Shown one piece after another: positions 1 to 64,000 of a stretch of 64,000 nt of DNA. The notes beneath the pieces were generated by a model that saw nothing but the letters and a program-made list of their open reading frames with translations, did no database searches and was not told where the DNA came from. The position numbers and the translations under genes were made by a program. The stretch is from Oxalobacter aliiformigenes (GTDB taxonomy: Bacteria > Pseudomonadota > Gammaproteobacteria > Burkholderiales > Burkholderiaceae_D): positions 1,798,001 to 1,862,000 of the forward strand of contig NZ_CP098252.1 in NCBI RefSeq assembly GCF_027116575.1, in the 5' to 3' direction. Numbering within the stretch: position 1 is the stretch's first letter; the number at the start of each line of letters is the position of its first letter.

Positions 1-1664
1 ACCGGCAGCAGACTTTCTTCCTCCAAAATCCGTTTCCGGTCATAATTCGCCCTTCCCACACGACTGAACATACAAGGCAGCGATACATCTGTACTGGTTC
101 CGCAGGAAACCGTTTCCCTGAAAGCATAAACGTTTCTTTTCGACAGTCCGGGAGTGGTATTGCGTTCATAACCGGCCAGTCCCCAGTTTGCCAGCCGTGC
201 CGTTTCTCCCACGACAACCACCGTCAGCGATCCGCGGGGCTGGCGCCAGGTCGGACCCAGTTCAGGACGATCGTCGATAACCGTACGGGCGCGCGCTTCC
301 CCTGCCCTGGCATCGGCCAGCATGGCTTTGACAGTGGCACTGACGACATTCAAAGGCGTAATCATATGACGGACAACCGGCTCGCCACGAACCAGCGAGG
401 CAAGTCCCTGAAAAGAAGCGAAAAGAACCATTCCTCCCAGAGAAAGACTCAGAACACTCAAACCGGCAGCCCATTGCAACCGCTTCATGAATTTTTGAGG
501 GACAACCGGACTTTGGATGATAATGAAAAGCAAGGGCAATGCGCTGAAAAGCACTTCCACGCACATGGAAAAGTTCAGCAGTTCGCCGGCTTCCGCGATA
601 TCGGTTGCAAAAACATTATTGATCATATTCGAATTGACCACGACCCCATAATGCAGTGAGAAATAATTCACTGTTGCAGCGGTCAGTGTCAGGACAACCA
701 GTACAGCTTTCAGAACTTTCGGAAAAACAACCAGATTCAGGACGGTAAAAAATCCCAGTCCCAGCAACATAAATACACCGGTTGCCTGAACAAGAATGTC
801 CAGCGTCCCCAGCCCGCGCTGGGACAGAATCTGTCCGAAAAGGGCACGATTGAAGAAAATCAGCCAGTAAACCACCGTAACCGCCACCAGCATGGCCTGA
901 TGCCGTGGAAGCGGTAACGGTTTCGCCCCCAGAATCCTTCCCAGTGAAAGACGATACAAAACGGCACAGAGAGACCAGTCCATAACCAGTGTCGCCAGAC
1001 TTTGCGAAAGGAACTGTTCACCTCTCGCCATTTCCGTCAGGGTATATAACACGCCGGAAAACAGGACGACGGACAGAACCAGCCGTGCCAGCCGTGGATA
1101 CGTATCCCGGAAAACGAAATACAGGGCAAACAGACAGAAAACCGTTCCGGCATGGCTATCGGGAAAACATCGGCCGATTCCGGAAAGAACACCCCCATAA
1201 ACCGTCAGATCGGAGGGACCGTACCCCGGAGAAAAATACCGGCACAGACCGACAACAAAAATACAGGCCGAGACGGTACCCGCCAGATAAAGCAGATGAT
1301 TTCGCCAGACATACGACTTGCCGGCATCGCCCTGCCACAGGGAAACAGCATAAAAGACCAGTGCAATGGATACAGCCATCAAAGGAATCAGCCATCCACC
1401 CCATTCGGGAACAGCATTCAGAAAAGACAGATGATTTCCGACCCAGCGCTCCCTTCCCTGATAAAAGGCTCCGGCGACAAACTGGTCAAGATCCGGAAAT
1501 CCGGAAAAAACAATATAAGCCAGAAACCATAATGGCCCGACGATAAGTAAACTGTCGTAAAATTCGGTCGATTCGTATACTATTTTTCGCATCAGCCATC
1601 GTGAAAACGAATTGCCTGTACAGGATTTTTCCGGTATCTGATGCAAGTTGTCATTTTCTGCCAC
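1..1664 (-). CDS. PAP2-domain / phosphoethanolamine transferase fusion (3' part outside window)
   Basis: Predicted inner-membrane enzyme for lipid A or other envelope modification. The N-terminal third is a polytopic PAP2-like phosphatase domain, with PSDLTVYGG and GRCFPDSHAG matching the family's first two motif regions. It continues in frame into an EptA-type membrane region (VVVNSNMINNVFATDIAEAG) and then the sulfatase-fold catalytic start VVVVGETARLANW and the nucleophile region SCGTSTDVSLPCMFS. The window edge cuts off the rest. The third PAP2 motif, usually like GxHFxSD, reads GEQFLSQ, so the usual His and Asp are both Gln; the phosphatase half may be inactive. Start: GTG at 1664 has a GGGGAAG ribosome site; ATG at 1592 is a shorter alternative with no visible site. 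Divergent from the two-component genes at 1803. The family call is firm; substrate and phosphatase activity are inferred. Confidence 0.85.
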   Translation of the reverse strand, partial: MAENDNLHQIPEKSCTGNSFSRWLMRKIVYESTEFYDSLLIVGPLWFLAYIVFSGFPDLDQFVAGAFYQGRERWVGNHLSFLNAVPEWGGWLIPLMAVSIALVFYAVSLWQGDAGKSYVWRNHLLYLAGTVSACIFVVGLCRYFSPGYGPSDLTVYGGVLSGIGRCFPDSHAGTVFCLFALYFVFRDTYPRLARLVLSVVLFSGVLYTLTEMARGEQFLSQSLATLVMDWSLCAVLYRLSLGRILGAKPLPLPRHQAMLVAVTVVYWLIFFNRALFGQILSQRGLGTLDILVQATGVFMLLGLGFFTVLNLVVFPKVLKAVLVVLTLTAATVNYFSLHYGVVVNSNMINNVFATDIAEAGELLNFSMCVEVLFSALPLLFIIIQSPVVPQKFMKRLQWAAGLSVLSLSLGGMVLFASFQGLASLVRGEPVVRHMITPLNVVSATVKAMLADARAGEARARTVIDDRPELGPTWRQPRGSLTVVVVGETARLANWGLAGYERNTTPGLSKRNVYAFRETVSCGTSTDVSLPCMFSRVGRANYDRKRILEEESLLP

Positions 1665-1802
1665 GTCCACTTCCCCGAATCATCAAACGTCGATATGCGT
1701 ACTATGGGGTAACGTCGTGAAACAGCCCGTAAATGGATCGTGAAAAATGACTAACGGCTGTTAAAAACAGATCAACAAACAGATACCCCACGGGGACGCA
1801 AT

Positions 1803-2474
1803 ATGGCAAAAATTCTCATCATCGAAGACAATCAGGACATTCGCTACAATCTGGTGGACTTTCTGGAAGCGAAAGGACACCAGACCGACAATACGGACGA
1901 TGGCCTGAAAGCTCTGGCGCTTCTTACACTGCAACAGTTCGATATCATCATTCTCGACATCATGCTCCCTGGCATGGATGGCATCGGCCTGTGCAAGGAA
2001 TTGCGTACACGCGGAAACGAAACACCCATATTGTTTCTGAGCGCCCGAGACTCTGTCCAGGACAGGATCGAGGGACTTTCAAACGGTGCGGACGACTATC
2101 TCGTCAAACCGTTTTCACTTGCCGAACTGGAATTGCGCATCGGCGCCATTCTGCGACGTGTCAGACGTCCAGCCTCCCATATTCTGCAAGTCGCCGACAT
2201 CGCCATGAACCTGGACGAACTGACCGTTACACGTGCAGGCGTTCCCGTCCGTCTGAACCCCATGACGTTCAAGATACTCAAGATTCTGATGTTGAAGAGT
2301 CCTTCCGTCGTGACAAGAGAAGAAATGGAACACGAACTGTGGGGGGATGACCGTCCCGACAGCGACAGTCTCCGCACGCACATGCACAATCTTCGCGCAG
2401 CAATCGACACACCATTCGATAAACCCCTGATCAGAACCATATCCGGTTTTGGCTGGACATTAAGAAAAGAATAG
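1803..2474 (+). CDS. OmpR/PhoB-family response regulator
   Basis: Cytoplasmic transcription factor of a two-component system, 223 residues. The receiver domain (about 1-120) has the acidic pair in IIEDNQD, the phospho-acceptor Asp52 in IIILDIMLPGMDG, and the conserved Lys in DYLVKPFS. The C-terminal winged helix (about 130-223) has LNPMTFKILKILM and LRTHMHNLRAAID, ending in TISGFGWTLRKE as is typical of the family. A GGGGAC ribosome site lies just before the ATG. The histidine kinase starts 4 nt after the stop. The pair is divergent from the PAP2-EptA fusion, so control of lipid A modification (as with PmrAB or ColRS) is a reasonable inference, but the sequence does not say which signal is sensed. 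Confidence 0.93.
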   Translation: MAKILIIEDNQDIRYNLVDFLEAKGHQTDNTDDGLKALALLTLQQFDIIILDIMLPGMDGIGLCKELRTRGNETPILFLSARDSVQDRIEGLSNGADDYLVKPFSLAELELRIGAILRRVRRPASHILQVADIAMNLDELTVTRAGVPVRLNPMTFKILKILMLKSPSVVTREEMEHELWGDDRPDSDSLRTHMHNLRAAIDTPFDKPLIRTISGFGWTLRKE

Positions 2475-2478
2475 AAAA

Positions 2479-3792
2479 GTGACCGGCTCCCGTACTTCCC
2501 TGTGGAAACGTTTTTTCCCCAATACCATCAAAACGCGCATAGCGGTATTCTATTCCCTGACTGTACTCGCGATCGGCATCATTTACAGCGGCTGCCTGAT
2601 GTACGTCGTTTTCGAAACGGAAACGCAGTTGATGAGTTCGACGATGGACAGTATGGTCACCGGGATCGTCAATAATGATCTGGCACACGGAAAACCTCCC
2701 CGTCTGGACCAGTTCTCACGACTTTACATTGCAGAAGATCCTGTTCATGACATACCGGAACGTTTCGCGGGAATACCTGACGGTTACAGCGAATACACAT
2801 CCGGAGAAGATCTGCATATTTTCGTCAAAACCATCGACAACAAAAAATACGTACTGACCCGTTCCCAGCACGAATTCGAAAAATGGGAACGGAAACTGTT
2901 TCTGAAAGGTCTGTTCATTCTGTTCGCGATCAGCCTGGTTTCTTTCGGACTCGGCTTCTGGATGGCAAAACGTTCCTTCCAGCCAATCGACCGGCTTATG
3001 AATGAGACGAGACAGCTGAATCAGGAACTCAAGGAAGGCCGGCTCGGCCCGGATTCCTTTTCGGGAATGTGGGAAAAAAACGAAATCGGGGAACTGGCAG
3101 AAAGTTTCCGTATAACCACGTCAAGACTGCGGCAGTTATTGATGGGTGAAAGACAGTTCGCCTCCGAAGTGAGCCACGAACTGCGTACCCCCCTGACCGT
3201 CATGAGTACCTCCATCGAGCTTCTGGGCAATTCCGAAAACCTGAACGATCATGAAAGGCAAATCATTTCGCGAGCCCAGCGAACGGCCTCGCGAATGAAA
3301 GAAATGATCAGCATATTCCTGAATCTGGTCCGCCAGGACTATGAGCACACCGAGAAAATTGCCGAAATCACCGAAATCGTCGAAGAAAACGAACCCGTCT
3401 GGCGACGCGAATCCGACGCCAAAGGTCTGCAACTGATCGTTGAGTTCCATGAAAACGTCTGCCGTGAGAAATTCAACGCCATACTGGTTGCATCCGTATT
3501 CAACAACCTCGTCTTCAACGCCATACGGTACACGAAGAAAGGTCACGTCAAAATTGTCGTGGGAAAAGATTCCTTCAGCGTCCTTGACACGGGAGCAGGC
3601 ATTTCAGCCAAGGAAAAAGAACGTATCTTCGACAAGGGCTACCGCGGAAAACCGGAAATCACGGAAGGAATTGCCGGATACGGCCTCGGACTTTCCATCG
3701 CCTCCCGGATCTGCGATGTACTCAACTGGCGTATCACGATGGAAAGCCATGAAGGTAACGGAACGACATTCACGGTATCCTTCAACCGGTAA
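2479..3792 (+). CDS. Sensor histidine kinase (HAMP, HisKA, HATPase)
   Basis: Inner-membrane kinase partner of the upstream regulator, 437 residues, GTG start. TM1 is about residues 20-42, a periplasmic sensor loop about 43-145 (no recognised fold), TM2 about 146-166, then HAMP to about 225. The dimerisation box FASEVSHELRTPLTVM carries phospho-acceptor His233. The ATPase domain shows the N box VFNNLVFNAIRY, the G1 box VLDTGAGISAKEKERIFDKG and the G2 box GYGLGLSIA. The start overlaps the regulator's trailing region with only 4 nt between stop and GTG, so the two are surely co-transcribed. Signal unknown; the neighbouring lipid A gene suggests an envelope or cation cue. Confidence 0.93.
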   Translation: MTGSRTSLWKRFFPNTIKTRIAVFYSLTVLAIGIIYSGCLMYVVFETETQLMSSTMDSMVTGIVNNDLAHGKPPRLDQFSRLYIAEDPVHDIPERFAGIPDGYSEYTSGEDLHIFVKTIDNKKYVLTRSQHEFEKWERKLFLKGLFILFAISLVSFGLGFWMAKRSFQPIDRLMNETRQLNQELKEGRLGPDSFSGMWEKNEIGELAESFRITTSRLRQLLMGERQFASEVSHELRTPLTVMSTSIELLGNSENLNDHERQIISRAQRTASRMKEMISIFLNLVRQDYEHTEKIAEITEIVEENEPVWRRESDAKGLQLIVEFHENVCREKFNAILVASVFNNLVFNAIRYTKKGHVKIVVGKDSFSVLDTGAGISAKEKERIFDKGYRGKPEITEGIAGYGLGLSIASRICDVLNWRITMESHEGNGTTFTVSFNR

Positions 3793-4036
3793 AACATCCT
3801 GCCCTGTTTCAGTAAACGGCAAATACCTGACGCTTCGGTTGCACCCGGCAACCGTCGCTTGTGCATGACGGTTACAGCTTTGCCACTTTCAGTCGGCGAT
3901 ACGGTTTCATTCACCGATCCGTTTCTGACGTGGCAAAACAGATCCGGTTCCGGTCGATCCCGGAAACCGGCCCATCATCCAGTCCGGCCGACCTGAAAAG
4001 GAAACCTTCGTAACCGATGCATTTCGCTTTATTCCT

Positions 4037-4064
4037 CTTGAAATATCGGGTATAACTCCTATAT
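4037..4064 (+). promoter_or_regulatory. Putative sigma32 heat-shock promoter of htpG
   Basis: CTTGAAA at 4037-4043, 14 nt, then CCTATAT at 4058-4064, close to the sigma32 consensus (CTTGAAA / CCCCATnT), 45 nt before the htpG ATG. The rest of the 317-nt gap after the kinase gene holds nothing else I can support. Confidence 0.6.
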
Positions 4065-4108
4065 GGGTTACATTTATTTAACTATTGATCTCCAAGAGGG
4101 AAAAATAA

Positions 4109-6031
4109 ATGGCTGAATCAGAAAAACAGACTATGGGTTTTCAGGCAGAAGTGAAACAGCTTTTGCAATTGATGATCCATTCGCTTTATTCCAACAAGGA
4201 AATTTTCCTGCGCGAACTGATTTCAAACGCATCGGATGCCATAGACCGGTTGCGTTATGAGGCACTGGACAAACCCGAATTGCAGGAACATGATCCGGAT
4301 CTGAAAATCCGCATTTTCTTCAATCCCGAAGCACGTACCATCACCATTTCCGATAACGGGATCGGCATGAGCCGCGAAGAAGCGGTCGCCCATCTCGGTA
4401 CCATTGCGAAATCCGGGACCAAGGAATTCATCTCCCGCCTGTCGAACGACCAGAAAAAAAACGACGCACTGATCGGCCAGTTCGGTGTCGGTTTTTATTC
4501 CGGTTTCATCGTCGCGGACAAAATTACGGTTGAATCCCGCCGCGCCGGTCTGGCTGCCAATGAAGCCATACGCTGGGAATCCACAGGTGAAGGCGATTTC
4601 ACGATCGAAAACATCGAAAAATCCTCGCGCGGAACCGACATTACCCTGCATCTGAGAGAAGGTGAAGACGACTTCCTGACCAACTGGCGCCTGAAGGCCA
4701 TCATCCGGAAATATTCCGATCACATTTCACTGCCGATCCAGATGCTGAAAGAGGAATGGGACAGTGAAGCGAAAACAATGAAAACCGGCACTGAACTGGA
4801 AACGATCAATCAGGCCAATGCATTGTGGGCACGCAGCAAGACGGATATTACAGACGAACAGTACCGCGAATTCTACAAACACATATCCCATGATTTCAAC
4901 GACCCGCTGATCTGGACGCACAACAAGGTCGAAGGCCGTACCGAATACAACCAGCTGCTTTATATTCCGAAAGAAGCGCCTTTCGATCTCTGGGACAGAA
5001 ACAAACGCGGGGGTATCAAGCTTTACGTCAAACGCGTTTTCATCATGGATGACGCGGAACAGCTGATGCCGGTCTATCTCCGCTTCGTTCGAGGCGTCAT
5101 CGACTCCAACGATCTGCCATTGAACGTTTCCCGTGAAATCCTTCAGGAATCGCGGGATGTGAAAATGATTCGCGACGGTTCGACCCGCCGTGTTCTTTCC
5201 ATGCTGGAAGAACTGGCCGGCTCCGACGATCCTGCCAAAAAGGAATTGTATGCCACCTTCTGGCAGCAGTTCGGCCAGGTTCTCAAGGAAGGCATCGGTG
5301 AAGACCCGACCAACAAGGAAAGAATCGCCAAACTGTTGCGTTTCGCCTCGACACACAACGACAGCGATATCCAGAACGTTTCACTGGATGACTATATCTC
5401 CAGAATGAAAGAAAACCAGGTCCGGATTTTCTACATCACGGCAGAAAACTATACTGCGGCGAAAAACAGTCCGCACCTTGAAATATTCCGCAAAAAAGGA
5501 ATCGAGGTTCTTATCCTGACCGACCGGGTCGATGAATGGATGCTTTCGTTCCTGCAGGAATACAACGAAAAAAATCTGGTTTCCGTTGCACAGGGCAGTC
5601 TCGACCTTCTGAAACTGGCTGACGAGGAAGAAACAAAACTGAATGAGGAAAACCAGACCGAATTCAAGGATACCCTTGAAAAAATGAAGAATGTCCTGGG
5701 CGACAAAGTCAAGGATGTCAGAGTGACCGTCCGTCTGACCGAATCGCCATCCTGTCTGATTGCCGATGAAAACGACCTGTCGGGCAATCTCCAGCGCATG
5801 CTGAAAGCGGCGGGACAAAAAGTGCCGAACATGAAACCGATTCTGGAAATCAACCCGAACCATCCGCTTGTCCGGACACTGAAATACGAAGGACCTCACT
5901 TCAATGACTGGACAAACCTGTTATTCGATCAGGCCGTTCTGGCCGAGGGCGGTTCCCTGAAAGACCCGGCAGCTTTCGTCAAACTGATGAACAACATGCT
6001 GCTTGGCACACTGGAAAAGAAAAACGACTGA
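4109..6031 (+). CDS. htpG: Chaperone protein HtpG (Hsp90)
   Basis: Cytoplasmic ATP-dependent Hsp90 chaperone, 640 residues, normal length. The N-terminal GHKL ATPase domain shows [30 protein letters not shown] and [16 protein letters not shown]. The middle domain contains the conserved [14 protein letters not shown], and the C-terminal dimerisation domain ends [10 protein letters not shown]. Its own promoter looks sigma32-type, so heat-shock induction is likely. A strong hairpin terminator follows, so it is probably monocistronic. Confidence 0.98.
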
Positions 6032-6050
6032 CCGGCTCAGGAACGGAAAA

Positions 6051-6094
6051 CCCGGCATCGAGCTCCACAAAATGGAGTTCGATGCCGTTTTTTC
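6051..6094 (+). terminator. Rho-independent terminator of htpG
   Basis: CGGCATCGAGCTCCA and TGGAGTTCGATGCCG form a 15-bp stem with one G-T type mismatch and a short loop, followed by six T. Confidence 0.85.
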
Positions 6095-6320
6095 GATATA
6101 CAGACATTATCCACTGTACGGACAGGCCGGTCGGAACAGCCCCGGCACAAACATACCGGTTTGAAACATCCCCTGTCGGGAAATTTCGTCAGGTCTGAAA
6201 CTCTCCATACGGCTGTCATACCCAAATACAAAAAACGGCACCGAAAACGGAAGCATACATGCCATTCCGAAAAAACCGCACGACCAGTACGGAACCGTTT
6301 TTCCCGCCATTCACAGACAA

Positions 6321-6351
6321 AAGAAAAGCCCGGCATTGCCTGGCTTTTCTT
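6321..6351. terminator. Hairpin between htpG and amtB, likely amtB terminator
   Basis: AGAAAAGCC pairs with GGCTTTTCT around a 12-nt loop, and the stem ends are A/T runs on either strand. It lies 38 nt past the amtB stop, so it can end the glnK-amtB transcript. The rest of 6095-6388 shows no gene. Confidence 0.55.
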
Positions 6352-6388
6352 TATACAATTCAACAAGATATCCCATTCTCCCCTTCTA

Positions 6389-7750
6389 TCAGTAGTGATA
6401 GGCCGATTCGCCATGAGACGATTTATCCAGACCTTCCCTTTCCTCATCTTCCGATACCCTGAGTCCCCAGACCATACCGATCAATTTGTAGGCGATGAAG
6501 GAAACCACACCGGACCAGACAACCGTCACAATGACGCTCTTGAACTGTATCCACAGCTGGGCCAGCATGGAATATTCACCACTGCTCAACCCCGTACCTC
6601 CCAATGCCGGTGAAACCACAATACCTGTCAGGATGGCGCCAAGAATACCGCCTACACCATGAACGCCAAACGCATCGAAAGCATCGTCCACTTTCAGCAT
6701 CCTTTTCAGGCCAGTCACGCCCCACAGGCAGACCGGACCGGCAATCAGCCCCATGACCAGCGATCCCATCGGGCCGGCAAAACCGGCAGCAGGCGTAATC
6801 GTGACCAGTCCGGCAACGGCACCCGATGCAGCTCCCAGCATGGAAGGTTTGCCTCGGGTAAATGTTTCGCCAATCGCCCAGGTCAGTGTCGCACCGGCGG
6901 TTGCAATGACCGTGTTGACAAAAGCCATACCGGCAAGACCGTTTGCCGCACCGGCAGAACCGGCATTGAATCCGAACCAGCCGATCCACAACAGCGAAGC
7001 GCCTACCATCGTCAACACCAGCGAATGCGGCATGAAAGCTTCCCTGCCATAACCCAGCCGTTTTCCGATCAGGTAGGCCCCGACCAGACCGGCAATCGCC
7101 GCATTGATGTGAACGACCGTACCGCCGGCGAAATCAAGCGCGCCGTCTTCACCCAGGAAACCGCCGCCCCATACGATATGGGCCATCGGAACATAGCTGA
7201 AAGTAAACCATATCGCCATAAACGCCATGACGGCACCGAATTTGATCCGTTCGGCAAAAGCACCGACAATCAATACTGCCGTAATACATGCGAAAGATCC
7301 CTGGAAAGCGGAAAAGACATACTCGGGAATGGTCGGCAATACCGTAGACATCGTATCCGGCGTAATGCCATTCATGAATACTTTGTCAACATTGCCGATA
7401 ATGGCACCCTCCCCGGAAAACGCGAACGAATATCCATACAGGAACCACAAAACGGTAATCAGTGAAAACGTCATGAAAACCTGCATCAGTACGGAAAGCA
7501 TGTTTTTGGTCCGGGCCAACCCGCCATAAAACAGGGCCAGTCCCGGTACGACCATCAACAGAACCAGCAGAGTCGACGTCAGCATCCATGCCGTATCCCC
7601 TGCGCTCAATGCGGAAACCGCTGATGCAGCCGCCGTTTCAGCAACGGTAACCGTCGTCTCTGCTGCGGGTGCGGCAGCATCCTGAGCAAAAGCTCCGCCA
7701 GCCAGACCGAGACCGGTTGACGCCAGTAAGATCGAAAACAAATTCTTCAT
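6389..7750 (-). CDS. amtB: Ammonium transporter AmtB
   Basis: Inner-membrane trimeric ammonium channel, 453 residues from the ATG at 7750, with a cleavable signal peptide (MKNLFSILLASTGLGLAGG, then AFA) and 11 predicted membrane spans. Family marks include YGGLARTKNMLSVLMQ, the first pore His in YVPMAHIVWGGG and the second in FGVHGVGGILGAILTG. A longer in-frame start (7882) would run back through the end of glnK, so the ATG with GGGGAAAT ribosome site 13 nt after glnK was chosen. GlnK normally binds and closes AmtB when nitrogen is sufficient, and the operon order glnK-amtB is the standard one. Controlled with glnK from a sigma54 promoter near 8275. Confidence 0.97.
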   Translation of the reverse strand: MKNLFSILLASTGLGLAGGAFAQDAAAPAAETTVTVAETAAASAVSALSAGDTAWMLTSTLLVLLMVVPGLALFYGGLARTKNMLSVLMQVFMTFSLITVLWFLYGYSFAFSGEGAIIGNVDKVFMNGITPDTMSTVLPTIPEYVFSAFQGSFACITAVLIVGAFAERIKFGAVMAFMAIWFTFSYVPMAHIVWGGGFLGEDGALDFAGGTVVHINAAIAGLVGAYLIGKRLGYGREAFMPHSLVLTMVGASLLWIGWFGFNAGSAGAANGLAGMAFVNTVIATAGATLTWAIGETFTRGKPSMLGAASGAVAGLVTITPAAGFAGPMGSLVMGLIAGPVCLWGVTGLKRMLKVDDAFDAFGVHGVGGILGAILTGIVVSPALGGTGLSSGEYSMLAQLWIQFKSVIVTVVWSGVVSFIAYKLIGMVWGLRVSEDEEREGLDKSSHGESAYHY

Positions 7751-7763
7751 GGTATTTCCCCTT

Positions 7764-8138
<375 letters not shown>

Positions 8139-8219
8139 TTAAAAAGCACCGCTGACCGATGCGACAGATACCGTTTTCATGGTTTCTCCCGCCAGTCCGG
8201 CAAAAATCCGGTTTTTCAT
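8139..8219 (-). CDS. Small 26-residue leader ORF upstream of glnK
   Basis: ATG at 8219 follows a strong AAAGGAGAG ribosome site, and the ORF ends at TAA 37 nt before glnK. The peptide begins MKNRIFAGLAGETMKTVSVA and is short, basic at its N-terminus and small-residue rich, like a stunted signal peptide. It lies between the sigma54 promoter and glnK, so it should be transcribed under nitrogen limitation. I recognise no family. It could be a translated leader that affects glnK expression, or a remnant of a lost gene. Confidence 0.45.
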   Translation of the reverse strand: MKNRIFAGLAGETMKTVSVASVSGAF

Positions 8220-8265
8220 GAAACTCTCCTTTTTAAAGCTCTGAATCGTTTTGTATTTTTCTTAA

Positions 8266-8283
8266 CGCATAGACCGTGCCAAC
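8266..8283 (-). promoter_or_regulatory. Sigma54 (RpoN) promoter of glnK-amtB
   Basis: Read on the minus strand: TTGGCACGGTCTATGCG, with the -24 GG and -12 GC separated by exactly 10 nt, matching the TGGCACG-N4-TTGC consensus except one base. Transcription would start near 8255, about 35 nt before the small ORF. Confidence 0.75.
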
Positions 8284-8352
8284 TTTTGCATGGAAAAAAC
8301 ACGTAAAACCAAATGAAAAAACACCGTGAACGCGGAACAGGAGGAAAAAACG

Positions 8353-8407
8353 GCACCTGATTCGTGCAGAAGGGCAAAGAAACAGAAAAATGCACCAAAA
8401 AGATGCA
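8353..8407. promoter_or_regulatory. Two NtrC-like enhancer boxes
   Basis: GCACCTGATTCGTGC at 8353-8367 is a GCAC-N7-GTGC dyad, as in NtrC sites. TGCACCAAAAAGATGCA at 8391-8407 is a second, imperfect dyad. Both lie about 75-140 nt upstream of the sigma54 promoter, the expected enhancer distance. The remainder of 8408-8664 shows nothing else. Confidence 0.6.
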
Positions 8408-8664
8408 CAAACAGGCGGAACAAATCGAACAGAAATCACCGATTCACACAAAACCCGCCCTGAAATGCATCATCCCGGCATTTCAGTAAACCTCAGGAAA
8501 GGATCCGGGCAAGACATTCCATTTTTTACAATACCCATTCGCTTATACCGTGTGACAAACGACGGAGATAAAACCAGAGATGTGTGGAAAAAACATCGAA
8601 AAAAAGAATCCGGGCAACAGGTATTAACCTGTTTCGATTTTGCTGGTATAATTTCATTCCTGTC

Positions 8665-8740
8665 GGGTTGTTAGCTCAGTTGGTAGAGCTGCGGACTCTT
8701 AATCCGTAGGTCGAGCGTTCGAGTCGCTCACAACCCACCA
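8665..8740 (+). tRNA. tRNA-Lys (CTT)
   Basis: A 76-nt cloverleaf with encoded CCA. The acceptor GGGTTGT pairs with ACAACCC, the D-loop is TAGCTCAGTTGGTAGAGC, the anticodon loop CTCTTAA gives CTT, and the T-arm contains GTTCGAG. Decaying integrase sequence lies immediately downstream, so this gene is an old integration site. Confidence 0.96.
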
Positions 8741-8750
8741 AACAATACTT

Positions 8751-8782
8751 GAAAAAGCACATCTTTTCAGATGTGCTTTTTC
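8751..8782 (+). terminator. Terminator after tRNA-Lys
   Basis: GAAAAAGCACATCT and AGATGTGCTTTTTC form a perfect 14-bp stem with loop TTTC, then TTTT. Confidence 0.85.
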
Positions 8783-8793
8783 TTTTGCCTGAA

Positions 8794-9268
8794 TCACAAA
8801 ATCGTGACAGATTCACGCAGAACATCGTCCACAACCTGTACTTTTTCTTTCAATTTTTGTGGAGCGAGAGGAGCATACCGTCTGACCGTTTCGGTACAAC
8901 TCCATGCCTCCACTTACGGCAATTCATTCAACAAAACTCCATTCCGGACAAGAATCAATGCCCATATATGGAGTTGTACCGGCGACAATCAGCAATATGC
9001 GTGTTTCAGCGCTTTTTCGAACGCTGTCCTGGAGTCTCCGACAGATCTGTTTTTGCAGAAGAAAACATATTTCCTGTTCTTTCCTCTTTGGGCTATCAGG
9101 ACAGTTCTCATCGCCTTCGGCGTAGAAATCACATGCCCGTTTCATTTCTTTCGCAAAAAGCGGGACTGTGCCTTTCCGAAAACCGATCCGATTCCAGCGC
9201 AAACGCAGAACATCGCCTTTTCCCGATCCTGTAAAGATCGAAAAAAGAAATACCGGTTTCCGGTGCAC
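8794..9268 (-). pseudogene. Remnant of a phage-type tyrosine integrase next to tRNA-Lys
   Basis: In one minus-strand frame, with two internal stops (TGA, TAA), the sequence reads AFEKALKHAYC, then WALILVRNGVLLNELP, then VEAWSCTETVRRYAPLAP. This lines up with the usual integrase C-terminus (AFxxALKRAGI, ASWxVQNGxPLxxLQELGGW, SxxMVxRYAHLAP). In another frame upstream, TGSGKGDVLRLRWNRIGF matches the TGxRxGExLxLRW box. The HDLRH region and the active Tyr context are damaged, so it is inactive. Position at the tRNA-Lys 3' end and orientation fit the remains of an integrated element. From 9269 to 9559 I see no clear gene. Confidence 0.7.
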
Positions 9269-9559
9269 AAAAAGCTATCAAATCCCCTTTTTGTTTCTTT
9301 GCCAGACAAACCGTCATCGTGCCTGATGGACACTCCCATACAGCGACATCCCTTAACGGCTTGTCAGTCCGTTCAGGCATTGAAATGATGACCGGTATTC
9401 CTTCATTTTTTCCCGTGATTCCACACGCCAACCGGAGACGGACAATATTTCCCTCAGGAGCTGACCGACAAAAATTATTGATAAAAAATTGACAGATATT
9501 TCACTTCGTCATCGTAAAAATACCGGACATCAAAACAGATATTCTTGTGTTCACTCACG

Positions 9560-11206
9560 ATGACAACCATTCCGAAGACATTTTTTTCCCGCCGTTTTCA
9601 TATCGACAGCCGATGGCTGATCGCTCTCGCTGCATGTTACTTCACCACTGTCCTGAATCTGGGCCTGTGGCGCTATATCGCAAATCATCTTGCCATTACC
9701 GGCGTCAATATGTTTTTTTTCGGAATCAGTCTGCCGGTTCTGATTTTCACGGCACTTTACCTGATATTCAATCTTCTTGTATTGCCGTATATCGGCAAAC
9801 CTTTGCTGATCCTGCTGCTGATTATCTCAAGTGCCGCCAACTTTTTCATATTCAGTTTCGGCATCTTTATCGATTCCTACATGATCCGGAATGTTTTCGA
9901 AACAAACATGCGTGAAGCGCTTGATCTCATCACGCCCGGTTCCCTTTTATGGATATTTTCCGGCGGAGTATTGCCTGCGATATTGTTGCTTTTTGCCCGG
10001 ATCGATTACCGGCCCTTCTGGAAAGAATGCCGTTTCCGTATTTTCGCCATAGCCGGTTGCCTTGCCATGACGGGGATAATCGCCGCGCTTTTCTTCAAGG
10101 AATATGCCGCTTTCGGAAGAAACCACCGCGATCTGCCGCGACTGATCAATCCGACCAACTACATCTATGCCACGGCACGCTATTTCCATCTCCAGTCAAT
10201 GGTCAACCGCCAGCTCCAGCGACTGGACGAAGCAGCCAGACTGGCTCCTTACAAGGATGCCGCGCCGACTGTATTCATTATGGTCGTCGGTGAAACCGCC
10301 CGCTCGATGAATTTTTCCCTGAACGGATACCCGCGCAAAACCAATCCTCTCCTTGCCAAAGAAGACGTCATCTCCTTCAGAAACGTTTATTCCTGTGGCA
10401 CGGCTACCGCCACATCCGTTCCCTGCATGTTCTCCAACATGCCAAGAAACCGGTTCAATGTAAATGACGCGAAATATTCCGAAAACATGCTTGATCTCAT
10501 ACAACAGGCCGGTTTCGAAGTGCTATGGCGCGAAAACGACGACGGTTGCAAAGGCGTCTGCAACCGGGTTCCCAACGAAGATATGGTCAAAACAAACGAT
10601 ATCCGTTATTGCGACGGTCAAAGCTGTTTCGACGAGGTTCTGGTCGAAAATCTGGAAGAATATCTGGCCAATGTCAAGAAAGACGCTTTCATCGTTCTGC
10701 ACATGATCGGCAGCCATGGGCCTACCTATTACAAACGTTATCCCGACTCTTTCCGGAAATTCACGCCCACCTGCGATACTGCTGAAATCCAGAAATGTAC
10801 CCGTGAGGAAATCGTCAATACCTACGACAACACCATTCTCTATACCGATTTCGTCGTCTCACGAGCCATCGGCATCCTCAAGAAATTCCCTCATCTCGAA
10901 TCCGGACTGCTTTACGTCTCCGATCACGGCGAATCGCTGGGCGAAAACAACATTTACCTGCACGGATTACCCTACTCCATTGCACCTGAAGAACAGAAAA
11001 AAGTCCCCACGATCCTGTGGATGTCCGACAACATGAAAAAGTTCGACCATCTGGATTACAGTTGCATCGCGAAAAAGGCGGAAGAAAACACCTTCTCGCA
11101 CGACAATATTTTTCACACCATTCTGGCTCTGATGGAAATCAGATCGAAAACCTATGACAAGTCGCTGGACATGTTCGACCCATGCCGGCTTGAACCGCTG
11201 CCATGA
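9560..11206 (+). CDS. eptA: Phosphoethanolamine transferase (EptA family)
   Basis: Inner-membrane enzyme that moves phosphoethanolamine from phosphatidylethanolamine to lipid A or a similar glycan, giving polymyxin resistance in known members. From the ATG at 9560 it has 548 residues. About five N-terminal membrane spans (to residue 170) are followed by the periplasmic sulfatase-fold domain: MVVGETARSMNFSLNGYPRK, the Thr nucleophile in SCGTATATSVPCMFSNM, and metal ligands in YVSDHGESLGENNIYLHGLP. The Cys pairs of EptA (CKGVCNR, CDGQSCFD) are present. An in-frame TTG at 9545 is less likely as start. Second paralogue in the window besides the fusion at 1-1664, but with no PAP2 domain. Confidence 0.93.
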   Translation: MTTIPKTFFSRRFHIDSRWLIALAACYFTTVLNLGLWRYIANHLAITGVNMFFFGISLPVLIFTALYLIFNLLVLPYIGKPLLILLLIISSAANFFIFSFGIFIDSYMIRNVFETNMREALDLITPGSLLWIFSGGVLPAILLLFARIDYRPFWKECRFRIFAIAGCLAMTGIIAALFFKEYAAFGRNHRDLPRLINPTNYIYATARYFHLQSMVNRQLQRLDEAARLAPYKDAAPTVFIMVVGETARSMNFSLNGYPRKTNPLLAKEDVISFRNVYSCGTATATSVPCMFSNMPRNRFNVNDAKYSENMLDLIQQAGFEVLWRENDDGCKGVCNRVPNEDMVKTNDIRYCDGQSCFDEVLVENLEEYLANVKKDAFIVLHMIGSHGPTYYKRYPDSFRKFTPTCDTAEIQKCTREEIVNTYDNTILYTDFVVSRAIGILKKFPHLESGLLYVSDHGESLGENNIYLHGLPYSIAPEEQKKVPTILWMSDNMKKFDHLDYSCIAKKAEENTFSHDNIFHTILALMEIRSKTYDKSLDMFDPCRLEPLP

Positions 11207-11262
11207 AATCAGCCCTTCCATAGCCAGACTTCAGGCAACTGTTTTTCATGAAATGCTGATAA

Positions 11263-11721
11263 CTACTGTACGCCACAATCAACCCGTTTCCTGCCGAACG
11301 AAACAGACAACGGCGGCAAAAACATCCACAGCCCTGTTTCCGTGGACAATCTGTCTCCGGGCAAGCATATTCTCCCGTACAACATCCGGTGCAGGGAAAT
11401 CCATTCATTCCGCCTGACAACATGAACGAAACACCGTCTTCCGACAATTCGCACGCTCCCGAAACTTTCCACCTGTTCACTCCGGTCAAAACACAGCCGA
11501 TATTCCACTCCATTCTCACGGATTGTCGGGAGACTGTTTTCCATACCGGCCACGGCAATTGATTTCCAGAAAATCCTGCCACCTCGAATCTTTCCCTCGA
11601 TGAGAACCGTATGCGCCTTTTCACCCTGTCTCAGGAAATCTCCCCTGTCAGAAAAAACATGCCTTATTGAATAAAAAACACCATTGCAAACATGTTTCCA
11701 TGCGCTCAAAACTTCCGCCAT
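11263..11721 (-). CDS. Hypothetical protein, 152 residues
   Basis: An open frame fills most of the gap between eptA and the nitroreductase. Codon choice looks ordinary for this genome, and it starts MAEVLSAWKHVCNGVFYSIR with only a weak upstream GGAA. No signal peptide, membrane segment or motif is recognised; it is rich in Arg and aromatic residues. A second minus-strand frame (11139-11624) overlaps it and the end of eptA and is the poorer choice. It could be non-coding or a relic; nothing in the context assigns a role. Confidence 0.3.
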   Translation of the reverse strand: MAEVLSAWKHVCNGVFYSIRHVFSDRGDFLRQGEKAHTVLIEGKIRGGRIFWKSIAVAGMENSLPTIRENGVEYRLCFDRSEQVESFGSVRIVGRRCFVHVVRRNEWISLHRMLYGRICLPGDRLSTETGLWMFLPPLSVSFGRKRVDCGVQ

Positions 11722-11838
11722 TTCCTATCAGCCCGGCAGGATTCCCAAGTTTACTTTGCAAATAAACAGTGGTCTAATTAAAGGAAAATCATTGAAGCGA
11801 CTCATCTCCCGAGTCCTATTTCACCTAGGAGACTTTTC

Positions 11839-12396
11839 ATGAATGAAACGATCAGCGCAATGCTCTCCCGCCGAAGCATTCGTTCCTACAAAACCCGGCA
11901 GGTTTCCGATCGCGATTTGAACTGGATTCTTGAAGCCGGCATTTACGCCGCGACATCCAGAAACATGCAATCCTGGTACCTGACTGCCGTACAGAACAAA
12001 GACCTTCTGAAAAGACTGAGAGATGCAGCCTGCGACACCATGCTCAAGTCAGACAACGAACGCAATCGTGAAAAGGCACTCGATCCCGGTTTTTCCCCTT
12101 TCTACAATGCCCCCACCCTGATTATCGTTTCCGGCAATGAATCCAGAAATGCCAGAGTGGATTGTGCCAATGCAACCCAGAACATGTGCGTCGCGGCAAA
12201 CTCTCTTGGACTCGGATCATGTTATCTGGCCAGTTTTACCATGGCATTTGAAAACCCGGCCGTCGCCGCTGTTCTTCTGAGAGATCTGGGCATTCCGGAA
12301 GGATATTCCCCGCAATTCGGCGTTGCACTCGGTTATGCGGACGAACAGCCGGAAACCCCTCATCGCAGACGGGACGTCATCCGTATCCTCAAATAG
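11839..12396 (+). CDS. Nitroreductase family protein
   Basis: FMN-dependent oxidoreductase fold, 185 residues, cytoplasmic. The N-terminal SRRSIRSYKTRQVSDRDL and AATSRNMQSWYLTAV are the classic FMN-binding start. The central DCANATQNMCVAANSLGLGS and the C-terminal GYADEQPETPHRRRDV are also typical. A GGAGA ribosome site precedes the ATG. The next gene starts directly after its stop and encodes a distant, exported member of the same fold, so the two may work together. Substrate cannot be read from sequence. Confidence 0.9.
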   Translation: MNETISAMLSRRSIRSYKTRQVSDRDLNWILEAGIYAATSRNMQSWYLTAVQNKDLLKRLRDAACDTMLKSDNERNREKALDPGFSPFYNAPTLIIVSGNESRNARVDCANATQNMCVAANSLGLGSCYLASFTMAFENPAVAAVLLRDLGIPEGYSPQFGVALGYADEQPETPHRRRDVIRILK

Positions 12397-13026
12397 ATGG
12401 CAAAACGGATGAAACTGTTCGGAAAACACTGTGCCGGAATGCTGGCGATACTGGCATTTCCGGGCATGGTCACCTGTGCGGACATCACACTGCCGCCTCC
12501 GCAAACAAAAGGGGGCCAAGGAATTTTCACTCTGCTGAAATCGCGTCATTCGTCAACCCCGGCCGATTTTCCGCTGAAAAATATCTCTGCGCAAGAACTC
12601 TCCAGCCTTCTCTGGGCCGCCACCGGACAAAACCGTTCACCAAGAGGCTGGACAATTCCCCTGGCGATGAACACTGCCCCCTATAACAAAATCTATGTCC
12701 TGGACGACAGCGGCGTTTACCGGTATCACTGGAAACAGAACAGGCTCATCCGGATTTCCGACAAAAACATCAAGAACGGGATCAGCCCGCAAAACATCGT
12801 CGGCAAATCACCTGTCGTGCTGGTTTTCGTTTCCGGAAGCAATATCAAAAAAGAATATGTCTATACCACAACGGGAGCAATGACCCAGAATATTTATCTG
12901 GCAGCGGAATCCATGGGAATCGGAGGCCGATTTGTCATGACGATGAATGAAAAGGCCATTCGTGAAGGACTGAAGCTGAAAACCGGTGAATATCCGCTCA
13001 ATCTGATGCTCATCGGCAAGAAATGA
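12397..13026 (+). CDS. Exported nitroreductase-like protein (SagB/ThcOx type)
   Basis: 209 residues beginning with an N-terminal signal peptide (about 1-27: hydrophobic MLAILAFPGMV then TCA). The mature part shows the SagB/ThcOx-like pattern: LKNISAQELSSLLWAATGQN then RGWTIPLAMN, a middle region VYRYHWKQNRL, and the C-terminal NIYLAAESMGIGGRFVMTMN. The ATG follows the upstream stop with no gap, so translation is probably coupled. An FMN-binding oxidoreductase in the periplasm is the inference; export of a nitroreductase fold is uncommon. A few variable Arg/Asn sites make catalytic activity uncertain. Confidence 0.75.
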   Translation: MAKRMKLFGKHCAGMLAILAFPGMVTCADITLPPPQTKGGQGIFTLLKSRHSSTPADFPLKNISAQELSSLLWAATGQNRSPRGWTIPLAMNTAPYNKIYVLDDSGVYRYHWKQNRLIRISDKNIKNGISPQNIVGKSPVVLVFVSGSNIKKEYVYTTTGAMTQNIYLAAESMGIGGRFVMTMNEKAIREGLKLKTGEYPLNLMLIGKK

Positions 13027-13320
13027 CCTCTCCATAACGGATTTTCCATTGTCCTTTCAACCATTCCAAAAACAGAAGACCGCTCCTTCCTGTCCACTGT
13101 TATTGTGCACTACGAAAAACACTCCAACCTCATGACGGTTTCGAGAGTCGTCGCCACAGCAACACATCCGGTTTCTGAAAAGGATCCGCCGGGCAAATTG
13201 AAACAAATTTGATTTTTCAAAGCATCCGACTCTTGCCAAATGATACATTTTCAAAACTGAAGGTCCAGTTTTATACTGAATCGATCCCTTCGGGAAACAA
13301 AAACATCCATGGAGACACAC

Positions 13321-14082
13321 ATGAAACGATATCTTCTATCCTTACTGGCAATTCCCCTCGTTCTGGCCGGTTGCGCACAAACTCCCAGTTCAAACCCGCC
13401 TGCCTCACAAGCAGTGGATTCCCTCGACGCATTCCATTGGCAACTGACCGATGCGACCGACCGTGGTGGCAAGCGACTGGACTATCTGTTCGTCCAGCCC
13501 GGCACCCCCGTCCAGATGGACTTCAAAACCAACCGTTTTTCGGTTTCCAATACCTGCAATGTCATCAACGGTACTTATTTGCTGACCGACAATGTCATTA
13601 CCTTTTCCAATATGATGTCAACCCGGATGCTGTGTGCCAATCCGCAGCTGAATACACTTGAACAGAAAGTAGCCTCCCAGTTGCAGAACCGTGCGAATAT
13701 CGATCTGTTTCTTTCCGCAACACCGGTCATGAAACTTCGTTTCTATGATGGCAACACCCTGACTTTTACGGGCCGGCCGACAGCCGATGTCCGTTACGGC
13801 GGAACAGGTGAAACCGTTTTCATGGAAATCGCTTCCAATACAGTAACCTGCAGTTCACCGACACTGCCAGTGAAACAGTGCCTTCAGGTTCGTGACGTGT
13901 ATTATGACAACAGTGGCGTCATCACCGGAACAAGCACATGGCGTGCCTTCTATCCAAACATCGAGGGCTACCAGCACCAGGAAGGTGTCGGCCACATTCT
14001 CCGTTTGAAACGGTACAACGTACCCAATGCACCCGCCAATACACAAAACCAGGCTTATATTCTTGACATGATTGTCCAGTAA
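13321..14082 (+). CDS. META and DUF4377 domain lipoprotein
   Basis: 253-residue lipoprotein: MKRYLLSLLAIPLVLAGC gives a lipobox with Cys18. Residues about 35-160 form a META/HslJ-like domain (FHWQLTDATD, FSVSNTCNVINGTYLLTDN, then MMSTRMLC). Residues about 165-253 match DUF4377 (VTCSSPTLPVKQCLQVRDV, and the final AYILDMIVQ). The ATG at 13321 has GGAGAC before it; the ATG at 13309 would place residues before the signal peptide. Likely anchored in the outer membrane with a stress or inhibitor role as in HslJ, but this is family-level inference. Confidence 0.85.
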   Translation: MKRYLLSLLAIPLVLAGCAQTPSSNPPASQAVDSLDAFHWQLTDATDRGGKRLDYLFVQPGTPVQMDFKTNRFSVSNTCNVINGTYLLTDNVITFSNMMSTRMLCANPQLNTLEQKVASQLQNRANIDLFLSATPVMKLRFYDGNTLTFTGRPTADVRYGGTGETVFMEIASNTVTCSSPTLPVKQCLQVRDVYYDNSGVITGTSTWRAFYPNIEGYQHQEGVGHILRLKRYNVPNAPANTQNQAYILDMIVQ

Positions 14083-14230
14083 TCCGTCCTCCCTCAGAGG
14101 GCGTTCAAACCCGGCCGGTTTTCTGCCGGCGGGATGCCGGGTCTGCGCAGACATTCTGTGGTTTTGTCCCCGGTCAGCCTTTCAGCCGATACGACCGGAC
14201 AGAAAAACCCGTATTGTCTACCCTTGCAAG

Positions 14231-14259
14231 AAAAAAGGAGCGATTTCCGCTCCTTTTTT
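14231..14259. terminator. Bidirectional terminator
   Basis: AAAAAAGGAGCG and CGCTCCTTTTTT form a 12-bp stem with a short loop, between two convergent genes (META lipoprotein and autotransporter), with T-tracts on both strands. Confidence 0.85.
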
Positions 14260-14304
14260 CGTGTTTTGTGTTTTTCGTGTTTTGTATTGGATTGAAGCCG
14301 GCGA

Positions 14305-17046
14305 TCAGAACAGATAATTGACGACGAAGTTGCCCATGACGCCTTCCCGTTGGCCAACGTAGCCTTCTATTGTGAAGTCGTAGTTCCACCGGCTTTTTTC
14401 CGACGGTACGAATTTAACGCCCAGTTCCAGTACGCCGCTGTCTCCTTTCAGGCTGGTGTCTTTCAGGCTGTATCCCATGACGCTTCCTCTCGCGTTTCCG
14501 TCGAATTCGTGTTCCCAGGCTATGCCTATGTAGGGCATGCCGGTTTTTTCCGCTGTGTAGTTGAGCCGGGTTCCCAGCCGGGTACGGTGGCTGTCGATGT
14601 CGTCGAGTTTGTGGTCGGCTCCGTTTATTTCTGTGTTGAAGCCGTTCAGGTGCAGCCAACGGTATTTGAGGTAGCTGTCGAGCATGTAGTCGGGGTGGTA
14701 TTGCCATTCCCGACCGATTTCGAGTCCCGCTCCGTAGTAGGTGCTGTTTTTGTCGTAGTCGAGTTTTTCTCCGCTTCCGTCTTTGAGGCGGCTGTTGTAG
14801 TCGCTGAAGGCACGACCGATTCTGGCATGGGCCTGGAGGTAGGTGCCTTTCCAGTTTCCTTCTTTCTGTTTTCTTTCTCCGATGGCTCCGATTCCGTAGT
14901 AGTGGATGTCTCCGTTTCCTTTTGCCCACCGGTTATGGGTGTCTATGTTTCCCCAGCCGGCTTCGATGTACAGGGCTCCGTTGAGGTCTTTTTCGGTGTC
15001 CTGTTTTTCGTTGAGTTTGCTTCTGAGTCCGATGAACCAGTGGGTTCCTGTGGTGTGGGCCCAGGCTTTGTTTCCGTTCAGGTCGTGGTGCAGGTCTCCT
15101 CCGCTGACGGCGCCATAGAAGCAGGTCTCGGGGATGCTTCCGTCTTCCCGCAGGCTGCACTGGAGTTTGCGGTCGAGGATGAAGTCTCCTGCCGCGTTCA
15201 GGAAGTCTGTCAGGGCCAGCCGGCTTTCGTTGATGGTTTCTGTTCCGGGGACGATTTCGGTTTCTCCTGTTTTGACGAGGTCGATGCTGTCTCCGTCAAC
15301 GCTATCGATGCCGGGGCCGTCCCATTCTACTTTGTAGAGGGCCTGGAGGGCTCCTTTTTCGCGGACGGTGACTTGTCCTTTTTCGTATTTGACGTTTTCT
15401 GCTGTCAGGCCGGCATCTGTTTTGTTTTTGATGACTTCGTAGCGTGGGACAAGCGCACTGTTGGTGTGGGCTATGGCTTTCTGAGCAGTGTGGAGGTGGA
15501 TAGTGCTGTTACCGAGACGGGTCGTTTCTTTTTCTGTCAGGACGATGATCGGGTCACCGGCACGAAGCGTCAACCCCGCCAGATCGAGGTCAATGCGGTC
15601 GAAGTTTCCGATGTTTTGTGCACGCCCTTTAAAATTTCTGATGTTCAGGGTGTTGTTGTTTTGTCCTGTGGCTGTCGCATTGCTTCCGTAGAGCCAGGCT
15701 TTTGTGATGTCGATTCCGTTTTTTCCATTCAGGTTGATGGTGTTGCTGGTGACGGTTCCGTTATTGCTGTAGCCTGCATAGATTCTTCCTGCAACTGTCC
15801 CTCCGTTGAGGTCAATGGTGTTGCCGGTGACGGTTCCGCCGGCAGATTGGCCTCCGCGTATTCCGTCAAGGACGCTGCCTCCGTTTATGGTGACGGTGTT
15901 GGATTCGGCGTTCCCGCTGCCGTTGCTGTAACCTCCATAGACATTTCCCTTTACTTCTCCTCCTGTCATGGTAACTTCGTTGCCTATTACGCTTCCTGCG
16001 CCGTTGCTGTAACCTCCACGGACTTTTTCGCTTATGGTTCCTCCTTCTATGGTGACGGTGTTACCCTTGACTTCACCGTTGCTCTTTTCGCCAGCGAAGC
16101 CGCCAAAAATGGTTTTGCTTACGGTTCCTCCTTTTACGAAGACTTCATTTTCCGTTACATCCCCGCTGCCGTTGCTGTAACCGCCACGGACCTCTTTCTC
16201 TACTTTTCCTCCTGTCATGGTGACGGTGTTGTTGCTGACGGCTCCACTGCCTTTGCTGTAACCGCCATAGACGGTTTCGTTTACGGTTGTTTTTTCTCCT
16301 GAGATGGTCACGGTGTTTTCCTTAACTTCACCGCTGCCGTCGCTCTGGCCACCACGGACATCTTCGCTTAACGTACCACCTGTGATGTTAACCTCGTTGT
16401 TCTGGACAACACCTGTGCTGTTTTTGTCAGCCAAACCGCCAAAGACAGCCTTTCCTACTTCTCCACTTGACACGAAGACTTTGTTTTCTGTCACGTTACC
16501 ACTGCCGTTGCTGTAACCACCATGGACTGTTTCGGTTACCTGGCCACCTTTGATGTCAACGGTGTTGTTCCGGACAACACCGTTGCCGAGGCTGTAACCA
16601 CCATGGATGCTCCTCCCTACTGTTCCTCCTGTCATTTCAACGGTGTTTTCCGTGATGGCACGGCCGTCATTTGACTGCCCAATGAAACCGCCTAAAACAC
16701 TTCCGCCATATGATGGATTGACTTTCTCTACCACAGCACCTTCTTTTATCTCGACGGTATATCCGCTGACACTATCACTTTCACTGGCATTCTCGCTGCC
16801 GTGACCACCATAAACGTCACCATTGACAGTCCCATATGATTCTCCTGTACCCACCGTTATCTTTTTCGTCTGTTGGTCAGCATATACACTTGCCGCCGAT
16901 ACATGAGGAGCACAAAGAATGGCGGAAAGCGCAACTCCTGCACAAAACAGTCCTTTGACGATTTTGCGGCCGTGGGTTTCTTCAACCGGCGGTTTGAAAG
17001 ATGCCGGGTTTTCTCCGGCTGCGGCATGACGGGATATGCGGGACAT
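14305..17046 (-). CDS. Repeat-rich autotransporter (type Va)
   Basis: 913 residues. A long N-terminal signal (about 1-52: a charged, extended n-region, then LFCAGVALSAILCAPHVSA) leads to a passenger of about 450 residues. The passenger is built from a degenerate repeat of about 24-30 residues with the core GGYSNGSGxVxxNxVxxxGG, at least a dozen copies, predicting a right-handed beta-helix. After a linker (about 500-640) comes a beta-barrel of about 275 residues that ends VMGNFVVNYLF, with the terminal Phe needed for BAM insertion. Only one Cys pair lies before the barrel. Expected on the cell surface as adhesin or biofilm factor; no protease or lipase motif is seen. Confidence 0.88.
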   Translation of the reverse strand: MSRISRHAAAGENPASFKPPVEETHGRKIVKGLFCAGVALSAILCAPHVSAASVYADQQTKKITVGTGESYGTVNGDVYGGHGSENASESDSVSGYTVEIKEGAVVEKVNPSYGGSVLGGFIGQSNDGRAITENTVEMTGGTVGRSIHGGYSLGNGVVRNNTVDIKGGQVTETVHGGYSNGSGNVTENKVFVSSGEVGKAVFGGLADKNSTGVVQNNEVNITGGTLSEDVRGGQSDGSGEVKENTVTISGEKTTVNETVYGGYSKGSGAVSNNTVTMTGGKVEKEVRGGYSNGSGDVTENEVFVKGGTVSKTIFGGFAGEKSNGEVKGNTVTIEGGTISEKVRGGYSNGAGSVIGNEVTMTGGEVKGNVYGGYSNGSGNAESNTVTINGGSVLDGIRGGQSAGGTVTGNTIDLNGGTVAGRIYAGYSNNGTVTSNTINLNGKNGIDITKAWLYGSNATATGQNNNTLNIRNFKGRAQNIGNFDRIDLDLAGLTLRAGDPIIVLTEKETTRLGNSTIHLHTAQKAIAHTNSALVPRYEVIKNKTDAGLTAENVKYEKGQVTVREKGALQALYKVEWDGPGIDSVDGDSIDLVKTGETEIVPGTETINESRLALTDFLNAAGDFILDRKLQCSLREDGSIPETCFYGAVSGGDLHHDLNGNKAWAHTTGTHWFIGLRSKLNEKQDTEKDLNGALYIEAGWGNIDTHNRWAKGNGDIHYYGIGAIGERKQKEGNWKGTYLQAHARIGRAFSDYNSRLKDGSGEKLDYDKNSTYYGAGLEIGREWQYHPDYMLDSYLKYRWLHLNGFNTEINGADHKLDDIDSHRTRLGTRLNYTAEKTGMPYIGIAWEHEFDGNARGSVMGYSLKDTSLKGDSGVLELGVKFVPSEKSRWNYDFTIEGYVGQREGVMGNFVVNYLF

Positions 17047-17100
17047 GGCTGTTTCCTTTCAGGGCACTTTTTCGCCGTTAACGTCCTCCAATAATCATTG

Positions 17101-17128
17101 ACGACCGTTAATAACCATTAACGGTCGT
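17101..17128. promoter_or_regulatory. Perfect 11-bp inverted repeat upstream of autotransporter
   Basis: ACGACCGTTAA, 6 nt, TTAACGGTCGT, located 55-82 nt before the autotransporter ATG. The inner 11-mer ATAACCATTAA (17111-17121) recurs inverted as TTAATGGTTAT at 17295-17305. This suggests operators of a dimeric regulator, or a hairpin in the leader. The rest of 17129-17569 is T-rich on the plus strand with no gene that I can support. Confidence 0.55.
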
Positions 17129-17569
17129 AACCATTTCGCAACCTCCTGTTTTTCAACGCCTTTTCCGGATGCCGCCTTATCTCGTCCTTGTCGTTTCCCT
17201 TCTCCTATCTTCCTGCCCTGTTTCTTTTTTATCCGGATTTCTCTTTTGTTTTGTTATACTTATTTCAATTTTTTAATATTCCTGTTAACGTTTTTTAATG
17301 GTTATAACCTCTCTTTTTCTCCTGTCTCTTTTTCACCATACTTCTTCTTTTCATGCTTTGGAGAACTGATCCGCTTGCGGGTTGTCATGTCACCTAAAGA
17401 GTTTTCCGGGCCGGCTTTATCAATAAACAATATGCCGCCTTTTCCGGAATAGTCGCTTCAAAATGGAATGTCGATGGTAATGCCGTTATTTCCCGTATCG
17501 AAAACCGGCAGAAAGCGATCGTGGCAAGCTGAAAAACAGGCCGTCAGAAGGACAGGAAGGAAAAAACCG

Positions 17570-18160
17570 TCAGGAAATTGTCCGGCGCCTGACGGTTTCA
17601 AAAGCTTCGATTGATCTGGTGAGCAGATACTGCAACTTCAGCCTGTCATCCTGTGACACATACCGGAGAACATTGACCTTTCCGGCCGGCAAGGAACGTA
17701 TCAGAACCAGTGCTTCATACAAGTAATCAAAACCCCGCTGCAAATTCTTTCTTTCACGATTGCCCAATCCGTTTTTCTCAAGCAGTTCAAACAGGGTTTC
17801 GCGTAATTCAACATGTCCAAGGTCTTGAAAACTGTCTGGCAGAAAATTTTCCTGTCTCTTTTCCCCGGCATCGATATCCAGAAATTCCGAGAACTCCTGC
17901 AAATTGACGACGAGAATTTGCAACCGCCCTTCCAGAATTGTCCCGTACATATGGGAAAGCACCACGGCATTACTGTTTCTTTGATGTCGGACATAAATGG
18001 AAAAAACGAAAACAATAAAAACAATAGCGACGATACCCGCAGCAAACAGGATATCCGTCAACCCGGAGGAACCGGATACCTTTTCGGAAGCGGATGCCGC
18101 TGCCGGATGCAATATGGCCAGACCGGACAACAACAATAACAGATACCGTCTCAAATGCAT
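17570..18160 (-). CDS. Hypothetical membrane protein with signal peptide
   Basis: 196 residues. A signal peptide (MHLRRYLLLLLSGLAI up to AAASA) is followed by one membrane helix (about 33-55, ILFAAGIVAIVFIVFVFSIY) and then a mostly helical, charged cytoplasmic tail (about 60-196) with ILVVNLQEFSEFLDID and ETLFELLEKNGLGNRERKNL. I do not recognise the family. Its frame and codon use look like the neighbours. It reads alone, 155 nt before the mazG-like gene's end. Confidence 0.65.
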   Translation of the reverse strand: MHLRRYLLLLLSGLAILHPAAASASEKVSGSSGLTDILFAAGIVAIVFIVFVFSIYVRHQRNSNAVVLSHMYGTILEGRLQILVVNLQEFSEFLDIDAGEKRQENFLPDSFQDLGHVELRETLFELLEKNGLGNRERKNLQRGFDYLYEALVLIRSLPAGKVNVLRYVSQDDRLKLQYLLTRSIEAFETVRRRTIS

Positions 18161-18315
18161 GTTTTTCCTGAAAAATCAGATGACAAGAAAACTATACCCG
18201 CTAATGACAGGTCCAGAAACGACTTCCTGGGCTTTCATCATTGAATAGCCGCAAAAAATGTAACATTTCCAGAAGAGCCGGCCTGAAAAATTCTGTCTGT
18301 ATGAAAAAACCGGAT

Positions 18316-18669
18316 TCATTCGTTATATTTTCTGTCTGATCCTTTCGCTTTTTCAACAGGATATTTCAAGGCGTTTTTTTCCATTTTCCTGAGGGCCGCC
18401 TGCTGCAAATCGATTTTGGCCAGCGACGCAAAACGGATCAGATACAAAAGAATATCGGCAAGCTCTTCTTCCGTATGTTCGCGTACCGTTTTGTCCGCAT
18501 CGATTTCCCGCCAGTCATGCTGGCCGCGTGTCCACTGGAATATCTCAAGCAGTTCAGACGCTTCGACAGCCAATGCCGAAGCAATGTTTTTGGGAGTATG
18601 AAACGGTTTCCAGTCACGTTCGGCAGAAAACTTTTCCAGTTCTTCCGCCAGCATCTCATCGTCAATCAT
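18316..18669 (-). CDS. MazG-like nucleotide pyrophosphohydrolase
   Basis: 117 residues, within the size of the single-domain all-alpha MazG/dCTPase family that cleaves NTPs or dNTPs to the monophosphate. Metal-binding ExxE and ExxD helices are visible: VEASELLEIFQWT and TEEELADILLYLIRFA. The ATG overlaps the TGA of the upstream MscS gene as ATGA, so translation is coupled. House-cleaning of non-canonical nucleotides is likely; the specific substrate is not readable. Confidence 0.9.
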   Translation of the reverse strand: MIDDEMLAEELEKFSAERDWKPFHTPKNIASALAVEASELLEIFQWTRGQHDWREIDADKTVREHTEEELADILLYLIRFASLAKIDLQQAALRKMEKNALKYPVEKAKGSDRKYNE

Positions 18670-19982
18670 TCCGTTTTTTCCCTGATATTCCCTGTTTTTC
18701 CCGGTACGATTTCTTCATTACCGGAAAGAACACTGTGAGAGACACCTTCGATAACCCTGACTTTCTGGAAATCACGCCCGTTCGGTTGCTGATAGGCATA
18801 TAAACCGAATTGCGGCAATATGGAATAAAGATGATCGAACATATCCGATTGGATCGCTTCATAATCGTTCCAGACTGTCGTCGCGGCAAAACAGTAAATC
18901 TCGATTGGCAAACCTGTTGCGCCCGGATCCATCTGCCGGACAAGTATCGTATCGTTTTTCACGATTTTCGGATGACTTAACAGATACTGTTCCACATAAG
19001 CCCTGAATGTTCCGATATTGGTCAGCTGACGACGATTGGCGAAACTGTTTCCGGCTTCGCCAAGCCGGTTGTTCCATTCCCCGATTTCCTTTTCCTTGGT
19101 TGCCAGATAATTCTGCAAAAGCCGTATACGGTGGACATTGATACTTTCCTGTTCTGTCAGAAAATGAATGCTGGTCTGATCAATATAAATGGAACGCTTG
19201 ATTCTCCGTCCTCCCGATTCCTGCATACCCCGCCAGTTCTTGAACGGATCGGTAATCAGACGACGGGTCGGAAAAGTCGTAATCGTCCTGTCCCAGTTCT
19301 GTACCTTGACCGTATGCAAGGCGATATCGATAACCGTTCCGTCGGCATTGAGGTTCGGCATTTCAATCCAGTCTCCTACCCTGACAAGACCGTTTGCCGC
19401 AATCTGGATACTGGCGACAAGAGACAACAGGGTATCCTGAAAAACCAGCATGAGTACCGCCGCCATGGCACCCAGTCCTGAAAGCAGAATGACGGGTGAT
19501 TTATCAATCAGTGTGGCGATGATGAGTATGCCGGCAACCAGATATATCCCGAGTTTGAGCAACTGGATATATCCCTTGATCGGGCGACTGGCTGCAATCG
19601 GCCGTCTGTTATAAATAGCTTCGACGATATTCAGTGCCGCACAAAGCGCCATGGCCAGTGTCAAAATGATGAACGAGGCCGCCACGGTCCGTACAATAAA
19701 CGCGATTTTCTCCGGAAGATGCGGGACCCACACAATACCATGCGTAAATGCCAGAGCCGGAACGATATTGGCCAACCGCGCAATAAACTTTTCAAGCAGA
19801 TTATCACCGACATCGGAAATCGAGGTGAGTCTGAGTGCCCGGTGAACCAGCCGGAGCAGGATTTTCTTGACGACAAAATTCAGAAAACAGGACACGGCGA
19901 CCAACAGACTGAGTGCTGCCAGGGTGTACAGTAATGGCGAATCGTCGAAAAAAGAAAGATACTCGTTAATCAGGGATATCAT
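18666..19982 (-). CDS. MscS-family mechanosensitive channel (YbdG/MscM-like)
   Basis: 438 residues, inner membrane. About five membrane spans are followed by the MscS pore helix and beta domain: VILLSGLGAMAAVLMLVFQD then AANGLVRVGDWIEMP, and the vestibule region ALHTVKVQNWDRTITTFPTR. Relative to MscS itself it has extra C-terminal residues (about 240-330, with SIYIDQTSIHFLTEQESINV), as in YbdG. It would open under hypo-osmotic stretch. Coupled to the MazG-like gene downstream. From 19983 to 20351 there is no gene that I can support. Confidence 0.93.
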   Translation of the reverse strand: MISLINEYLSFFDDSPLLYTLAALSLLVAVSCFLNFVVKKILLRLVHRALRLTSISDVGDNLLEKFIARLANIVPALAFTHGIVWVPHLPEKIAFIVRTVAASFIILTLAMALCAALNIVEAIYNRRPIAASRPIKGYIQLLKLGIYLVAGILIIATLIDKSPVILLSGLGAMAAVLMLVFQDTLLSLVASIQIAANGLVRVGDWIEMPNLNADGTVIDIALHTVKVQNWDRTITTFPTRRLITDPFKNWRGMQESGGRRIKRSIYIDQTSIHFLTEQESINVHRIRLLQNYLATKEKEIGEWNNRLGEAGNSFANRRQLTNIGTFRAYVEQYLLSHPKIVKNDTILVRQMDPGATGLPIEIYCFAATTVWNDYEAIQSDMFDHLYSILPQFGLYAYQQPNGRDFQKVRVIEGVSHSVLSGNEEIVPGKTGNIREKTE

Positions 19983-20351
19983 AAAAAAACCGGATTTTAT
20001 TCAATGGCGCATTTCCGGCAGGAAACCGGGACAAGTGTGCAGAAATATACCATCCATTACCGATGGTTGACAGTACTATGCAAACACGAGGCGCTCACTT
20101 TTCGTCCATTCTTCCCGGCAGAATCCTAACTGCCCGATTTTTCCCTCCCGGTCAACCGGAACAACGCCATTCATGCGAGCGGACAATCGCCTTGTCTTTC
20201 CCAAAAAAGCAGGTTATCACAGGAAAAATCCACTTGATGGAAAAAACCGTTTTTCGCATACTCCTGCCAGAGACATTTTTTGCCAATCAGATCTTTTTCA
20301 TGAATGAAATTGGTATCATGCATATTATTTTGACGACATCCGATTTCATCT

Positions 20352-21824
20352 ATGACCAACGCATCGCAACAGCAGGATTTCCCCTTCCGGGGACTGAAAC
20401 CCGAATCCGTCTGGAAACATTTCGCCGCTCTCTGCCACATTCCGAGACAGTCCAAACATGAAGGTCCTGTCAAAGACTATCTCCGGAAATGGGCGACAGG
20501 ACAGGGACTTGTCAACTTCATCGACGCGGGGGGCAACCTTGTCATCCGCAAACCCGCCAGTCCCGGACGGGAAAACGCTCCCGGTATCATTCTTCAGGCT
20601 CATCTTGACATGGTTTGCCAGAAAAACGATTCCTCCACACACGATTTTTCGCGAGACCCCATCCATGCGACTGTTCGCGGCAATCTTGTTCTCTCAGAGA
20701 ATACGACACTTGGTGCGGACGACGGCATCGGTGTTGCGCTGGCCCTTGCCGTACTGGATGACAACTCACTGGTTCATGGACCACTCGAAGCCCTGCTGAC
20801 AGTCGATGAAGAAGAAGGAATGGGGGGAGCCAACAAGCTGGCGACCGACGTACTGCAAGGCAAAATCCTGCTGAATCTCGATAGTGAAACATGGGGGGAT
20901 TTTTGTCTCGGCTGCGCCGGAGGTATGGACGTTCTGGTCCGACGTGCCGGACATCCCGAAACGTTCCCAGCCGGATGGCAGGCTGTACAAATCGACATCA
21001 CCGGGTTGCGTGGCGGACATTCAGGCATCAACATTCATGAAGGACGCGGCAACGCTATCAAGCTTCTGGCAAGAATTCTCCATTCGTTGCAAAACCGTTT
21101 TCCGGTATGTCTGTCGACTTTGACAGGAGGAACCGCACGTAATGCCTTGCCAAGGGAAGCCTCCGCCATCATCGGAGTACAACCGCAAAACACGGCTTCT
21201 TTAAACGATCTGCTTCAACAATGGCAAACCCTGATCCGTCAGGAACTGGCAGGAGTTGATGAAAATATCCGGATCGGCTGGAAACCTGTTACCGCCGGCC
21301 AAATCATGTCTTCCGATGATCAGCGCGTCTGGTTGCATTCACTGCATGCCGCTCCCCATGGTATATGGCGGATGAGTGTTTCCGCGCCCGGTTCTCCGGA
21401 AACATCGAACAACCTCGGAACGGTGAATTTGCAACCGGACAGCGGTTCATGCACGTTTATGGTCCGTTCGACCATTGAGAGCGCCTGTCATGCACTAGCA
21501 GAAGAAATCGCGAGCCTGTTTGCCCTGTCAGGTATACAAATCAGGAAAGAAAACGCCTATCCGGGATGGGCACCTGATCTTTCATCTCCCTTGCTGGCAC
21601 TCTGCCGGAAAATCTATAAACAGGAATTTGGCAGCGAACCGGCCACCCATATTATTCATGCCGGACTGGAATGCGGGATTCTGAAGTCGAAATATCCCGA
21701 TCTCGATATCATTTCATTCGGCCCGACTATTCATAGTCCCCATGCGCCGGGAGAATCCGTTGAAATCGACACAGTCGAAAACTGCTGGCGCCTGTTGAAG
21801 CCCCTGTTGAATGCCATAGAATAA
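20352..21824 (+). CDS. pepD: Aminoacyl-histidine dipeptidase PepD (beta-Ala-His dipeptidase, M20C)
   Basis: 490 residues, the family's normal length. Cytoplasmic metallo-dipeptidase that cleaves Xaa-His dipeptides. Metal and catalytic regions: ILQAHLDMVCQKN, GADDGIGVALALAVLDD, TVDEEEGMGGANKLATD and the C-terminal HAGLECGILKSKYPDLDIIS. The lid domain (about 185-400) holds GGHSGINIHEGRGNAIKLLA. A terminator follows 33 nt after the stop, so it is likely monocistronic. Confidence 0.95.
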   Translation: MTNASQQQDFPFRGLKPESVWKHFAALCHIPRQSKHEGPVKDYLRKWATGQGLVNFIDAGGNLVIRKPASPGRENAPGIILQAHLDMVCQKNDSSTHDFSRDPIHATVRGNLVLSENTTLGADDGIGVALALAVLDDNSLVHGPLEALLTVDEEEGMGGANKLATDVLQGKILLNLDSETWGDFCLGCAGGMDVLVRRAGHPETFPAGWQAVQIDITGLRGGHSGINIHEGRGNAIKLLARILHSLQNRFPVCLSTLTGGTARNALPREASAIIGVQPQNTASLNDLLQQWQTLIRQELAGVDENIRIGWKPVTAGQIMSSDDQRVWLHSLHAAPHGIWRMSVSAPGSPETSNNLGTVNLQPDSGSCTFMVRSTIESACHALAEEIASLFALSGIQIRKENAYPGWAPDLSSPLLALCRKIYKQEFGSEPATHIIHAGLECGILKSKYPDLDIISFGPTIHSPHAPGESVEIDTVENCWRLLKPLLNAIE

Positions 21825-21856
21825 AAACAGTAGTCCAACCAACCGATGTAATGGCA

Positions 21857-21892
21857 AATACCGGAAAGAAACGGATCATTCTTTCCGGTATT
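21857..21892. terminator. Terminator of pepD
   Basis: AATACCGGAAAGAA, 8-nt loop, TTCTTTCCGGTATT: perfect 14-bp stem 33 nt after the pepD stop; the T tract is weak. Confidence 0.75.
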
Positions 21893-22004
21893 CAATCTTC
21901 AAACCGGACACAAACTTGCATCTGTCCGAACCATGTCGGCCTTCAGTGACTTCTTTCACAGCAAACCGGAAAGAGAATCCCCTGCATTTGTCAGATCTGC
22001 AAGC

Positions 22005-22373
22005 TTACAAGCCGCGTTTTTCAGCAAGTGCCTGATAGAAAGCGATTTCATTTTCCCAAAGTGCCGCCCGGTCGATTTCCCCGTTTCTGAAGGCCTTCAG
22101 ATAGCCGGGCAGATTTTGCATGGAGATATAACGAATGGCTGGCGTTTTTTCAACATCCAGCCATGCATCCGGGTCATTCCCGTACCAGCCGATCGCATTG
22201 TCGCCATCCAGCAGGGACGAGACATCTTTGGCAAGACTGTTCGGGTTGTCATACACATGGCAAAAATCATCTCCGTCATCCGCAACCTGCAGTTGCAAAT
22301 AACCGCTTGGATAAAATATGACACTCATTTCCATCGACATCCCCGATTCATCTGTGAAAACGCTTTCCATCAT
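22005..22373 (-). CDS. Hypothetical acidic protein, 122 residues
   Basis: No recognised family. Acidic, no signal or membrane segment; notable regions SVIFYPSGYLQLQVADDGDD and AIGWYGNDPDAWLDVEKTP. The start is unsure: the first ATG pair (22373) lacks a clear ribosome site, and internal Met at residue 12 or 14 is possible. The 30-residue ORF at 22554-22646 lies upstream on the same strand, 180 nt away. Confidence 0.5.
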   Translation of the reverse strand: MMESVFTDESGMSMEMSVIFYPSGYLQLQVADDGDDFCHVYDNPNSLAKDVSSLLDGDNAIGWYGNDPDAWLDVEKTPAIRYISMQNLPGYLKAFRNGEIDRAALWENEIAFYQALAEKRGL

Positions 22374-22553
22374 ATAGGAAAACCGAAGAAACCGGCATGC
22401 GACAAATTTCAGTACCGAAACATATCCATTTCTGCTGTCTCATTTTTACCGTTTCCCAACCAGATTCCGCCTGTCAGGTATTCATCCCGGAAACAAGGGA
22501 AAATTCATGCCATACCGGAAAAATGAAATGTCACGACCGGAAATACCGTTCTT

Positions 22554-22646
22554 TCAGTTGATCGGAAACTGGCAAAACACGATGACCACACATACCGAAC
22601 ATACAAAAATCAGTGCATCCATTATTTCGGAAACAATACCATTCAT
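22554..22646 (-). CDS. Candidate SOS-controlled 30-residue membrane peptide (TisB-like in design)
   Basis: An ORF too short for routine calling. ATG at 22646 follows AGAGGA with an 8-nt spacer, and the TGA is at 22554. The peptide opens MNGIVSEIMDALIFVCSVCV, and residues 11-27 form one hydrophobic helix with three Cys; charges are confined to Glu7 and Asp10. Directly upstream (22667-22709) is a palindrome of two LexA boxes containing a good -35/-10 pair aimed at this ORF, giving an 18-nt leader. Size, single helix and tight LexA control resemble TisB of E. coli (29 residues). No sequence homology is claimed, and toxicity is inference. Confidence 0.55.
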   Translation of the reverse strand: MNGIVSEIMDALIFVCSVCVVIVFCQFPIN

Positions 22647-22666
22647 TTTTCAATTCCTCTCTGTTT

Positions 22667-22709
22667 ACTGTTTATATTTACAGTATATCATACTGTAAAT
22701 ATAAACAGT
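22667..22709. promoter_or_regulatory. Double LexA box palindrome with promoter in each direction
   Basis: Two 20-bp arms are perfect inverses around a 3-nt centre. Each arm has a CTGT-N8-ACAG LexA box: CTGTTTATATTTACAG (22668-22683) and CTGTAAATATAAACAG (22693-22708). On the minus strand, TTTACA (22699-22694), 17 nt, TATAAA (22676-22671) is a near-consensus sigma70 promoter toward the small ORF. By symmetry the plus strand has the same pair (22677-22682, 22700-22705). Confidence 0.8.
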
Positions 22710-22740
22710 TCCATTTTTTTGTTCCTCCTTTTCCGGACAC

Positions 22741-22774
22741 AAAAAAATCTCCCGTCCTGAAAAGACGGGAGATT
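22741..22774 (-). terminator. Terminator of the 22791-23561 gene
   Basis: AATCTCCCGTC, 7-nt loop, GACGGGAGATT, with a run of seven A on the plus strand, i.e. T on the minus strand. It ends the minus-strand gene and insulates the LexA palindrome from read-through. Confidence 0.85.
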
Positions 22775-22790
22775 GACGAAAAAAGTGAAA

Positions 22791-23561
22791 TCAGTCGTTA
22801 TTGATATCCAGCAGACCTGAATAGCTGATAAATACTTTCTCACCACGATAAACAGGCAACGGTTTTTCTCCTTCCTTCAACGGAGTATCGCGCTGCTGGT
22901 TCTCGTTGGCAAAGCTGACATACGCGAAATTTCCCCTGGCACCTTTTTCCTTGTAAGCCGCCTCAATATCCTTGATATTGGATGGGATTTTCGCTTCTTC
23001 AGGATAACGTACCGCCTGAACGACGACCCATTGCAAACCGGCATCGCCTCCCAACCAGATCGAAGGCTGCAATTCGGGATTACTGTTCCAGGCTGTCACC
23101 GACTCTCCGCTCTGAATCAGATTTTGTCGAACGACCTGAATGGCGAAATCATGCAATTCCCAGTCCGTCATTTCGATCTTTTCATCTGTTACCAGATCGG
23201 GCGGATTGACAGGTGTACGATCTTTCTGGGACAACAGTCCCCATCCCTTTTCAACAGGAATCCAGTGCCCGAACGAAAATCTCATCGGCATGATACAGGC
23301 ATGGCCATTGCACTTTTCCGCAATCTTGATCAGCGCCTCTTCAGAACCCGGTGTTTTCAGCTGACCTTCGGCATCCTCAATCCGTATGAAAAAAAGCTGA
23401 TTGCCAAGACGGAACGAAAGATGTTCCATAATCGGCTGATCCAGATGGGCACGTATCCATGCCGGCCCTCCTTCAATCTGTTGTTGCAGATGACGGCCGG
23501 CATCATGCCAGCACTGGATGAAATCATCTGACAAAACCAAGGATTCTTTTTTTTCCTGCAT
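22791..23561 (-). CDS. Hypothetical protein, 256 residues
   Basis: Start taken at the ATG at 23561 (MQEKKESLVLSDDFIQCWHD), which has AGGAA 8 nt upstream; a further in-frame ATG lies at 23609. No signal peptide or membrane helix. Some conspicuous blocks: GGPAWIRAHLDQPIMEHLSF, WNSNPELQPSIWLGGDAGLQ and LPVYRGEKVFISYSG. I do not recognise the family. The preceding gene (23661-24185) is on the same strand 99 nt away and is also unknown. Confidence 0.65.
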   Translation of the reverse strand: MQEKKESLVLSDDFIQCWHDAGRHLQQQIEGGPAWIRAHLDQPIMEHLSFRLGNQLFFIRIEDAEGQLKTPGSEEALIKIAEKCNGHACIMPMRFSFGHWIPVEKGWGLLSQKDRTPVNPPDLVTDEKIEMTDWELHDFAIQVVRQNLIQSGESVTAWNSNPELQPSIWLGGDAGLQWVVVQAVRYPEEAKIPSNIKDIEAAYKEKGARGNFAYVSFANENQQRDTPLKEGEKPLPVYRGEKVFISYSGLLDINND

Positions 23562-23660
23562 AATTATTGTTCCTGTTTCAGTGGGAGAAAAATTCATTGT
23601 ACCGGACATTTTCTTCCGGGACGTACATCCTGATCAAAACGTCAATATCTTTGTAGGATA

Positions 23661-24185
23661 TCACGCTCCGAAGTGTTTCGAGACAAGTTCTTCCGGAGAT
23701 GTCCCTCTGGAAAATTCCGATTCGACAATTTGTATAAACGCTGGCATCCCACCGCAATTTTTGATGACAGGTGTCGGACGAAGTCCTTCTTCCAGCAATA
23801 ACTGGACCAGCCGGAAATAATAAGGCAACACGCCTTCGATAAAATCCCAGCGTTTTGGCGCGGCGATGGAATACAGCCAGCGATCGACAAAATGGGCCGG
23901 TTCTTCACCGGATCTGTGCGACTGCGCTATGGTGGTATCGTAAGTCTCTTTCAATACCTGTTTTAACAGGGATTCTTCCGCTCCCTGAACGAGAAGCTCC
24001 CGAATAATATCAACTTCATACTTCTCCGGCGTCGGATATTTCTCCCGGAAGGTCTGGGCAGACTGAACACCGGTTCTCACTTCATGAACAATTCTGCTTT
24101 TCCTGAACCACCTCTGGAATACACCGAGAAGAAACACTATCACTGTCGCCATAACGACAGACGCCACGATCATCCATGTTTCCAT
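23661..24185 (-). CDS. Hypothetical membrane-anchored protein, 174 residues
   Basis: One N-terminal membrane helix (about 4-22, WMIVASVVMATVIVFLLGVF) followed by a helical, charged domain with REKYPTPEKYEVDIIRELLV and FIEGVLPYYFRLVQLLLEEG. GGGAGTG precedes the ATG. Not recognised. Same-strand neighbour of the unknown gene at 22791-23561 and of umuC, but nothing ties them functionally. Confidence 0.65.
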   Translation of the reverse strand: METWMIVASVVMATVIVFLLGVFQRWFRKSRIVHEVRTGVQSAQTFREKYPTPEKYEVDIIRELLVQGAEESLLKQVLKETYDTTIAQSHRSGEEPAHFVDRWLYSIAAPKRWDFIEGVLPYYFRLVQLLLEEGLRPTPVIKNCGGMPAFIQIVESEFSRGTSPEELVSKHFGA

Positions 24186-24310
24186 TCACACTCCCTCATA
24201 CCCGTCGCAAGCCTCCCATTCGCACAACACTGCCAACCGGTTCCGAATGCGGCCGCCATTCACGTTTTTGCATCCTATTTTAACTCATGTCCCCATATGC
24301 ACATCTTTTC

Positions 24311-25576
24311 CTAATCGCCGCATACTGCCAGTTCATTCCAGGATGTCGTATATCTTGGGGACATTCGCTCTTTTCGGGGTTCCCAATACCGGTGCATCCA
24401 GTCATCCTGTGACAGACGCAAAGCCCCGTTTCCGAACTGTCCGTTGATTTCATCCATCACCTTCATGATCCGTTCCTGTCTGGAATCGGCAAACATATCC
24501 GGAAAAAACAGTGACTCCGGAGACAGCTCACTGACGCAAACCCCTGCCTTGCGATACTCATATCCGGACTTGTATATCCTGTGAAGCCCGATCATCGCAT
24601 ACCGGTTTATTTCCACCGTACTACTGGTCGGTTCGACAAGTGGCAAACTGATATAGGGATGATATTGAGGCCGGTCTTTCCTGAACGGATCTGTCTCCAG
24701 AAACACATGCACCATCCCGGCAACAGATTCCTGCTTTCTCAGTTGCCGACCGATCTTCGTCGCATGAAAAGCCATGGCATTTTCCAGATCATCCTGTTTC
24801 GTAATCCGTTCTCCGAAAGAACGGCTGGACATAATCTGTTTGCGTGGCGGACTGATATCAGCTATCTCGATACATGGAATACCCCGCAATTCAGAAACCA
24901 GCCGTTCCATCGGCACGCCAAAACGGGCACGCATGGCCTTGATGTCCGAATCATGCAACTGGCAAACCGTTCCAATCCCAAGACGCCTCAATGACCGGTT
25001 CAGCCTCTGACCAATTCCCCATACCTCATCAACCGGAATTTTGTCGAGCAGTACGCGTTTCTGCTGTCGATCCAGAACATTGTAAAAAAAAATTCCCTTC
25101 GATTTCGGATGCTTCTTCGCAACAAAATTGGCAAGTTTCGCTAGCGTTTTCGTCGGGCCGATACCGATACATACCGGAATACCTGCCTGCTTGCAGACAA
25201 TTTCCCGGATAGCGCAAGACCGTTCCCGGATATCGTCGAATCCGGTCAGATCCAGAAACGATTCATCAACACTGTATTCCTCATGAACCGGTGAAAAATC
25301 CGCCAGCATGCACTTCACCCGGTTGCTCAGATCGGAATACAAGGGAAAATTGCCTGAAAATGCCATGACATCCCGATATTTATGCAATCCTTTTACCTTG
25401 AACCAGGGTTCTCCCATCCGGATTCCCAGCCTTTTCGCTTCATCACTTCGGGAAATCACGCAACCATCATTGCTGGACAGTACAACCATTGGCCTGCCAT
25501 CCAGATCAGGCCGGAACACCCGTTCACATGAAACGAAAAAGTTGTTGCAATCAACCAGCGCAATACATTTTTCCAT
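24311..25576 (-). CDS. umuC: Y-family DNA polymerase UmuC (Pol V catalytic subunit)
   Basis: 421 residues from ATG 25576, matching UmuC length. Error-prone translesion polymerase of the SOS response. Motifs: CIALVDCNNFFVSCERVFRP (first metal Asp), VVLSSNDGCVISRSDEAKRL, and the catalytic YSVDESFLDLTGF, then GIGPTKTLAKLANFVAKKHP, VDEVWGIGQRLNRSLRRLGI. The upstream in-frame extension to 25705 has no coding support. The usual partner umuD is not upstream here. A LexA palindrome lies 326 nt upstream (25902). Confidence 0.95.
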   Translation of the reverse strand: MEKCIALVDCNNFFVSCERVFRPDLDGRPMVVLSSNDGCVISRSDEAKRLGIRMGEPWFKVKGLHKYRDVMAFSGNFPLYSDLSNRVKCMLADFSPVHEEYSVDESFLDLTGFDDIRERSCAIREIVCKQAGIPVCIGIGPTKTLAKLANFVAKKHPKSKGIFFYNVLDRQQKRVLLDKIPVDEVWGIGQRLNRSLRRLGIGTVCQLHDSDIKAMRARFGVPMERLVSELRGIPCIEIADISPPRKQIMSSRSFGERITKQDDLENAMAFHATKIGRQLRKQESVAGMVHVFLETDPFRKDRPQYHPYISLPLVEPTSSTVEINRYAMIGLHRIYKSGYEYRKAGVCVSELSPESLFFPDMFADSRQERIMKVMDEINGQFGNGALRLSQDDWMHRYWEPRKERMSPRYTTSWNELAVCGD

Positions 25577-25901
25577 TGGTATGTTCCCGGCAGATCTGTA
25601 CTCCATCGCTGAACGCCCCCGGTCAAAGTCATCTCCGGCCCGCTTTTCATTGCGATTGCCCGATATATTCCATCCATATACATCACTCACAGCCCCCATT
25701 AGCACATGTTTTCCTTAAAATCCGGATCGGCAATAAGGGATAACCGGATCCTGTTTCTAAACAGGAAAATGCGGAAAACGCAAATCTGTCAATCAACAAT
25801 TGCCACTGCCTTGTATACAAAACCGGAATGCAGGTCAAGAGTACCCGACCAGCCTAGTTTTCAGTAAAAAATGGATCTCCGAACAAATAAACTATTATGT
25901 A

Positions 25902-25951
25902 CAAACAAGATTATTATGCTGTACAAATATACAGCATAATAATCTTGTTTG
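25902..25951. promoter_or_regulatory. LexA box inside a 22-bp-arm palindrome
   Basis: The arms CAAACAAGATTATTATGCTGTA and its inverse are perfect, separated by 6 nt. The centre contains CTGTACAAATATACAG (25919-25934), a CTGT-N8-ACAG LexA box. It lies between umuC (minus, 326 nt away) and a small plus-strand ORF (25981). Whether it serves umuC, a divergent transcript or both is not clear. Confidence 0.7.
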
Positions 25952-25980
25952 CAGAAGAAAACAATGAATCCATTACGTGG

Positions 25981-26112
25981 ATGACAACAAATAACACACC
26001 ATTTTCCATCTGCTTTATTCGCCTTGCCCGTTATCATGGCAGACATTCCATCCAGGAATGGTTAATGCAAAACGGAATGACCGGAAAAAACCGTTATGAT
26101 TTTTACCAATGA
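25981..26112 (+). CDS. Small ORF downstream of LexA palindrome
   Basis: 43 residues, starting MTTNNTPFSICFIRLARYHG and rich in basic and aromatic residues; no signal or membrane helix and no recognised family. No good ribosome site, and an in-frame ATG exists at 25897 inside the palindrome. It begins 30 nt past the LexA palindrome, so SOS expression is possible. Coding status is doubtful. The stretch 26113-26609 has no supported gene. Confidence 0.25.
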   Translation: MTTNNTPFSICFIRLARYHGRHSIQEWLMQNGMTGKNRYDFYQ

Positions 26113-26609
26113 CATACCCTCTTTTCAGTACAGACTCTGAAAGATTTTCTAACCATGAAGATGAAATTGATCTATCGTCATTCCAGGCGTCATGATAAAA
26201 ATACTGACAAATTAACTATTAAAGAAAGAAGTAAATTGCCCGATTTCATTTGTATCAGACAAAGACAAACTTGAATTGGCACATCACATTCTGCAAAAAA
26301 CGCCCGAGTCCGGTATGAACGTAAAAAGTTCGCATATACCGGAATGAGCTGACAAATAATCTAGCCATTTGATAATATTTTGCAAGGAACACTGTATTGC
26401 CCGCATTATGGGTTGAACCATTTTCAGATCATTCAGGAAAAATATTACTATGACCTGTCCTGACTGTTTCCCAAAATGCATCCGTCTCATCCTACCAATG
26501 TAATGAAACTATATGCCTCTTACGATTCTGGGAAAAACCGACTTCATTTTGGCAAAAGGCTTTCCCGAAAGTTACCGATTTGATATTACCACTATTCCTC
26601 TGAGCTCTC

Positions 26610-27005
26610 ATGACACTTGAAACCCGTTATCGCTGCCCCGTCTGCCACTATGAACGCACGCTTACATACGGCACGCAATGGTCGCATGTCGATGAATTGC
26701 ATCGATACCGACGGGACATTCTTCGCGGGAAATACGGAGATCAGGCAAAAAAATGGCTGACACGATATCCTGAAGGGATGTTGACCATATCAACAGCCTT
26801 GTTTTCCTGCCTGCGCTGCAAAGCGATACAGACGGCAGAGCGGCTACTGCTTGAATCCCCACAAATATCATCTTGGGAACTATCCATACACTGTACAGCC
26901 TGTTATGCACCCTGCCAATTGCTGGTATCTCCCCCGCAAGACCTTCCCTGTCCGGCTTGCGGAAAAACCTGTATAGCTATTGGCATACCTCCGGAAAAAC
27001 ATTGA
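26610..27005 (+). CDS. Zinc-ribbon hypothetical protein, 131 residues
   Basis: Four paired-Cys knuckles: CPVCHYERT near residue 9, CLRCKAIQT near 68, CTACYAPCQ near 95 and CPACGKTCI near 112, so two zinc ribbons are likely. No signal or membrane segment. Function unknown; nucleic-acid or protein binding is typical for such proteins but is not shown. It precedes pnuC by 251 nt on the same strand. Confidence 0.65.
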   Translation: MTLETRYRCPVCHYERTLTYGTQWSHVDELHRYRRDILRGKYGDQAKKWLTRYPEGMLTISTALFSCLRCKAIQTAERLLLESPQISSWELSIHCTACYAPCQLLVSPPQDLPCPACGKTCIAIGIPPEKH

Positions 27006-27256
27006 AAATCCGGCAGTCATATCGCACTGGTCATCTTTTCCAGAGAATTTCCCTGATTCCACCAGTTTGCTTTCATGTGACATGATCAATACACGGCTTT
27101 ACTGTCGAAGAAATACTATAATGTTATCTTTTTCCATATCTTGACAGGCACTGGCAGAACTGGTTTTCATGCAGGCAGCAAACAAGAAAAAAGTTATTTT
27201 CGTGACAAGAAAATGCCAGAAAACGGCAGATTTTTTCTTGGTTCATACAACAGTAA

Positions 27257-27838
27257 ATGGTGTCTTTCATGACTGAATTCCTGCAAACGCACTGGATTGA
27301 AATAGCCGGCACACTGTTCGGCCTTTTCTATCTGTATTTCGAATACAAGGCATCCATATTGATGTGGCCTTCCGGTCTTTTGATGTCCGGTTTTTATATC
27401 TATGTTTTTTTCATCAGCGGATTCTATTCAGGCGCTGCAATCAATATTTACTATATGGTAATGGGAATTTATGGTTGGCTGACATGGTATAAAAAATCAT
27501 CCGGACCAGCTAAATTGCGACAACTCCAAAAACCCGGACATTATGTTCTGGTCATCATGGCAGTTGCCGTTTTATGGGGCATTCTTTCCTGGATACTTGA
27601 ACAAACCGATAGTACTGTTTTTGTTGTGGACGCACTTATCACATCCCTTTCACTAGTAGCGATGTGGATGCTCACCCAGCGCTATATCCAACAATGGATA
27701 CTGCTGATCGTGGCAAATGTGATCTCGGTTTTCGCTTACGCGTATACACAGCTTTACTTTACCAGCATTATGTACATCGTTTATACAACTGCCTCTGCGG
27801 CAGCTTATTTTCACTGGAAGAAACTGGCAGAACAATGA
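27257..27838 (+). CDS. pnuC: PnuC-family vitamin transporter, probably thiamine (PnuT)
   Basis: 193 residues with about seven membrane spans. The family core is visible: WPSGLLMSGFYIYVFFISG, then NIYYMVMGIYGWLTWYKKS, and the later VANVISVFAYAYTQLYFTSI. PnuC proteins facilitate uptake of nicotinamide riboside, or of thiamine in PnuT, with trapping by a kinase. The next gene overlaps (ATGA) and is a thiamine pyrophosphokinase, which argues for thiamine. I looked for a TPP riboswitch in the leader (27006-27256) and did not see the conserved CTGAGA / GATCTGGATAATGCCAG pieces. Start: ATG 27257; ATG 27269 is possible. Confidence 0.85.
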   Translation: MVSFMTEFLQTHWIEIAGTLFGLFYLYFEYKASILMWPSGLLMSGFYIYVFFISGFYSGAAINIYYMVMGIYGWLTWYKKSSGPAKLRQLQKPGHYVLVIMAVAVLWGILSWILEQTDSTVFVVDALITSLSLVAMWMLTQRYIQQWILLIVANVISVFAYAYTQLYFTSIMYIVYTTASAAAYFHWKKLAEQ

Positions 27839-28491
27839 AGTTATATCCCCTAGCTGAAGCAGACATCACGGCAAGCGCCGTAATTGTCGCTAATGGAAAC
27901 TTTCCTGTACATCCTGTACCGTTGTCATTCCTGAAAAACAAAATACCCGTTGTCTGTTGTGATGGTGCCGTGAGAAAACTTCTCACCATCGGCAGGATGC
28001 CTACTGTTATCGTCGGTGATTGCGACTCTCTGTCAGAAAAAGAGAAACTGCAATACGCATCCATAATCCACAAGATATCCGAACAGGATACCAACGACCT
28101 GACCAAAGCCGTCCGTTACTGCCTCGCACAAGGATGGAAAGACCTGATTATTCTTGGCGCGACAGGCCGACGCGAGGATCATACAATAGCCAATATCAGC
28201 TTGCTGGCAGATTATATCGACATTGCCGGCGAAGTATGGATGCTATCCGATTATGGAGTCATGAATGCCATACGCGAAGACGCGACCTTTGAAAGTTATC
28301 CAGGACAGCAGGTATCCATATTTTCTATCGAAAAAAAACCGATGAGTTGCGAACACCTGAAATACGGTTTTGAGAATGTCGTATTCACTAATTGGTGGCA
28401 AGCGACACTGAACGAATCGCTCGGCAAAATATTCACGCTCCATGTATCCGGCAAAACCATTGTTTACCGAACATTCAAGGATATTTCCTGA
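27835..28491 (+). CDS. thiN: Thiamine pyrophosphokinase
   Basis: 218 residues from the ATG overlapping the pnuC stop. Makes thiamine pyrophosphate from thiamine and ATP. Family marks: VVCCDGAVRKLL, VIVGDCDSLSE, the metal-binding QDTNDLTKAVRYCLAQG, and ILGATGRREDHTIANISLL. The C-terminal beta domain (about 140-218) has SIFSIE and WWQATLNESLG. It should trap thiamine delivered by the upstream transporter. Symbol thiN is used loosely; the protein is of the TPK fold. Confidence 0.92.
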   Translation: MKLYPLAEADITASAVIVANGNFPVHPVPLSFLKNKIPVVCCDGAVRKLLTIGRMPTVIVGDCDSLSEKEKLQYASIIHKISEQDTNDLTKAVRYCLAQGWKDLIILGATGRREDHTIANISLLADYIDIAGEVWMLSDYGVMNAIREDATFESYPGQQVSIFSIEKKPMSCEHLKYGFENVVFTNWWQATLNESLGKIFTLHVSGKTIVYRTFKDIS

Positions 28492-28528
28492 CCGCTCTTC
28501 CAACCTTGCCAGTTTAATAAAAAAGAGA

Positions 28529-28563
28529 ACAGGGCAAAAAATTTCACAATTCATTTGCCCTGT
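28529..28563. terminator. Hairpin between convergent genes
   Basis: ACAGGGCAAA, 15-nt loop, TTTGCCCTGT: a 10-bp stem between the pyrophosphokinase and the large autotransporter. Confidence 0.5.
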
Positions 28564-28625
28564 AACCAAGCATCTATCAGACTGACAACGTTTTCATTAT
28601 AGTGCTTACCTTGCAGACACGGAAA

Positions 28626-31600
28626 TCACCAATTGATCCTAACGCCAGCAAAACCGCCGACACTCTTGTAACTTTTTTCTCCCTTTTGTAAACGCATCTG
28701 CGCCCAAGCATTCACGTTTTCATTGAGCATCACTTCAAACCCGGTTTTCAGCTCGGCAATATCGTTCGGCAAACCCGAATCAAAGTTTTCGTCTTCAATG
28801 CGAATCATTGATGTTTTCTGATTATGCCACCAGTTCAGCTCGGCATAAGGCTGCCACCGGGTATCTTTTCCCCTACTATATCCGAAAATACGTGTTCCCA
28901 AACGAGTCGATATGCCGTTTTTATGCCTGTTCTCGATTACGGTTCCGTTGCTTTCGACTACATCATTGGCATGGTAACGGGTATAAACGATTTGTGCCTG
29001 TGGCTGAACATAAACATGATAATCTTTATCTGTATAAGCATCAAAAGTCCAGCCGCCTTCCAGCGATCCGCTCCATGCCCTGCTGTTATACCGATTTTCA
29101 TCGAGTTCTTCACCTTTTACCTGATTCTTGAACCAGCTATGTTGCAACCAGCTATCCAAATAAGGACCTGATGCTCCTTTCCTCGCATCAGAATACCAGG
29201 TGGTGTAAACTCCGGCACTGTAACCGGTCAGATCACTATCTGCCCTGTATACCTGTCCGTCGGTCAGACTACGGCTTCTGACCGTACCGTAACCGGCCAT
29301 TACTCCAACACGCCAGTTATTGATATTTTCCGCACTACGGAAAATATCGCTTCCCACCTGAATCCTGTTGCCCCAGCGTCGCTGGTCAATTTGACCCGCA
29401 CTCCGACCTGTACCATAATCAGCCTCGACATATCCCCAGAAAGCCTCTGCATTTTCGCCGGCTACTGCACTTTCCAAGAACTGCCTGTTTCCCGTACGGT
29501 CTTGCAATGTATGTCTGAACATCGTCAAGGCCGCATCCCGATTCGCCAGATATGCACCGACTTCCGGGCGTATGGGTGCTGTTCCAGCATCATTGCGTGT
29601 GGAACGCAGATACCAGTCCCCATCATCCGGATTATCCACACTTCCTTTGTAAAGCCGGTAATCATAGGCCCCTTGGACAACACGATTACCCAAATGGAAC
29701 TCTCCGTCGGAAATACCGTCCACCTGAACAATCTGGATACCATTATGAGTAGCATTTCCCATACCTCCGGCATTATTCAGCATGACAGCAGTCGATCCCG
29801 ATGTATTGCCCTCCACAATCAATTTATCCGTTACCGAACTGTCATCCCCCAGAACCGTGTTCATCACAAGTAAGCCACTACCGGAATAATCCCCTTTCAC
29901 CCGAAGAACATTCCCTGCATCATCCCCACCCAGATGAATTGATCCGCTATTGGTCAGATTACCTGATATTGTCAAGGTACCTGTGCCCTTTGTCAGAACC
30001 GCCATTCCGCTTCCTGCGGCCAGAATTCCCTGATTGATGACATTACCGCCAATCAAACCATACCCCCCCAGAGACGCTCCCTCCGCAATTCTGACATCTC
30101 CACTTCCTGAAAGCGCACTGGAAAGGCCGTCCATCACGAGCGAACCATGCATGATTTCCGTACCACCTTCATGGGCATATTCCGAACTGATACGAACAAT
30201 ACCCTCGCCTTCCTTGACCAGTTTTCCAGATCCATTCATGACATTGTCGAACTTCCAGTCATCATCACTATGGAGAACAAGATTGCCTTCATTAGTGACT
30301 GTTGCTGTTCCCAACTGTGAATCTGACGTTGCGGACAGTGTTGTTCCGGAACCGATATGGATACTGCCCGAAAAATCAGCATTATCCGCCAAGAAACCCA
30401 CGTTGCTACCATTTGTGAGAGACACGATTCCGGTTCCTTCCAACCTGTTTTCCATTGTCCCCTGTGCTCCGGATAACTGCAGATCGCCCGACAAATTGAT
30501 ATTTCCATTCCCCAATCCCTTGACTGATTGCAATCTGGCCGTGGCACCGCTTTGCAGATCTATAACAGCATCCAATTTTTCATTGGCATTAGCAACCGTC
30601 AATGTCCCTCCCGACAAATGCAGATAACCGCTACCGGAAAGATCGCCATTACTTTTTCCACCAGCCGCAATCGTCAGATCCCCTCCTCCCAGATCGAGAG
30701 TTGATCCTGTTTCTCCGTTCAGTTCACCGATATTCTGACGGAATCCATTCATATTGACTGTTGCAGTCTCACGGATATTCAATGCACTGGTATGCCCGAA
30801 TACGTCATTCGCCCCCATATTTAACGTCCCGCTTGTTACGGTTGTCTGTCCACTATAATCATTGGCTGCATTCAAAAGCGTGATACTGTTATCATGTGCC
30901 CTGAACTCGAAATCGCCTGAACCGGTCAGTTTCGTGCCAAAGTTGGCATCAGGTGCTGTTGCCGAATCCAGTATTGCGTTTGTTGTGCTTTCCAGTGTCT
31001 TCAGGACATACCCGCCAAAAAGCCCCGTCATGTTTTCAGTCTTGTTATCCGTAATGACTGCCATATATCCATAAGTCGCACGGAGATCACTGTTCCCAAA
31101 CCCGTCATTGGTTACGACCGTTTTGTCCGCCGGAACGATACCATCCATCAGAAGATTCAATTGGGTTCCTGCAGAACTAACAGCATCTGCCTTGACAATC
31201 GCGATACTGTTTTCCGCGTTGACATCCCCCTGCAATAACAGATTGCCGCTTCTCTCTGGATCAGGATTCAAGGAAGCACTCCCTTTATAATTCACCGTAC
31301 CCGGTACAGTCGGAGATTCTTTGGCATCCACATTCAGATACCCGACCGTCAGTACATCAACATCCGTACCGTTTCCAAGAGTGGTATTCAACTGACCGCC
31401 ACTGAACGTCAGATTACCAATAGACCTGTCTCCATCCAGAGTGACACTGCCATTTTTTCCCAGTTCAAGAGTCGCCTGTGAAAGAGCCGAACTGTTGGCA
31501 TCTCCCAATATCATGCTACCGCTGTCAAGTTTCACCTCGCCACTAAAACCGCTACCGACCGAGTGAGAAAAATCGAAAGTATCAGATGACGATTCCAGTG

Positions 31601-34600
31601 TAACCAGCAACTTGCCATCACCCTCAAGCCGGTTATCGAACGTATAAGTATCTCCATCAGGATTATCGATAAACAAGGTACCCTGTGATGCGATATCGAT
31701 AACTCCACTTCCGATGGACCCTTTTCCTGTCAAACGTATCGTACCATCACTGATCAGCGTACCCCCACCGTAAGTATTTTTACCGGTAAAGGTAACTGTT
31801 CCACTACCGGCCTGCTGCATCTGCCCTGTGCCACTGATGACTCCATCATATTCCAGATCATCTGCACGATTGAAGACAACCACACCGGCATTCACAATAT
31901 TTCCGGATACACTACCACTCGTACCGCCATCCCCTAACCGCAGAATCCCCGTATCGACAGATGTCGTCCCGGTATAGGTATGATCACCGGTCAGAGTCAG
32001 TTCTCCATTCCCGGCCTTGACCAGACTGCCATTCCCGCTGATTATTCCGCCATAGGCAATATCATCACTTCGGTTGAAAACGAGTTTTCCATCATTAGAA
32101 ATATTCCCCGCAACACTGCCGGTCGTCCCGCCATCTCCGATTTGAAGTGTACCGGCATCAATCGATGTTCCCCCTGCATAATCATTATTTCCGGTCAGTA
32201 TCAACGTCCCATTGCCTTCCTTGACAAGATTACCACTCCCTGTAATAACCCCATCATAGACAATATCATCACTTCTATTGAATCCTACCGTCCCATTATT
32301 GGCGATGTCCCCCGCATAACTTCCTGTTGTCCCTCCATTGCCAATTTGCAGGGTCCCTGCCGTAACTGTCGCCTCTCCCTTGTAGGTGTTCTCTCCCGTC
32401 AGTGTCAATGTCCCTCCCGACAAAGCCAGCGTTCCTGCACTTCCACTGATCACTCCTCCGAATTCTCCTCCTCCGGCTATTTCCAGATTTCCTCTGTTGA
32501 TGTCCAGTTCCCCTTCTCCATTCAGGGTTCCTATCTTCTGGTCTTTACCGTTTATGTCCGTCCTGGCACCACTATGGATATTCAGTTCTCTTGTCTCTCC
32601 CAACGCATGGTCCGTCCCCAGTTGCAGGGTCCCTTCACTGACTGTCGTACTTCCTCTGTAATCGTTATTGCTGTTGGCCAGTATTATTCTGTCTGTCGCA
32701 CTTATTGCCAGATTCCCGCTTCCTGTTATTTTCGCCTTCATGTCATTCGATCCTGCAGGCGTCGTTTCATCTCCTGACAATGTCAATGTCTGGCCATCTT
32801 TCAATTCCAGTTCGGTCAGACGGTAACTAGTAAACAAACCATTACTTCCCGGAGAATCTGAAATACTCTTCAAACCATATGCATAACTGGCAACGGCTAC
32901 CGTATTGCCCTCCTGTTCCACATCAGACTGAACAACTCCCGACGCTACCGATCCCGACAGATTTTGTAAAACAAGATCCGAGGCTGCCCCCTGTACTGCA
33001 TTTGCTCTGACCAGCAACTGATTTGTTTCACTGTCGTCTTGTACCAAAAGCGATTTGGCCGAAATAACCGATGTATCTGCATTAACCTGTACTGTTCCGG
33101 AATCCAGTGTCAGTACATCCGTCCAAATCACACCCGTCGGCATATTGGGAAACCGCAGCAATCCACCATTCACCTGTAAATTACCAATTATCTGTTCACC
33201 TGCTCCGACATTCGTCGTATTGCCTGAATTCAACCGGAGAGTCGATTTGCCAAGAACTGTCGTATTGTTTCCAGCCAGGCTGAACAAGCTGTCATCCAAT
33301 TCAAGCGTACCGGCAAACCCCGTACCGGTTATATTGCTGAAATCAAAGGTATTTGTACCGGAAGCCAATCCCACCTTCAACAAACCGTTTCCAAGAAGTA
33401 CATTGCCAAAATTGTAATTTCCGCTGAAAGGACTATCTATCTGCAAGGTACCATTTGTATTGATCGTTACATTACCCTTACCAAGAGTTCCGTTTTCAGC
33501 CAACATCAGAACCCCCTCATTGACAACCGTTCCATCGCTGTAATTCTGTACTGTCGGTAATAACAATGTACCTTGGCCATTCTTGACCAGCCTTGTCGTA
33601 CCGGAAACCGGTGCTTCCAGTCTCAGCAGACCAGGGCTACTACTCTCATCCAGCCCGATATTCGCATTCACTGTTGTACCTGTATAACCGGTTTTCAGTG
33701 TACTCGACGAGTTTACTGTTCCATATCCTGAAAGATTCACGACACCACCTGCAGTGTTTCCCAACGCGATATTGGCAGAATCTAGCAACAGTGTTCCTCC
33801 AGCTACCGCAATTCCACTGCCACTATTCAGATTGATCGTTGCAGCTTTCAACGTACCCGAATTTTCACCTTTCAATGTGGCTGAATTTTTCAGATTGAAT
33901 GTGCCATAAGTTGTCCGTCCATAGTTGACTCCATCGGCAACAGTAAACGTCCCGCTATTAATATTGGTATTGACATTGATATCAGTATCAAAAGCAGTCG
34001 ATTTTCCGTTATCTCCATAAAAAACCGTCTCTCCAGTACCATTTTGGTCAAGTGTCAGTGTTGCACCGGCTACCAGTGCAAGAGGATCATAAAAACGGAT
34101 TGCATTACCCTGTGTTCCATTCAATGTCAGCGCATTGGATGTTTCCCAGTAAATTGAATTCGGCGTCCCGGTTCCTTCAACAGGCTTGTAAAAGATATAA
34201 CTGTTACCTGTATCAAGTGTCCGGTTTTCAGATACAAACGTGGCCCCCTGACGGTTTCCTTTAAATACAATATCTCCCTTGTTGGCATTGATATTCAGCG
34301 TGCCTTTCCGGACATATATCGCCCCACCAAGCGATTTGGCCGTATTGTTGGTGAATTCTGCCTCACCGGCAATATTTACGGAACCCGTTTGCGCATTCAA
34401 AAAAATCGCTCCGCCCAACCCATTTCCGTTGGCTGAATAGACATAATTGTTATTGAAAACGGAATTCCCGTTCAGATAAAGGTTGTAATTGCGATTACCC
34501 GTTTCTCTGGACTGATTCAGCCCGATTGCCCCTCCTTGCGCATTATTATAGGCATTGGTCTTCAGATCATTGACAAAATTGCCATCAAAGATGACATCAT

Positions 34601-35513
34601 CGTTAAAGGTTATTGATGTACCGGTCGCCCCGGAAGATGCCAGAAATCCGACATGAATTGCTCCACCACTGGCACTACGATCCGTATAATGATTCGGAAA
34701 ATCCTGAGTTGTATTCTGAACACTGTACGTGTAATTATCCGTAAAACTGGCATCACCATTGAAAACAAGTGAACCATTTCCTCCCCACATATCAATGGCA
34801 CCACCATAATGTCCTGTGTGATTATTATGGAACGATGTTGTACCGTTGAAATTCACTGTTGCAGGAGCATCCGAATAAATTGCCATTGCCCCACTATAAT
34901 TTGCAGACCAGTTCGAATCAAACGTGACATTATTGTAAAAATTCATGGTACCTGAACTGATTCCGATTGTTCCAGGTTGATCAGCAAGACCATGATTTCC
35001 CAAAAAAGTAACCCCCTTCTCCCCTCCGTTAATATTGGTCACACTGTTCACACGTTGTGAGATGATTGGACCATAATTGGCTGAAGCATATAAATTGTAG
35101 TTACTGGGTCCTATATTCTGGAATGTTGTGCCATTGAAATCAAAATTGGTTGTAATACCCGATGTACCGATCCAAAATAGCGAATCCCTTGCACTGGCAA
35201 ATGTTTGTGTTCCGACCATCGCGTCATTAATGGCCAGAGACCCATTATTACGATTGAAATTAAAATAAACGCCTGTTGATGGTCCGAACGTAATCCTGTG
35301 GCCGTTCCCGTCAATCGTCAGATTATTCGTATCGCCCGCAGCATAGGTATATACTGTATTCCAAGAAACATCACCCGACATACTAAGATCATATTTTCCT
35401 TTATTCAAATATCCACTGACGATATCTTCGCCTGCTGCTACTATTGTCTGTCCATATACAGGCAAGGCAATGGAAACAGAAATAAGGACATAGGAAATCG
35501 AGAATAATCGCAT
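28626..35513 (-). CDS. Giant autotransporter (2295 residues) with PATR repeats
   Basis: Signal peptide about 1-22 (MRLFSISYVLISVSIALPVY), then a very long passenger. Residues about 150-450 carry chlamydial Pmp-like motifs, with GGAIHVG, GGAIGLNQ, GGAIFLN and FTNNTAKSLGGAIYV. Residues about 700-1700 hold many autotransporter-associated beta-strand repeats of the type GNGxLxLTGxNxYxGxTxVxxGTL. A junction GGYVLKTLE-type block separates two such arrays. The beta-barrel (about 2000-2295) starts near GAYLANRDAALTMFRHTLQD and ends GGFAGVRINW. Few Cys. It is predicted to be a surface adhesin. Codon use is similar to its neighbours apart from more AT, and no frame break is seen. Confidence 0.93.
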   Translation of the reverse strand: MRLFSISYVLISVSIALPVYGQTIVAAGEDIVSGYLNKGKYDLSMSGDVSWNTVYTYAAGDTNNLTIDGNGHRITFGPSTGVYFNFNRNNGSLAINDAMVGTQTFASARDSLFWIGTSGITTNFDFNGTTFQNIGPSNYNLYASANYGPIISQRVNSVTNINGGEKGVTFLGNHGLADQPGTIGISSGTMNFYNNVTFDSNWSANYSGAMAIYSDAPATVNFNGTTSFHNNHTGHYGGAIDMWGGNGSLVFNGDASFTDNYTYSVQNTTQDFPNHYTDRSASGGAIHVGFLASSGATGTSITFNDDVIFDGNFVNDLKTNAYNNAQGGAIGLNQSRETGNRNYNLYLNGNSVFNNNYVYSANGNGLGGAIFLNAQTGSVNIAGEAEFTNNTAKSLGGAIYVRKGTLNINANKGDIVFKGNRQGATFVSENRTLDTGNSYIFYKPVEGTGTPNSIYWETSNALTLNGTQGNAIRFYDPLALVAGATLTLDQNGTGETVFYGDNGKSTAFDTDINVNTNINSGTFTVADGVNYGRTTYGTFNLKNSATLKGENSGTLKAATINLNSGSGIAVAGGTLLLDSANIALGNTAGGVVNLSGYGTVNSSSTLKTGYTGTTVNANIGLDESSSPGLLRLEAPVSGTTRLVKNGQGTLLLPTVQNYSDGTVVNEGVLMLAENGTLGKGNVTINTNGTLQIDSPFSGNYNFGNVLLGNGLLKVGLASGTNTFDFSNITGTGFAGTLELDDSLFSLAGNNTTVLGKSTLRLNSGNTTNVGAGEQIIGNLQVNGGLLRFPNMPTGVIWTDVLTLDSGTVQVNADTSVISAKSLLVQDDSETNQLLVRANAVQGAASDLVLQNLSGSVASGVVQSDVEQEGNTVAVASYAYGLKSISDSPGSNGLFTSYRLTELELKDGQTLTLSGDETTPAGSNDMKAKITGSGNLAISATDRIILANSNNDYRGSTTVSEGTLQLGTDHALGETRELNIHSGARTDINGKDQKIGTLNGEGELDINRGNLEIAGGGEFGGVISGSAGTLALSGGTLTLTGENTYKGEATVTAGTLQIGNGGTTGSYAGDIANNGTVGFNRSDDIVYDGVITGSGNLVKEGNGTLILTGNNDYAGGTSIDAGTLQIGDGGTTGSVAGNISNDGKLVFNRSDDIAYGGIISGNGSLVKAGNGELTLTGDHTYTGTTSVDTGILRLGDGGTSGSVSGNIVNAGVVVFNRADDLEYDGVISGTGQMQQAGSGTVTFTGKNTYGGGTLISDGTIRLTGKGSIGSGVIDIASQGTLFIDNPDGDTYTFDNRLEGDGKLLVTLESSSDTFDFSHSVGSGFSGEVKLDSGSMILGDANSSALSQATLELGKNGSVTLDGDRSIGNLTFSGGQLNTTLGNGTDVDVLTVGYLNVDAKESPTVPGTVNYKGSASLNPDPERSGNLLLQGDVNAENSIAIVKADAVSSAGTQLNLLMDGIVPADKTVVTNDGFGNSDLRATYGYMAVITDNKTENMTGLFGGYVLKTLESTTNAILDSATAPDANFGTKLTGSGDFEFRAHDNSITLLNAANDYSGQTTVTSGTLNMGANDVFGHTSALNIRETATVNMNGFRQNIGELNGETGSTLDLGGGDLTIAAGGKSNGDLSGSGYLHLSGGTLTVANANEKLDAVIDLQSGATARLQSVKGLGNGNINLSGDLQLSGAQGTMENRLEGTGIVSLTNGSNVGFLADNADFSGSIHIGSGTTLSATSDSQLGTATVTNEGNLVLHSDDDWKFDNVMNGSGKLVKEGEGIVRISSEYAHEGGTEIMHGSLVMDGLSSALSGSGDVRIAEGASLGGYGLIGGNVINQGILAAGSGMAVLTKGTGTLTISGNLTNSGSIHLGGDDAGNVLRVKGDYSGSGLLVMNTVLGDDSSVTDKLIVEGNTSGSTAVMLNNAGGMGNATHNGIQIVQVDGISDGEFHLGNRVVQGAYDYRLYKGSVDNPDDGDWYLRSTRNDAGTAPIRPEVGAYLANRDAALTMFRHTLQDRTGNRQFLESAVAGENAEAFWGYVEADYGTGRSAGQIDQRRWGNRIQVGSDIFRSAENINNWRVGVMAGYGTVRSRSLTDGQVYRADSDLTGYSAGVYTTWYSDARKGASGPYLDSWLQHSWFKNQVKGEELDENRYNSRAWSGSLEGGWTFDAYTDKDYHVYVQPQAQIVYTRYHANDVVESNGTVIENRHKNGISTRLGTRIFGYSRGKDTRWQPYAELNWWHNQKTSMIRIEDENFDSGLPNDIAELKTGFEVMLNENVNAWAQMRLQKGEKSYKSVGGFAGVRINW
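31749..32359 (-). repeat. Three tandem 68-residue units in the giant autotransporter
   Basis: Three consecutive units of about 204 bp begin GTLQIGNGGTTGS, GTLQIGDGGTTGS and GILRLGDGGTSGS. They are closely related (FNRSDDI or FNRADDL, then VITGSGNL, ISGNGSL or ISGTGQM, then LTGNNDY, LTGDHTY or FTGKNTY). Such units can gain or lose copies by recombination. Confidence 0.85.
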
Positions 35514-37089
35514 TTTATGAGAAACCGAATTCTAAAAAGTTGACTTGGACAGCCAGTTTGGTGAGCCAACAAGAAACACACAAAAACCGGCTGCAGGTCA
35601 ATTTTGTCCTCTATTGATGAAGTAGCATTTGTCGTTAAACAAGGAATCAGTCATGATGAGTTGTTCTATGATAGAAACAGGCTGATTCTTTGAGCGATAT
35701 TAGATTCCAGTACGGTCGTAAAAAGATAAATTCCAAGAAGTACAGATTATGTTTCACCTAATCCGTCTATAAAAAAGTTTTGGAAAGAAACAAATAAATG
35801 TATTTTATATAATTGATCTTTATGATTAATTGGCTATAAATCAATCCCTGACCAACGTTGGGAAATCATTTCAACAAAAACAAGAAAACTCAGACATATG
35901 TAAATAATTTGAATACATCCGATATCTGTAAAAAATGAACTCGAACTTCCTTGAAGCAAACAAAAAAACACCTGTAAAATTAGTGAACTTATAAAATGAA
36001 TACAAATAATAGTCAAACTTACAAGACGGAAACAGTACCCCCCACTTAACTCTTAAAAGATTGATGACTATCATTCTATTCCGGATTTTTAAAACTCAAT
36101 GAAACCTGCTTTTTCAGAAAAAACATTTTTCCGAATAAGACATTTGAGAAAAACGATATCTTGCATACAAACTGACAAACCATAATAAAAGCAAATCTGC
36201 CAAATACCAGTAACTTATAAGAATATTCGGAGTGGATTCACTCTAACAATTATTGATTTCTTGCATAGTCAAATCACATATCTTCTCTCTTCTGTGAGTC
36301 CGCGATTTTTTCAAAGACATAAAAAACCTTACCTAGAAATAAATACACTTAGATCATTGATATATCATACAATCACAGATGTCTTTGGATTATTCAGAAC
36401 CTTATTTTGGAACGACTTTCAGATACTCACATCCTATCCAAAAAATTGTAGATCTTTTGCAGCAGTTTGACGTTTTTCATCCTTATCGGTAGAAAGCTTG
36501 ACGATTTTTACCACGACATATCCCTTTCCTAGCAAGAATGGAGTATAAATTTTCCAAATAAAAGCATATATCCCGATAAATGCTCCTTTCTTTTCCAAAT
36601 TCAAGTGAACAATCCGGAAAAACTGTGATAACGGACTTAAAATAGCACGATTCTAGGAATTTGAAAAAACACAAATCCTTTAAAATAAAAGATTTAGTGA
36701 CGAAGAGAGGCCCTTGATTTCACAAGCCATTTCCTTGGACTATTTCAGTGAAATCTCCGGATAATTGCCAAGAGTATCGTCTTTTTCCAGCAGAATCCGT
36801 ATAATACAGAAAGAAGAAACTGTGGGTATTGCGGATATATAATCCCTGAACCTGTCTGACGTCCAAATTTCGTTTTTGAGATCTCTGAATTCAAGTGTAG
36901 TCAGTTCGCGTGCTCTTTTCAGCATAATTTATGATGGGAAAATGATAAATGAGATTATCGAACCCGTTTTCCCATCATAAAATCATGGATAGTGCCGGTT
37001 CCTTTCGGATACTTTCGGACACAAAATGCACGTAAGTGACTGAAAAATAAAAAAAATCCGAGACATTTTCGGATGTTCTCGGATTGGTG
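35514..37089. other. AT-rich gap without supported genes
   Basis: About 1.6 kb, clearly more AT-rich than the genes around it, with only short overlapping frames. A 61-residue minus ORF (36740-36925) has no ribosome site. At 36928-36981 a 15-bp perfect inverted repeat (TTTATGATGGGAAAA and its inverse) has a 24-nt spacer. It ends where the integrative element appears to begin. Confidence 0.5.
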
Positions 37090-37196
37090 TGGAGAGGGAA
37101 CTTCTAATACCTCTCATTACCCATTGAAAAATAAGTGTTTCTTCAATTAGATACTTGGAAATGCCCCCATAAATGCCCCTATTAATTTTTGCTTGA

Positions 37197-38915
37197 TCAA
37201 TTATTTTTTGCAGTTGCAAGCATACCCAGCATAGATTGATTAATTTTCTGCTTTGCACCCTCTTGGGCTTTTTGATGTTGTCTAACAGGGAAAGCGCCTG
37301 CAGCAACAGCACCTAAAGCACCAATGCCTGCTGCTACACCATTACCTAATATAGGTGAAAGAAACGGAAATAAAGTCATAAAGGCACCTACGCCTGCACC
37401 ACCTGCTTTTAGTGCCAAATCTTTCACTTTACCTGCGTATGTCTTTTCAATCTCAACAATATCTTTCTGATAACGTTGCATCAAACATGATAATCCGTGG
37501 TTAACTTCACGCACAACATCACTAATCTCAGCTCCACCAGCTTCAGCAAGTTGATTCGTATATTTCTTTAATTCAAACTGGAACCACTCATGTTCCTGTT
37601 TCTTCCGTAACTCAACCAGACCTTCAATAGGAATATTTGCAAGCCAACTCATACTCTGATCTTGCAGAGCTTGCATTGTCTGGAATGATTCATTTGACAA
37701 TATTTTGTTGTTGACCAACGTTTGAGCCGAGGCTTCACAGCATTTCATATAATAATGCCAATGCACTTCTTGGTTTAATAATGGCTGTGCATGTAATGAT
37801 TGGCTATTATCAAATAAATGATATTGAGGTCCTAGACGTTCCGATATGCCCATTAAGATTAATAACCCACGAGGCATTCGTTTCATCATATCTATCATAT
37901 CTGTATCTCTTCGATGTTCTTCTTCAGATATATATTTTCTTACAGCTTTTTCACCAGATAAAATCTCATTTGGCGAACTACCGGGTGGAATAAACAGCTT
38001 TTTAGCCATAACAGCATCAATGAATTTAGTTTCATGATTTTTTGAATATTCAACTAAATCCTGAAAAGAGTATATAGCACCATCACATACAGGAGAAACC
38101 AACTTAAGTAACATGTCACCAATACCCTGCTTTGTTATCGCATCGTTCTCTTCTAGTTCGAGTTCAAAACTTGGAAAAATATAAACAGGAGGGACAACAA
38201 AATGAGCGTCGATTAATGGTTTTAGTTTTAAAATATAAAAAAGTGTTTCCGCAAGTTGTAAATGAACTGCATTCAGATGCATATTACCTGAAACATGAGG
38301 GTAAACAGGATCAGGAATCAGCTGGGTATCTGAACAGAGTCCCGCAATACGAACGCCATTCAAAGCAGATTTTAAGAAAGCCCTTTGACCGCCAACAACA
38401 AACTTTGCTCCACCAAAATCTATAGCATCTGTGTATAACCTGAATTTGTGTGCATTGTAGAAATCTAGAAGCGATTCCAAAACTCTATTAAACTCTTTCT
38501 CAAAAAGATTTTTTTGATGTTTTAGTCTATCAATGAATCGTACGTGAATTTCATGAAGATCTGATATTGAATGAGATGTTGCTCCAACAAGAGCTATAAA
38601 TAATTTTTCAAATAGTTCAAATAAATTCGATTGAAGTTCCTGAGTCGTAAACTTTTCTTCAGATTCCTTCATCGCTTCTTCAACCTCAGGCCTAAAAAAC
38701 ATATCTTTTAGCATCTTTCCCGTAGCCCTTGCAAGTGACTTTGCTTCAGACGAAAGTGCAGTTGTATCTTCAACTCCCACTCCATTGAGTGGGACATTTA
38801 ATATTTCCTCATAACACCCTTTTAACTCTTCTTTGATGTGTAAACGCCCATCCTTTATAGCTAAAATAGTGTTGTGCACATCTTGTGCCAGAGATAGATC
38901 TTGCTCCTGAGACAT
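37197..38915 (-). CDS. Unknown 572-residue protein with C-terminal membrane helices
   Basis: No recognised family. Residues 1-480 are soluble and largely helical, with blocks such as LFEKLFIALVGATSHSISDL, FPSFELELEENDAITKQGIG and SWLANIPIEGLVELRKKQEH. Residues about 505-545 form one or two membrane helices (AGVGAFMTLFPFLSPILGNG, then AAGIGALGAVAAGAFP), with a basic tail. A large soluble part and C-terminal membrane helices are common in abortive-infection effectors, and it sits at the end of an integrative element, so a single-gene defence system is possible. It could equally be a membrane-targeting element gene. Alone on its strand here. Confidence 0.7.
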   Translation of the reverse strand: MSQEQDLSLAQDVHNTILAIKDGRLHIKEELKGCYEEILNVPLNGVGVEDTTALSSEAKSLARATGKMLKDMFFRPEVEEAMKESEEKFTTQELQSNLFELFEKLFIALVGATSHSISDLHEIHVRFIDRLKHQKNLFEKEFNRVLESLLDFYNAHKFRLYTDAIDFGGAKFVVGGQRAFLKSALNGVRIAGLCSDTQLIPDPVYPHVSGNMHLNAVHLQLAETLFYILKLKPLIDAHFVVPPVYIFPSFELELEENDAITKQGIGDMLLKLVSPVCDGAIYSFQDLVEYSKNHETKFIDAVMAKKLFIPPGSSPNEILSGEKAVRKYISEEEHRRDTDMIDMMKRMPRGLLILMGISERLGPQYHLFDNSQSLHAQPLLNQEVHWHYYMKCCEASAQTLVNNKILSNESFQTMQALQDQSMSWLANIPIEGLVELRKKQEHEWFQFELKKYTNQLAEAGGAEISDVVREVNHGLSCLMQRYQKDIVEIEKTYAGKVKDLALKAGGAGVGAFMTLFPFLSPILGNGVAAGIGALGAVAAGAFPVRQHQKAQEGAKQKINQSMLGMLATAKNN

Positions 38916-39071
38916 AGCTTCTACTCTTTATTATCAGTTTAAAATCAGTAATAAATTCATCATACATTATAAATATTGCTCAATGCGCTTCATAGCATCC
39001 AACAAGTTTTTAAGGATCTGATCTGGTATCAGAATAACAAATTCTTCCACCAGATCAATTTTGTAACCCTT

Positions 39072-40036
39072 CTAACTAAAAATCACATCCTCCACCCTCT
39101 CGAAATCCAGATACCTTCCATAAAGGGCGTCGACCATATCCAGATCACCAATTTCCCGGTAGGCTGCAATACAGTCTTCCAGTGTCAGCGTCTTGAATCC
39201 TGATTCTGACGGTTCGTTTGATATCAGGTACTTCTGATAGCTCTTCACCGCTCTGTCACAAAGATAGTTCTGCATCGGATAAATGACGATAAATCGTCCA
39301 TTGTCGTATCGCCCATTCTGTACCAACGCCCTGCTTAACATGTGTTCCCGCCATAACTGCTGAACAGGGTGTTGTCTCAGTTCTTTGGCATCAGCATCTT
39401 TGTACAAACCGGATTGACGGGACAACTCATCATATCGTGGTCTCAACTGGGCCAGAGGTTCTGTCATGGATTCGGCATATTTGACTTCTATGGCAATGTG
39501 TCCACTTTCCCCGTTTGGTGTGATGCATTCAATAAAGACATCGAACGCTGTGTAATCATGGGTATAGTCCGGATTGCCTCTTGCTGGGGAATGCTCAAAA
39601 TATATCCCTTCCACACTTTGCACGTAATCCGGAAAAAGGGATTTGAAGAAGCGATTGGCTTTTTCCTCATCCAGTTTCAATCCTCCACAAAAAGATTGAA
39701 GCAAAGCGGCTGGCTGGAAAGCAGATTTGTCCATAGCCTTTCTTCATCTATCAATGCACCAATCTCCTGATAAACGTATTCCCGGTATACCAGTTTCGCT
39801 ATTTCGGGCGTCAGGAAATTCATCCCTTTTTTTCCACTGTCCATACTCAACCGGCTACCCAATCTTCTCTTTTGTCCTTTTGGATTACGGTAACTCCCAA
39901 TAGGCAGATTTCTTTCCTCCCGCCACAAAGATTGCAACAGTCGTGCCACGGAAATGAAACGATGGTCTGAAGGTTCGTTGACCTTGTGAGCTTTCAGGAT
40001 GTGTTTCGAGATAAGGGGAAGTCTCTTTTCTTTCAT
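39072..40036 (-). pseudogene. PGN_0703-type putative restriction endonuclease, frameshifted
   Basis: Two minus frames make one protein of about 320 residues. The N-terminal part (to 39677) ends LLSSQPLCFNLF; the rest continues in another frame as CGGLKLDEEKANRFFKSLFP, with the nuclease-like FDVFIECITPNGESGHIAIE then VKY: Asp, then Glu-x-Lys, as in PD-(D/E)xK enzymes. The break is at a run of five T on the coding strand (plus 39689-39693); one more T restores the frame. It may be inactive, sequence error or slippage. Family call from memory of the conserved LWTNLLSSQPLCFNLFG block. Confidence 0.7.
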
Positions 40037-40339
40037 GATGTCATTCCTTTTAAAAAGCCGTGATTGGCTAAGAAATGTTCCAGAAAGTGGACGGGAAGTT
40101 TAGCTCATCTGCCTTGAAAACAGGCAAAAAAAAACAGGCCAAATGAAAAAAATTGTAACAGAGCCTAACTCCATGTTTCATATAAGGAATATACCTTTTT
40201 TCAGTCCTATTTCCGCCCTGTTTGTTACAAAAAAGTTTCGATTTCACTATAAGCAAAGCCTTCCAAAACGTATATGGCATATGAAGGAGCATTTTTCCTT
40301 CCAATTTGACTATCAAAATGACAGATAAAGGAGAAATTC

Positions 40340-41440
40340 ATGTCTAACTATTCTGAAGAAATGGCACAACAAATGACCGTAAGTGGAAACACACCAAACA
40401 AAGAGAAATTTTCTTTATTACAAGGACTGGGGTTTTATTCAAAGTTAGCCACTGCCATATACGGCAGTAATGAAAAAGAGTTTCAAAAAGCAATGTCGCA
40501 AGAAGCTAATGCAGCTAAAAAGGCATACGCAGACATTTACATATATAAAAGAGGACGCCAGTACAGCTCTGACATTGAACACTACTACCGATACCAGAAG
40601 GGCGATTTATCCAAACGATCTACACATCTGACCCGGAAGGAATTCACTGATTTATATAACTTCATCAGTGACGCCAATCAGGAAGGGTATATCCTGAATG
40701 TTGGCCTTACAATCAGCTGGAGCATGCTGGGCATTAAAAGGCATAAAGAAGCAACTGGTCTTCTGGATAAAGGGTTCATTAAACATTTGAAGAGCTGGCA
40801 TGCCTATCGCATTAAAACCGATCCTGCTGTACCCGATAAATCAAGGGAAACTCCCCTGCTCTGGTGCTATGTTCATGAGAACTCTCCCCAAATGGGTTTC
40901 CATACCCATATGATGATCTGCATCCCTCAGGAAATCATTCCATCATTCAGACACTGGGTCAGAAACAGAATTCAAAAACTGTCGAAAGTACAGCCCGTCC
41001 CCAAAAAAGCCGTACATATTTCCACACCCCCCAGCCAACCACTAAAAAGGCAATGGATTCGTTTCCAGTATATGTGTAAAGGACTTGACCCAAGAGAAAT
41101 TCTCAGATTTGAAAAATACGGTTGTGCGATCCCTCTACTGGCACTGACACAATTTCATTACAGGGATCCCGGTCTGCTCGATTGCAAAAAAAAGATGGGC
41201 TACACCCAGCGATATAACTTTTTTGCTCTATATAAAAAGGAATATAGGAACTATGACTATGTTTTCAACCTTGAACAATACAAAAGTGACTTCCGCAAAA
41301 TATCAGGATTCTGTTCTGCTCTGGATCAGGGAATATACGATATCCGGACTCTTTATCCCTCAACACTTGATGATATGACAAAAAGTTACCCCAGAAATAT
41401 GAGCAAAAAAAATTCCTTTAGCGATTCCAGAATTAGATGA
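40340..41440 (+). CDS. HUH-type replication initiator-like protein
   Basis: 366 residues, GGAGAAATTC before the ATG. A HUH-like metal motif is seen at His188-Thr-His190 (QMGFHTHMMICIP), and a candidate catalytic Tyr244 with Lys247 in RFQYMCKGLDP, the YxxK pattern of rolling-circle Rep proteins. The N-terminal half (YYRYQKGDLSKRSTHLTRKE) resembles inovirus Gp2/YagK-type Rep relatives. At an A8 run (41405-41412) the frame may be broken: with one A fewer, the protein would continue KIPLAIPELDENGPDIPAL to a stop at 41483, which looks more natural than the present end. Iterons and a perfect inverted copy of residues 152-203 lie downstream. Family assignment is tentative. Confidence 0.55.
   Translation: MSNYSEEMAQQMTVSGNTPNKEKFSLLQGLGFYSKLATAIYGSNEKEFQKAMSQEANAAKKAYADIYIYKRGRQYSSDIEHYYRYQKGDLSKRSTHLTRKEFTDLYNFISDANQEGYILNVGLTISWSMLGIKRHKEATGLLDKGFIKHLKSWHAYRIKTDPAVPDKSRETPLLWCYVHENSPQMGFHTHMMICIPQEIIPSFRHWVRNRIQKLSKVQPVPKKAVHISTPPSQPLKRQWIRFQYMCKGLDPREILRFEKYGCAIPLLALTQFHYRDPGLLDCKKKMGYTQRYNFFALYKKEYRNYDYVFNLEQYKSDFRKISGFCSALDQGIYDIRTLYPSTLDDMTKSYPRNMSKKNSFSDSRIR
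40795..40950 (+). repeat. 156-bp segment, forward copy (inside Rep-like gene)
   Basis: Codons for about residues 152-203, including the HTH metal motif. It is repeated without a mismatch, inverted, at 41862-42017. Confidence 0.97.
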
Positions 41441-41861
41441 AAATGGTCCAGATATTCCAGCACTCAGAAACATTAAAATCTGAAACCAGTATTCACGGAT
41501 ATCCTCGTAATCTGATTCTTTATTGAAAGCGGGAAACGACAGTATGCTTATCCTTCTGTCCGTTTCCCCATTCACTTGCCCAAAATATTGTTCAGTCATC
41601 CAATAAACAGAGGCCTTAAAATTCTGTGGCAAAAATAAACCACAGAATCAACAAAACGACACCCAATAAAGACATTCAAAAACAATGGATTAGAAACACC
41701 CGTCAAAAATAAAAGTGACTATCCACCCGCCACCTCCGCCAAGCATGTCATGTAATTTCAGAGAGCTGTTGAATTTATGGACATTCACAAGCTGTCAGAT
41801 GTATTGATTGTAAAAAGTTTTCACGTCTTGCCCTGCCCATCAAGTAAAGCATATGTATTTC

Positions 41862-42017
41862 CTGAATGATGGAATGATTTCCTGAGGGATGCAGATCATC
41901 ATATGGGTATGGAAACCCATTTGGGGAGAGTTCTCATGAACATAGCACCAGAGCAGGGGAGTTTCCCTTGATTTATCGGGTACAGCAGGATCGGTTTTAA
42001 TGCGATAGGCATGCCAG
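41862..42017 (-). repeat. 156-bp segment, inverted perfect copy
   Basis: Exact reverse complement of 40795-40950; the flanks do not match the Rep gene on either side. A transcript across both would fold into a 156-bp stem with a loop of about 0.9 kb. The remainder of 41441-42564 holds no supported gene apart from iteron-like repeats and two small hairpins. Confidence 0.97.
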
Positions 42018-42091
42018 TTATTGAAACCTATTCATCCTGACCATCAGACACAGTGGAAAGGGAATATCAGGCATACGTCTGGATTGGTATT

Positions 42092-42275
42092 GGTATAGAG
42101 GTATAGAGGTATAGAGGTAGTTTGGTAATAGAGAAACAGCCGGTATTTATCCGGCTGTGTATTCGTATAGTTGGATGGTATGTCTAGTGTGAGTGGTATG
42201 TGTAGTGTGGATGGTTCTTTAACCCCTTCTCTTTTTATATAACTCACTGATAGTTAGTTATGATAGTTAGTGACA
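42092..42275. repeat. Iteron-like short repeats
   Basis: GGTATAGA three times head to tail (42092-42115), then two 18-bp units TGGTATGTCTAGTGTGAG and TGGTATGTGTAGTGTGGA (42176-42211), then GATAGTTAGT twice (42249-42273). With the Rep-like gene these could mark a replication origin. Between and after lie hairpins CAGCCGG...CCGGCTG (42137-42157) and CAGCCTG...CAGGCTG (42356-42376). Confidence 0.6.
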
Positions 42276-42564
42276 TGTATTTTTATTCAATCGCATAAAA
42301 TTCATTCACCTCTATTCATCTTGTGCGGGTATACCTTGGACGCACCTAAGAAAACAGCCTGATAAATACAGGCTGTATTGTGATTGCAGTGCGGTGAATC
42401 TGTCTGGTGTGTTGTACGGTGGGGTTAAGTGCCTCTCTCACAAATCATATACTTCTTTCGATCCAGTAAATATATTACTGGGTAAGATATTTTTCATTTT
42501 TTTCAAATTCCCTCATACGGAAACAAACTTTCCAAACATCCTGTATAAAAAGAAGCATCCAGTC

Positions 42565-43278
42565 CTAATCAGCCACAGGTACAGGTGGATGAAAGTTAGG
42601 ATGGCCTTCAGTGCGTTCCCCACGGGCATTTATCCAGAAGAATTTTGCGTGGTGACTATAGACTTTGGAGGCCTCTGACAAGTCAAATGCTACAGCCAAA
42701 ACAAGGCTGAGAAGTAACCTGACGATTTCAAGAGTATCTTCATAAAAAAATTCGATATCCTTATCAGTTGCATCTGCAAAAGATGCTTTGGAAGGCGTAA
42801 TTTGCCTATGAGCTAAATGTTCATCACGTAATGCACGAATTTTCAGAAAAGTGGCGTGCCCGATACCACCTTCCAGATATTTTTCGATGAGGCTGATTAC
42901 TTTATCACGTTTTTTATCGAGTTTGGTGTTTAAATATCGTGGTAATCCTGAAGCAGTAATACCAATTCTTGAAACTCTTCTGGCAACAAGAGCATTGAAA
43001 ACTTCGGTGCTTCGTAATTCTTCTCTAATTTTCGTCATGCGAATTGCCTGATGATTGCTATCCCATAATCTCATTAAAGCAAGCAACATTTCGCGCCTCA
43101 GTGATGAACGAATAATTTGAAAAGAATGGGTAGCGAAAGATTCTCCCATTCGTTCAAGCAACTCATTATCGTAAGCTGTCGGCTTCCAGGTCTCATGAAA
43201 CATAACGGCTGTAACAGCCTCATTCTCAGCTGCTTTAACGGCAGCTTTTAATTTATCAAGACGTTCATTAATAGTCAT
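42565..43278 (-). CDS. AbiU2/HEPN-like protein
   Basis: 237 residues, helical and soluble. A HEPN-type R-x5-H motif is visible in RALRDEHLAHR (about residue 147-157), and the layout (ELLERMGESFATHSFQIIRS, then LMRLWDSNHQ) resembles AbiU2-type proteins of abortive infection. HEPN proteins of this group can cleave RNA. Alone on its strand, between iterons and the AlpA-like gene. No antitoxin partner is obvious. Assignment is by pattern only. Confidence 0.5.
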   Translation of the reverse strand: MTINERLDKLKAAVKAAENEAVTAVMFHETWKPTAYDNELLERMGESFATHSFQIIRSSLRREMLLALMRLWDSNHQAIRMTKIREELRSTEVFNALVARRVSRIGITASGLPRYLNTKLDKKRDKVISLIEKYLEGGIGHATFLKIRALRDEHLAHRQITPSKASFADATDKDIEFFYEDTLEIVRLLLSLVLAVAFDLSEASKVYSHHAKFFWINARGERTEGHPNFHPPVPVAD

Positions 43279-43413
43279 GGCGGTATACCCAGTTTCAGAA
43301 AAAATCCTTCAAACTTTATCATAAGGCGACTCAACCCAAATCTGATAGTGCCAGCCTGATCGAACATGATTTCCAATGATCCGCGCTCCGATATACTAAA
43401 TGTAGAGTGATCA

Positions 43414-43611
43414 TTAAAAAGAAGGCAACTCCTCAATAAAACGTTCCAGTTCACTTTTTGGAATCAGGGTACTCCTTCCCATTTTCTTGGCCTTGATTCG
43501 CCCTGCTTTCACTTCCTGATAAAAAGTTGTTCGTCCAATCCCGACCATTTCACAAAATTCCTTAACGGAAAAAAGGAGTTTGCCTGTTGTTTTGTCGTTT
43601 TCAGTATTCAT
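43414..43611 (-). CDS. AlpA/excisionase-like helix-turn-helix protein
   Basis: 65 residues of the MerR/AlpA type: LLFSVKEFCEMVGIGRTTFY, then GRIKAKKMGRSTLIPKSELE and a short tail. This is the usual P4-element regulator or excisionase that helps integrase or represses the element. No ribosome site stands out. Confidence 0.85.
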   Translation of the reverse strand: MNTENDKTTGKLLFSVKEFCEMVGIGRTTFYQEVKAGRIKAKKMGRSTLIPKSELERFIEELPSF

Positions 43612-43686
43612 GCTTCGCCCTTATAAAGTTTCTTCAGGCGTATATAGCTTCGACGTGCAAGTTACTTTATTTGGGCAATAGAATAG

Positions 43687-43715
43687 AAAAAACCGGCACA
43701 AAACAGATATGCCGG
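43687..43715 (-). terminator. Terminator of the lipoprotein pair
   Basis: CCGGCA, 11-nt loop, TGCCGG, followed on the minus strand by TTTTTT; 103 nt past the 43819 stop. Confidence 0.6.
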
Positions 43716-43818
43716 CCTTTCATAAACCATACCAATGAAGCATCATTATGTATTCAGGGAAAAGACATCATTACCCCGCTATGCAACTACCCTGAAAACA
43801 TATCTGACTCAAACTACC

Positions 43819-44241
43819 TTAATCATTCTCTTCTGCTTCCATCGCCTTCTTTTCTTTTACTCCCTGAAGAGCTGATGCAAAATTCCAAAGATCACCGCGC
43901 AAGAAACCACCCACGGCAACAATATGTTTCTTGTCATCATCCAATTGGGATGCATATTTGATAGTAGGTAATCTCCATGCATTTGCAAAAACAAGAGTAG
44001 CTTCACAACTGTATTTTCCTATCTTGTCGTCATAAGCACTCGCGCGTGGATGTTCCAGTTTTACTGTTTCCTCAACCTCTTTTTCATTCAAATTACCTGC
44101 GCCACCAACCTGACCAAGAATAATGCTCCGAACAAGGGAAAGCGTTTCCTTGTCAGAACATTTGGGAGGTTCTTTTTTGCAAGCTGACAATAAAACTGCC
44201 AACATTGCTATTGAAATAAATGCTGCCGTTCTGTTCAACAT
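43819..44241 (-). CDS. Lipoprotein A of a paralogous pair, 140 residues
   Basis: Signal MLNRTAAFISIAMLAVLLSA with lipobox LSAC at Cys21, then a charged mature part (KYSCEATLVFANAWRLPTIK). No family recognised. The signal region is nearly the same as that of the next lipoprotein (44250), though the mature parts differ. It ends with KKAMEAEEND. Confidence 0.75.
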   Translation of the reverse strand: MLNRTAAFISIAMLAVLLSACKKEPPKCSDKETLSLVRSIILGQVGGAGNLNEKEVEETVKLEHPRASAYDDKIGKYSCEATLVFANAWRLPTIKYASQLDDDKKHIVAVGGFLRGDLWNFASALQGVKEKKAMEAEEND

Positions 44242-44249
44242 GTTTTCTC

Positions 44250-45008
44250 CTATTTACACTGTGCAGTAAAGTTCTTTTTCACATCATCACTGATGCCAGA
44301 ACCGACACGAATATGGGTAATGGGAACGTTCTTGAACAGACGGTGTGCATCACGGTCATATTTCCCGCAGTTGAATTTTGTATTCATAACAAAGTTGTCC
44401 CCCTCTTTTTTCTGCATAATGTCTTCCCATTTGGAGGCTGCATTCATGGCCTTGTCGCTAACAAGCTGTGTCTCCAACATTAACTCAACAAACTGATCAG
44501 AACGAGGGGCCTGCCAGTAGTGATTAACAAAAGGATCAGCTGCATTACCGCACCACATTCCAAGACATTCAGCCATGAATTGCCCGCCTCCATTGGTGAT
44601 CGTGTCAAACTGTCCATGCGTCAGTTTGTGGGCATAAGTGTTTTTAGGCAGATTGGGAGCAATATTGCTGATATCAAACGTACACGATGGGCTTACTTTC
44701 ATCTCAATAGAACCGATGCTTTTTCCATCCGTATGAACTGTCAGAGGACATTTTCCAACCTTGTATTCACGGGTATTACCTAATTTACTCTTTGGTTTTC
44801 CAGCCAGTTTTTCCAGACTGGGCAGGTCAGATGAAAGCATCTCTGTCGTGAAAATCTCATCAAGTTTGGATTTGGGTTTATTTTCAGGTTCTGCTTGGGA
44901 AACTGACGGAATCCCGTCTTTTGGTGCTGCCTGAGGCTCTTTTTTGCAGCTGGACAATAGAATTGCCAACATCGCTATCGAAATGAATGCTGTTGTTCTG
45001 CTTAACAT
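44250..45008 (-). CDS. Lipoprotein B of a paralogous pair, 252 residues
   Basis: Starts MLSRTTAFISIAMLAILLSS, lipobox LSSC; start at 45008 (AGAGGAAA before it) rather than 45026. The mature part is mostly unrecognised, with SNIAPNLPKNTYAHKLTHGQ and a C-terminal GSGISDDVKKNFTAQC. Paired Cys may form disulfides. Eight nt from lipoprotein A; co-transcribed. Immunity-like or surface-exclusion roles are common for element lipoproteins but unproven here. Confidence 0.75.
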   Translation of the reverse strand: MLSRTTAFISIAMLAILLSSCKKEPQAAPKDGIPSVSQAEPENKPKSKLDEIFTTEMLSSDLPSLEKLAGKPKSKLGNTREYKVGKCPLTVHTDGKSIGSIEMKVSPSCTFDISNIAPNLPKNTYAHKLTHGQFDTITNGGGQFMAECLGMWCGNAADPFVNHYWQAPRSDQFVELMLETQLVSDKAMNAASKWEDIMQKKEGDNFVMNTKFNCGKYDRDAHRLFKNVPITHIRVGSGISDDVKKNFTAQCK

Positions 45009-45035
45009 TTTTTCCTCTATTCTCAATTGGTTGGT

Positions 45036-45596
45036 TTAAAGAAATATGAAGGATGATGCGGCACATCCGAAATAAACAAACAGAAAAAGAAAATTCTGAT
45101 CGAGTAACTTGGCTCGCTTATAAAGATAAATTGGTGTAATCAACCATGTCCATCTATCTACCTTGTTCTGATATCCTGCTTTCTTGATCAGTTTTTCATC
45201 TGATATCAAAAGCCAGACATAAAAAGGAATCCATATAACGAGATACAGTAATGAGACTTTAAAAAGACCTTTATATGTCGCGCCATATCCTGCAAAGCCT
45301 TGATAAAACCCGATAAAAAAATCGTAGATAATAGTTCCATAAAGTGACGATAAAGCGAGTAATCAAACCATGACACTTTTTACTTGTACAACAGGAGGAA
45401 CGCTTTTATCGACATAAGTGTTCAATTCAGTTTCTTCCACGCTCTTCCAGTCAGTAAACCCTTGCTGCCATACACGAGACTTGGCTGTAAGAGTTCCTGT
45501 ACGAATAAGTTCGCCTATTTCTTTTTCTGTGACAGGTCCCTTCTTTTCTCCATCGCCTTCATAAAACCAGTTTTTCTCAAGTGACGCCTCTTCCAT
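45036..45596 (-). pseudogene. GYF_2 (DUF4339) membrane protein with in-frame TGA
   Basis: One frame of 187 codons carries a TGA at codon 78 (45363-45365). The first part (EKNWFYEGDGEKKGPVTEKE then VWQQGFTDWKSVEETEL) is a clean GYF_2 domain. Past the TGA the same frame continues LLALSSLYGTIIYDFFIGFY and VSLLYLVIWIPFYVWLL, membrane spans as usual for such proteins, to a TAA at 45036. A Trp would fit the stop position. Nonsense mutation is the simplest reading; the short product may be made. Confidence 0.75.
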
Positions 45597-45741
45597 TGAA
45601 TACTCTCCTTCAAGACAAGTAAGTAAGAATTATTTTTATAAATATACTCAATACGCCCACAGTTAGCATATTGCGATATTACAAAACTTCTGAAGCTAAG
45701 ACAACATAAATTGCACTTACTTAACAGTTTGAGGCTAGTTT

Positions 45742-46086
45742 ATGAGCAGGGATATTGCAGTACGGTTAGGACGAAACATTGCCGAGGCAAGGAAAGCGTC
45801 TGGAAGGACTCAGGCTGAAGTAGCAGAAAAGGTGGGAATTGATACCGTCTCTCTCTCCCGCATTGAAAGAGGAACGGTCAGTCCAAGCATTACTACACTG
45901 GACCGTATTGCTGATGTATTGGGAGAACCATTAGGCAGACTGTTTGATGGTGCTTCTTCCGGTACAGCGGCTCTGGCTGATGATATTGCGGCACTGCTGG
46001 AATCCCTGTCTGTAAATGACAGGATGTTTTTGATGGAACAGATTCAGGTATGGGCAAGGAAGCTGTCGAAAAAGAAAGTGGACTGA
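45742..46086 (+). CDS. XRE-family transcriptional regulator
   Basis: 114 residues. The N-terminal helix-turn-helix is clear: RNIAEARKASGRTQAEVAEK then VSLSRIERGTVSPSITTLDR. A C-terminal part (75-114) of short helices. It lies between oppositely oriented element genes and is a candidate repressor of the element. No lambda CI-like peptidase domain. Confidence 0.9.
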   Translation: MSRDIAVRLGRNIAEARKASGRTQAEVAEKVGIDTVSLSRIERGTVSPSITTLDRIADVLGEPLGRLFDGASSGTAALADDIAALLESLSVNDRMFLMEQIQVWARKLSKKKVD

Positions 46087-46087
46087 T

Positions 46088-46498
46088 TCATTCAATAAGC
46101 TGCATAACATAGAGAATGGCCACCAGTTCCTCTATAACGAGATCGGCATTGGTGTGGCAGATCATATCCTTAAATTCTCTGCTCATCCCTTTGTAAAGCC
46201 TCCTGCCTACGATCGTACAAATCAGCTTCTTTCTTTGAATATCGCGATAAACAGCCTTGTTATGGATATGGCAGACCAAGTTCGGAATGTTCAGGTTATT
46301 GCCTCTGAAGACATTTTTATATCTGATCCTGAAAAGAATGTCCCTGATGGAACGGCCTGATCCCGTATAAATACACTGTTCGTGTATGTTGCAAAGAAGG
46401 CTTGCCGGGTCATTCCCGTACCCAAGATATACCTGATTACGGCGAATATTGGCGATTTGATCTTCCCTGAGGGAGCTGTTTCCTCTGAATATGTTCAT
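46088..46498 (-). CDS. Beta-flower repeat protein, 136 residues
   Basis: Made of about six short repeats with the pattern IxxxxVYxGxxxxxxxLxxI (QIANIRRNQVYLGYG, CIYTGSGRSIRDILFRI, AVYRDIQRKKLICTI, RLYKGMSREFKDMI), typical of the 4-fold beta-flower domain. Such domains occur in phage and element proteins, with unknown function. The start follows a plausible GG-rich site weakly. Converges with the XRE gene, 1 nt between stops. Confidence 0.65.
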   Translation of the reverse strand: MNIFRGNSSLREDQIANIRRNQVYLGYGNDPASLLCNIHEQCIYTGSGRSIRDILFRIRYKNVFRGNNLNIPNLVCHIHNKAVYRDIQRKKLICTIVGRRLYKGMSREFKDMICHTNADLVIEELVAILYVMQLIE

Positions 46499-46553
46499 GC
46501 TTATTCAGCTGAAGAACCATGTTTTCAGAAGAATATTGATTTTCTTTTATTGA

Positions 46554-47399
46554 TTACTCATCAAGACCTGCATTATGAAGATTCTCAAGGAAAAATGTTT
46601 TCGAAAGTATCAATGTACACTTTTCCAGTTCCTTGATTACATTCTGACAAATATTCCTTTCTTTATCCGTCAGCAAAAGACGGTTCTCATGCTGTAGCTT
46701 ATTCATTATGGACTGAACACTCATAATTGAACGTCTGGCTACATAAAGCACTCTGATACGTTCTCCACTGACCTCTTTTTCTTCATAAAGATAGAGACGT
46801 TTCCAATAGTCACTAAAATTTAAATCACAATAAAATTCATTCGGGACATTTTCCGCTTTAGAGATTGCTGTAAAAAAACCTGTCATGTCGGCTATCAAAT
46901 AGCTAATCTGTCCATTTTTGACCTGATTGGAGATGTTTTTTTCTTCCTCCTCTTTTCTTTTGCTACTACCTGACTGGTAAAGTACCGCCCAGATAGCAGC
47001 AGCTATCATCGTTATGGAAGAGACTGCCTGAACCCAAGCTGCTGTCTCCGAAGAATACATACTTGTATTCTCAATTGATCTCTTTAATCCAATAATGGCA
47101 ATAGAAAAAAATATAACAAATAGTATTCCAAGAATTGCCTGCATTCTACTGAATGATTCCGTTACAGGTTTGAAACGAAACATCATGACAGCAACACAGA
47201 TTGAACCTGATATGCAAAGAAAAATTAAAATTAATTTTCCTAGTAATGTTGGATTATTAACAGAAACCTCAATAGTATCCGTGAAGTCAAAACTATAAAT
47301 ATTTACTATTTCAACTATCTGTGCAATTACCAAAATAACCAAAAAAAGTGCATATATCCTCCATGCATTCAGACTTTTTATTTTTTCTTTGATATTCAT
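46554..47399 (-). CDS. Hypothetical membrane protein, 281 residues
   Basis: About four membrane helices (near 15-35, 53-75, 88-105 and 120-142: IYALFLVILVIAQIVEIVNI, LGKLILIFLCISGSICVAVM), then a cytoplasmic charged tail (KRKEEEEKNIS...) of about 130 residues with KRLYLYEEKEVSGERIRVLY. Unknown family. The layout (N-terminal helices, helical tail) resembles some phage-defence membrane proteins, but no motif proves it. Lies next to the integrase. Confidence 0.6.
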   Translation of the reverse strand: MNIKEKIKSLNAWRIYALFLVILVIAQIVEIVNIYSFDFTDTIEVSVNNPTLLGKLILIFLCISGSICVAVMMFRFKPVTESFSRMQAILGILFVIFFSIAIIGLKRSIENTSMYSSETAAWVQAVSSITMIAAAIWAVLYQSGSSKRKEEEEKNISNQVKNGQISYLIADMTGFFTAISKAENVPNEFYCDLNFSDYWKRLYLYEEKEVSGERIRVLYVARRSIMSVQSIMNKLQHENRLLLTDKERNICQNVIKELEKCTLILSKTFFLENLHNAGLDE

Positions 47400-47423
47400 A
47401 AAGTCACCATCTCATCAATCACG

Positions 47424-48662
47424 CTACACAATTTTCGTACTACTCAACCCATCCAGATAATCCGCCCACTCCTGCATCATCTTCTTGCGTTCGTCGAGGA
47501 ACATGGCTCTATCATAGGCACTGTCTATCTTATTCTTCTGGGCGTGGGCCAGTTGACGGTCAACCACTTCATGGCGATATCCCAGCCGTTCTTTAATGGT
47601 ACTCATTGCCAAGGCTCGAAAACCGTGTCCGGTCATCTGGTTCTGGTAACCCATTCTTCTGATAGCCATGAGGATGGCTCCGTTGCTCATGGGCTTTTTC
47701 GGGTCTCTCTGGTTCGGAAAAAGCCATTGGTTTCTTCCTGTGAGGGTATGCAATTCCCTGAGTAGTTCCAGTGCCTGTCTGGACATACAAACGTGGTGAT
47801 CAGTCTTGTCGGGGTTCATGGCGAGTTTGCCACGTTTCATCCGGTTTCACGGGATGATCCATTCTCCTGTTTCCAGATTGATTTCACTCCACGGGGTTTC
47901 TATGAGTTCGCTGGTTCTGAGAAATAACAGGAGGATGAGACGAAGGGCGATGCGGGTAGGCATGTAAAGCCGCGCTTCGTTCCTTTCCATAATTTTCAGA
48001 AAGTTGGGAAGCTCGTCAGTTGTGATGGCGGCAAAATGCCCCTTTCTGACAGGCTTTAAGACATCGGTCAGGTCGGCAGCAATATTTTTATCGGTATAAC
48101 CATGCTGGATGGCATAGCTGAAGATTCGCGCACAATTGGCCTTCAGTCGTTTGGCGATTTCATTGGCTCCCCTCTCTTCAATTTTCCGGAGGGTATCGAT
48201 GAGTTGTTTGTGGGTGATGGCACTGATTGGCAATGCCCCTATTTCGGGAAAGATGTCTTTTTCCAGCCGGTTGATGATGTCTCTCGCAGTAGAGGGCTGC
48301 CATGTTTCAAGACGGTTGGTATGCCATTGTCGGGCTATTTTTTCAAAGGTATTGGCGGCTCTTTCAAGGTCTGCTTCTTTCAAGGCTTTCTTGTTTTCGG
48401 AAGGGTCGATACCTGCGGCTTTCAGTTTGCGGGCTTCATCCCGTCTCTGGCGCGCCTGTTCCAGGGATACGTCCGGGTATTTGCCGAAGGAAAGCCGGTT
48501 TTCTTTTCCGTTGGCCTGTCTGAATTTCATTCTCCACAGTTTGGAGCCGAGCGGAGTCACTTCCAGATACAAGCCGCCACCATCGAAGAGTTTATAGGGC
48601 TTGTCTTGCGGTTTGGCATTTTTCACCTGCATGGGTGATAAAGGTTTGACGATTCGGGCCAT
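47424..48662 (-). pseudogene. P4-type tyrosine integrase with in-frame TGA
   Basis: From ATG 48662 the frame is 413 codons with a single TGA at 47847-47849, otherwise intact. N-terminal DUF4102 arm-binding part: PLSPMQVKNAKPQDKPYKLF then GGLYLEVTPLGSKLWRMKF. The core has LRLILLLFLRTSELIETPW and, after the stop, GHGFRALAMSTIKERLGY; the expected RHxxR Arg and the Tyr region (AYDRAMFLDERKKMMQEWAD) remain. The stop falls in the usual WIIPxxRMK stretch. Probably inactive. The gene begins 189 nt from the tRNA-Ser 3' end, as for an integrase at its att site. Confidence 0.85.
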
Positions 48663-48782
48663 GATGTTTTCCCTTCCAAAACAAGAATGGGGGCATGGAT
48701 TTTCTGATGGAGGCATTCAGGGGGAAATTATGCCCCCAAATTTTCCGGATTCTGGCGAACAAGCCAGAACGAAGACAAACAA

Positions 48783-48818
48783 AAAACCCGCTAAACACAT
48801 TGTATTTTAGCGGGTTTT
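48783..48818. terminator. Hairpin at the integrase end
   Basis: AAAACCCGCTAAA, 10-nt loop, TTTAGCGGGTTTT: strong stem with T and A tracts, usable on either strand. Confidence 0.75.
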
Positions 48819-48850
48819 CGTATTTTCGCGAATATCAGCGAACTAATTCT

Positions 48851-48941
48851 TGGCGGAGAGAGGGGGATTCGAACCCCCGATAGGCTATTCACCTATACAC
48901 GCTTTCCAGGCGTGCGACTTAAACCACTCATCCATCTCTCC
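48851..48941 (-). tRNA. tRNA-Ser (GGA)
   Basis: 91 nt with encoded CCA. Acceptor GGAGAGA pairs with TCTCTCC, the anticodon stem-loop holds CTGGAAA (anticodon GGA), a long variable arm follows, and the T-arm is GGTTCGAATCC. The integrase lies at its 3' side. Confidence 0.95.
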
Positions 48942-48975
48942 TGCAATGGACTACTTGTGAAGCGAAATATTTTAG

Positions 48976-49006
48976 CATAAAGATGAGGATTTTCCTCATC
49001 TTTATG
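48976..49006. terminator. Hairpin after acs
   Basis: CATAAAGATGAGGA, short loop, TCCTCATCTTTATG: perfect 14-bp stem 17 nt past the acs stop. Confidence 0.6.
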
Positions 49007-49023
49007 ACAATTTTTTGGCGTTC

Positions 49024-51006
49024 TCACAACGAATTGCGCAACTGATCGAGGATTGCCGGATTTTCAAGTGTGGAAATATCCTGCGTAATTTCCTCTCCTC
49101 TGGCAATAACACGTAACAAACGACGCATGATCTTTCCGGAACGGGTTTTCGGCAAATTCTCACCAAAACGGATTTCCTTGGGCCGGGCAATCGGGCTGAT
49201 TTCTTTCGATACCCATTTCCGAAGATCGGAAGCAATGGACTTCGCCTGATCGCCTTGAGGCAATTCATCTTTCAGGATAACAAATGCGCAAATGGATTCC
49301 CCCGTCAGATCATCCGGTTTGCCGACAACAGCCGCTTCCGCCACCATGGGATGCGCGGCAAGAACCGATTCGACTTCCATGGTCCCCAGAGCATGTCCTG
49401 ATACGTTCAACACATCATCGATACGTCCGGTTATAGTGAAATAACCGGTTTCCGGATCACGTATGGCGCCATCGCCGGCCTGGTACAATTTGCCCCCCAA
49501 TTCTTCCGGCCAGTAATGGGTCTTGTAACGCTCATCATTGCCCCATACTGTCCGGATCATGGAAGGCCATGGCCGATTGATGACAAGAATACCACCCTGT
49601 CCCCACGGCAATTCCTGTCCCGTTTCATCAACGACACTGACAGACAATCCCGGAAGCGGCAAGGTACATGAACCGGGCACCAGCGGCGTCGCACCCGGCA
49701 TCGGTGCGATGACATGTCCACCGGTTTCCGTCTGCCAGAAAGTGTCCACAATCGGACAGCGTTCCTTGCCGATATGTTTGTAAAACCAGAGCCATGCTTC
49801 GGGATTGATCGGCTCGCCGACGGAACCGAGTAACCGCAGGCTGGAAAGATCATATTGTTCCGGCGCGAATTGCCGGTTTTCGCTGCTGGCCTTGATCAAT
49901 GAACGAATGGCAGTCGGTGCCGTATAGAAAATGCTGACTTTGTGTTTTTCGATCATTTCCCAAAAACGACCGGCATGTGGATAAGTCGGGACCCCCTCGA
50001 AAAGAACGATCGTCGCTCCGACTGCCAGGGGACCATAGGCATTGTAGGTATGTCCGGTAATCCAGCCGATATCGGCCGTGCACCAGAAAATATCGGTCGG
50101 CTTGATGTCGAATGTCCAGCGCATGGTCATAATGGCCCAGAGCAAATAACCTCCGGATGAATGCTGTGCCCCCTTCGGATTGCCGGTAGAACCTGAAGTA
50201 TAAAGAATAAACAATGGATGCTCGGCATTGACCCACTCAGGTTGACAAATTTCAGATTGAGACCGAGTCAATTCATGCATCCAGTGATCACGCTCCCTAT
50301 CAAAAGGTATTTCCTCGTCCGTCCTCTGATAAACGATCACATTTTTGACGGTATGGCTCTCACTCATGGCAAGAGCATCGTCCACAATGGCTTTCAATGG
50401 CAAACGACGTCCACCACGAATTTGCATATCAGCCGTAATGACAGCGACTGCTCCTGCATTTTCGATTCTCTCGCCAAGCGACGGAGCAGAAAACCCGCCG
50501 AAAACAACGGAATGGATAGCACCAATCCGCGCACATGCCTGCATGGCAACGACAGCTTCTATTGACATGGCCATATAGATCACTACACGATCACCTTTTC
50601 TGACACCCAGCGATTTCAGTCCATTGGCCAGTTTGCAGACACGACGGTGCAATTCACGATAAGTCACTTTCGTTACCGTGCCGTCATCCGCCTCAAAAAT
50701 AATGGCATCTTTTTCTGCATTGCCATTGTCAAGATTTTTGTCAAGACAGTTCCACGATACGTTCAGTTCACCATCCTCAAACCATTTGTAAAACGGTGGA
50801 TTGGTTTCGTTCAGTACCCGGGTGAACGGTTTGCGCCATAAAACGTTTTCCTGTGCCAGTTCGGCCCAGAAACCTTCATAATCTTCCGCTGCGGCCCGAC
50901 ACAGTGCATGATAAGCATCCATTCCTGAAATCGCGGCGTTCTGCACGAATGCCTCGGATGGATAATAAAATTGTGTTTCTTTCTTCTCGGATGGATTGGC
51001 TGCCAT
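49024..51006 (-). CDS. acsA: Acetyl-coenzyme A synthetase
   Basis: 660 residues, the standard length. Makes acetyl-CoA from acetate, ATP and CoA in the cytoplasm. Motifs: [20 protein letters not shown] (ATP loop), the acetate pocket region [15 protein letters not shown], the hinge [20 protein letters not shown] and the acetylation Lys in [17 protein letters not shown]. Reads alone. From 51007 to 51387 the leader is AT-rich with no gene. Confidence 0.97.
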
Positions 51007-51387
51007 ATTGTCACTCCTGTTTTAATCCGTCCTGTACGTTGACGGTGACGACTGAATTCTTCTCCTGAACAAGACCATTTTCATCAAGCGACTTCCTGCA
51101 AGAAAGTGTCGCTTCCATTTCAAAACACGGTTCTCGTATTCCCTGCCACATATCAGGAATGTCACGTTTCAGGATTTATCTTATAAAAAAAAATAATAAT
51201 ATATATAATCAATTGATATAAAAAGAGGACAATATCCGAACTTTCTCATTTAGTCAAATCTCTTTCGGCCTTTCACGAATATTTGCCGTGCATTTCATTC
51301 ACATCCAGTGACAGAAGGCTTTAAAATATGCCCATACACTGACAAACAGGCTCTGTTGCCCCTTTTTGAACTCAATCCAGTACGCAT

Positions 51388-52929
51388 ATGACCACCATCA
51401 TCAAGCAGGAAGACCTGATCGATTCCATTGCCGCAGCGCTTCAGTACATCAGTTATTACCACCCTGTCGACTATATAAAACATCTTGCGCAAGCTTATGA
51501 AATAGAACAAAGTCCCGCGGCAAAAGATGCTATCGAACAGATTCTCACCAATTCACGGATGTGCGCGGAAGGCAAACGCCCTATCTGCCAGGACACGGGT
51601 ATCGTCAATATCTTTCTGAAAGTGGGCATGAATGTCAGATGGGAAGGATTTTCCGGCAGTATTCACGATGCGGTAAACGAGGGAGTAAGACGGGCCTATA
51701 CTTTTCCCGAGAACAAGTTGCGTGCTTCTGTAGTCAATGACCCTCAATTTGAACGCAAGAACACGAAAGACAATACACCAGCCATCATCATGATGGATAT
51801 CGTTCCGGGAGATACGGTAGAGATCACCCTCGGTGCCAAGGGAGGAGGATCGGAAAACAAGTCATCACTCAAAATGCTGAACCCTTCCGATTCCCTTGTT
51901 GACCATGTCATTGACACGGTCAAACATATGGGGGCAGGATGGTGCCCTCCCGGCATTATCGGCATCGGTATCGGTGGCACAGCAGAAAAAGCAGTTTTGA
52001 TGGCTAAAGAAGCGGCAATGGAAACCATCGACATGGCGGAACTGAAACAGCGTGGCCCGCAAAACCGGCTGGAAGAATTGCGTATCGAGCTGTACGACAA
52101 AATCAATGCATTAGGTATCGGTGCACAGGGTGTTGGCGGTATGACAACGGTTCTTGATGTCAAAATCAACATGTACCCGACTCATGCCGCATCCAAGCCG
52201 GTTGCCATCATTCCGAATTGTGCGGCAACCCGCCACGCCCATTTTGTACTGGACGGTTCCGGCCCGGTATACCTTGACCCGCCACACTTGTCAGACTGGC
52301 CGCAAATCAACTGGCACCCTGATGTGGAAAAATCGGTAAGGGTCAATCTGGATACGCTGACAAAGGATGAGGTCGCTTCATGGAAACCCGGACAAACCCT
52401 GCTTTTAAATGGCAAAATGCTGACAGGTCGTGATGCGGCACACAAACGGATTGCCGATATGCTGGCTCGTGGTGAAAAATTGCCTGTCGACTTTACCAAC
52501 CGTGTCATTTATTACGTCGGTCCTGTCGATCCGGTCCGCGATGAAGCAGTCGGTCCTGCAGGTCCGACCACTTCGACCCGAATGGACAAATTCACGGAAA
52601 CCATGTTGGGTCAAACCGGTCTGATTGCCATGATCGGAAAAGCTGAACGAGGTCCGGCTGCCATCGAGGCGATCAAGAAACACCAATCAGCTTATATGAT
52701 TGCTGTGGGGGGCGCCGCCTATCTGGTGGCACGTGCGATCAAGGATGCCAAAGTGGTCGCCTTTGCCGATCTGGGGATGGAAGCCATTTATGAATTCGAG
52801 GTAAAAGACATGCCGGTTACCGTTGCCGTCGATTCAAATGGTACGTCGCTTCATACAACCGGCCCCGCCGAATGGTCGGCACGGATTGCCAATTTCCGTG
52901 ATGGAAAAATTCCTCTTGCATCGAACTGA
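51388..52929 (+). CDS. fumA: Class I fumarate hydratase (4Fe-4S)
   Basis: 513 residues, one-chain class I fumarase (alpha and beta parts fused), of the TCA cycle. Cluster-ligand Cys regions: KRPICQDTGIVNIF, GWCPPGIIGIGIGG and PNCAATRHAHFVLDG. The beta part carries FTNRVIYYVGPVDPVRDEAV then GPTTSTRMDKFTE. Oxygen sensitivity is expected. murI follows 26 nt after the stop. Confidence 0.94.
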   Translation: MTTIIKQEDLIDSIAAALQYISYYHPVDYIKHLAQAYEIEQSPAAKDAIEQILTNSRMCAEGKRPICQDTGIVNIFLKVGMNVRWEGFSGSIHDAVNEGVRRAYTFPENKLRASVVNDPQFERKNTKDNTPAIIMMDIVPGDTVEITLGAKGGGSENKSSLKMLNPSDSLVDHVIDTVKHMGAGWCPPGIIGIGIGGTAEKAVLMAKEAAMETIDMAELKQRGPQNRLEELRIELYDKINALGIGAQGVGGMTTVLDVKINMYPTHAASKPVAIIPNCAATRHAHFVLDGSGPVYLDPPHLSDWPQINWHPDVEKSVRVNLDTLTKDEVASWKPGQTLLLNGKMLTGRDAAHKRIADMLARGEKLPVDFTNRVIYYVGPVDPVRDEAVGPAGPTTSTRMDKFTETMLGQTGLIAMIGKAERGPAAIEAIKKHQSAYMIAVGGAAYLVARAIKDAKVVAFADLGMEAIYEFEVKDMPVTVAVDSNGTSLHTTGPAEWSARIANFRDGKIPLASN

Positions 52930-52955
52930 ACGATTCATTTCCGGGAATTCCCATC

Positions 52956-53726
52956 ATGCTTTCATCTTCCGGCCCGATTGGTGTTTTCGATTCCGGTGTG
53001 GGAGGGCTGTCTGTTCTAAGACATATCCGCACCCAGTTACCGACTGAAAACCTGATTTATTTCGCCGATTCAGGTTATGCGCCATACGGTGACAAACCGG
53101 AAGAATTCGTTATCGAACGATCCTTCAAAATCGCCGGTTTTTTGCTGGAACGGGAGATCAAGGCACTGGTCGTCGCCTGCAATACCGCCACAGCCGCAGC
53201 AATCCATCTTTTGAGGGACAATTATCCCGATTTGCCAATCGTCGGAGTGGAACCCGGACTGAAACCGGCGGCAACCAAAACCATCACCGGCATTGTCGGC
53301 GTCATGGCAACGGAACGGACATTGGCCAGCAACAAGTTTCATGTATTGCATCAGCTGTTGAACGATCGGACGGGCGTACATTTCATTATGCAACCCTGTC
53401 CGGGTATGGCTGATCTGATTGAACACGCCGAGCTGGATTCACAAGCGATTTTCAGTCTGGTACGCCGATATCTGGGTCCGCTCCTTGAACAGAAAGCCGA
53501 TACAATCGTACTGGGATGTACACATTATCCATTCATCCGGCATGTTATTGAAAAAGTGGCCGCAGAATACGGCAATCGCGCACTGAATATCATCGACACC
53601 GGATATGCCGTAGCCCGCCAGCTGAAACACTTGCTGGATATTTACGGTCTGAACTGTCGAAAAAAAATCCGGAAGGGACAATGCGTGCATTCACTTCAGG
53701 CAACCCGGAAACAATTTCGCGCCTGA
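52956..53726 (+). CDS. murI: Glutamate racemase, 3' frame disrupted
   Basis: Makes D-glutamate for peptidoglycan. 256 residues as read; N-terminal FDSGVGGLSVLRHI, catalytic Cys in VVACNTATAAAI and VLGCTHYPFIRHV. The last residues after LLDIYGLNCRKK are odd (IRKGQCVHSLQ...). Adding one A at the A8 run (53660-53667) gives NPEGTMRAFTSGNPETISRL and a stop at 53776; FTSG followed by P is the family's usual C-terminus. So the true protein is probably about 272 residues, with a frameshift, slippage or a sequencing error. Since murI is normally essential, slippage or error is more likely than loss. Confidence 0.9.
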   Translation: MLSSSGPIGVFDSGVGGLSVLRHIRTQLPTENLIYFADSGYAPYGDKPEEFVIERSFKIAGFLLEREIKALVVACNTATAAAIHLLRDNYPDLPIVGVEPGLKPAATKTITGIVGVMATERTLASNKFHVLHQLLNDRTGVHFIMQPCPGMADLIEHAELDSQAIFSLVRRYLGPLLEQKADTIVLGCTHYPFIRHVIEKVAAEYGNRALNIIDTGYAVARQLKHLLDIYGLNCRKKIRKGQCVHSLQATRKQFRA

Positions 53727-53827
53727 TCCTTCGGCTGCTGCAAACCGACATGCCTGTTTTTTACGCATCATTATAAAATCCGGTTCAATCTGACTGACAG
53801 ATGAGCCATCAATCACGGAGAACGATC

Positions 53828-54172
53828 ATGAAACGCTTGCTACTTTTGTTGCTTCTTCCTCTGGCCGCTTGCAGTACACCCGACAGCAACGATATCAACC
53901 AGAACCTGCTCCCTCTCCCGCCCAAGGCGATCAGTTATCAGTGTGACAGCGGAAACCGGATTATCGTCACCTATCCCACAACGGAATCTGCCGAAATTTT
54001 GTACAAACAGGAAGAAATTCCCATGCAAATCGCTGTTTCTGCCAGCGGTGCCCGCTATACAGGAGAAGACCTCATCTGGTGGACAAAAGGTCAGGACGGC
54101 ACACTGTTCAAGGTGGATACCAACCAGGAAACTGGCGATCTTCTGGAACGCTGTACACAAGTTCTGAAATAG
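53828..54172 (+). CDS. MliC-type lysozyme inhibitor lipoprotein
   Basis: 114 residues from ATG 53828, MKRLLLLLLLPLAACSTPDS with lipobox LAAC. The MliC core shows AISYQCDSGNRIIVTY, VSASGARYTGEDLIWWTKGQ and a C-terminal Cys (LERCTQVLK). Members inhibit c-type lysozyme at the cell surface. The in-frame ATG at 53801 would add residues before the signal peptide. Follows murI by about 100 nt. Confidence 0.85.
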   Translation: MKRLLLLLLLPLAACSTPDSNDINQNLLPLPPKAISYQCDSGNRIIVTYPTTESAEILYKQEEIPMQIAVSASGARYTGEDLIWWTKGQDGTLFKVDTNQETGDLLERCTQVLK

Positions 54173-54264
54173 CCGGTCAAACGGCATGAAAAACGCCGAC
54201 AGAACTTGTCTTCTGTTACTATTGATCCTGATTCCATTTCAACCAACCAAGGGGAGATGTATTC

Positions 54265-55107
54265 GTGAGCACGTCAGTCAAAATCACTGTACTGGTCGAT
54301 ACCGAATCGTTCGACGAAAATCTGGCAAAGGAACACGGTTTTTCGGCCTGGATCGAAACAGAAGACCGCCATATCCTGTTCGATACCGGACAAATCGGCG
54401 GCATGTTATCCAATGCCCAACGTTTGAATATTGACCTGAAACAGGCGGATACACTGGTATTGAGTCATGGCCACTTTGACCATACCGGCCAGATCCCGCA
54501 ATTTCTGGCACTGAATGACCATGCCCGTATCTACTGTTGTTACAATCTGGATATTACACGATACAGTTGCAAGATCGGAACGGCACCTCGTTCCATCGGC
54601 ATGCCGGAAGCATCCCGACAAGCCTTGTCCGACATTTCCTCCAACCGTATCTGCGAACTGGGCACTCCCCGCTACCTGACTCCGGAAATCGGCCTGACCG
54701 GTCCGGTTCCCCGCAATTCGCCACTTGAAGATACCGGTGGTCCTTTCTTTTTGGATGACCATCGGGGCGTCGATGATCTGATTGAAGATGACCAGTCCAT
54801 GTGGTTCGAAACCGACAAAGGTTTGTTGATCCTTTTGGGCTGCTGTCATGCCGGTCTCGTTAATACAGTGGAATATATCAAACAGATATCCGGTATCGAC
54901 AGGATTCACGGAATCATCGGAGGCATGCATCTGGTTAACGCCGATGAAGCTCGCCTGCAATATACTTTCGACAATATGAAACGCTGGAAACCGGATATTC
55001 TGATACCCTGCCACTGCACAGGAGCAACACCTGTTGCCCGAATGATCGAAGCCATCGGCAGCGATATCGTTAAATGGGGATGTTCCGGCTACACGGTTAA
55101 AGCCTGA
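54265..55107 (+). CDS. MBL-fold metallo-hydrolase
   Basis: 280 residues, GTG start with GGGGAG before it. Metal ligands of the metallo-beta-lactamase fold: LSHGHFDHTGQIPQF, GCCHAGLVNT, IGGMHLVNAD and CHCTGATPV. Similar to the family near 7,8-dihydropterin-6-methyl synthase, but substrate is unknown. Cytoplasmic. Co-directional with the thiamine-binding gene, 28 nt apart. Confidence 0.88.
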   Translation: MSTSVKITVLVDTESFDENLAKEHGFSAWIETEDRHILFDTGQIGGMLSNAQRLNIDLKQADTLVLSHGHFDHTGQIPQFLALNDHARIYCCYNLDITRYSCKIGTAPRSIGMPEASRQALSDISSNRICELGTPRYLTPEIGLTGPVPRNSPLEDTGGPFFLDDHRGVDDLIEDDQSMWFETDKGLLILLGCCHAGLVNTVEYIKQISGIDRIHGIIGGMHLVNADEARLQYTFDNMKRWKPDILIPCHCTGATPVARMIEAIGSDIVKWGCSGYTVKA

Positions 55108-55135
55108 TTTACTGACTGATTACAGGAGAATTTTT

Positions 55136-55450
55136 ATGGTATTGCTTGAACTGGCTATTTTTCCGAATGACAAGGGAACCAGCCTGAGTCCCTATGTTGC
55201 CCGTTGCATGGACATTATCGACAAAAGCGGACTGACTTACCAGTTTTCCGCCATGAGCACCACGATCGAAGGAGAATGGGATGACGTCATGAAAGTGGTC
55301 GGCGACTGTTTCAAGGCACTTGCCAAAGATTGCGACCGCATCAGTGTCATGACCCGTGTCGATTATCGTGCCGGCAACCAATCCCGCCTGAAAAGCAAGG
55401 TTCAATCGGTTGAAGACAAACTGGGACGCGATCTGGTCAAGAAAAATTGA
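55136..55450 (+). CDS. MTH1187-family thiamine-binding protein
   Basis: 104 residues of the DUF77/YkoF-like group: VLLELAIFPNDKGTSLSPYV then SGLTYQFSAMSTTIEGEWDD and RISVMTRVDYRAGNQS. Known members bind thiamine or its precursor. GGAGAATTT precedes the ATG. Could serve thiamine pathways like the pair at 27257-28491, though it is unlinked to them here. Confidence 0.85.
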   Translation: MVLLELAIFPNDKGTSLSPYVARCMDIIDKSGLTYQFSAMSTTIEGEWDDVMKVVGDCFKALAKDCDRISVMTRVDYRAGNQSRLKSKVQSVEDKLGRDLVKKN

Positions 55451-55707
55451 TATTTTCTCCTTGTAACGTTAGAGAACCTTGCCAAACAAGAATGCCTGTG
55501 TTTCCGTTTTCTTGGTTGATTTTTCATTAATGAGATCGACTCAGATGGAAAAATTGGTTTTTGTTACCAATACTCTTGTGGCAAGGAACTTTATTTGACA
55601 TGTTAAAATTGTCACGTTTACCCACTTATCGACAAAAAACCATTTTAAAGTCTATCTTGGAGCAACACTACCTTATGTAGTGTCGTCAAATTATTTAGGA
55701 AAAATCC

Positions 55708-56154
55708 ATGCATTCAAGAAAAATTGCCTTTTTGCTACCCATTTTGCTTTTGAGTACGGGATGTCAAACAACAGCCTTCCATCGTGAACAAGTACAGGAT
55801 AATGCAACGGATAGAATTTCCGTTGGAACAGTGCAAAAAGAAATTCGTGTTGGCATGAGCGGTGCAGAAGTCGCTCAAGTATTAGGATCTCCTAATATCG
55901 TTTCTACAGATGAACAGCGACGAGAAGTCTGGATTTATGACAAAATCGCGACAGATCATGCTTATTCAACTAGTAATGGTGGTGTAAGCGCTCTAATTCT
56001 TGGATTCGGTTCATCAGCAGGGGGAATAGGAGGAGCAGGTTTTAACGCTGCAAGTGGTGCGTCATCGACAAGTCAGAGAACCCTTACAATTATTATCAAA
56101 TTTGATTCTGATCGCAAAGTTAGGGATTTTGCATATCACACATCGAGATTCTGA
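55708..56154 (+). CDS. SmpA/OmlA (BamE-like) lipoprotein
   Basis: 148 residues; signal MHSRKIAFLLPILLLSTGCQ (lipobox STGC). The mature part has the SmpA/OmlA core IRVGMSGAEVAQVLGSPNIV then REVWIYDK, and a Gly/Ser-rich insert (about 95-125) not in BamE. First of three tandem lipoproteins; the next starts 1 nt past its stop. Envelope assembly or stress role inferred. Confidence 0.85.
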   Translation: MHSRKIAFLLPILLLSTGCQTTAFHREQVQDNATDRISVGTVQKEIRVGMSGAEVAQVLGSPNIVSTDEQRREVWIYDKIATDHAYSTSNGGVSALILGFGSSAGGIGGAGFNAASGASSTSQRTLTIIIKFDSDRKVRDFAYHTSRF

Positions 56155-56155
56155 C

Positions 56156-56689
56156 ATGAAAAAACTGACCATTTTTCTCGCTGCATTAATCGCTGGATGC
56201 GCAATGGAACCGCCCAACGATCTTTTTGTCCCAACAAAAGAAATGTTAACACAAAGACAATTGGAAACTCGGCGTTACGAAGGATTGACCGAAGAAGAAA
56301 TGCTAATAGCTTGTTCCAATGTTTTGCAAGATCTCGGCTATACGCTTGAAAATTCCGAAACAAAACTTGGTGTCTTGACATCAAGTAAAACACGCGATGC
56401 CACCAATGGTGGAGAAATAGCGGCCAATATTCTCTTGGCATTGCTTGGATCGCACCCAACGCCTATGAGCAAAGATCAAACTATTCGAGTTTCCCTGGTT
56501 GTCAAACCAGTTATGGATAATAACGGGAAAGCATTACTCAAGAATCACACCGTGCGCATCACTTTTCAAAGAATCGTAACATTGACAAACGGTAGTACAA
56601 GAGAAGAAACATTGCGTGACCCGGAACTATATACTGGCTTTCACGACAAACTCTCCAAATCTGTTTTCCTTGAAGCGCATAACATATGA
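56156..56689 (+). CDS. Lipoprotein, second of a trio
   Basis: 177 residues from ATG 56156: MKKLTIFLAALIAGCAMEPP, lipobox IAGC. Mature part unknown, containing CSNVLQDLGYTLENSETKLG then LTSSKTRD. This region resembles the third lipoprotein (ISTLQDFGFIIDRADYLLGS), so the two are paralogues. Overlaps the third gene at ATGA. ATG 56156 is used since earlier starts lie inside the previous gene. Confidence 0.8.
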   Translation: MKKLTIFLAALIAGCAMEPPNDLFVPTKEMLTQRQLETRRYEGLTEEEMLIACSNVLQDLGYTLENSETKLGVLTSSKTRDATNGGEIAANILLALLGSHPTPMSKDQTIRVSLVVKPVMDNNGKALLKNHTVRITFQRIVTLTNGSTREETLRDPELYTGFHDKLSKSVFLEAHNI

Positions 56690-57111
56690 AAAAATTTTTA
56701 GTTCCCTGTATTCTCGCCACTTCTCTCATATTAACCGGCTGTCAAACAACTAGTGAGACTGTTCTCGAAACCAATGGTGAGACGCAACTGCAAGTCCGCA
56801 ATTACCAAACTCGCTCTTTTGATACAAATGATAAAGAACGCGTATTAAGAGCTACCATTTCCACTTTACAGGATTTCGGATTTATCATTGATCGCGCCGA
56901 CTATCTGCTAGGCAGCGTTACAGCTACCAAGGTAGATGGTAACAAAAAAGTAAAAATAACAGTGGTATCGAGACAAAAAGGAAAAGATAAAACCATTGTC
57001 CGTGCAAATGCACAATTCAATTTAGCCCCTGTCAAAAATCCTAAAATCTACCAAGATTTTTTCAGTGCATTAGAAAAATCACTTTTTCTTAGTGCAAACG
57101 CTGTAGACTAA
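56686..57111 (+). CDS. Lipoprotein, third of a trio
   Basis: 141 residues: MKKFLVPCILATSLILTGCQ (lipobox LTGC). The mature part VLRATISTLQDFGFIIDRAD then LGSVTATKVDG is related to the preceding gene. Ends ALEKSLFLSANAVD. Translation coupled with it through ATGA. Unknown function, likely outer-membrane anchored. Confidence 0.8.
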   Translation: MKKFLVPCILATSLILTGCQTTSETVLETNGETQLQVRNYQTRSFDTNDKERVLRATISTLQDFGFIIDRADYLLGSVTATKVDGNKKVKITVVSRQKGKDKTIVRANAQFNLAPVKNPKIYQDFFSALEKSLFLSANAVD

Positions 57112-57126
57112 ATCTTAATCCTCTTG

Positions 57127-57157
57127 AAAAAGGCATGATGACAAATCATGCCTTTTT
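57127..57157 (+). terminator. Terminator of the lipoprotein trio
   Basis: AAAAAGGCATGAT, 5-nt loop, ATCATGCCTTTTT, a perfect 13-bp stem with T end, 16 nt past the stop. Confidence 0.85.
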
Positions 57158-57179
57158 CCAATAAACAATCTGTTTTTTT

Positions 57180-58118
57180 CTATTCCCGGCTTCTCTTTTG
57201 TGAATCAACTATCTGCAATGCACTGGCAATCAGGCCGCTCATATCACTCAGGTTACTGGGAACAATAATCGAATTATTGGTTTTCGCCAATTGTTCGAAA
57301 GCAGCGACATATTGTTCGGCAACTTTCAGATTCACTGCATCGCTACCTCCCTGTGCGGAAATCGCCTGTCCGACCTTGCGCAATGCTTCAGCATTGGCAT
57401 CAGCGATAGCGATAATAGCTGCCGCTTCTCCTTCGGCACGGTTGATCGCCGCCTGTTTTTCACCTTCCGAACGAGCGATTTCCGCTTCCCGCTGCCCGTT
57501 TGCGATATTGATCTGTTCCTGCTTGCGCCCTTCGGAAGCCGCTATCAGCGCACGCTTCTCCCGTTCGGCCGTTATCTGGGCCTGCATGGCCTGCAATATT
57601 TCAGCCGGTGGCGTCAGATCCTTGATTTCGTACCTTAAAACCTTGACTCCCCAGTTCTGCGCCGATTCATCGACAGCACTGACGACACAGGTATTGATAT
57701 ATTCACGTTCTTCAAAAGTCTTGTCCAGTTCCATGCGGCCGATCACCGAACGCAATGTCGTCTGGGCCAGCTGGGTAATGGCGGCAATGTAATTGGAAGA
57801 ACCATAAGACGCACGCATGGCATCTGTAATCTGGAAATAAAGAATGCCATCCACCTGCAATTGCGTATTGTCTTTTGTGATACAAATCTGCGAAGGCACA
57901 TCCAGCGGTATTTCCTTCAGGCTGTGCTTGTACGCGATACGGTCGATAAAAGGAACCACGATGTTCAGTCCCGGCGCCAGCGTCGCATGATATTTGCCAA
58001 GACGTTCAACGACCCAGGCATGCTGCTGGGGCACGACATTGACCGATTTGACCACAAAAACAATGATTACGAGAAGAAAAACAAAAACAAGAAACAGTGG
58101 CTCCAATCGAAACCTCAT
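57180..58118 (-). CDS. SPFH-domain protein (QmcA/slipin type)
   Basis: 312 residues. One N-terminal membrane helix (about 8-24, LVFVFLLVIIVFVVKSV), then SPFH/band-7: VVPQQHAWVVERLGKYHATL, VVPFIDRIAYKHSLKEIPLD, KTFEEREYINTC, and the coiled-coil helix rich in Ala/Glu (AQITAEREKRALIAASEGR, then EGEKQAAINRAEGEAAAII). Pairs with NfeD just upstream on its strand; together they make a membrane scaffold linked to protein quality control in related bacteria. Confidence 0.94.
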   Translation of the reverse strand: MRFRLEPLFLVFVFLLVIIVFVVKSVNVVPQQHAWVVERLGKYHATLAPGLNIVVPFIDRIAYKHSLKEIPLDVPSQICITKDNTQLQVDGILYFQITDAMRASYGSSNYIAAITQLAQTTLRSVIGRMELDKTFEEREYINTCVVSAVDESAQNWGVKVLRYEIKDLTPPAEILQAMQAQITAEREKRALIAASEGRKQEQINIANGQREAEIARSEGEKQAAINRAEGEAAAIIAIADANAEALRKVGQAISAQGGSDAVNLKVAEQYVAAFEQLAKTNNSIIVPSNLSDMSGLIASALQIVDSQKRSRE

Positions 58119-58139
58119 CCAGTCAAAAAGTTGAAAAAA

Positions 58140-58583
58140 TCATGTCTTGCTATTTTCGACAAGCAGGGTTGCTCCCCGTATTTCACGAATGATGAACAAT
58201 CCGGCTTCCGGCCTGCCTGCCGGAAGCAGTTCCACATCCCAAAGAGCACCGCGATAACTGGCCCGCGACCGATAAATACCGTTTTGCGGATTTTCCCATT
58301 GCCGGACTTCAACAGTTTCCCCGATATCGAGGAGAACGGAAGGATTTCTCTGCGGATGAACCCGATGTTTCTTAAACAGCCGGCTATTGCGCAAAGCAAG
58401 TGTCACCACACCACCGCTTATCCCTGCTGCGATAAACTGGCCATAAAAAGGAACACCTGCCACTGCGGCAATGCCACCGGCGCAAGAACCGACGGCGATC
58501 ATCAACAAATAAAATGTTCCCGTGAAAATTTCCGCTGCCACCAGTATACCGGCGAGAGCAAACCATATCATCCAGTCTGTCAT
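58140..58583 (-). CDS. NfeD family membrane protein
   Basis: 147 residues. Two to three membrane helices (about 5-25, 28-45 and 48-65: FALAGILVAAEIFTGTFYLL, GISGGVVTLALR), then an OB-fold domain (about 85-147: DIGETVEVRQW then SYRGALWDVELLPAGR). Typical short NfeD without the protease domain. 21 nt upstream of the SPFH gene, co-transcribed. Confidence 0.9.
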   Translation of the reverse strand: MTDWMIWFALAGILVAAEIFTGTFYLLMIAVGSCAGGIAAVAGVPFYGQFIAAGISGGVVTLALRNSRLFKKHRVHPQRNPSVLLDIGETVEVRQWENPQNGIYRSRASYRGALWDVELLPAGRPEAGLFIIREIRGATLLVENSKT

Positions 58584-58701
58584 CCGTTTATTTCATATCG
58601 GCAAACACCTGATCACATTATAGGATGACAGGGAAAAAGGCAAACGACCGGCGGCCTGACGGATTGTCGCGATAATCCCCACCCGCCAGGTCCCGGAAAA
58701 T

Positions 58702-61134
58702 TCAGCAGCCTTTCGTCTGACTTTCCGCCAATGTCTTCCAGGTTGAAACGACCGAATCCGGATTCAGTGACATCGAATCGATTCCCTGTTTCATCAGCCA
58801 GCGTGCGAAATCCGGATGATCCGATGGCCCCTGGCCGCAAATACCGACATATTTTCCCTGGCTGTTGCAGGCGGCAATCGCCTTTGAAATCAGGGCCAGC
58901 ACAGCAGGGTCACGCTCGTCAAAATCGGCCATCAGCAATTCAAGTCCCGAATCACGATCCAGCCCCAGCGTCAGCTGGGTCAGATCATTGGAACCGATTG
59001 AAAAACCGTCGAACATTTCAAGGAACTCGTCGGCCAAAATAGCATTGGAAGGCACCTCGCACATCATGATGATACGCAAGCCGTTTTCTCCACGACGCAA
59101 GCCGTTGACGGCCAGCAAATCGATGACGGAACGAGCCTGTTTGAGTGTCCTGACGAACGGCACCATAATCTCGACATTAGTCAGTCCCATTTCATTCCGC
59201 ACTTTCTTCATCGCTTCGCATTCCATATGGAATGCTTCGGCAAATGAAGAAGCGATATAACGCGAAGCGCCACGGAATCCCATCATCGGATTCTCTTCTT
59301 CGGGTTCATAACGCGTTCCGCCCATCAATGTCCGGTACTCGTTGGATTTGAAGTCAGACAGACGGACAATGACCGGCTTCGGCCAGAAAGCTGCCGCAAT
59401 CGTGGCAACCCCCTCGGCCAGTTTCTGGACATAATAGACACGTGGTGAAGCATATCCCCGTGAAACGGACTCGATTCCTTTTTTCAGATCGGGATCGACA
59501 TTCGGATAAGCCAGAATGGCATTGGGGTGAACACTGATCTCATTGATGATGAATTCCAGACGTGCCAGACCGACACCACCATTTGGAATGGCCTGCAATT
59601 TGAACGCCATTTGCGGATTGCCTACATTCATCGCCAGTTTGACCGGAAGAACGGGCAAGGTACCGTACGTGATACGGGACTCTTCCATCTCGAGCGTCCC
59701 TTCGTAAATACGACCATCCTCGCCTTCAGCGCATGAAACCGTGACAAGCTGTCCGTCCCTCAACACTTCCGTGGCATTTCCGCATCCCACAACAGCCGGA
59801 ACACCAATCTCACGTGCAACGATTGCGGCATGGCAGGTTCGCCCTCCCCGGTTCGTGACGATGGCCGCCGATTTTCTCATCACCGGTTCCCAGTTCGGAT
59901 CGGTCATATCAGCAACCAGTACATCCCCTTCCTGCACCTTGTCCATTTCGGATGGATCTTTCACGATACGAACGCGACCGATACCGATTTTCTGACCGAT
60001 GGCACGACCTGACGTCAGAACTGCCCCGTTTTCTTTCAGTTTGAAGACCTGTACGGATTCTCCCGTTTTCTGGGAATTGACGGTTTCCGGTCGCGCCTGA
60101 AGAATATAGAGTTTCCCATCCACGCCATCCTTGCCCCATTCGATGTCCATGGGACATCCGTAATGGTTTTCGATAATCACGGCAAATCTGGCCAGCTCGA
60201 TCACCTCGGCATCACTGATGGAAAAACGCTTGCGTTTTTCCTCAGGGACTTCCACGGTTTCAACCGGTTCGACGGTATCCGGTTTTTCGGAAAACACCAT
60301 TTCGATCAGTTTCGATCCAATCGAACGCCGGATAATCGGCATTTTGCCTTTCTCCAGCATCGGTTTGTGGACATAAAATTCATCCGGATTGACGGCTCCC
60401 TGCACGACTGTCTCACCCAGACCATAACTGGATGTGATGAAAACGACATCCTTGAAACCCGATTCGGTATCCAGCGTGAACATGACGCCGGACGCTCCCA
60501 GATCGGAACGTACCATCCTCTGGATACCGGCAGAGAGGGCGACGTCTGCATGTCTGAAACCACGCTGCTGGCGATATGAAATGGCACGATCGTTATACAA
60601 GGATGCAAAAACTTTTTTGACCGCTTTCAATACATTTTCTTCCCCAACAACATTCAGATAGGTTTCCTGCTGGCCGGCAAAAGAGGCATCCTGCAAATCT
60701 TCTGCCGTTGCGGACGAACGCACGGCGACAGAAAGTTCACCTGCCGTATTTTTGACCATCTGCCGGTACTGGTCGAGAATTTCCTTTTCCAGACGTGGCT
60801 GAAGCGGAGTTTCTTCTATCCACTTGCGGATATCGGCACCGGCATCCGCCAGCGCACGGACATCATTGATATCCACACCGGCCAGCCGGTCTTCAATCCG
60901 CCTTGCCAATGTTTCACTGCCATTGGTACTGTAAGACAGAAAATCGCGATATGCTTGCGACGTTGTCGCGAACCCGCCCGGAACCCTGACTCCCTTTTCC
61001 TGCAACTGGCTGATCATTTCGCCGAGAGACGCGTTCTTCCCGCCTACTGAAGGAACATCTTTCATTCTCAAGTCTGTAAACGGAATGACATAAACAGCCT
61101 GGTTGTTGAGTACTGGTGAAGCTGCTTCGGACAT
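58702..61134 (-). CDS. ppsA: Phosphoenolpyruvate synthase
   Basis: 810 residues from ATG 61134 with AAGGAGATC before it. Makes PEP from pyruvate and ATP. N-terminal ATP-binding domain ([40 protein letters not shown]), the swivelling phosphohistidine in [20 protein letters not shown], and the PEP barrel ([20 protein letters not shown] and [18 protein letters not shown]). Divergent from ppsR, which regulates it by reversible phosphorylation. Confidence 0.97.
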
Positions 61135-61310
61135 AGTGATCTCCTTGCGAAAATGGAATTCGTGTCTGCGAAGAAGGAAAGACACGATATTTCGACAACT
61201 ATAAAATTCGTCTTTATTGTACCGCCAGTGTCATTATGTTTTTCAAAAATAATCCTTACAATAGAAGAAATTATTCGTCTCCTTGATTATTCTTTCCGAC
61301 AGGCTGAAAT

Positions 61311-62171
61311 ATGACGACACAACAGAATATCCCTGCACGTACTGTTTTTATTGTATCCGATGGTACCGGTATTACAGCGGAAGCTCTGGCCCGCTCGGTT
61401 CTTTCCCAGTTCAATCTGTCCTATTCGAGAGTACACATCCCTTTCGTCGACACAATCGAGAAAGTCCGTCATGCCAGGGAACAGATCCAGAACGAGTACC
61501 GGCAAACAGGTCTGCTGCCCATCGTCTTTTCGACGCTGGTTATCCCTGAACTGGTCTGTATCCTGAGAGAAGCGCGAGCGTTGCATCTGGACGTCATCCA
61601 GACCTTTGTCGATCCCTTGAAAAAGGAACTGGGCATTTCTCCCAAACAGGAAATCGGTTTAAGCCATCAGAACATGGAAAGCGAAGAATATAAAAACCGG
61701 ATCGAAGCCATCAATTTCACTTTGGCACACGATGACGGTCAATCCAACAGGAATCTGGACGAAGCCGACGTCATACTGGTCGGTGTTTCCAGAAGCGGAA
61801 AGACCCCGACCAGCCTGTACCTGGCTATGCAATATGGACTGAAAGTGGCAAATTACCCGCTGATTCCGGAAGATTTCGAACGCGGCAGACTTCCTTCCTC
61901 ACTCGAATCCTACAAGAACAAACTGTTCGGTCTGACCATTCAGCCGGAACGCCTTGCCGAGGTTCGCAACGAAAGACGACCGAACAGCCGTTATGCATCA
62001 CTGGAAAACTGCCGGTATGAAGTTTCCGAAGCGGAAGGTATGATGAATCTGGAGGGGATTCCCTATCTTTCCTCGACATCAAAATCCATCGAGGAAATTT
62101 CCACCGCAATTTTAAGCGATATGCGCGCATTTTCCAGCCCTGCCCAGGAAAAACCGTCGCCCAAAATCTAG
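61311..62171 (+). CDS. ppsR: PEP synthase regulatory kinase/phosphorylase
   Basis: 286 residues, normal length (DUF299). FIVSDGTGITAEALARSVLS is the conserved start and VGVSRSGKTPTSLYLAMQYG is the P-loop; RLAEVRNERRPNSRYA near residue 220 follows. Acts on PpsA by ADP-dependent phosphorylation and phosphate-dependent reversal. Divergent from ppsA with a 176-nt shared gap. Stop overlaps the convergent PIG-L gene by 4 nt. Confidence 0.95.
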   Translation: MTTQQNIPARTVFIVSDGTGITAEALARSVLSQFNLSYSRVHIPFVDTIEKVRHAREQIQNEYRQTGLLPIVFSTLVIPELVCILREARALHLDVIQTFVDPLKKELGISPKQEIGLSHQNMESEEYKNRIEAINFTLAHDDGQSNRNLDEADVILVGVSRSGKTPTSLYLAMQYGLKVANYPLIPEDFERGRLPSSLESYKNKLFGLTIQPERLAEVRNERRPNSRYASLENCRYEVSEAEGMMNLEGIPYLSSTSKSIEEISTAILSDMRAFSSPAQEKPSPKI

Positions 62172-62908
62172 TTGCACAACTCAAGTTCAAACGACGCCGC
62201 ATAAGGTTCCGAAATACCGAGTCCGGCAGCTGTTTTCCGGTTCAACATCAGTACCCGTTCATCGAAACCGTAGCCCCGGTCACGCAAATTACGCTGGTGT
62301 TGCGAGTCATGATAACGCAACAGTTCGCCTTTCCACTGTGCCTGTGTCTCATCAAACGGGACATAAAAATCCTTTCTCATATCGACTGTTTTGACGTCAC
62401 TGTTCAACATCAGTGCAACGGGCCATTCAACTTTCGATGCAATCGCTTTCATCATGGCATACATGGCACGATGAGCACGATTTGTATCGTTACCATGAGG
62501 CATGAAAAGCATATCCGGTCTGATCTCACGAATCAGTTTTTCAAGAAAGATCCGGTTTTCACTATCATCCGCAACCTGGTCATCATTCTCATTGTTCAGT
62601 TTCAGAAACCGGTAATGCGTACAGGGCAAACCAAAGAAACGAAAACTGGCGGTCTGTTCCCTGACGCGCAACTGCCGCCTGTCATCCTGCACCATTCCGG
62701 CACCATAAACCTTGTCGATACCGCTTCCCGTTTCAGCAACGACGACATACAACTCATGTCCCTGACCAACCATATACCTGAGCGTTACGCCAATGGCATC
62801 AAAATCATCAGGATGAGGTGCTGTTACCAGTAATTTCAGTTTCCCGGGCCAATTGATTTTGCGAAGATCAACAGGACGTTTCCCGGCCAGGAGAAATTCC
62901 AGATTCAT
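62168..62908 (-). CDS. PIG-L family deacetylase
   Basis: 246 residues from ATG 62908 (GAGAGG before it). Zinc motif in VTAPHPDDFDAIGVTLRYM; the usual HPDDE reads HPDDF, so one zinc-site Glu is changed. The later His is in MPHGNDTNRAHRAMYAMMK. Family members deacetylate N-acetylglucosamine-like substrates. No signal. Substrate unknown; Phe in place of Glu is a point of interest. Confidence 0.88.
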   Translation of the reverse strand: MNLEFLLAGKRPVDLRKINWPGKLKLLVTAPHPDDFDAIGVTLRYMVGQGHELYVVVAETGSGIDKVYGAGMVQDDRRQLRVREQTASFRFFGLPCTHYRFLKLNNENDDQVADDSENRIFLEKLIREIRPDMLFMPHGNDTNRAHRAMYAMMKAIASKVEWPVALMLNSDVKTVDMRKDFYVPFDETQAQWKGELLRYHDSQHQRNLRDRGYGFDERVLMLNRKTAAGLGISEPYAASFELELCN

Positions 62909-63026
62909 TGAAAACCTCTCGTCAAAACTGTTGTTACCTTTCCTGTTCCACAAACCGGACAATAAGACAACTCATCAAGTTCTTCAGGAGAAGGCAGCAA
63001 TCATTGGATAATATCGAAAAAACCAA

Positions 63027-63683
63027 TCAAACCGTCAGACCATTCCGTTCCAGTATTTTTCTGACGGGTGCATATGTTTTCCTGTGAACCGGCGAAACAC
63101 CGAATTTTTCCAGCTGTGCCAGATGAAATGCTGTCGGATACCCCTTGTGGCGGTCAAAACCATATTCCGGATACTGACTGTGCAATTCCATCATGATGGC
63201 ATCTCTGGCCGTTTTGGCCAAAATCGAAGCGGCAGAGATAACCGGTATTCTGTCATCTCCCTTGACGATGGCTCTGGCACGAATTGACAACTCCTTCGGA
63301 CACCGGTTACCGTCAATCAGAGCCAATTCCGGTTTTATGGAAAGCATCTCGATTGCCCGTTTCATGGCCAGCATGGAAGCCCATAAGATATTCAACTCAT
63401 CGATTTCTGCCACGGAACATTGCGCGATAGACCACGCTTTGGCTTTCTCTTTGATCAATTGTGCCAGTTCGTCACGCCGGTTTTCCGAAAGTTTTTTGGA
63501 ATCCTTCAAACCGTCAATGGGATGATCCGGATCGAGAATGACTGCTGCAGCAAACACCGGCCCGGCAATGGGTCCCCTGCCCGCTTCATCCGCACCGCAA
63601 ACAAGAGATATCCCGGACGAAAAAACGTCTTCAAAAGAAAGCTGCAAGGAAGATACCCGCTTATCCTGAAATGTATCAGTCAT
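63027..63683 (-). CDS. rnhB: Ribonuclease HII
   Basis: 218 residues. Cleaves RNA in RNA-DNA hybrids, removing single ribonucleotides. Catalytic acids: [20 protein letters not shown] (Asp, Glu), [15 protein letters not shown], and the middle [11 protein letters not shown]-terminal [20 protein letters not shown] is typical. Overlaps the end of lpxB by 8 nt, so it is translated with it. Confidence 0.96.
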
Positions 63684-64000
63684 TCTGTCTCATTACGTCA
63701 AGCACTGCCTGTGCACTTGTTTGCGCTGTATTGCGCAGCAATGAATAATGCATGGCGACAAATTTTTCCTGCAAACGATTCCTGTTCGCCTGATCCGTCA
63801 ACTGGAACCAGAGTGCATCGGAAAGCGCTTTTCCCGTGGCGGCATTCTGAAGCAATTCCGGAACAATCATTTCTCCTGCCAGTATATTGGGCAATCCGAC
63901 TGGAGGTTTGACAATATGACGGGCGATCTCCCATGTCGCACGCATCAGACGATAGGCAATAACCATCGGCTTTTTGAAAAGTGCCACCTCAAGAGTTGCC
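63676..64000 (-). CDS. lpxB: Lipid-A-disaccharide synthase, C-terminal part (5' end outside window)
   Basis: About 107 residues of the C-terminus: [20 protein letters not shown] at the window edge, then [20 protein letters not shown], exactly the end of LpxB. The enzyme condenses UDP-2,3-diacylglucosamine with lipid X in lipid A synthesis. lpxB-rnhB order is usual in betaproteobacteria. Confidence 0.95.

Follow-up and report, generated by a model that had tools for sequence, protein, structure and literature searches.

A candidate LexA-controlled single-helix membrane micropeptide in Oxalobacter

A short gene of Oxalobacter aliiformigenes almost certainly encodes an SOS-controlled membrane peptide with a single predicted helix, as judged from the sequence of its reading frame and of the double LexA operator in front of it. 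The gene lies on the minus strand of the window, by which we mean the whole 64-kb stretch of DNA that was analysed (Table 1). SOS-controlled micropeptides are usually too short for annotation, and the known examples come from few lineages. The switch and the peptide are preserved together in related species, and we are very probably dealing with a real but unstudied damage-response gene. The host is a gut commensal that degrades oxalate, and the gene offers a well-conserved, testable example of such a micropeptide, whose operator and short invariant motif can both be mutated.

Table 1. Features of the peptide locus, in window coordinates.
Feature	Position	Strand	Remarks
Peptide ORF	22554..22646	-	30 codons, with stop; 30 aa; reads MNGIVSEIMDALIFVCSVCVVIVFCQFPIN
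Shine-Dalgarno-like site AGAGAGGA	22655..22662	-	direct reading, 5' of peptide ORF
Downstream LexA box CTGTAAATATAAACAG	22668..22683	-	overlaps -10-like hexamer; one mismatch in L002
Candidate promoter TTTACA-17-TATAAA	22671..22699	-	inside operator; 10/12 consensus bases
Upstream LexA box CTGTTTATATTTACAG	22693..22708	-	overlaps -35-like hexamer; preserved in L001, L002 and L003
Predicted intrinsic terminator of upstream gene	22741..22774	-	separates upstream gene from peptide gene
Upstream neighbour, 272 aa	22791..23609	-	matches neither Pfam nor NCBIfam; also adjacent in L001-L003
Downstream neighbour (DUF), ~109 aa	22005..22334	-	same direction as peptide; no Pfam match
M20 peptidase (pepD-like)	20352..21824	+	fixed flank of locus

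A double LexA operator over a candidate promoter

The first-pass annotation had described two perfect 20-bp arms, each holding a CTGT-N8-ACAG box, and both are present (22667-22686 and 22690-22709), 20 nt each and 100% complementary across a gap of 3 nt. The distance from box to box is 25 bp. CTGT-N8-ACAG occurs four times in the window against 0.48 expected, a count that none of 100 shuffles reached, and two boxes no more than 40 bp apart did not arise in any of 150 windows simulated with a first-order Markov model; the double box is therefore more than chance would explain. The remaining two boxes of the window are at 21111 and 25919.

The annotation had also placed a -35/-10 pair within the arms, and this part of its reading stands with a qualification. 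Of the promoter-like pairs in the 140 nt that precede the start codon, the hexamers TTTACA (22694-22699) and TATAAA (22671-22676) are the best, but promoter-like sites are not in excess in this region (2 found, 4.0 expected), so the promoter call rests on the position of the pair inside the operator and on the relatives, not on its score. A general promoter scan passed over the pair because it demands T as the last -10 base. Among the relatives the best hexamer pair varies in detail and overlaps at least one box in 6/6 sequences. Given that the palindrome is perfect, the identical pair can also be read on the plus strand.

Such a palindrome could instead be a terminator or cruciform standing beside a chance ORF: its arms form a hairpin of 20 pairs, and the plus strand shows a terminator-like match. 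However, perfect symmetry has been lost in some relatives (L002 and L003) while the two boxes and their spacing are kept, and the ORF is conserved as protein. We regard this explanation as very improbable and, judging by the sequences, largely refuted.

Other candidate elements of the leader were considered and rejected. For a hairpin hiding the ribosome site, predicted accessibility was scattered, ranging from 0.23 to 0.85 at the ribosome site and from 0.14 to 0.81 at the start; values for the ribosome site were middling, and the short leader assumes a predicted start site. For a leader peptide, an 8-codon minus-strand frame with AAGGAGG and ATG (22706-22730) has a strong site and runs into the upstream LexA box. 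A similar short frame was seen by eye only in L002, so this frame is not conserved.

The proposed LexA control is supported by the preservation of the double operator in relatives and by the placement of the box before recA, lexA, umuD and ssb in the genus. The LexA DNA-binding model scored over its cut-off in 11 of the 13 genus genomes; at a looser E of 0.01 it matched all 14 control genomes, 9 of them over the cut-off. For the 9 of 13 lexA loci retained, four truncated or weak loci being left out, the upstream region carried an exact box in six cases, a box with one mismatch in two and none by pattern in one. In O. formigenes HC-1, the box precedes the genes for RecA (TIGR02012, 556 bits), a UmuD-like subunit (NF007621, 125 bits) and Ssb (TIGR00621, 188 bits), and it is also found before recA-like genes of other genus members, named by their likeness to HC-1 RecA. 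In most genomes, single exact ACTGT-N8-ACAGT sites did not outnumber those of the reversed control, and it is consequently only position and repetition that make the boxes convincing.

As a separate observation, a LexA box lies 14-15 nt before a gene of ~187 aa in four other genus genomes (loci L065, L070, L074 and L080, near position 1501). Its product looks like an HD-type hydrolase; the one copy searched matched no NCBIfam model at E 1e-10.

The peptide, its conservation and its distribution

The 30-codon ORF and its ribosome site were found as annotated, and the hydrophobic helix with two acids near the N-terminus is also borne out: the acids read as E7 and D10, and AlphaFold2 predicts a single helix over residues 2-29 (mean pLDDT 88.7, 4 input sequences). 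The best 15-residue stretch has a mean hydropathy of 2.8-3.2 among the orthologs, and from this hydrophobicity the peptide is predicted to lie in the inner membrane. Three cysteines are indeed present (positions 16, 19 and 25), but as a conserved feature they fail, with only one in 2/5 distinct orthologs.

Alignment of five distinct sequences, in which the identical peptides of genomes G006 and G007 count as one row, yields the motif S-E-x-x-D-x-L-x-F-x-x-S-x-x-V-V-I-x-x-x-Q-x-P; 12 of 30 positions are invariant, including S6, E7, D10, S17, Q26 and P28. Net charge ranges from -1 to -4, with no K or R inside the helix; four of the five distinct orthologs lack these residues altogether, and the fifth has K2 only. 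A conserved helical face is not supported: the periodicity of conservation at 100 degrees gave p 0.08-0.17, and the best angle was 140 or 180. Pfam searches left three of the five orthologs without a match even at E 10 and gave the other two sub-threshold matches only, to CydS and PGG. No model of NCBIfam, PADLOC or PHROGs claims the peptide.

At the DNA level, conservation centres on operator and ORF, with mean pairwise identities of 0.75 (-40 to -21) and 0.65-0.74, respectively. Identity is 0.24-0.39 farther upstream and 0.09-0.38 from +80 to +259, and it climbs once more immediately ahead of the downstream gene (0.61 at +260 to +279) and within that gene. In all 15 sequence pairs pN is lower than pS, and the comparison of G006 with G007 shows 7 synonymous and 0 nonsynonymous changes. 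These patterns indicate that the ORF is a protein-coding gene under purifying selection. The first-pass annotation had named loss of the frame among relatives as a refuting outcome, and on this point the result speaks for the ORF. SOS-controlled RNAs exist, and the translation of the ORF is itself read from sequence, so the product might in principle be a regulatory RNA with an incidental ORF. Over 10 pairs, however, differences are most frequent at third codon positions (133, against 84 at first and 62 at second), and we consider this alternative extremely improbable.

A scan of genome contigs with the upstream neighbour as query returned 7 loci, of which the best were Oxalobacter paraformigenes HOxBLS, O. 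formigenes HC-1 and an O. formigenes MAG; all three carry operator and ORF. In the genus search, 7 of 13 Oxalobacter genomes matched at E 1 or better. Five of these hold the full-length ORF (E 1.7e-20 to 1.1e-9), with the double operator kept too, and the short matches in G005 (E 0.078) and G011 (E 0.448) were dropped as chance, as were extra matches of 9-14 residues each inside other frames of G004 and G006. G006 and G007, both distant, were recovered although neither was in the query. Two exact boxes stand before the ORF in each, and a box with one mismatch occurs twice more in G006 and once more in G007. Overall, in the five peptide genomes the ORF lies at one shared junction, beside the DUF and pepD genes, and behind 2-4 boxes, each with at most one mismatch. 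Of 294 family genomes, three contain the exact 25-bp double-box spacing, in each case before this peptide, and the reversed control gave 0 in every genome.

The peptide is not universal in the genus. In G005 (L042, 1-762) a 174-aa gene and the downstream gene stand side by side, 47 bp apart, with no peptide or box between them: an empty site, where the peptide unit has been gained or lost. In the other seven genus genomes, some of them perhaps incomplete, neither the peptide nor the downstream gene was found. With 8/13 genomes thus showing no full-length copy, the function would be dispensable or carried out otherwise in those genomes.

Beyond the genus, we sampled larger groups non-exhaustively. 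The family search matched 5 of 392 genomes, all of them the known Oxalobacter, and the order search matched 2 of 399, namely HC-1 itself and G716 (E 0.0068). The G716 match was rejected as a homolog: it is partial, falls out of frame within another stretch that looks coding, and its 3-kb locus lacks a CTG-N10-CAG box, pointing to chance. Viral contigs gave 206 pattern matches, 0 of them confirmed, and plasmids and phages held no match to the peptide. Judged by titles, the papers found on the Oxalobacter LexA/SOS response and on betaproteobacterial LexA include no report of it, PMC7739468 being unrelated. Within the samples searched, relatives were found only in Oxalobacter, and judged by its sequences the peptide adds a new family to the known LexA-controlled membrane micropeptides.

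Possible modes of action

How such a peptide might act can be pictured as follows. In undamaged cells, LexA dimers would occupy the two boxes and cover the promoter, a step that the sequence supports well. From general knowledge of the SOS response, damage would cause RecA to trigger LexA self-cleavage, and the double operator would keep the peptide gene tightly off until damage is heavy. Translation of the short mRNA would then begin immediately, at a ribosome site of its own, and the resulting one-helix peptide would enter the inner membrane, where it may bind a divisome or cell-envelope membrane protein and hold division or growth until repair is done.

We tentatively put forward as the leading mechanism, by analogy, a LexA-repressed brake on division or growth that would work like SidA of Caulobacter crescentus. 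SidA is described as a 29-aa, SOS-induced inner-membrane peptide that binds FtsW and inhibits division (PMC4211646). Compared by this description only, it shares with the Oxalobacter peptide an approximately equal size, a LexA operator and a predicted single helix, and in neither setting is SulA detected; SidA, however, belongs to an alphaproteobacterial lineage. An uncharged helix and 12/30 invariant positions are easier to reconcile with binding to one particular partner than with general disruption of the membrane. Furthermore, the brake is favoured over a peptide of the DinQ or TisB type and over another membrane modulator: the helix carries no charges, no flank resembling an antitoxin is conserved, and no SulA was detected. 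Against the brake stand the negative search for a conserved interaction face and the eight genus genomes that show no full-length peptide.

The SulA model PF03846 matched none of the 13 genus genomes, with a positive E. coli control. SulA is a larger soluble protein, whose role the peptide would fill if it blocks division; that would identify an effector of the SOS checkpoint in a genus with no detected SulA. Many bacteria without SulA use unrelated inhibitors, and its absence marks a vacancy only. It is possible, though less likely than not, that the peptide constitutes a separate Burkholderiales SOS checkpoint family: a LexA-gated transmembrane micropeptide that would stop division without SulA or an antitoxin, that would have evolved independently of SidA, YneA and SosA, and whose gain or loss would have taken place at a single Oxalobacter junction.

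A second possibility is a membrane-depolarising peptide like DinQ or TisB, in which damage would lead to insertion, a drop in proton-motive force and ATP, and growth arrest or tolerance. Size, single helix and SOS control match, and a tight double operator would suit a harmful product. DinQ in particular is described as a toxic, depolarising peptide of 27 aa with two LexA operators overlapping its promoter (PMC3567139), a likeness that we regard as confined to layout. Antisense RNAs (agrA/agrB), multiple transcripts and processing are features of DinQ, none of which is indicated for the Oxalobacter peptide; compared with DinQ by description only, the locus yielded no Pfam match naming it and no conserved flank.

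The comparison with TisB goes against the first-pass annotation, which had called the peptide TisB-like. Both are LexA-controlled membrane peptides, TisB having 29 aa. According to PMC11449926, TisB is reported only from Enterobacteriaceae, is amphipathic with a net charge of +1, and depends on K12 and Q19, which share the hydrophilic face with D22 and K26. The Oxalobacter helix, by contrast, has no basic residue, the peptides are net negative, and the TisB pattern (K12, Q19, D5, D22, K26, net positive) is absent from the five distinct orthologs. TisB and DinQ are moreover held in check by antisense RNAs; no IstR-like antitoxin RNA was found beside the peptide gene, the locus having no Rfam match and its flanks being unconserved except for the block before the DUF gene. 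We reject homology to TisB on the missing Pfam match, the missing K12-type pattern and the negative net charge, and a depolarising action of the DinQ or TisB kind seems to us rather unlikely. If it did apply, this would be an SOS membrane peptide that lacks the basic residues TisB needs.

Many small membrane proteins act as subunits or modulators of other membrane proteins. Without arresting growth, an SOS-induced peptide could likewise serve a transporter, respiratory complex or envelope protease, and the strong conservation of polar residues and of P28 would suit such a role. One ortholog weakly resembles CydS (E 0.053), but the match is under the cut-off and confined to 1/5 sequences, and no conserved neighbour has a matching membrane function. 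We judge this alternative to be improbable.

Gene neighbourhood and other features of the window

The downstream neighbour follows the peptide in the window, in L001, L002 and L003, and in G006 and G007. The conserved block just ahead of it (+260 to +279) makes an operon with the peptide gene less favoured, and the neighbour probably has a promoter of its own, as far as this block suggests.

Elsewhere in the window, a second perfect palindrome with 22-bp arms and a LexA-type core (25902-25951) lies upstream of a umuC gene (24311-25705). No credible umuD to go with this umuC turned up when the window was searched by tblastn with the HC-1 protein (best E 0.58); HC-1 has umuD and umuC together at another site. 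A reading frame at 28626-35513 encodes a 2295-aa autotransporter-like protein with PATR repeats and AC_1 and Pertactin matches. Finally, the stretch from ~34000 to 48000 has a low GC content (0.36-0.41 by 2-kb steps) and includes genes for a PDDEXK_13/REase-ARP protein (39072-39734) and an AbiU2 HEPN protein (42565-43278); it is perhaps a defence island.
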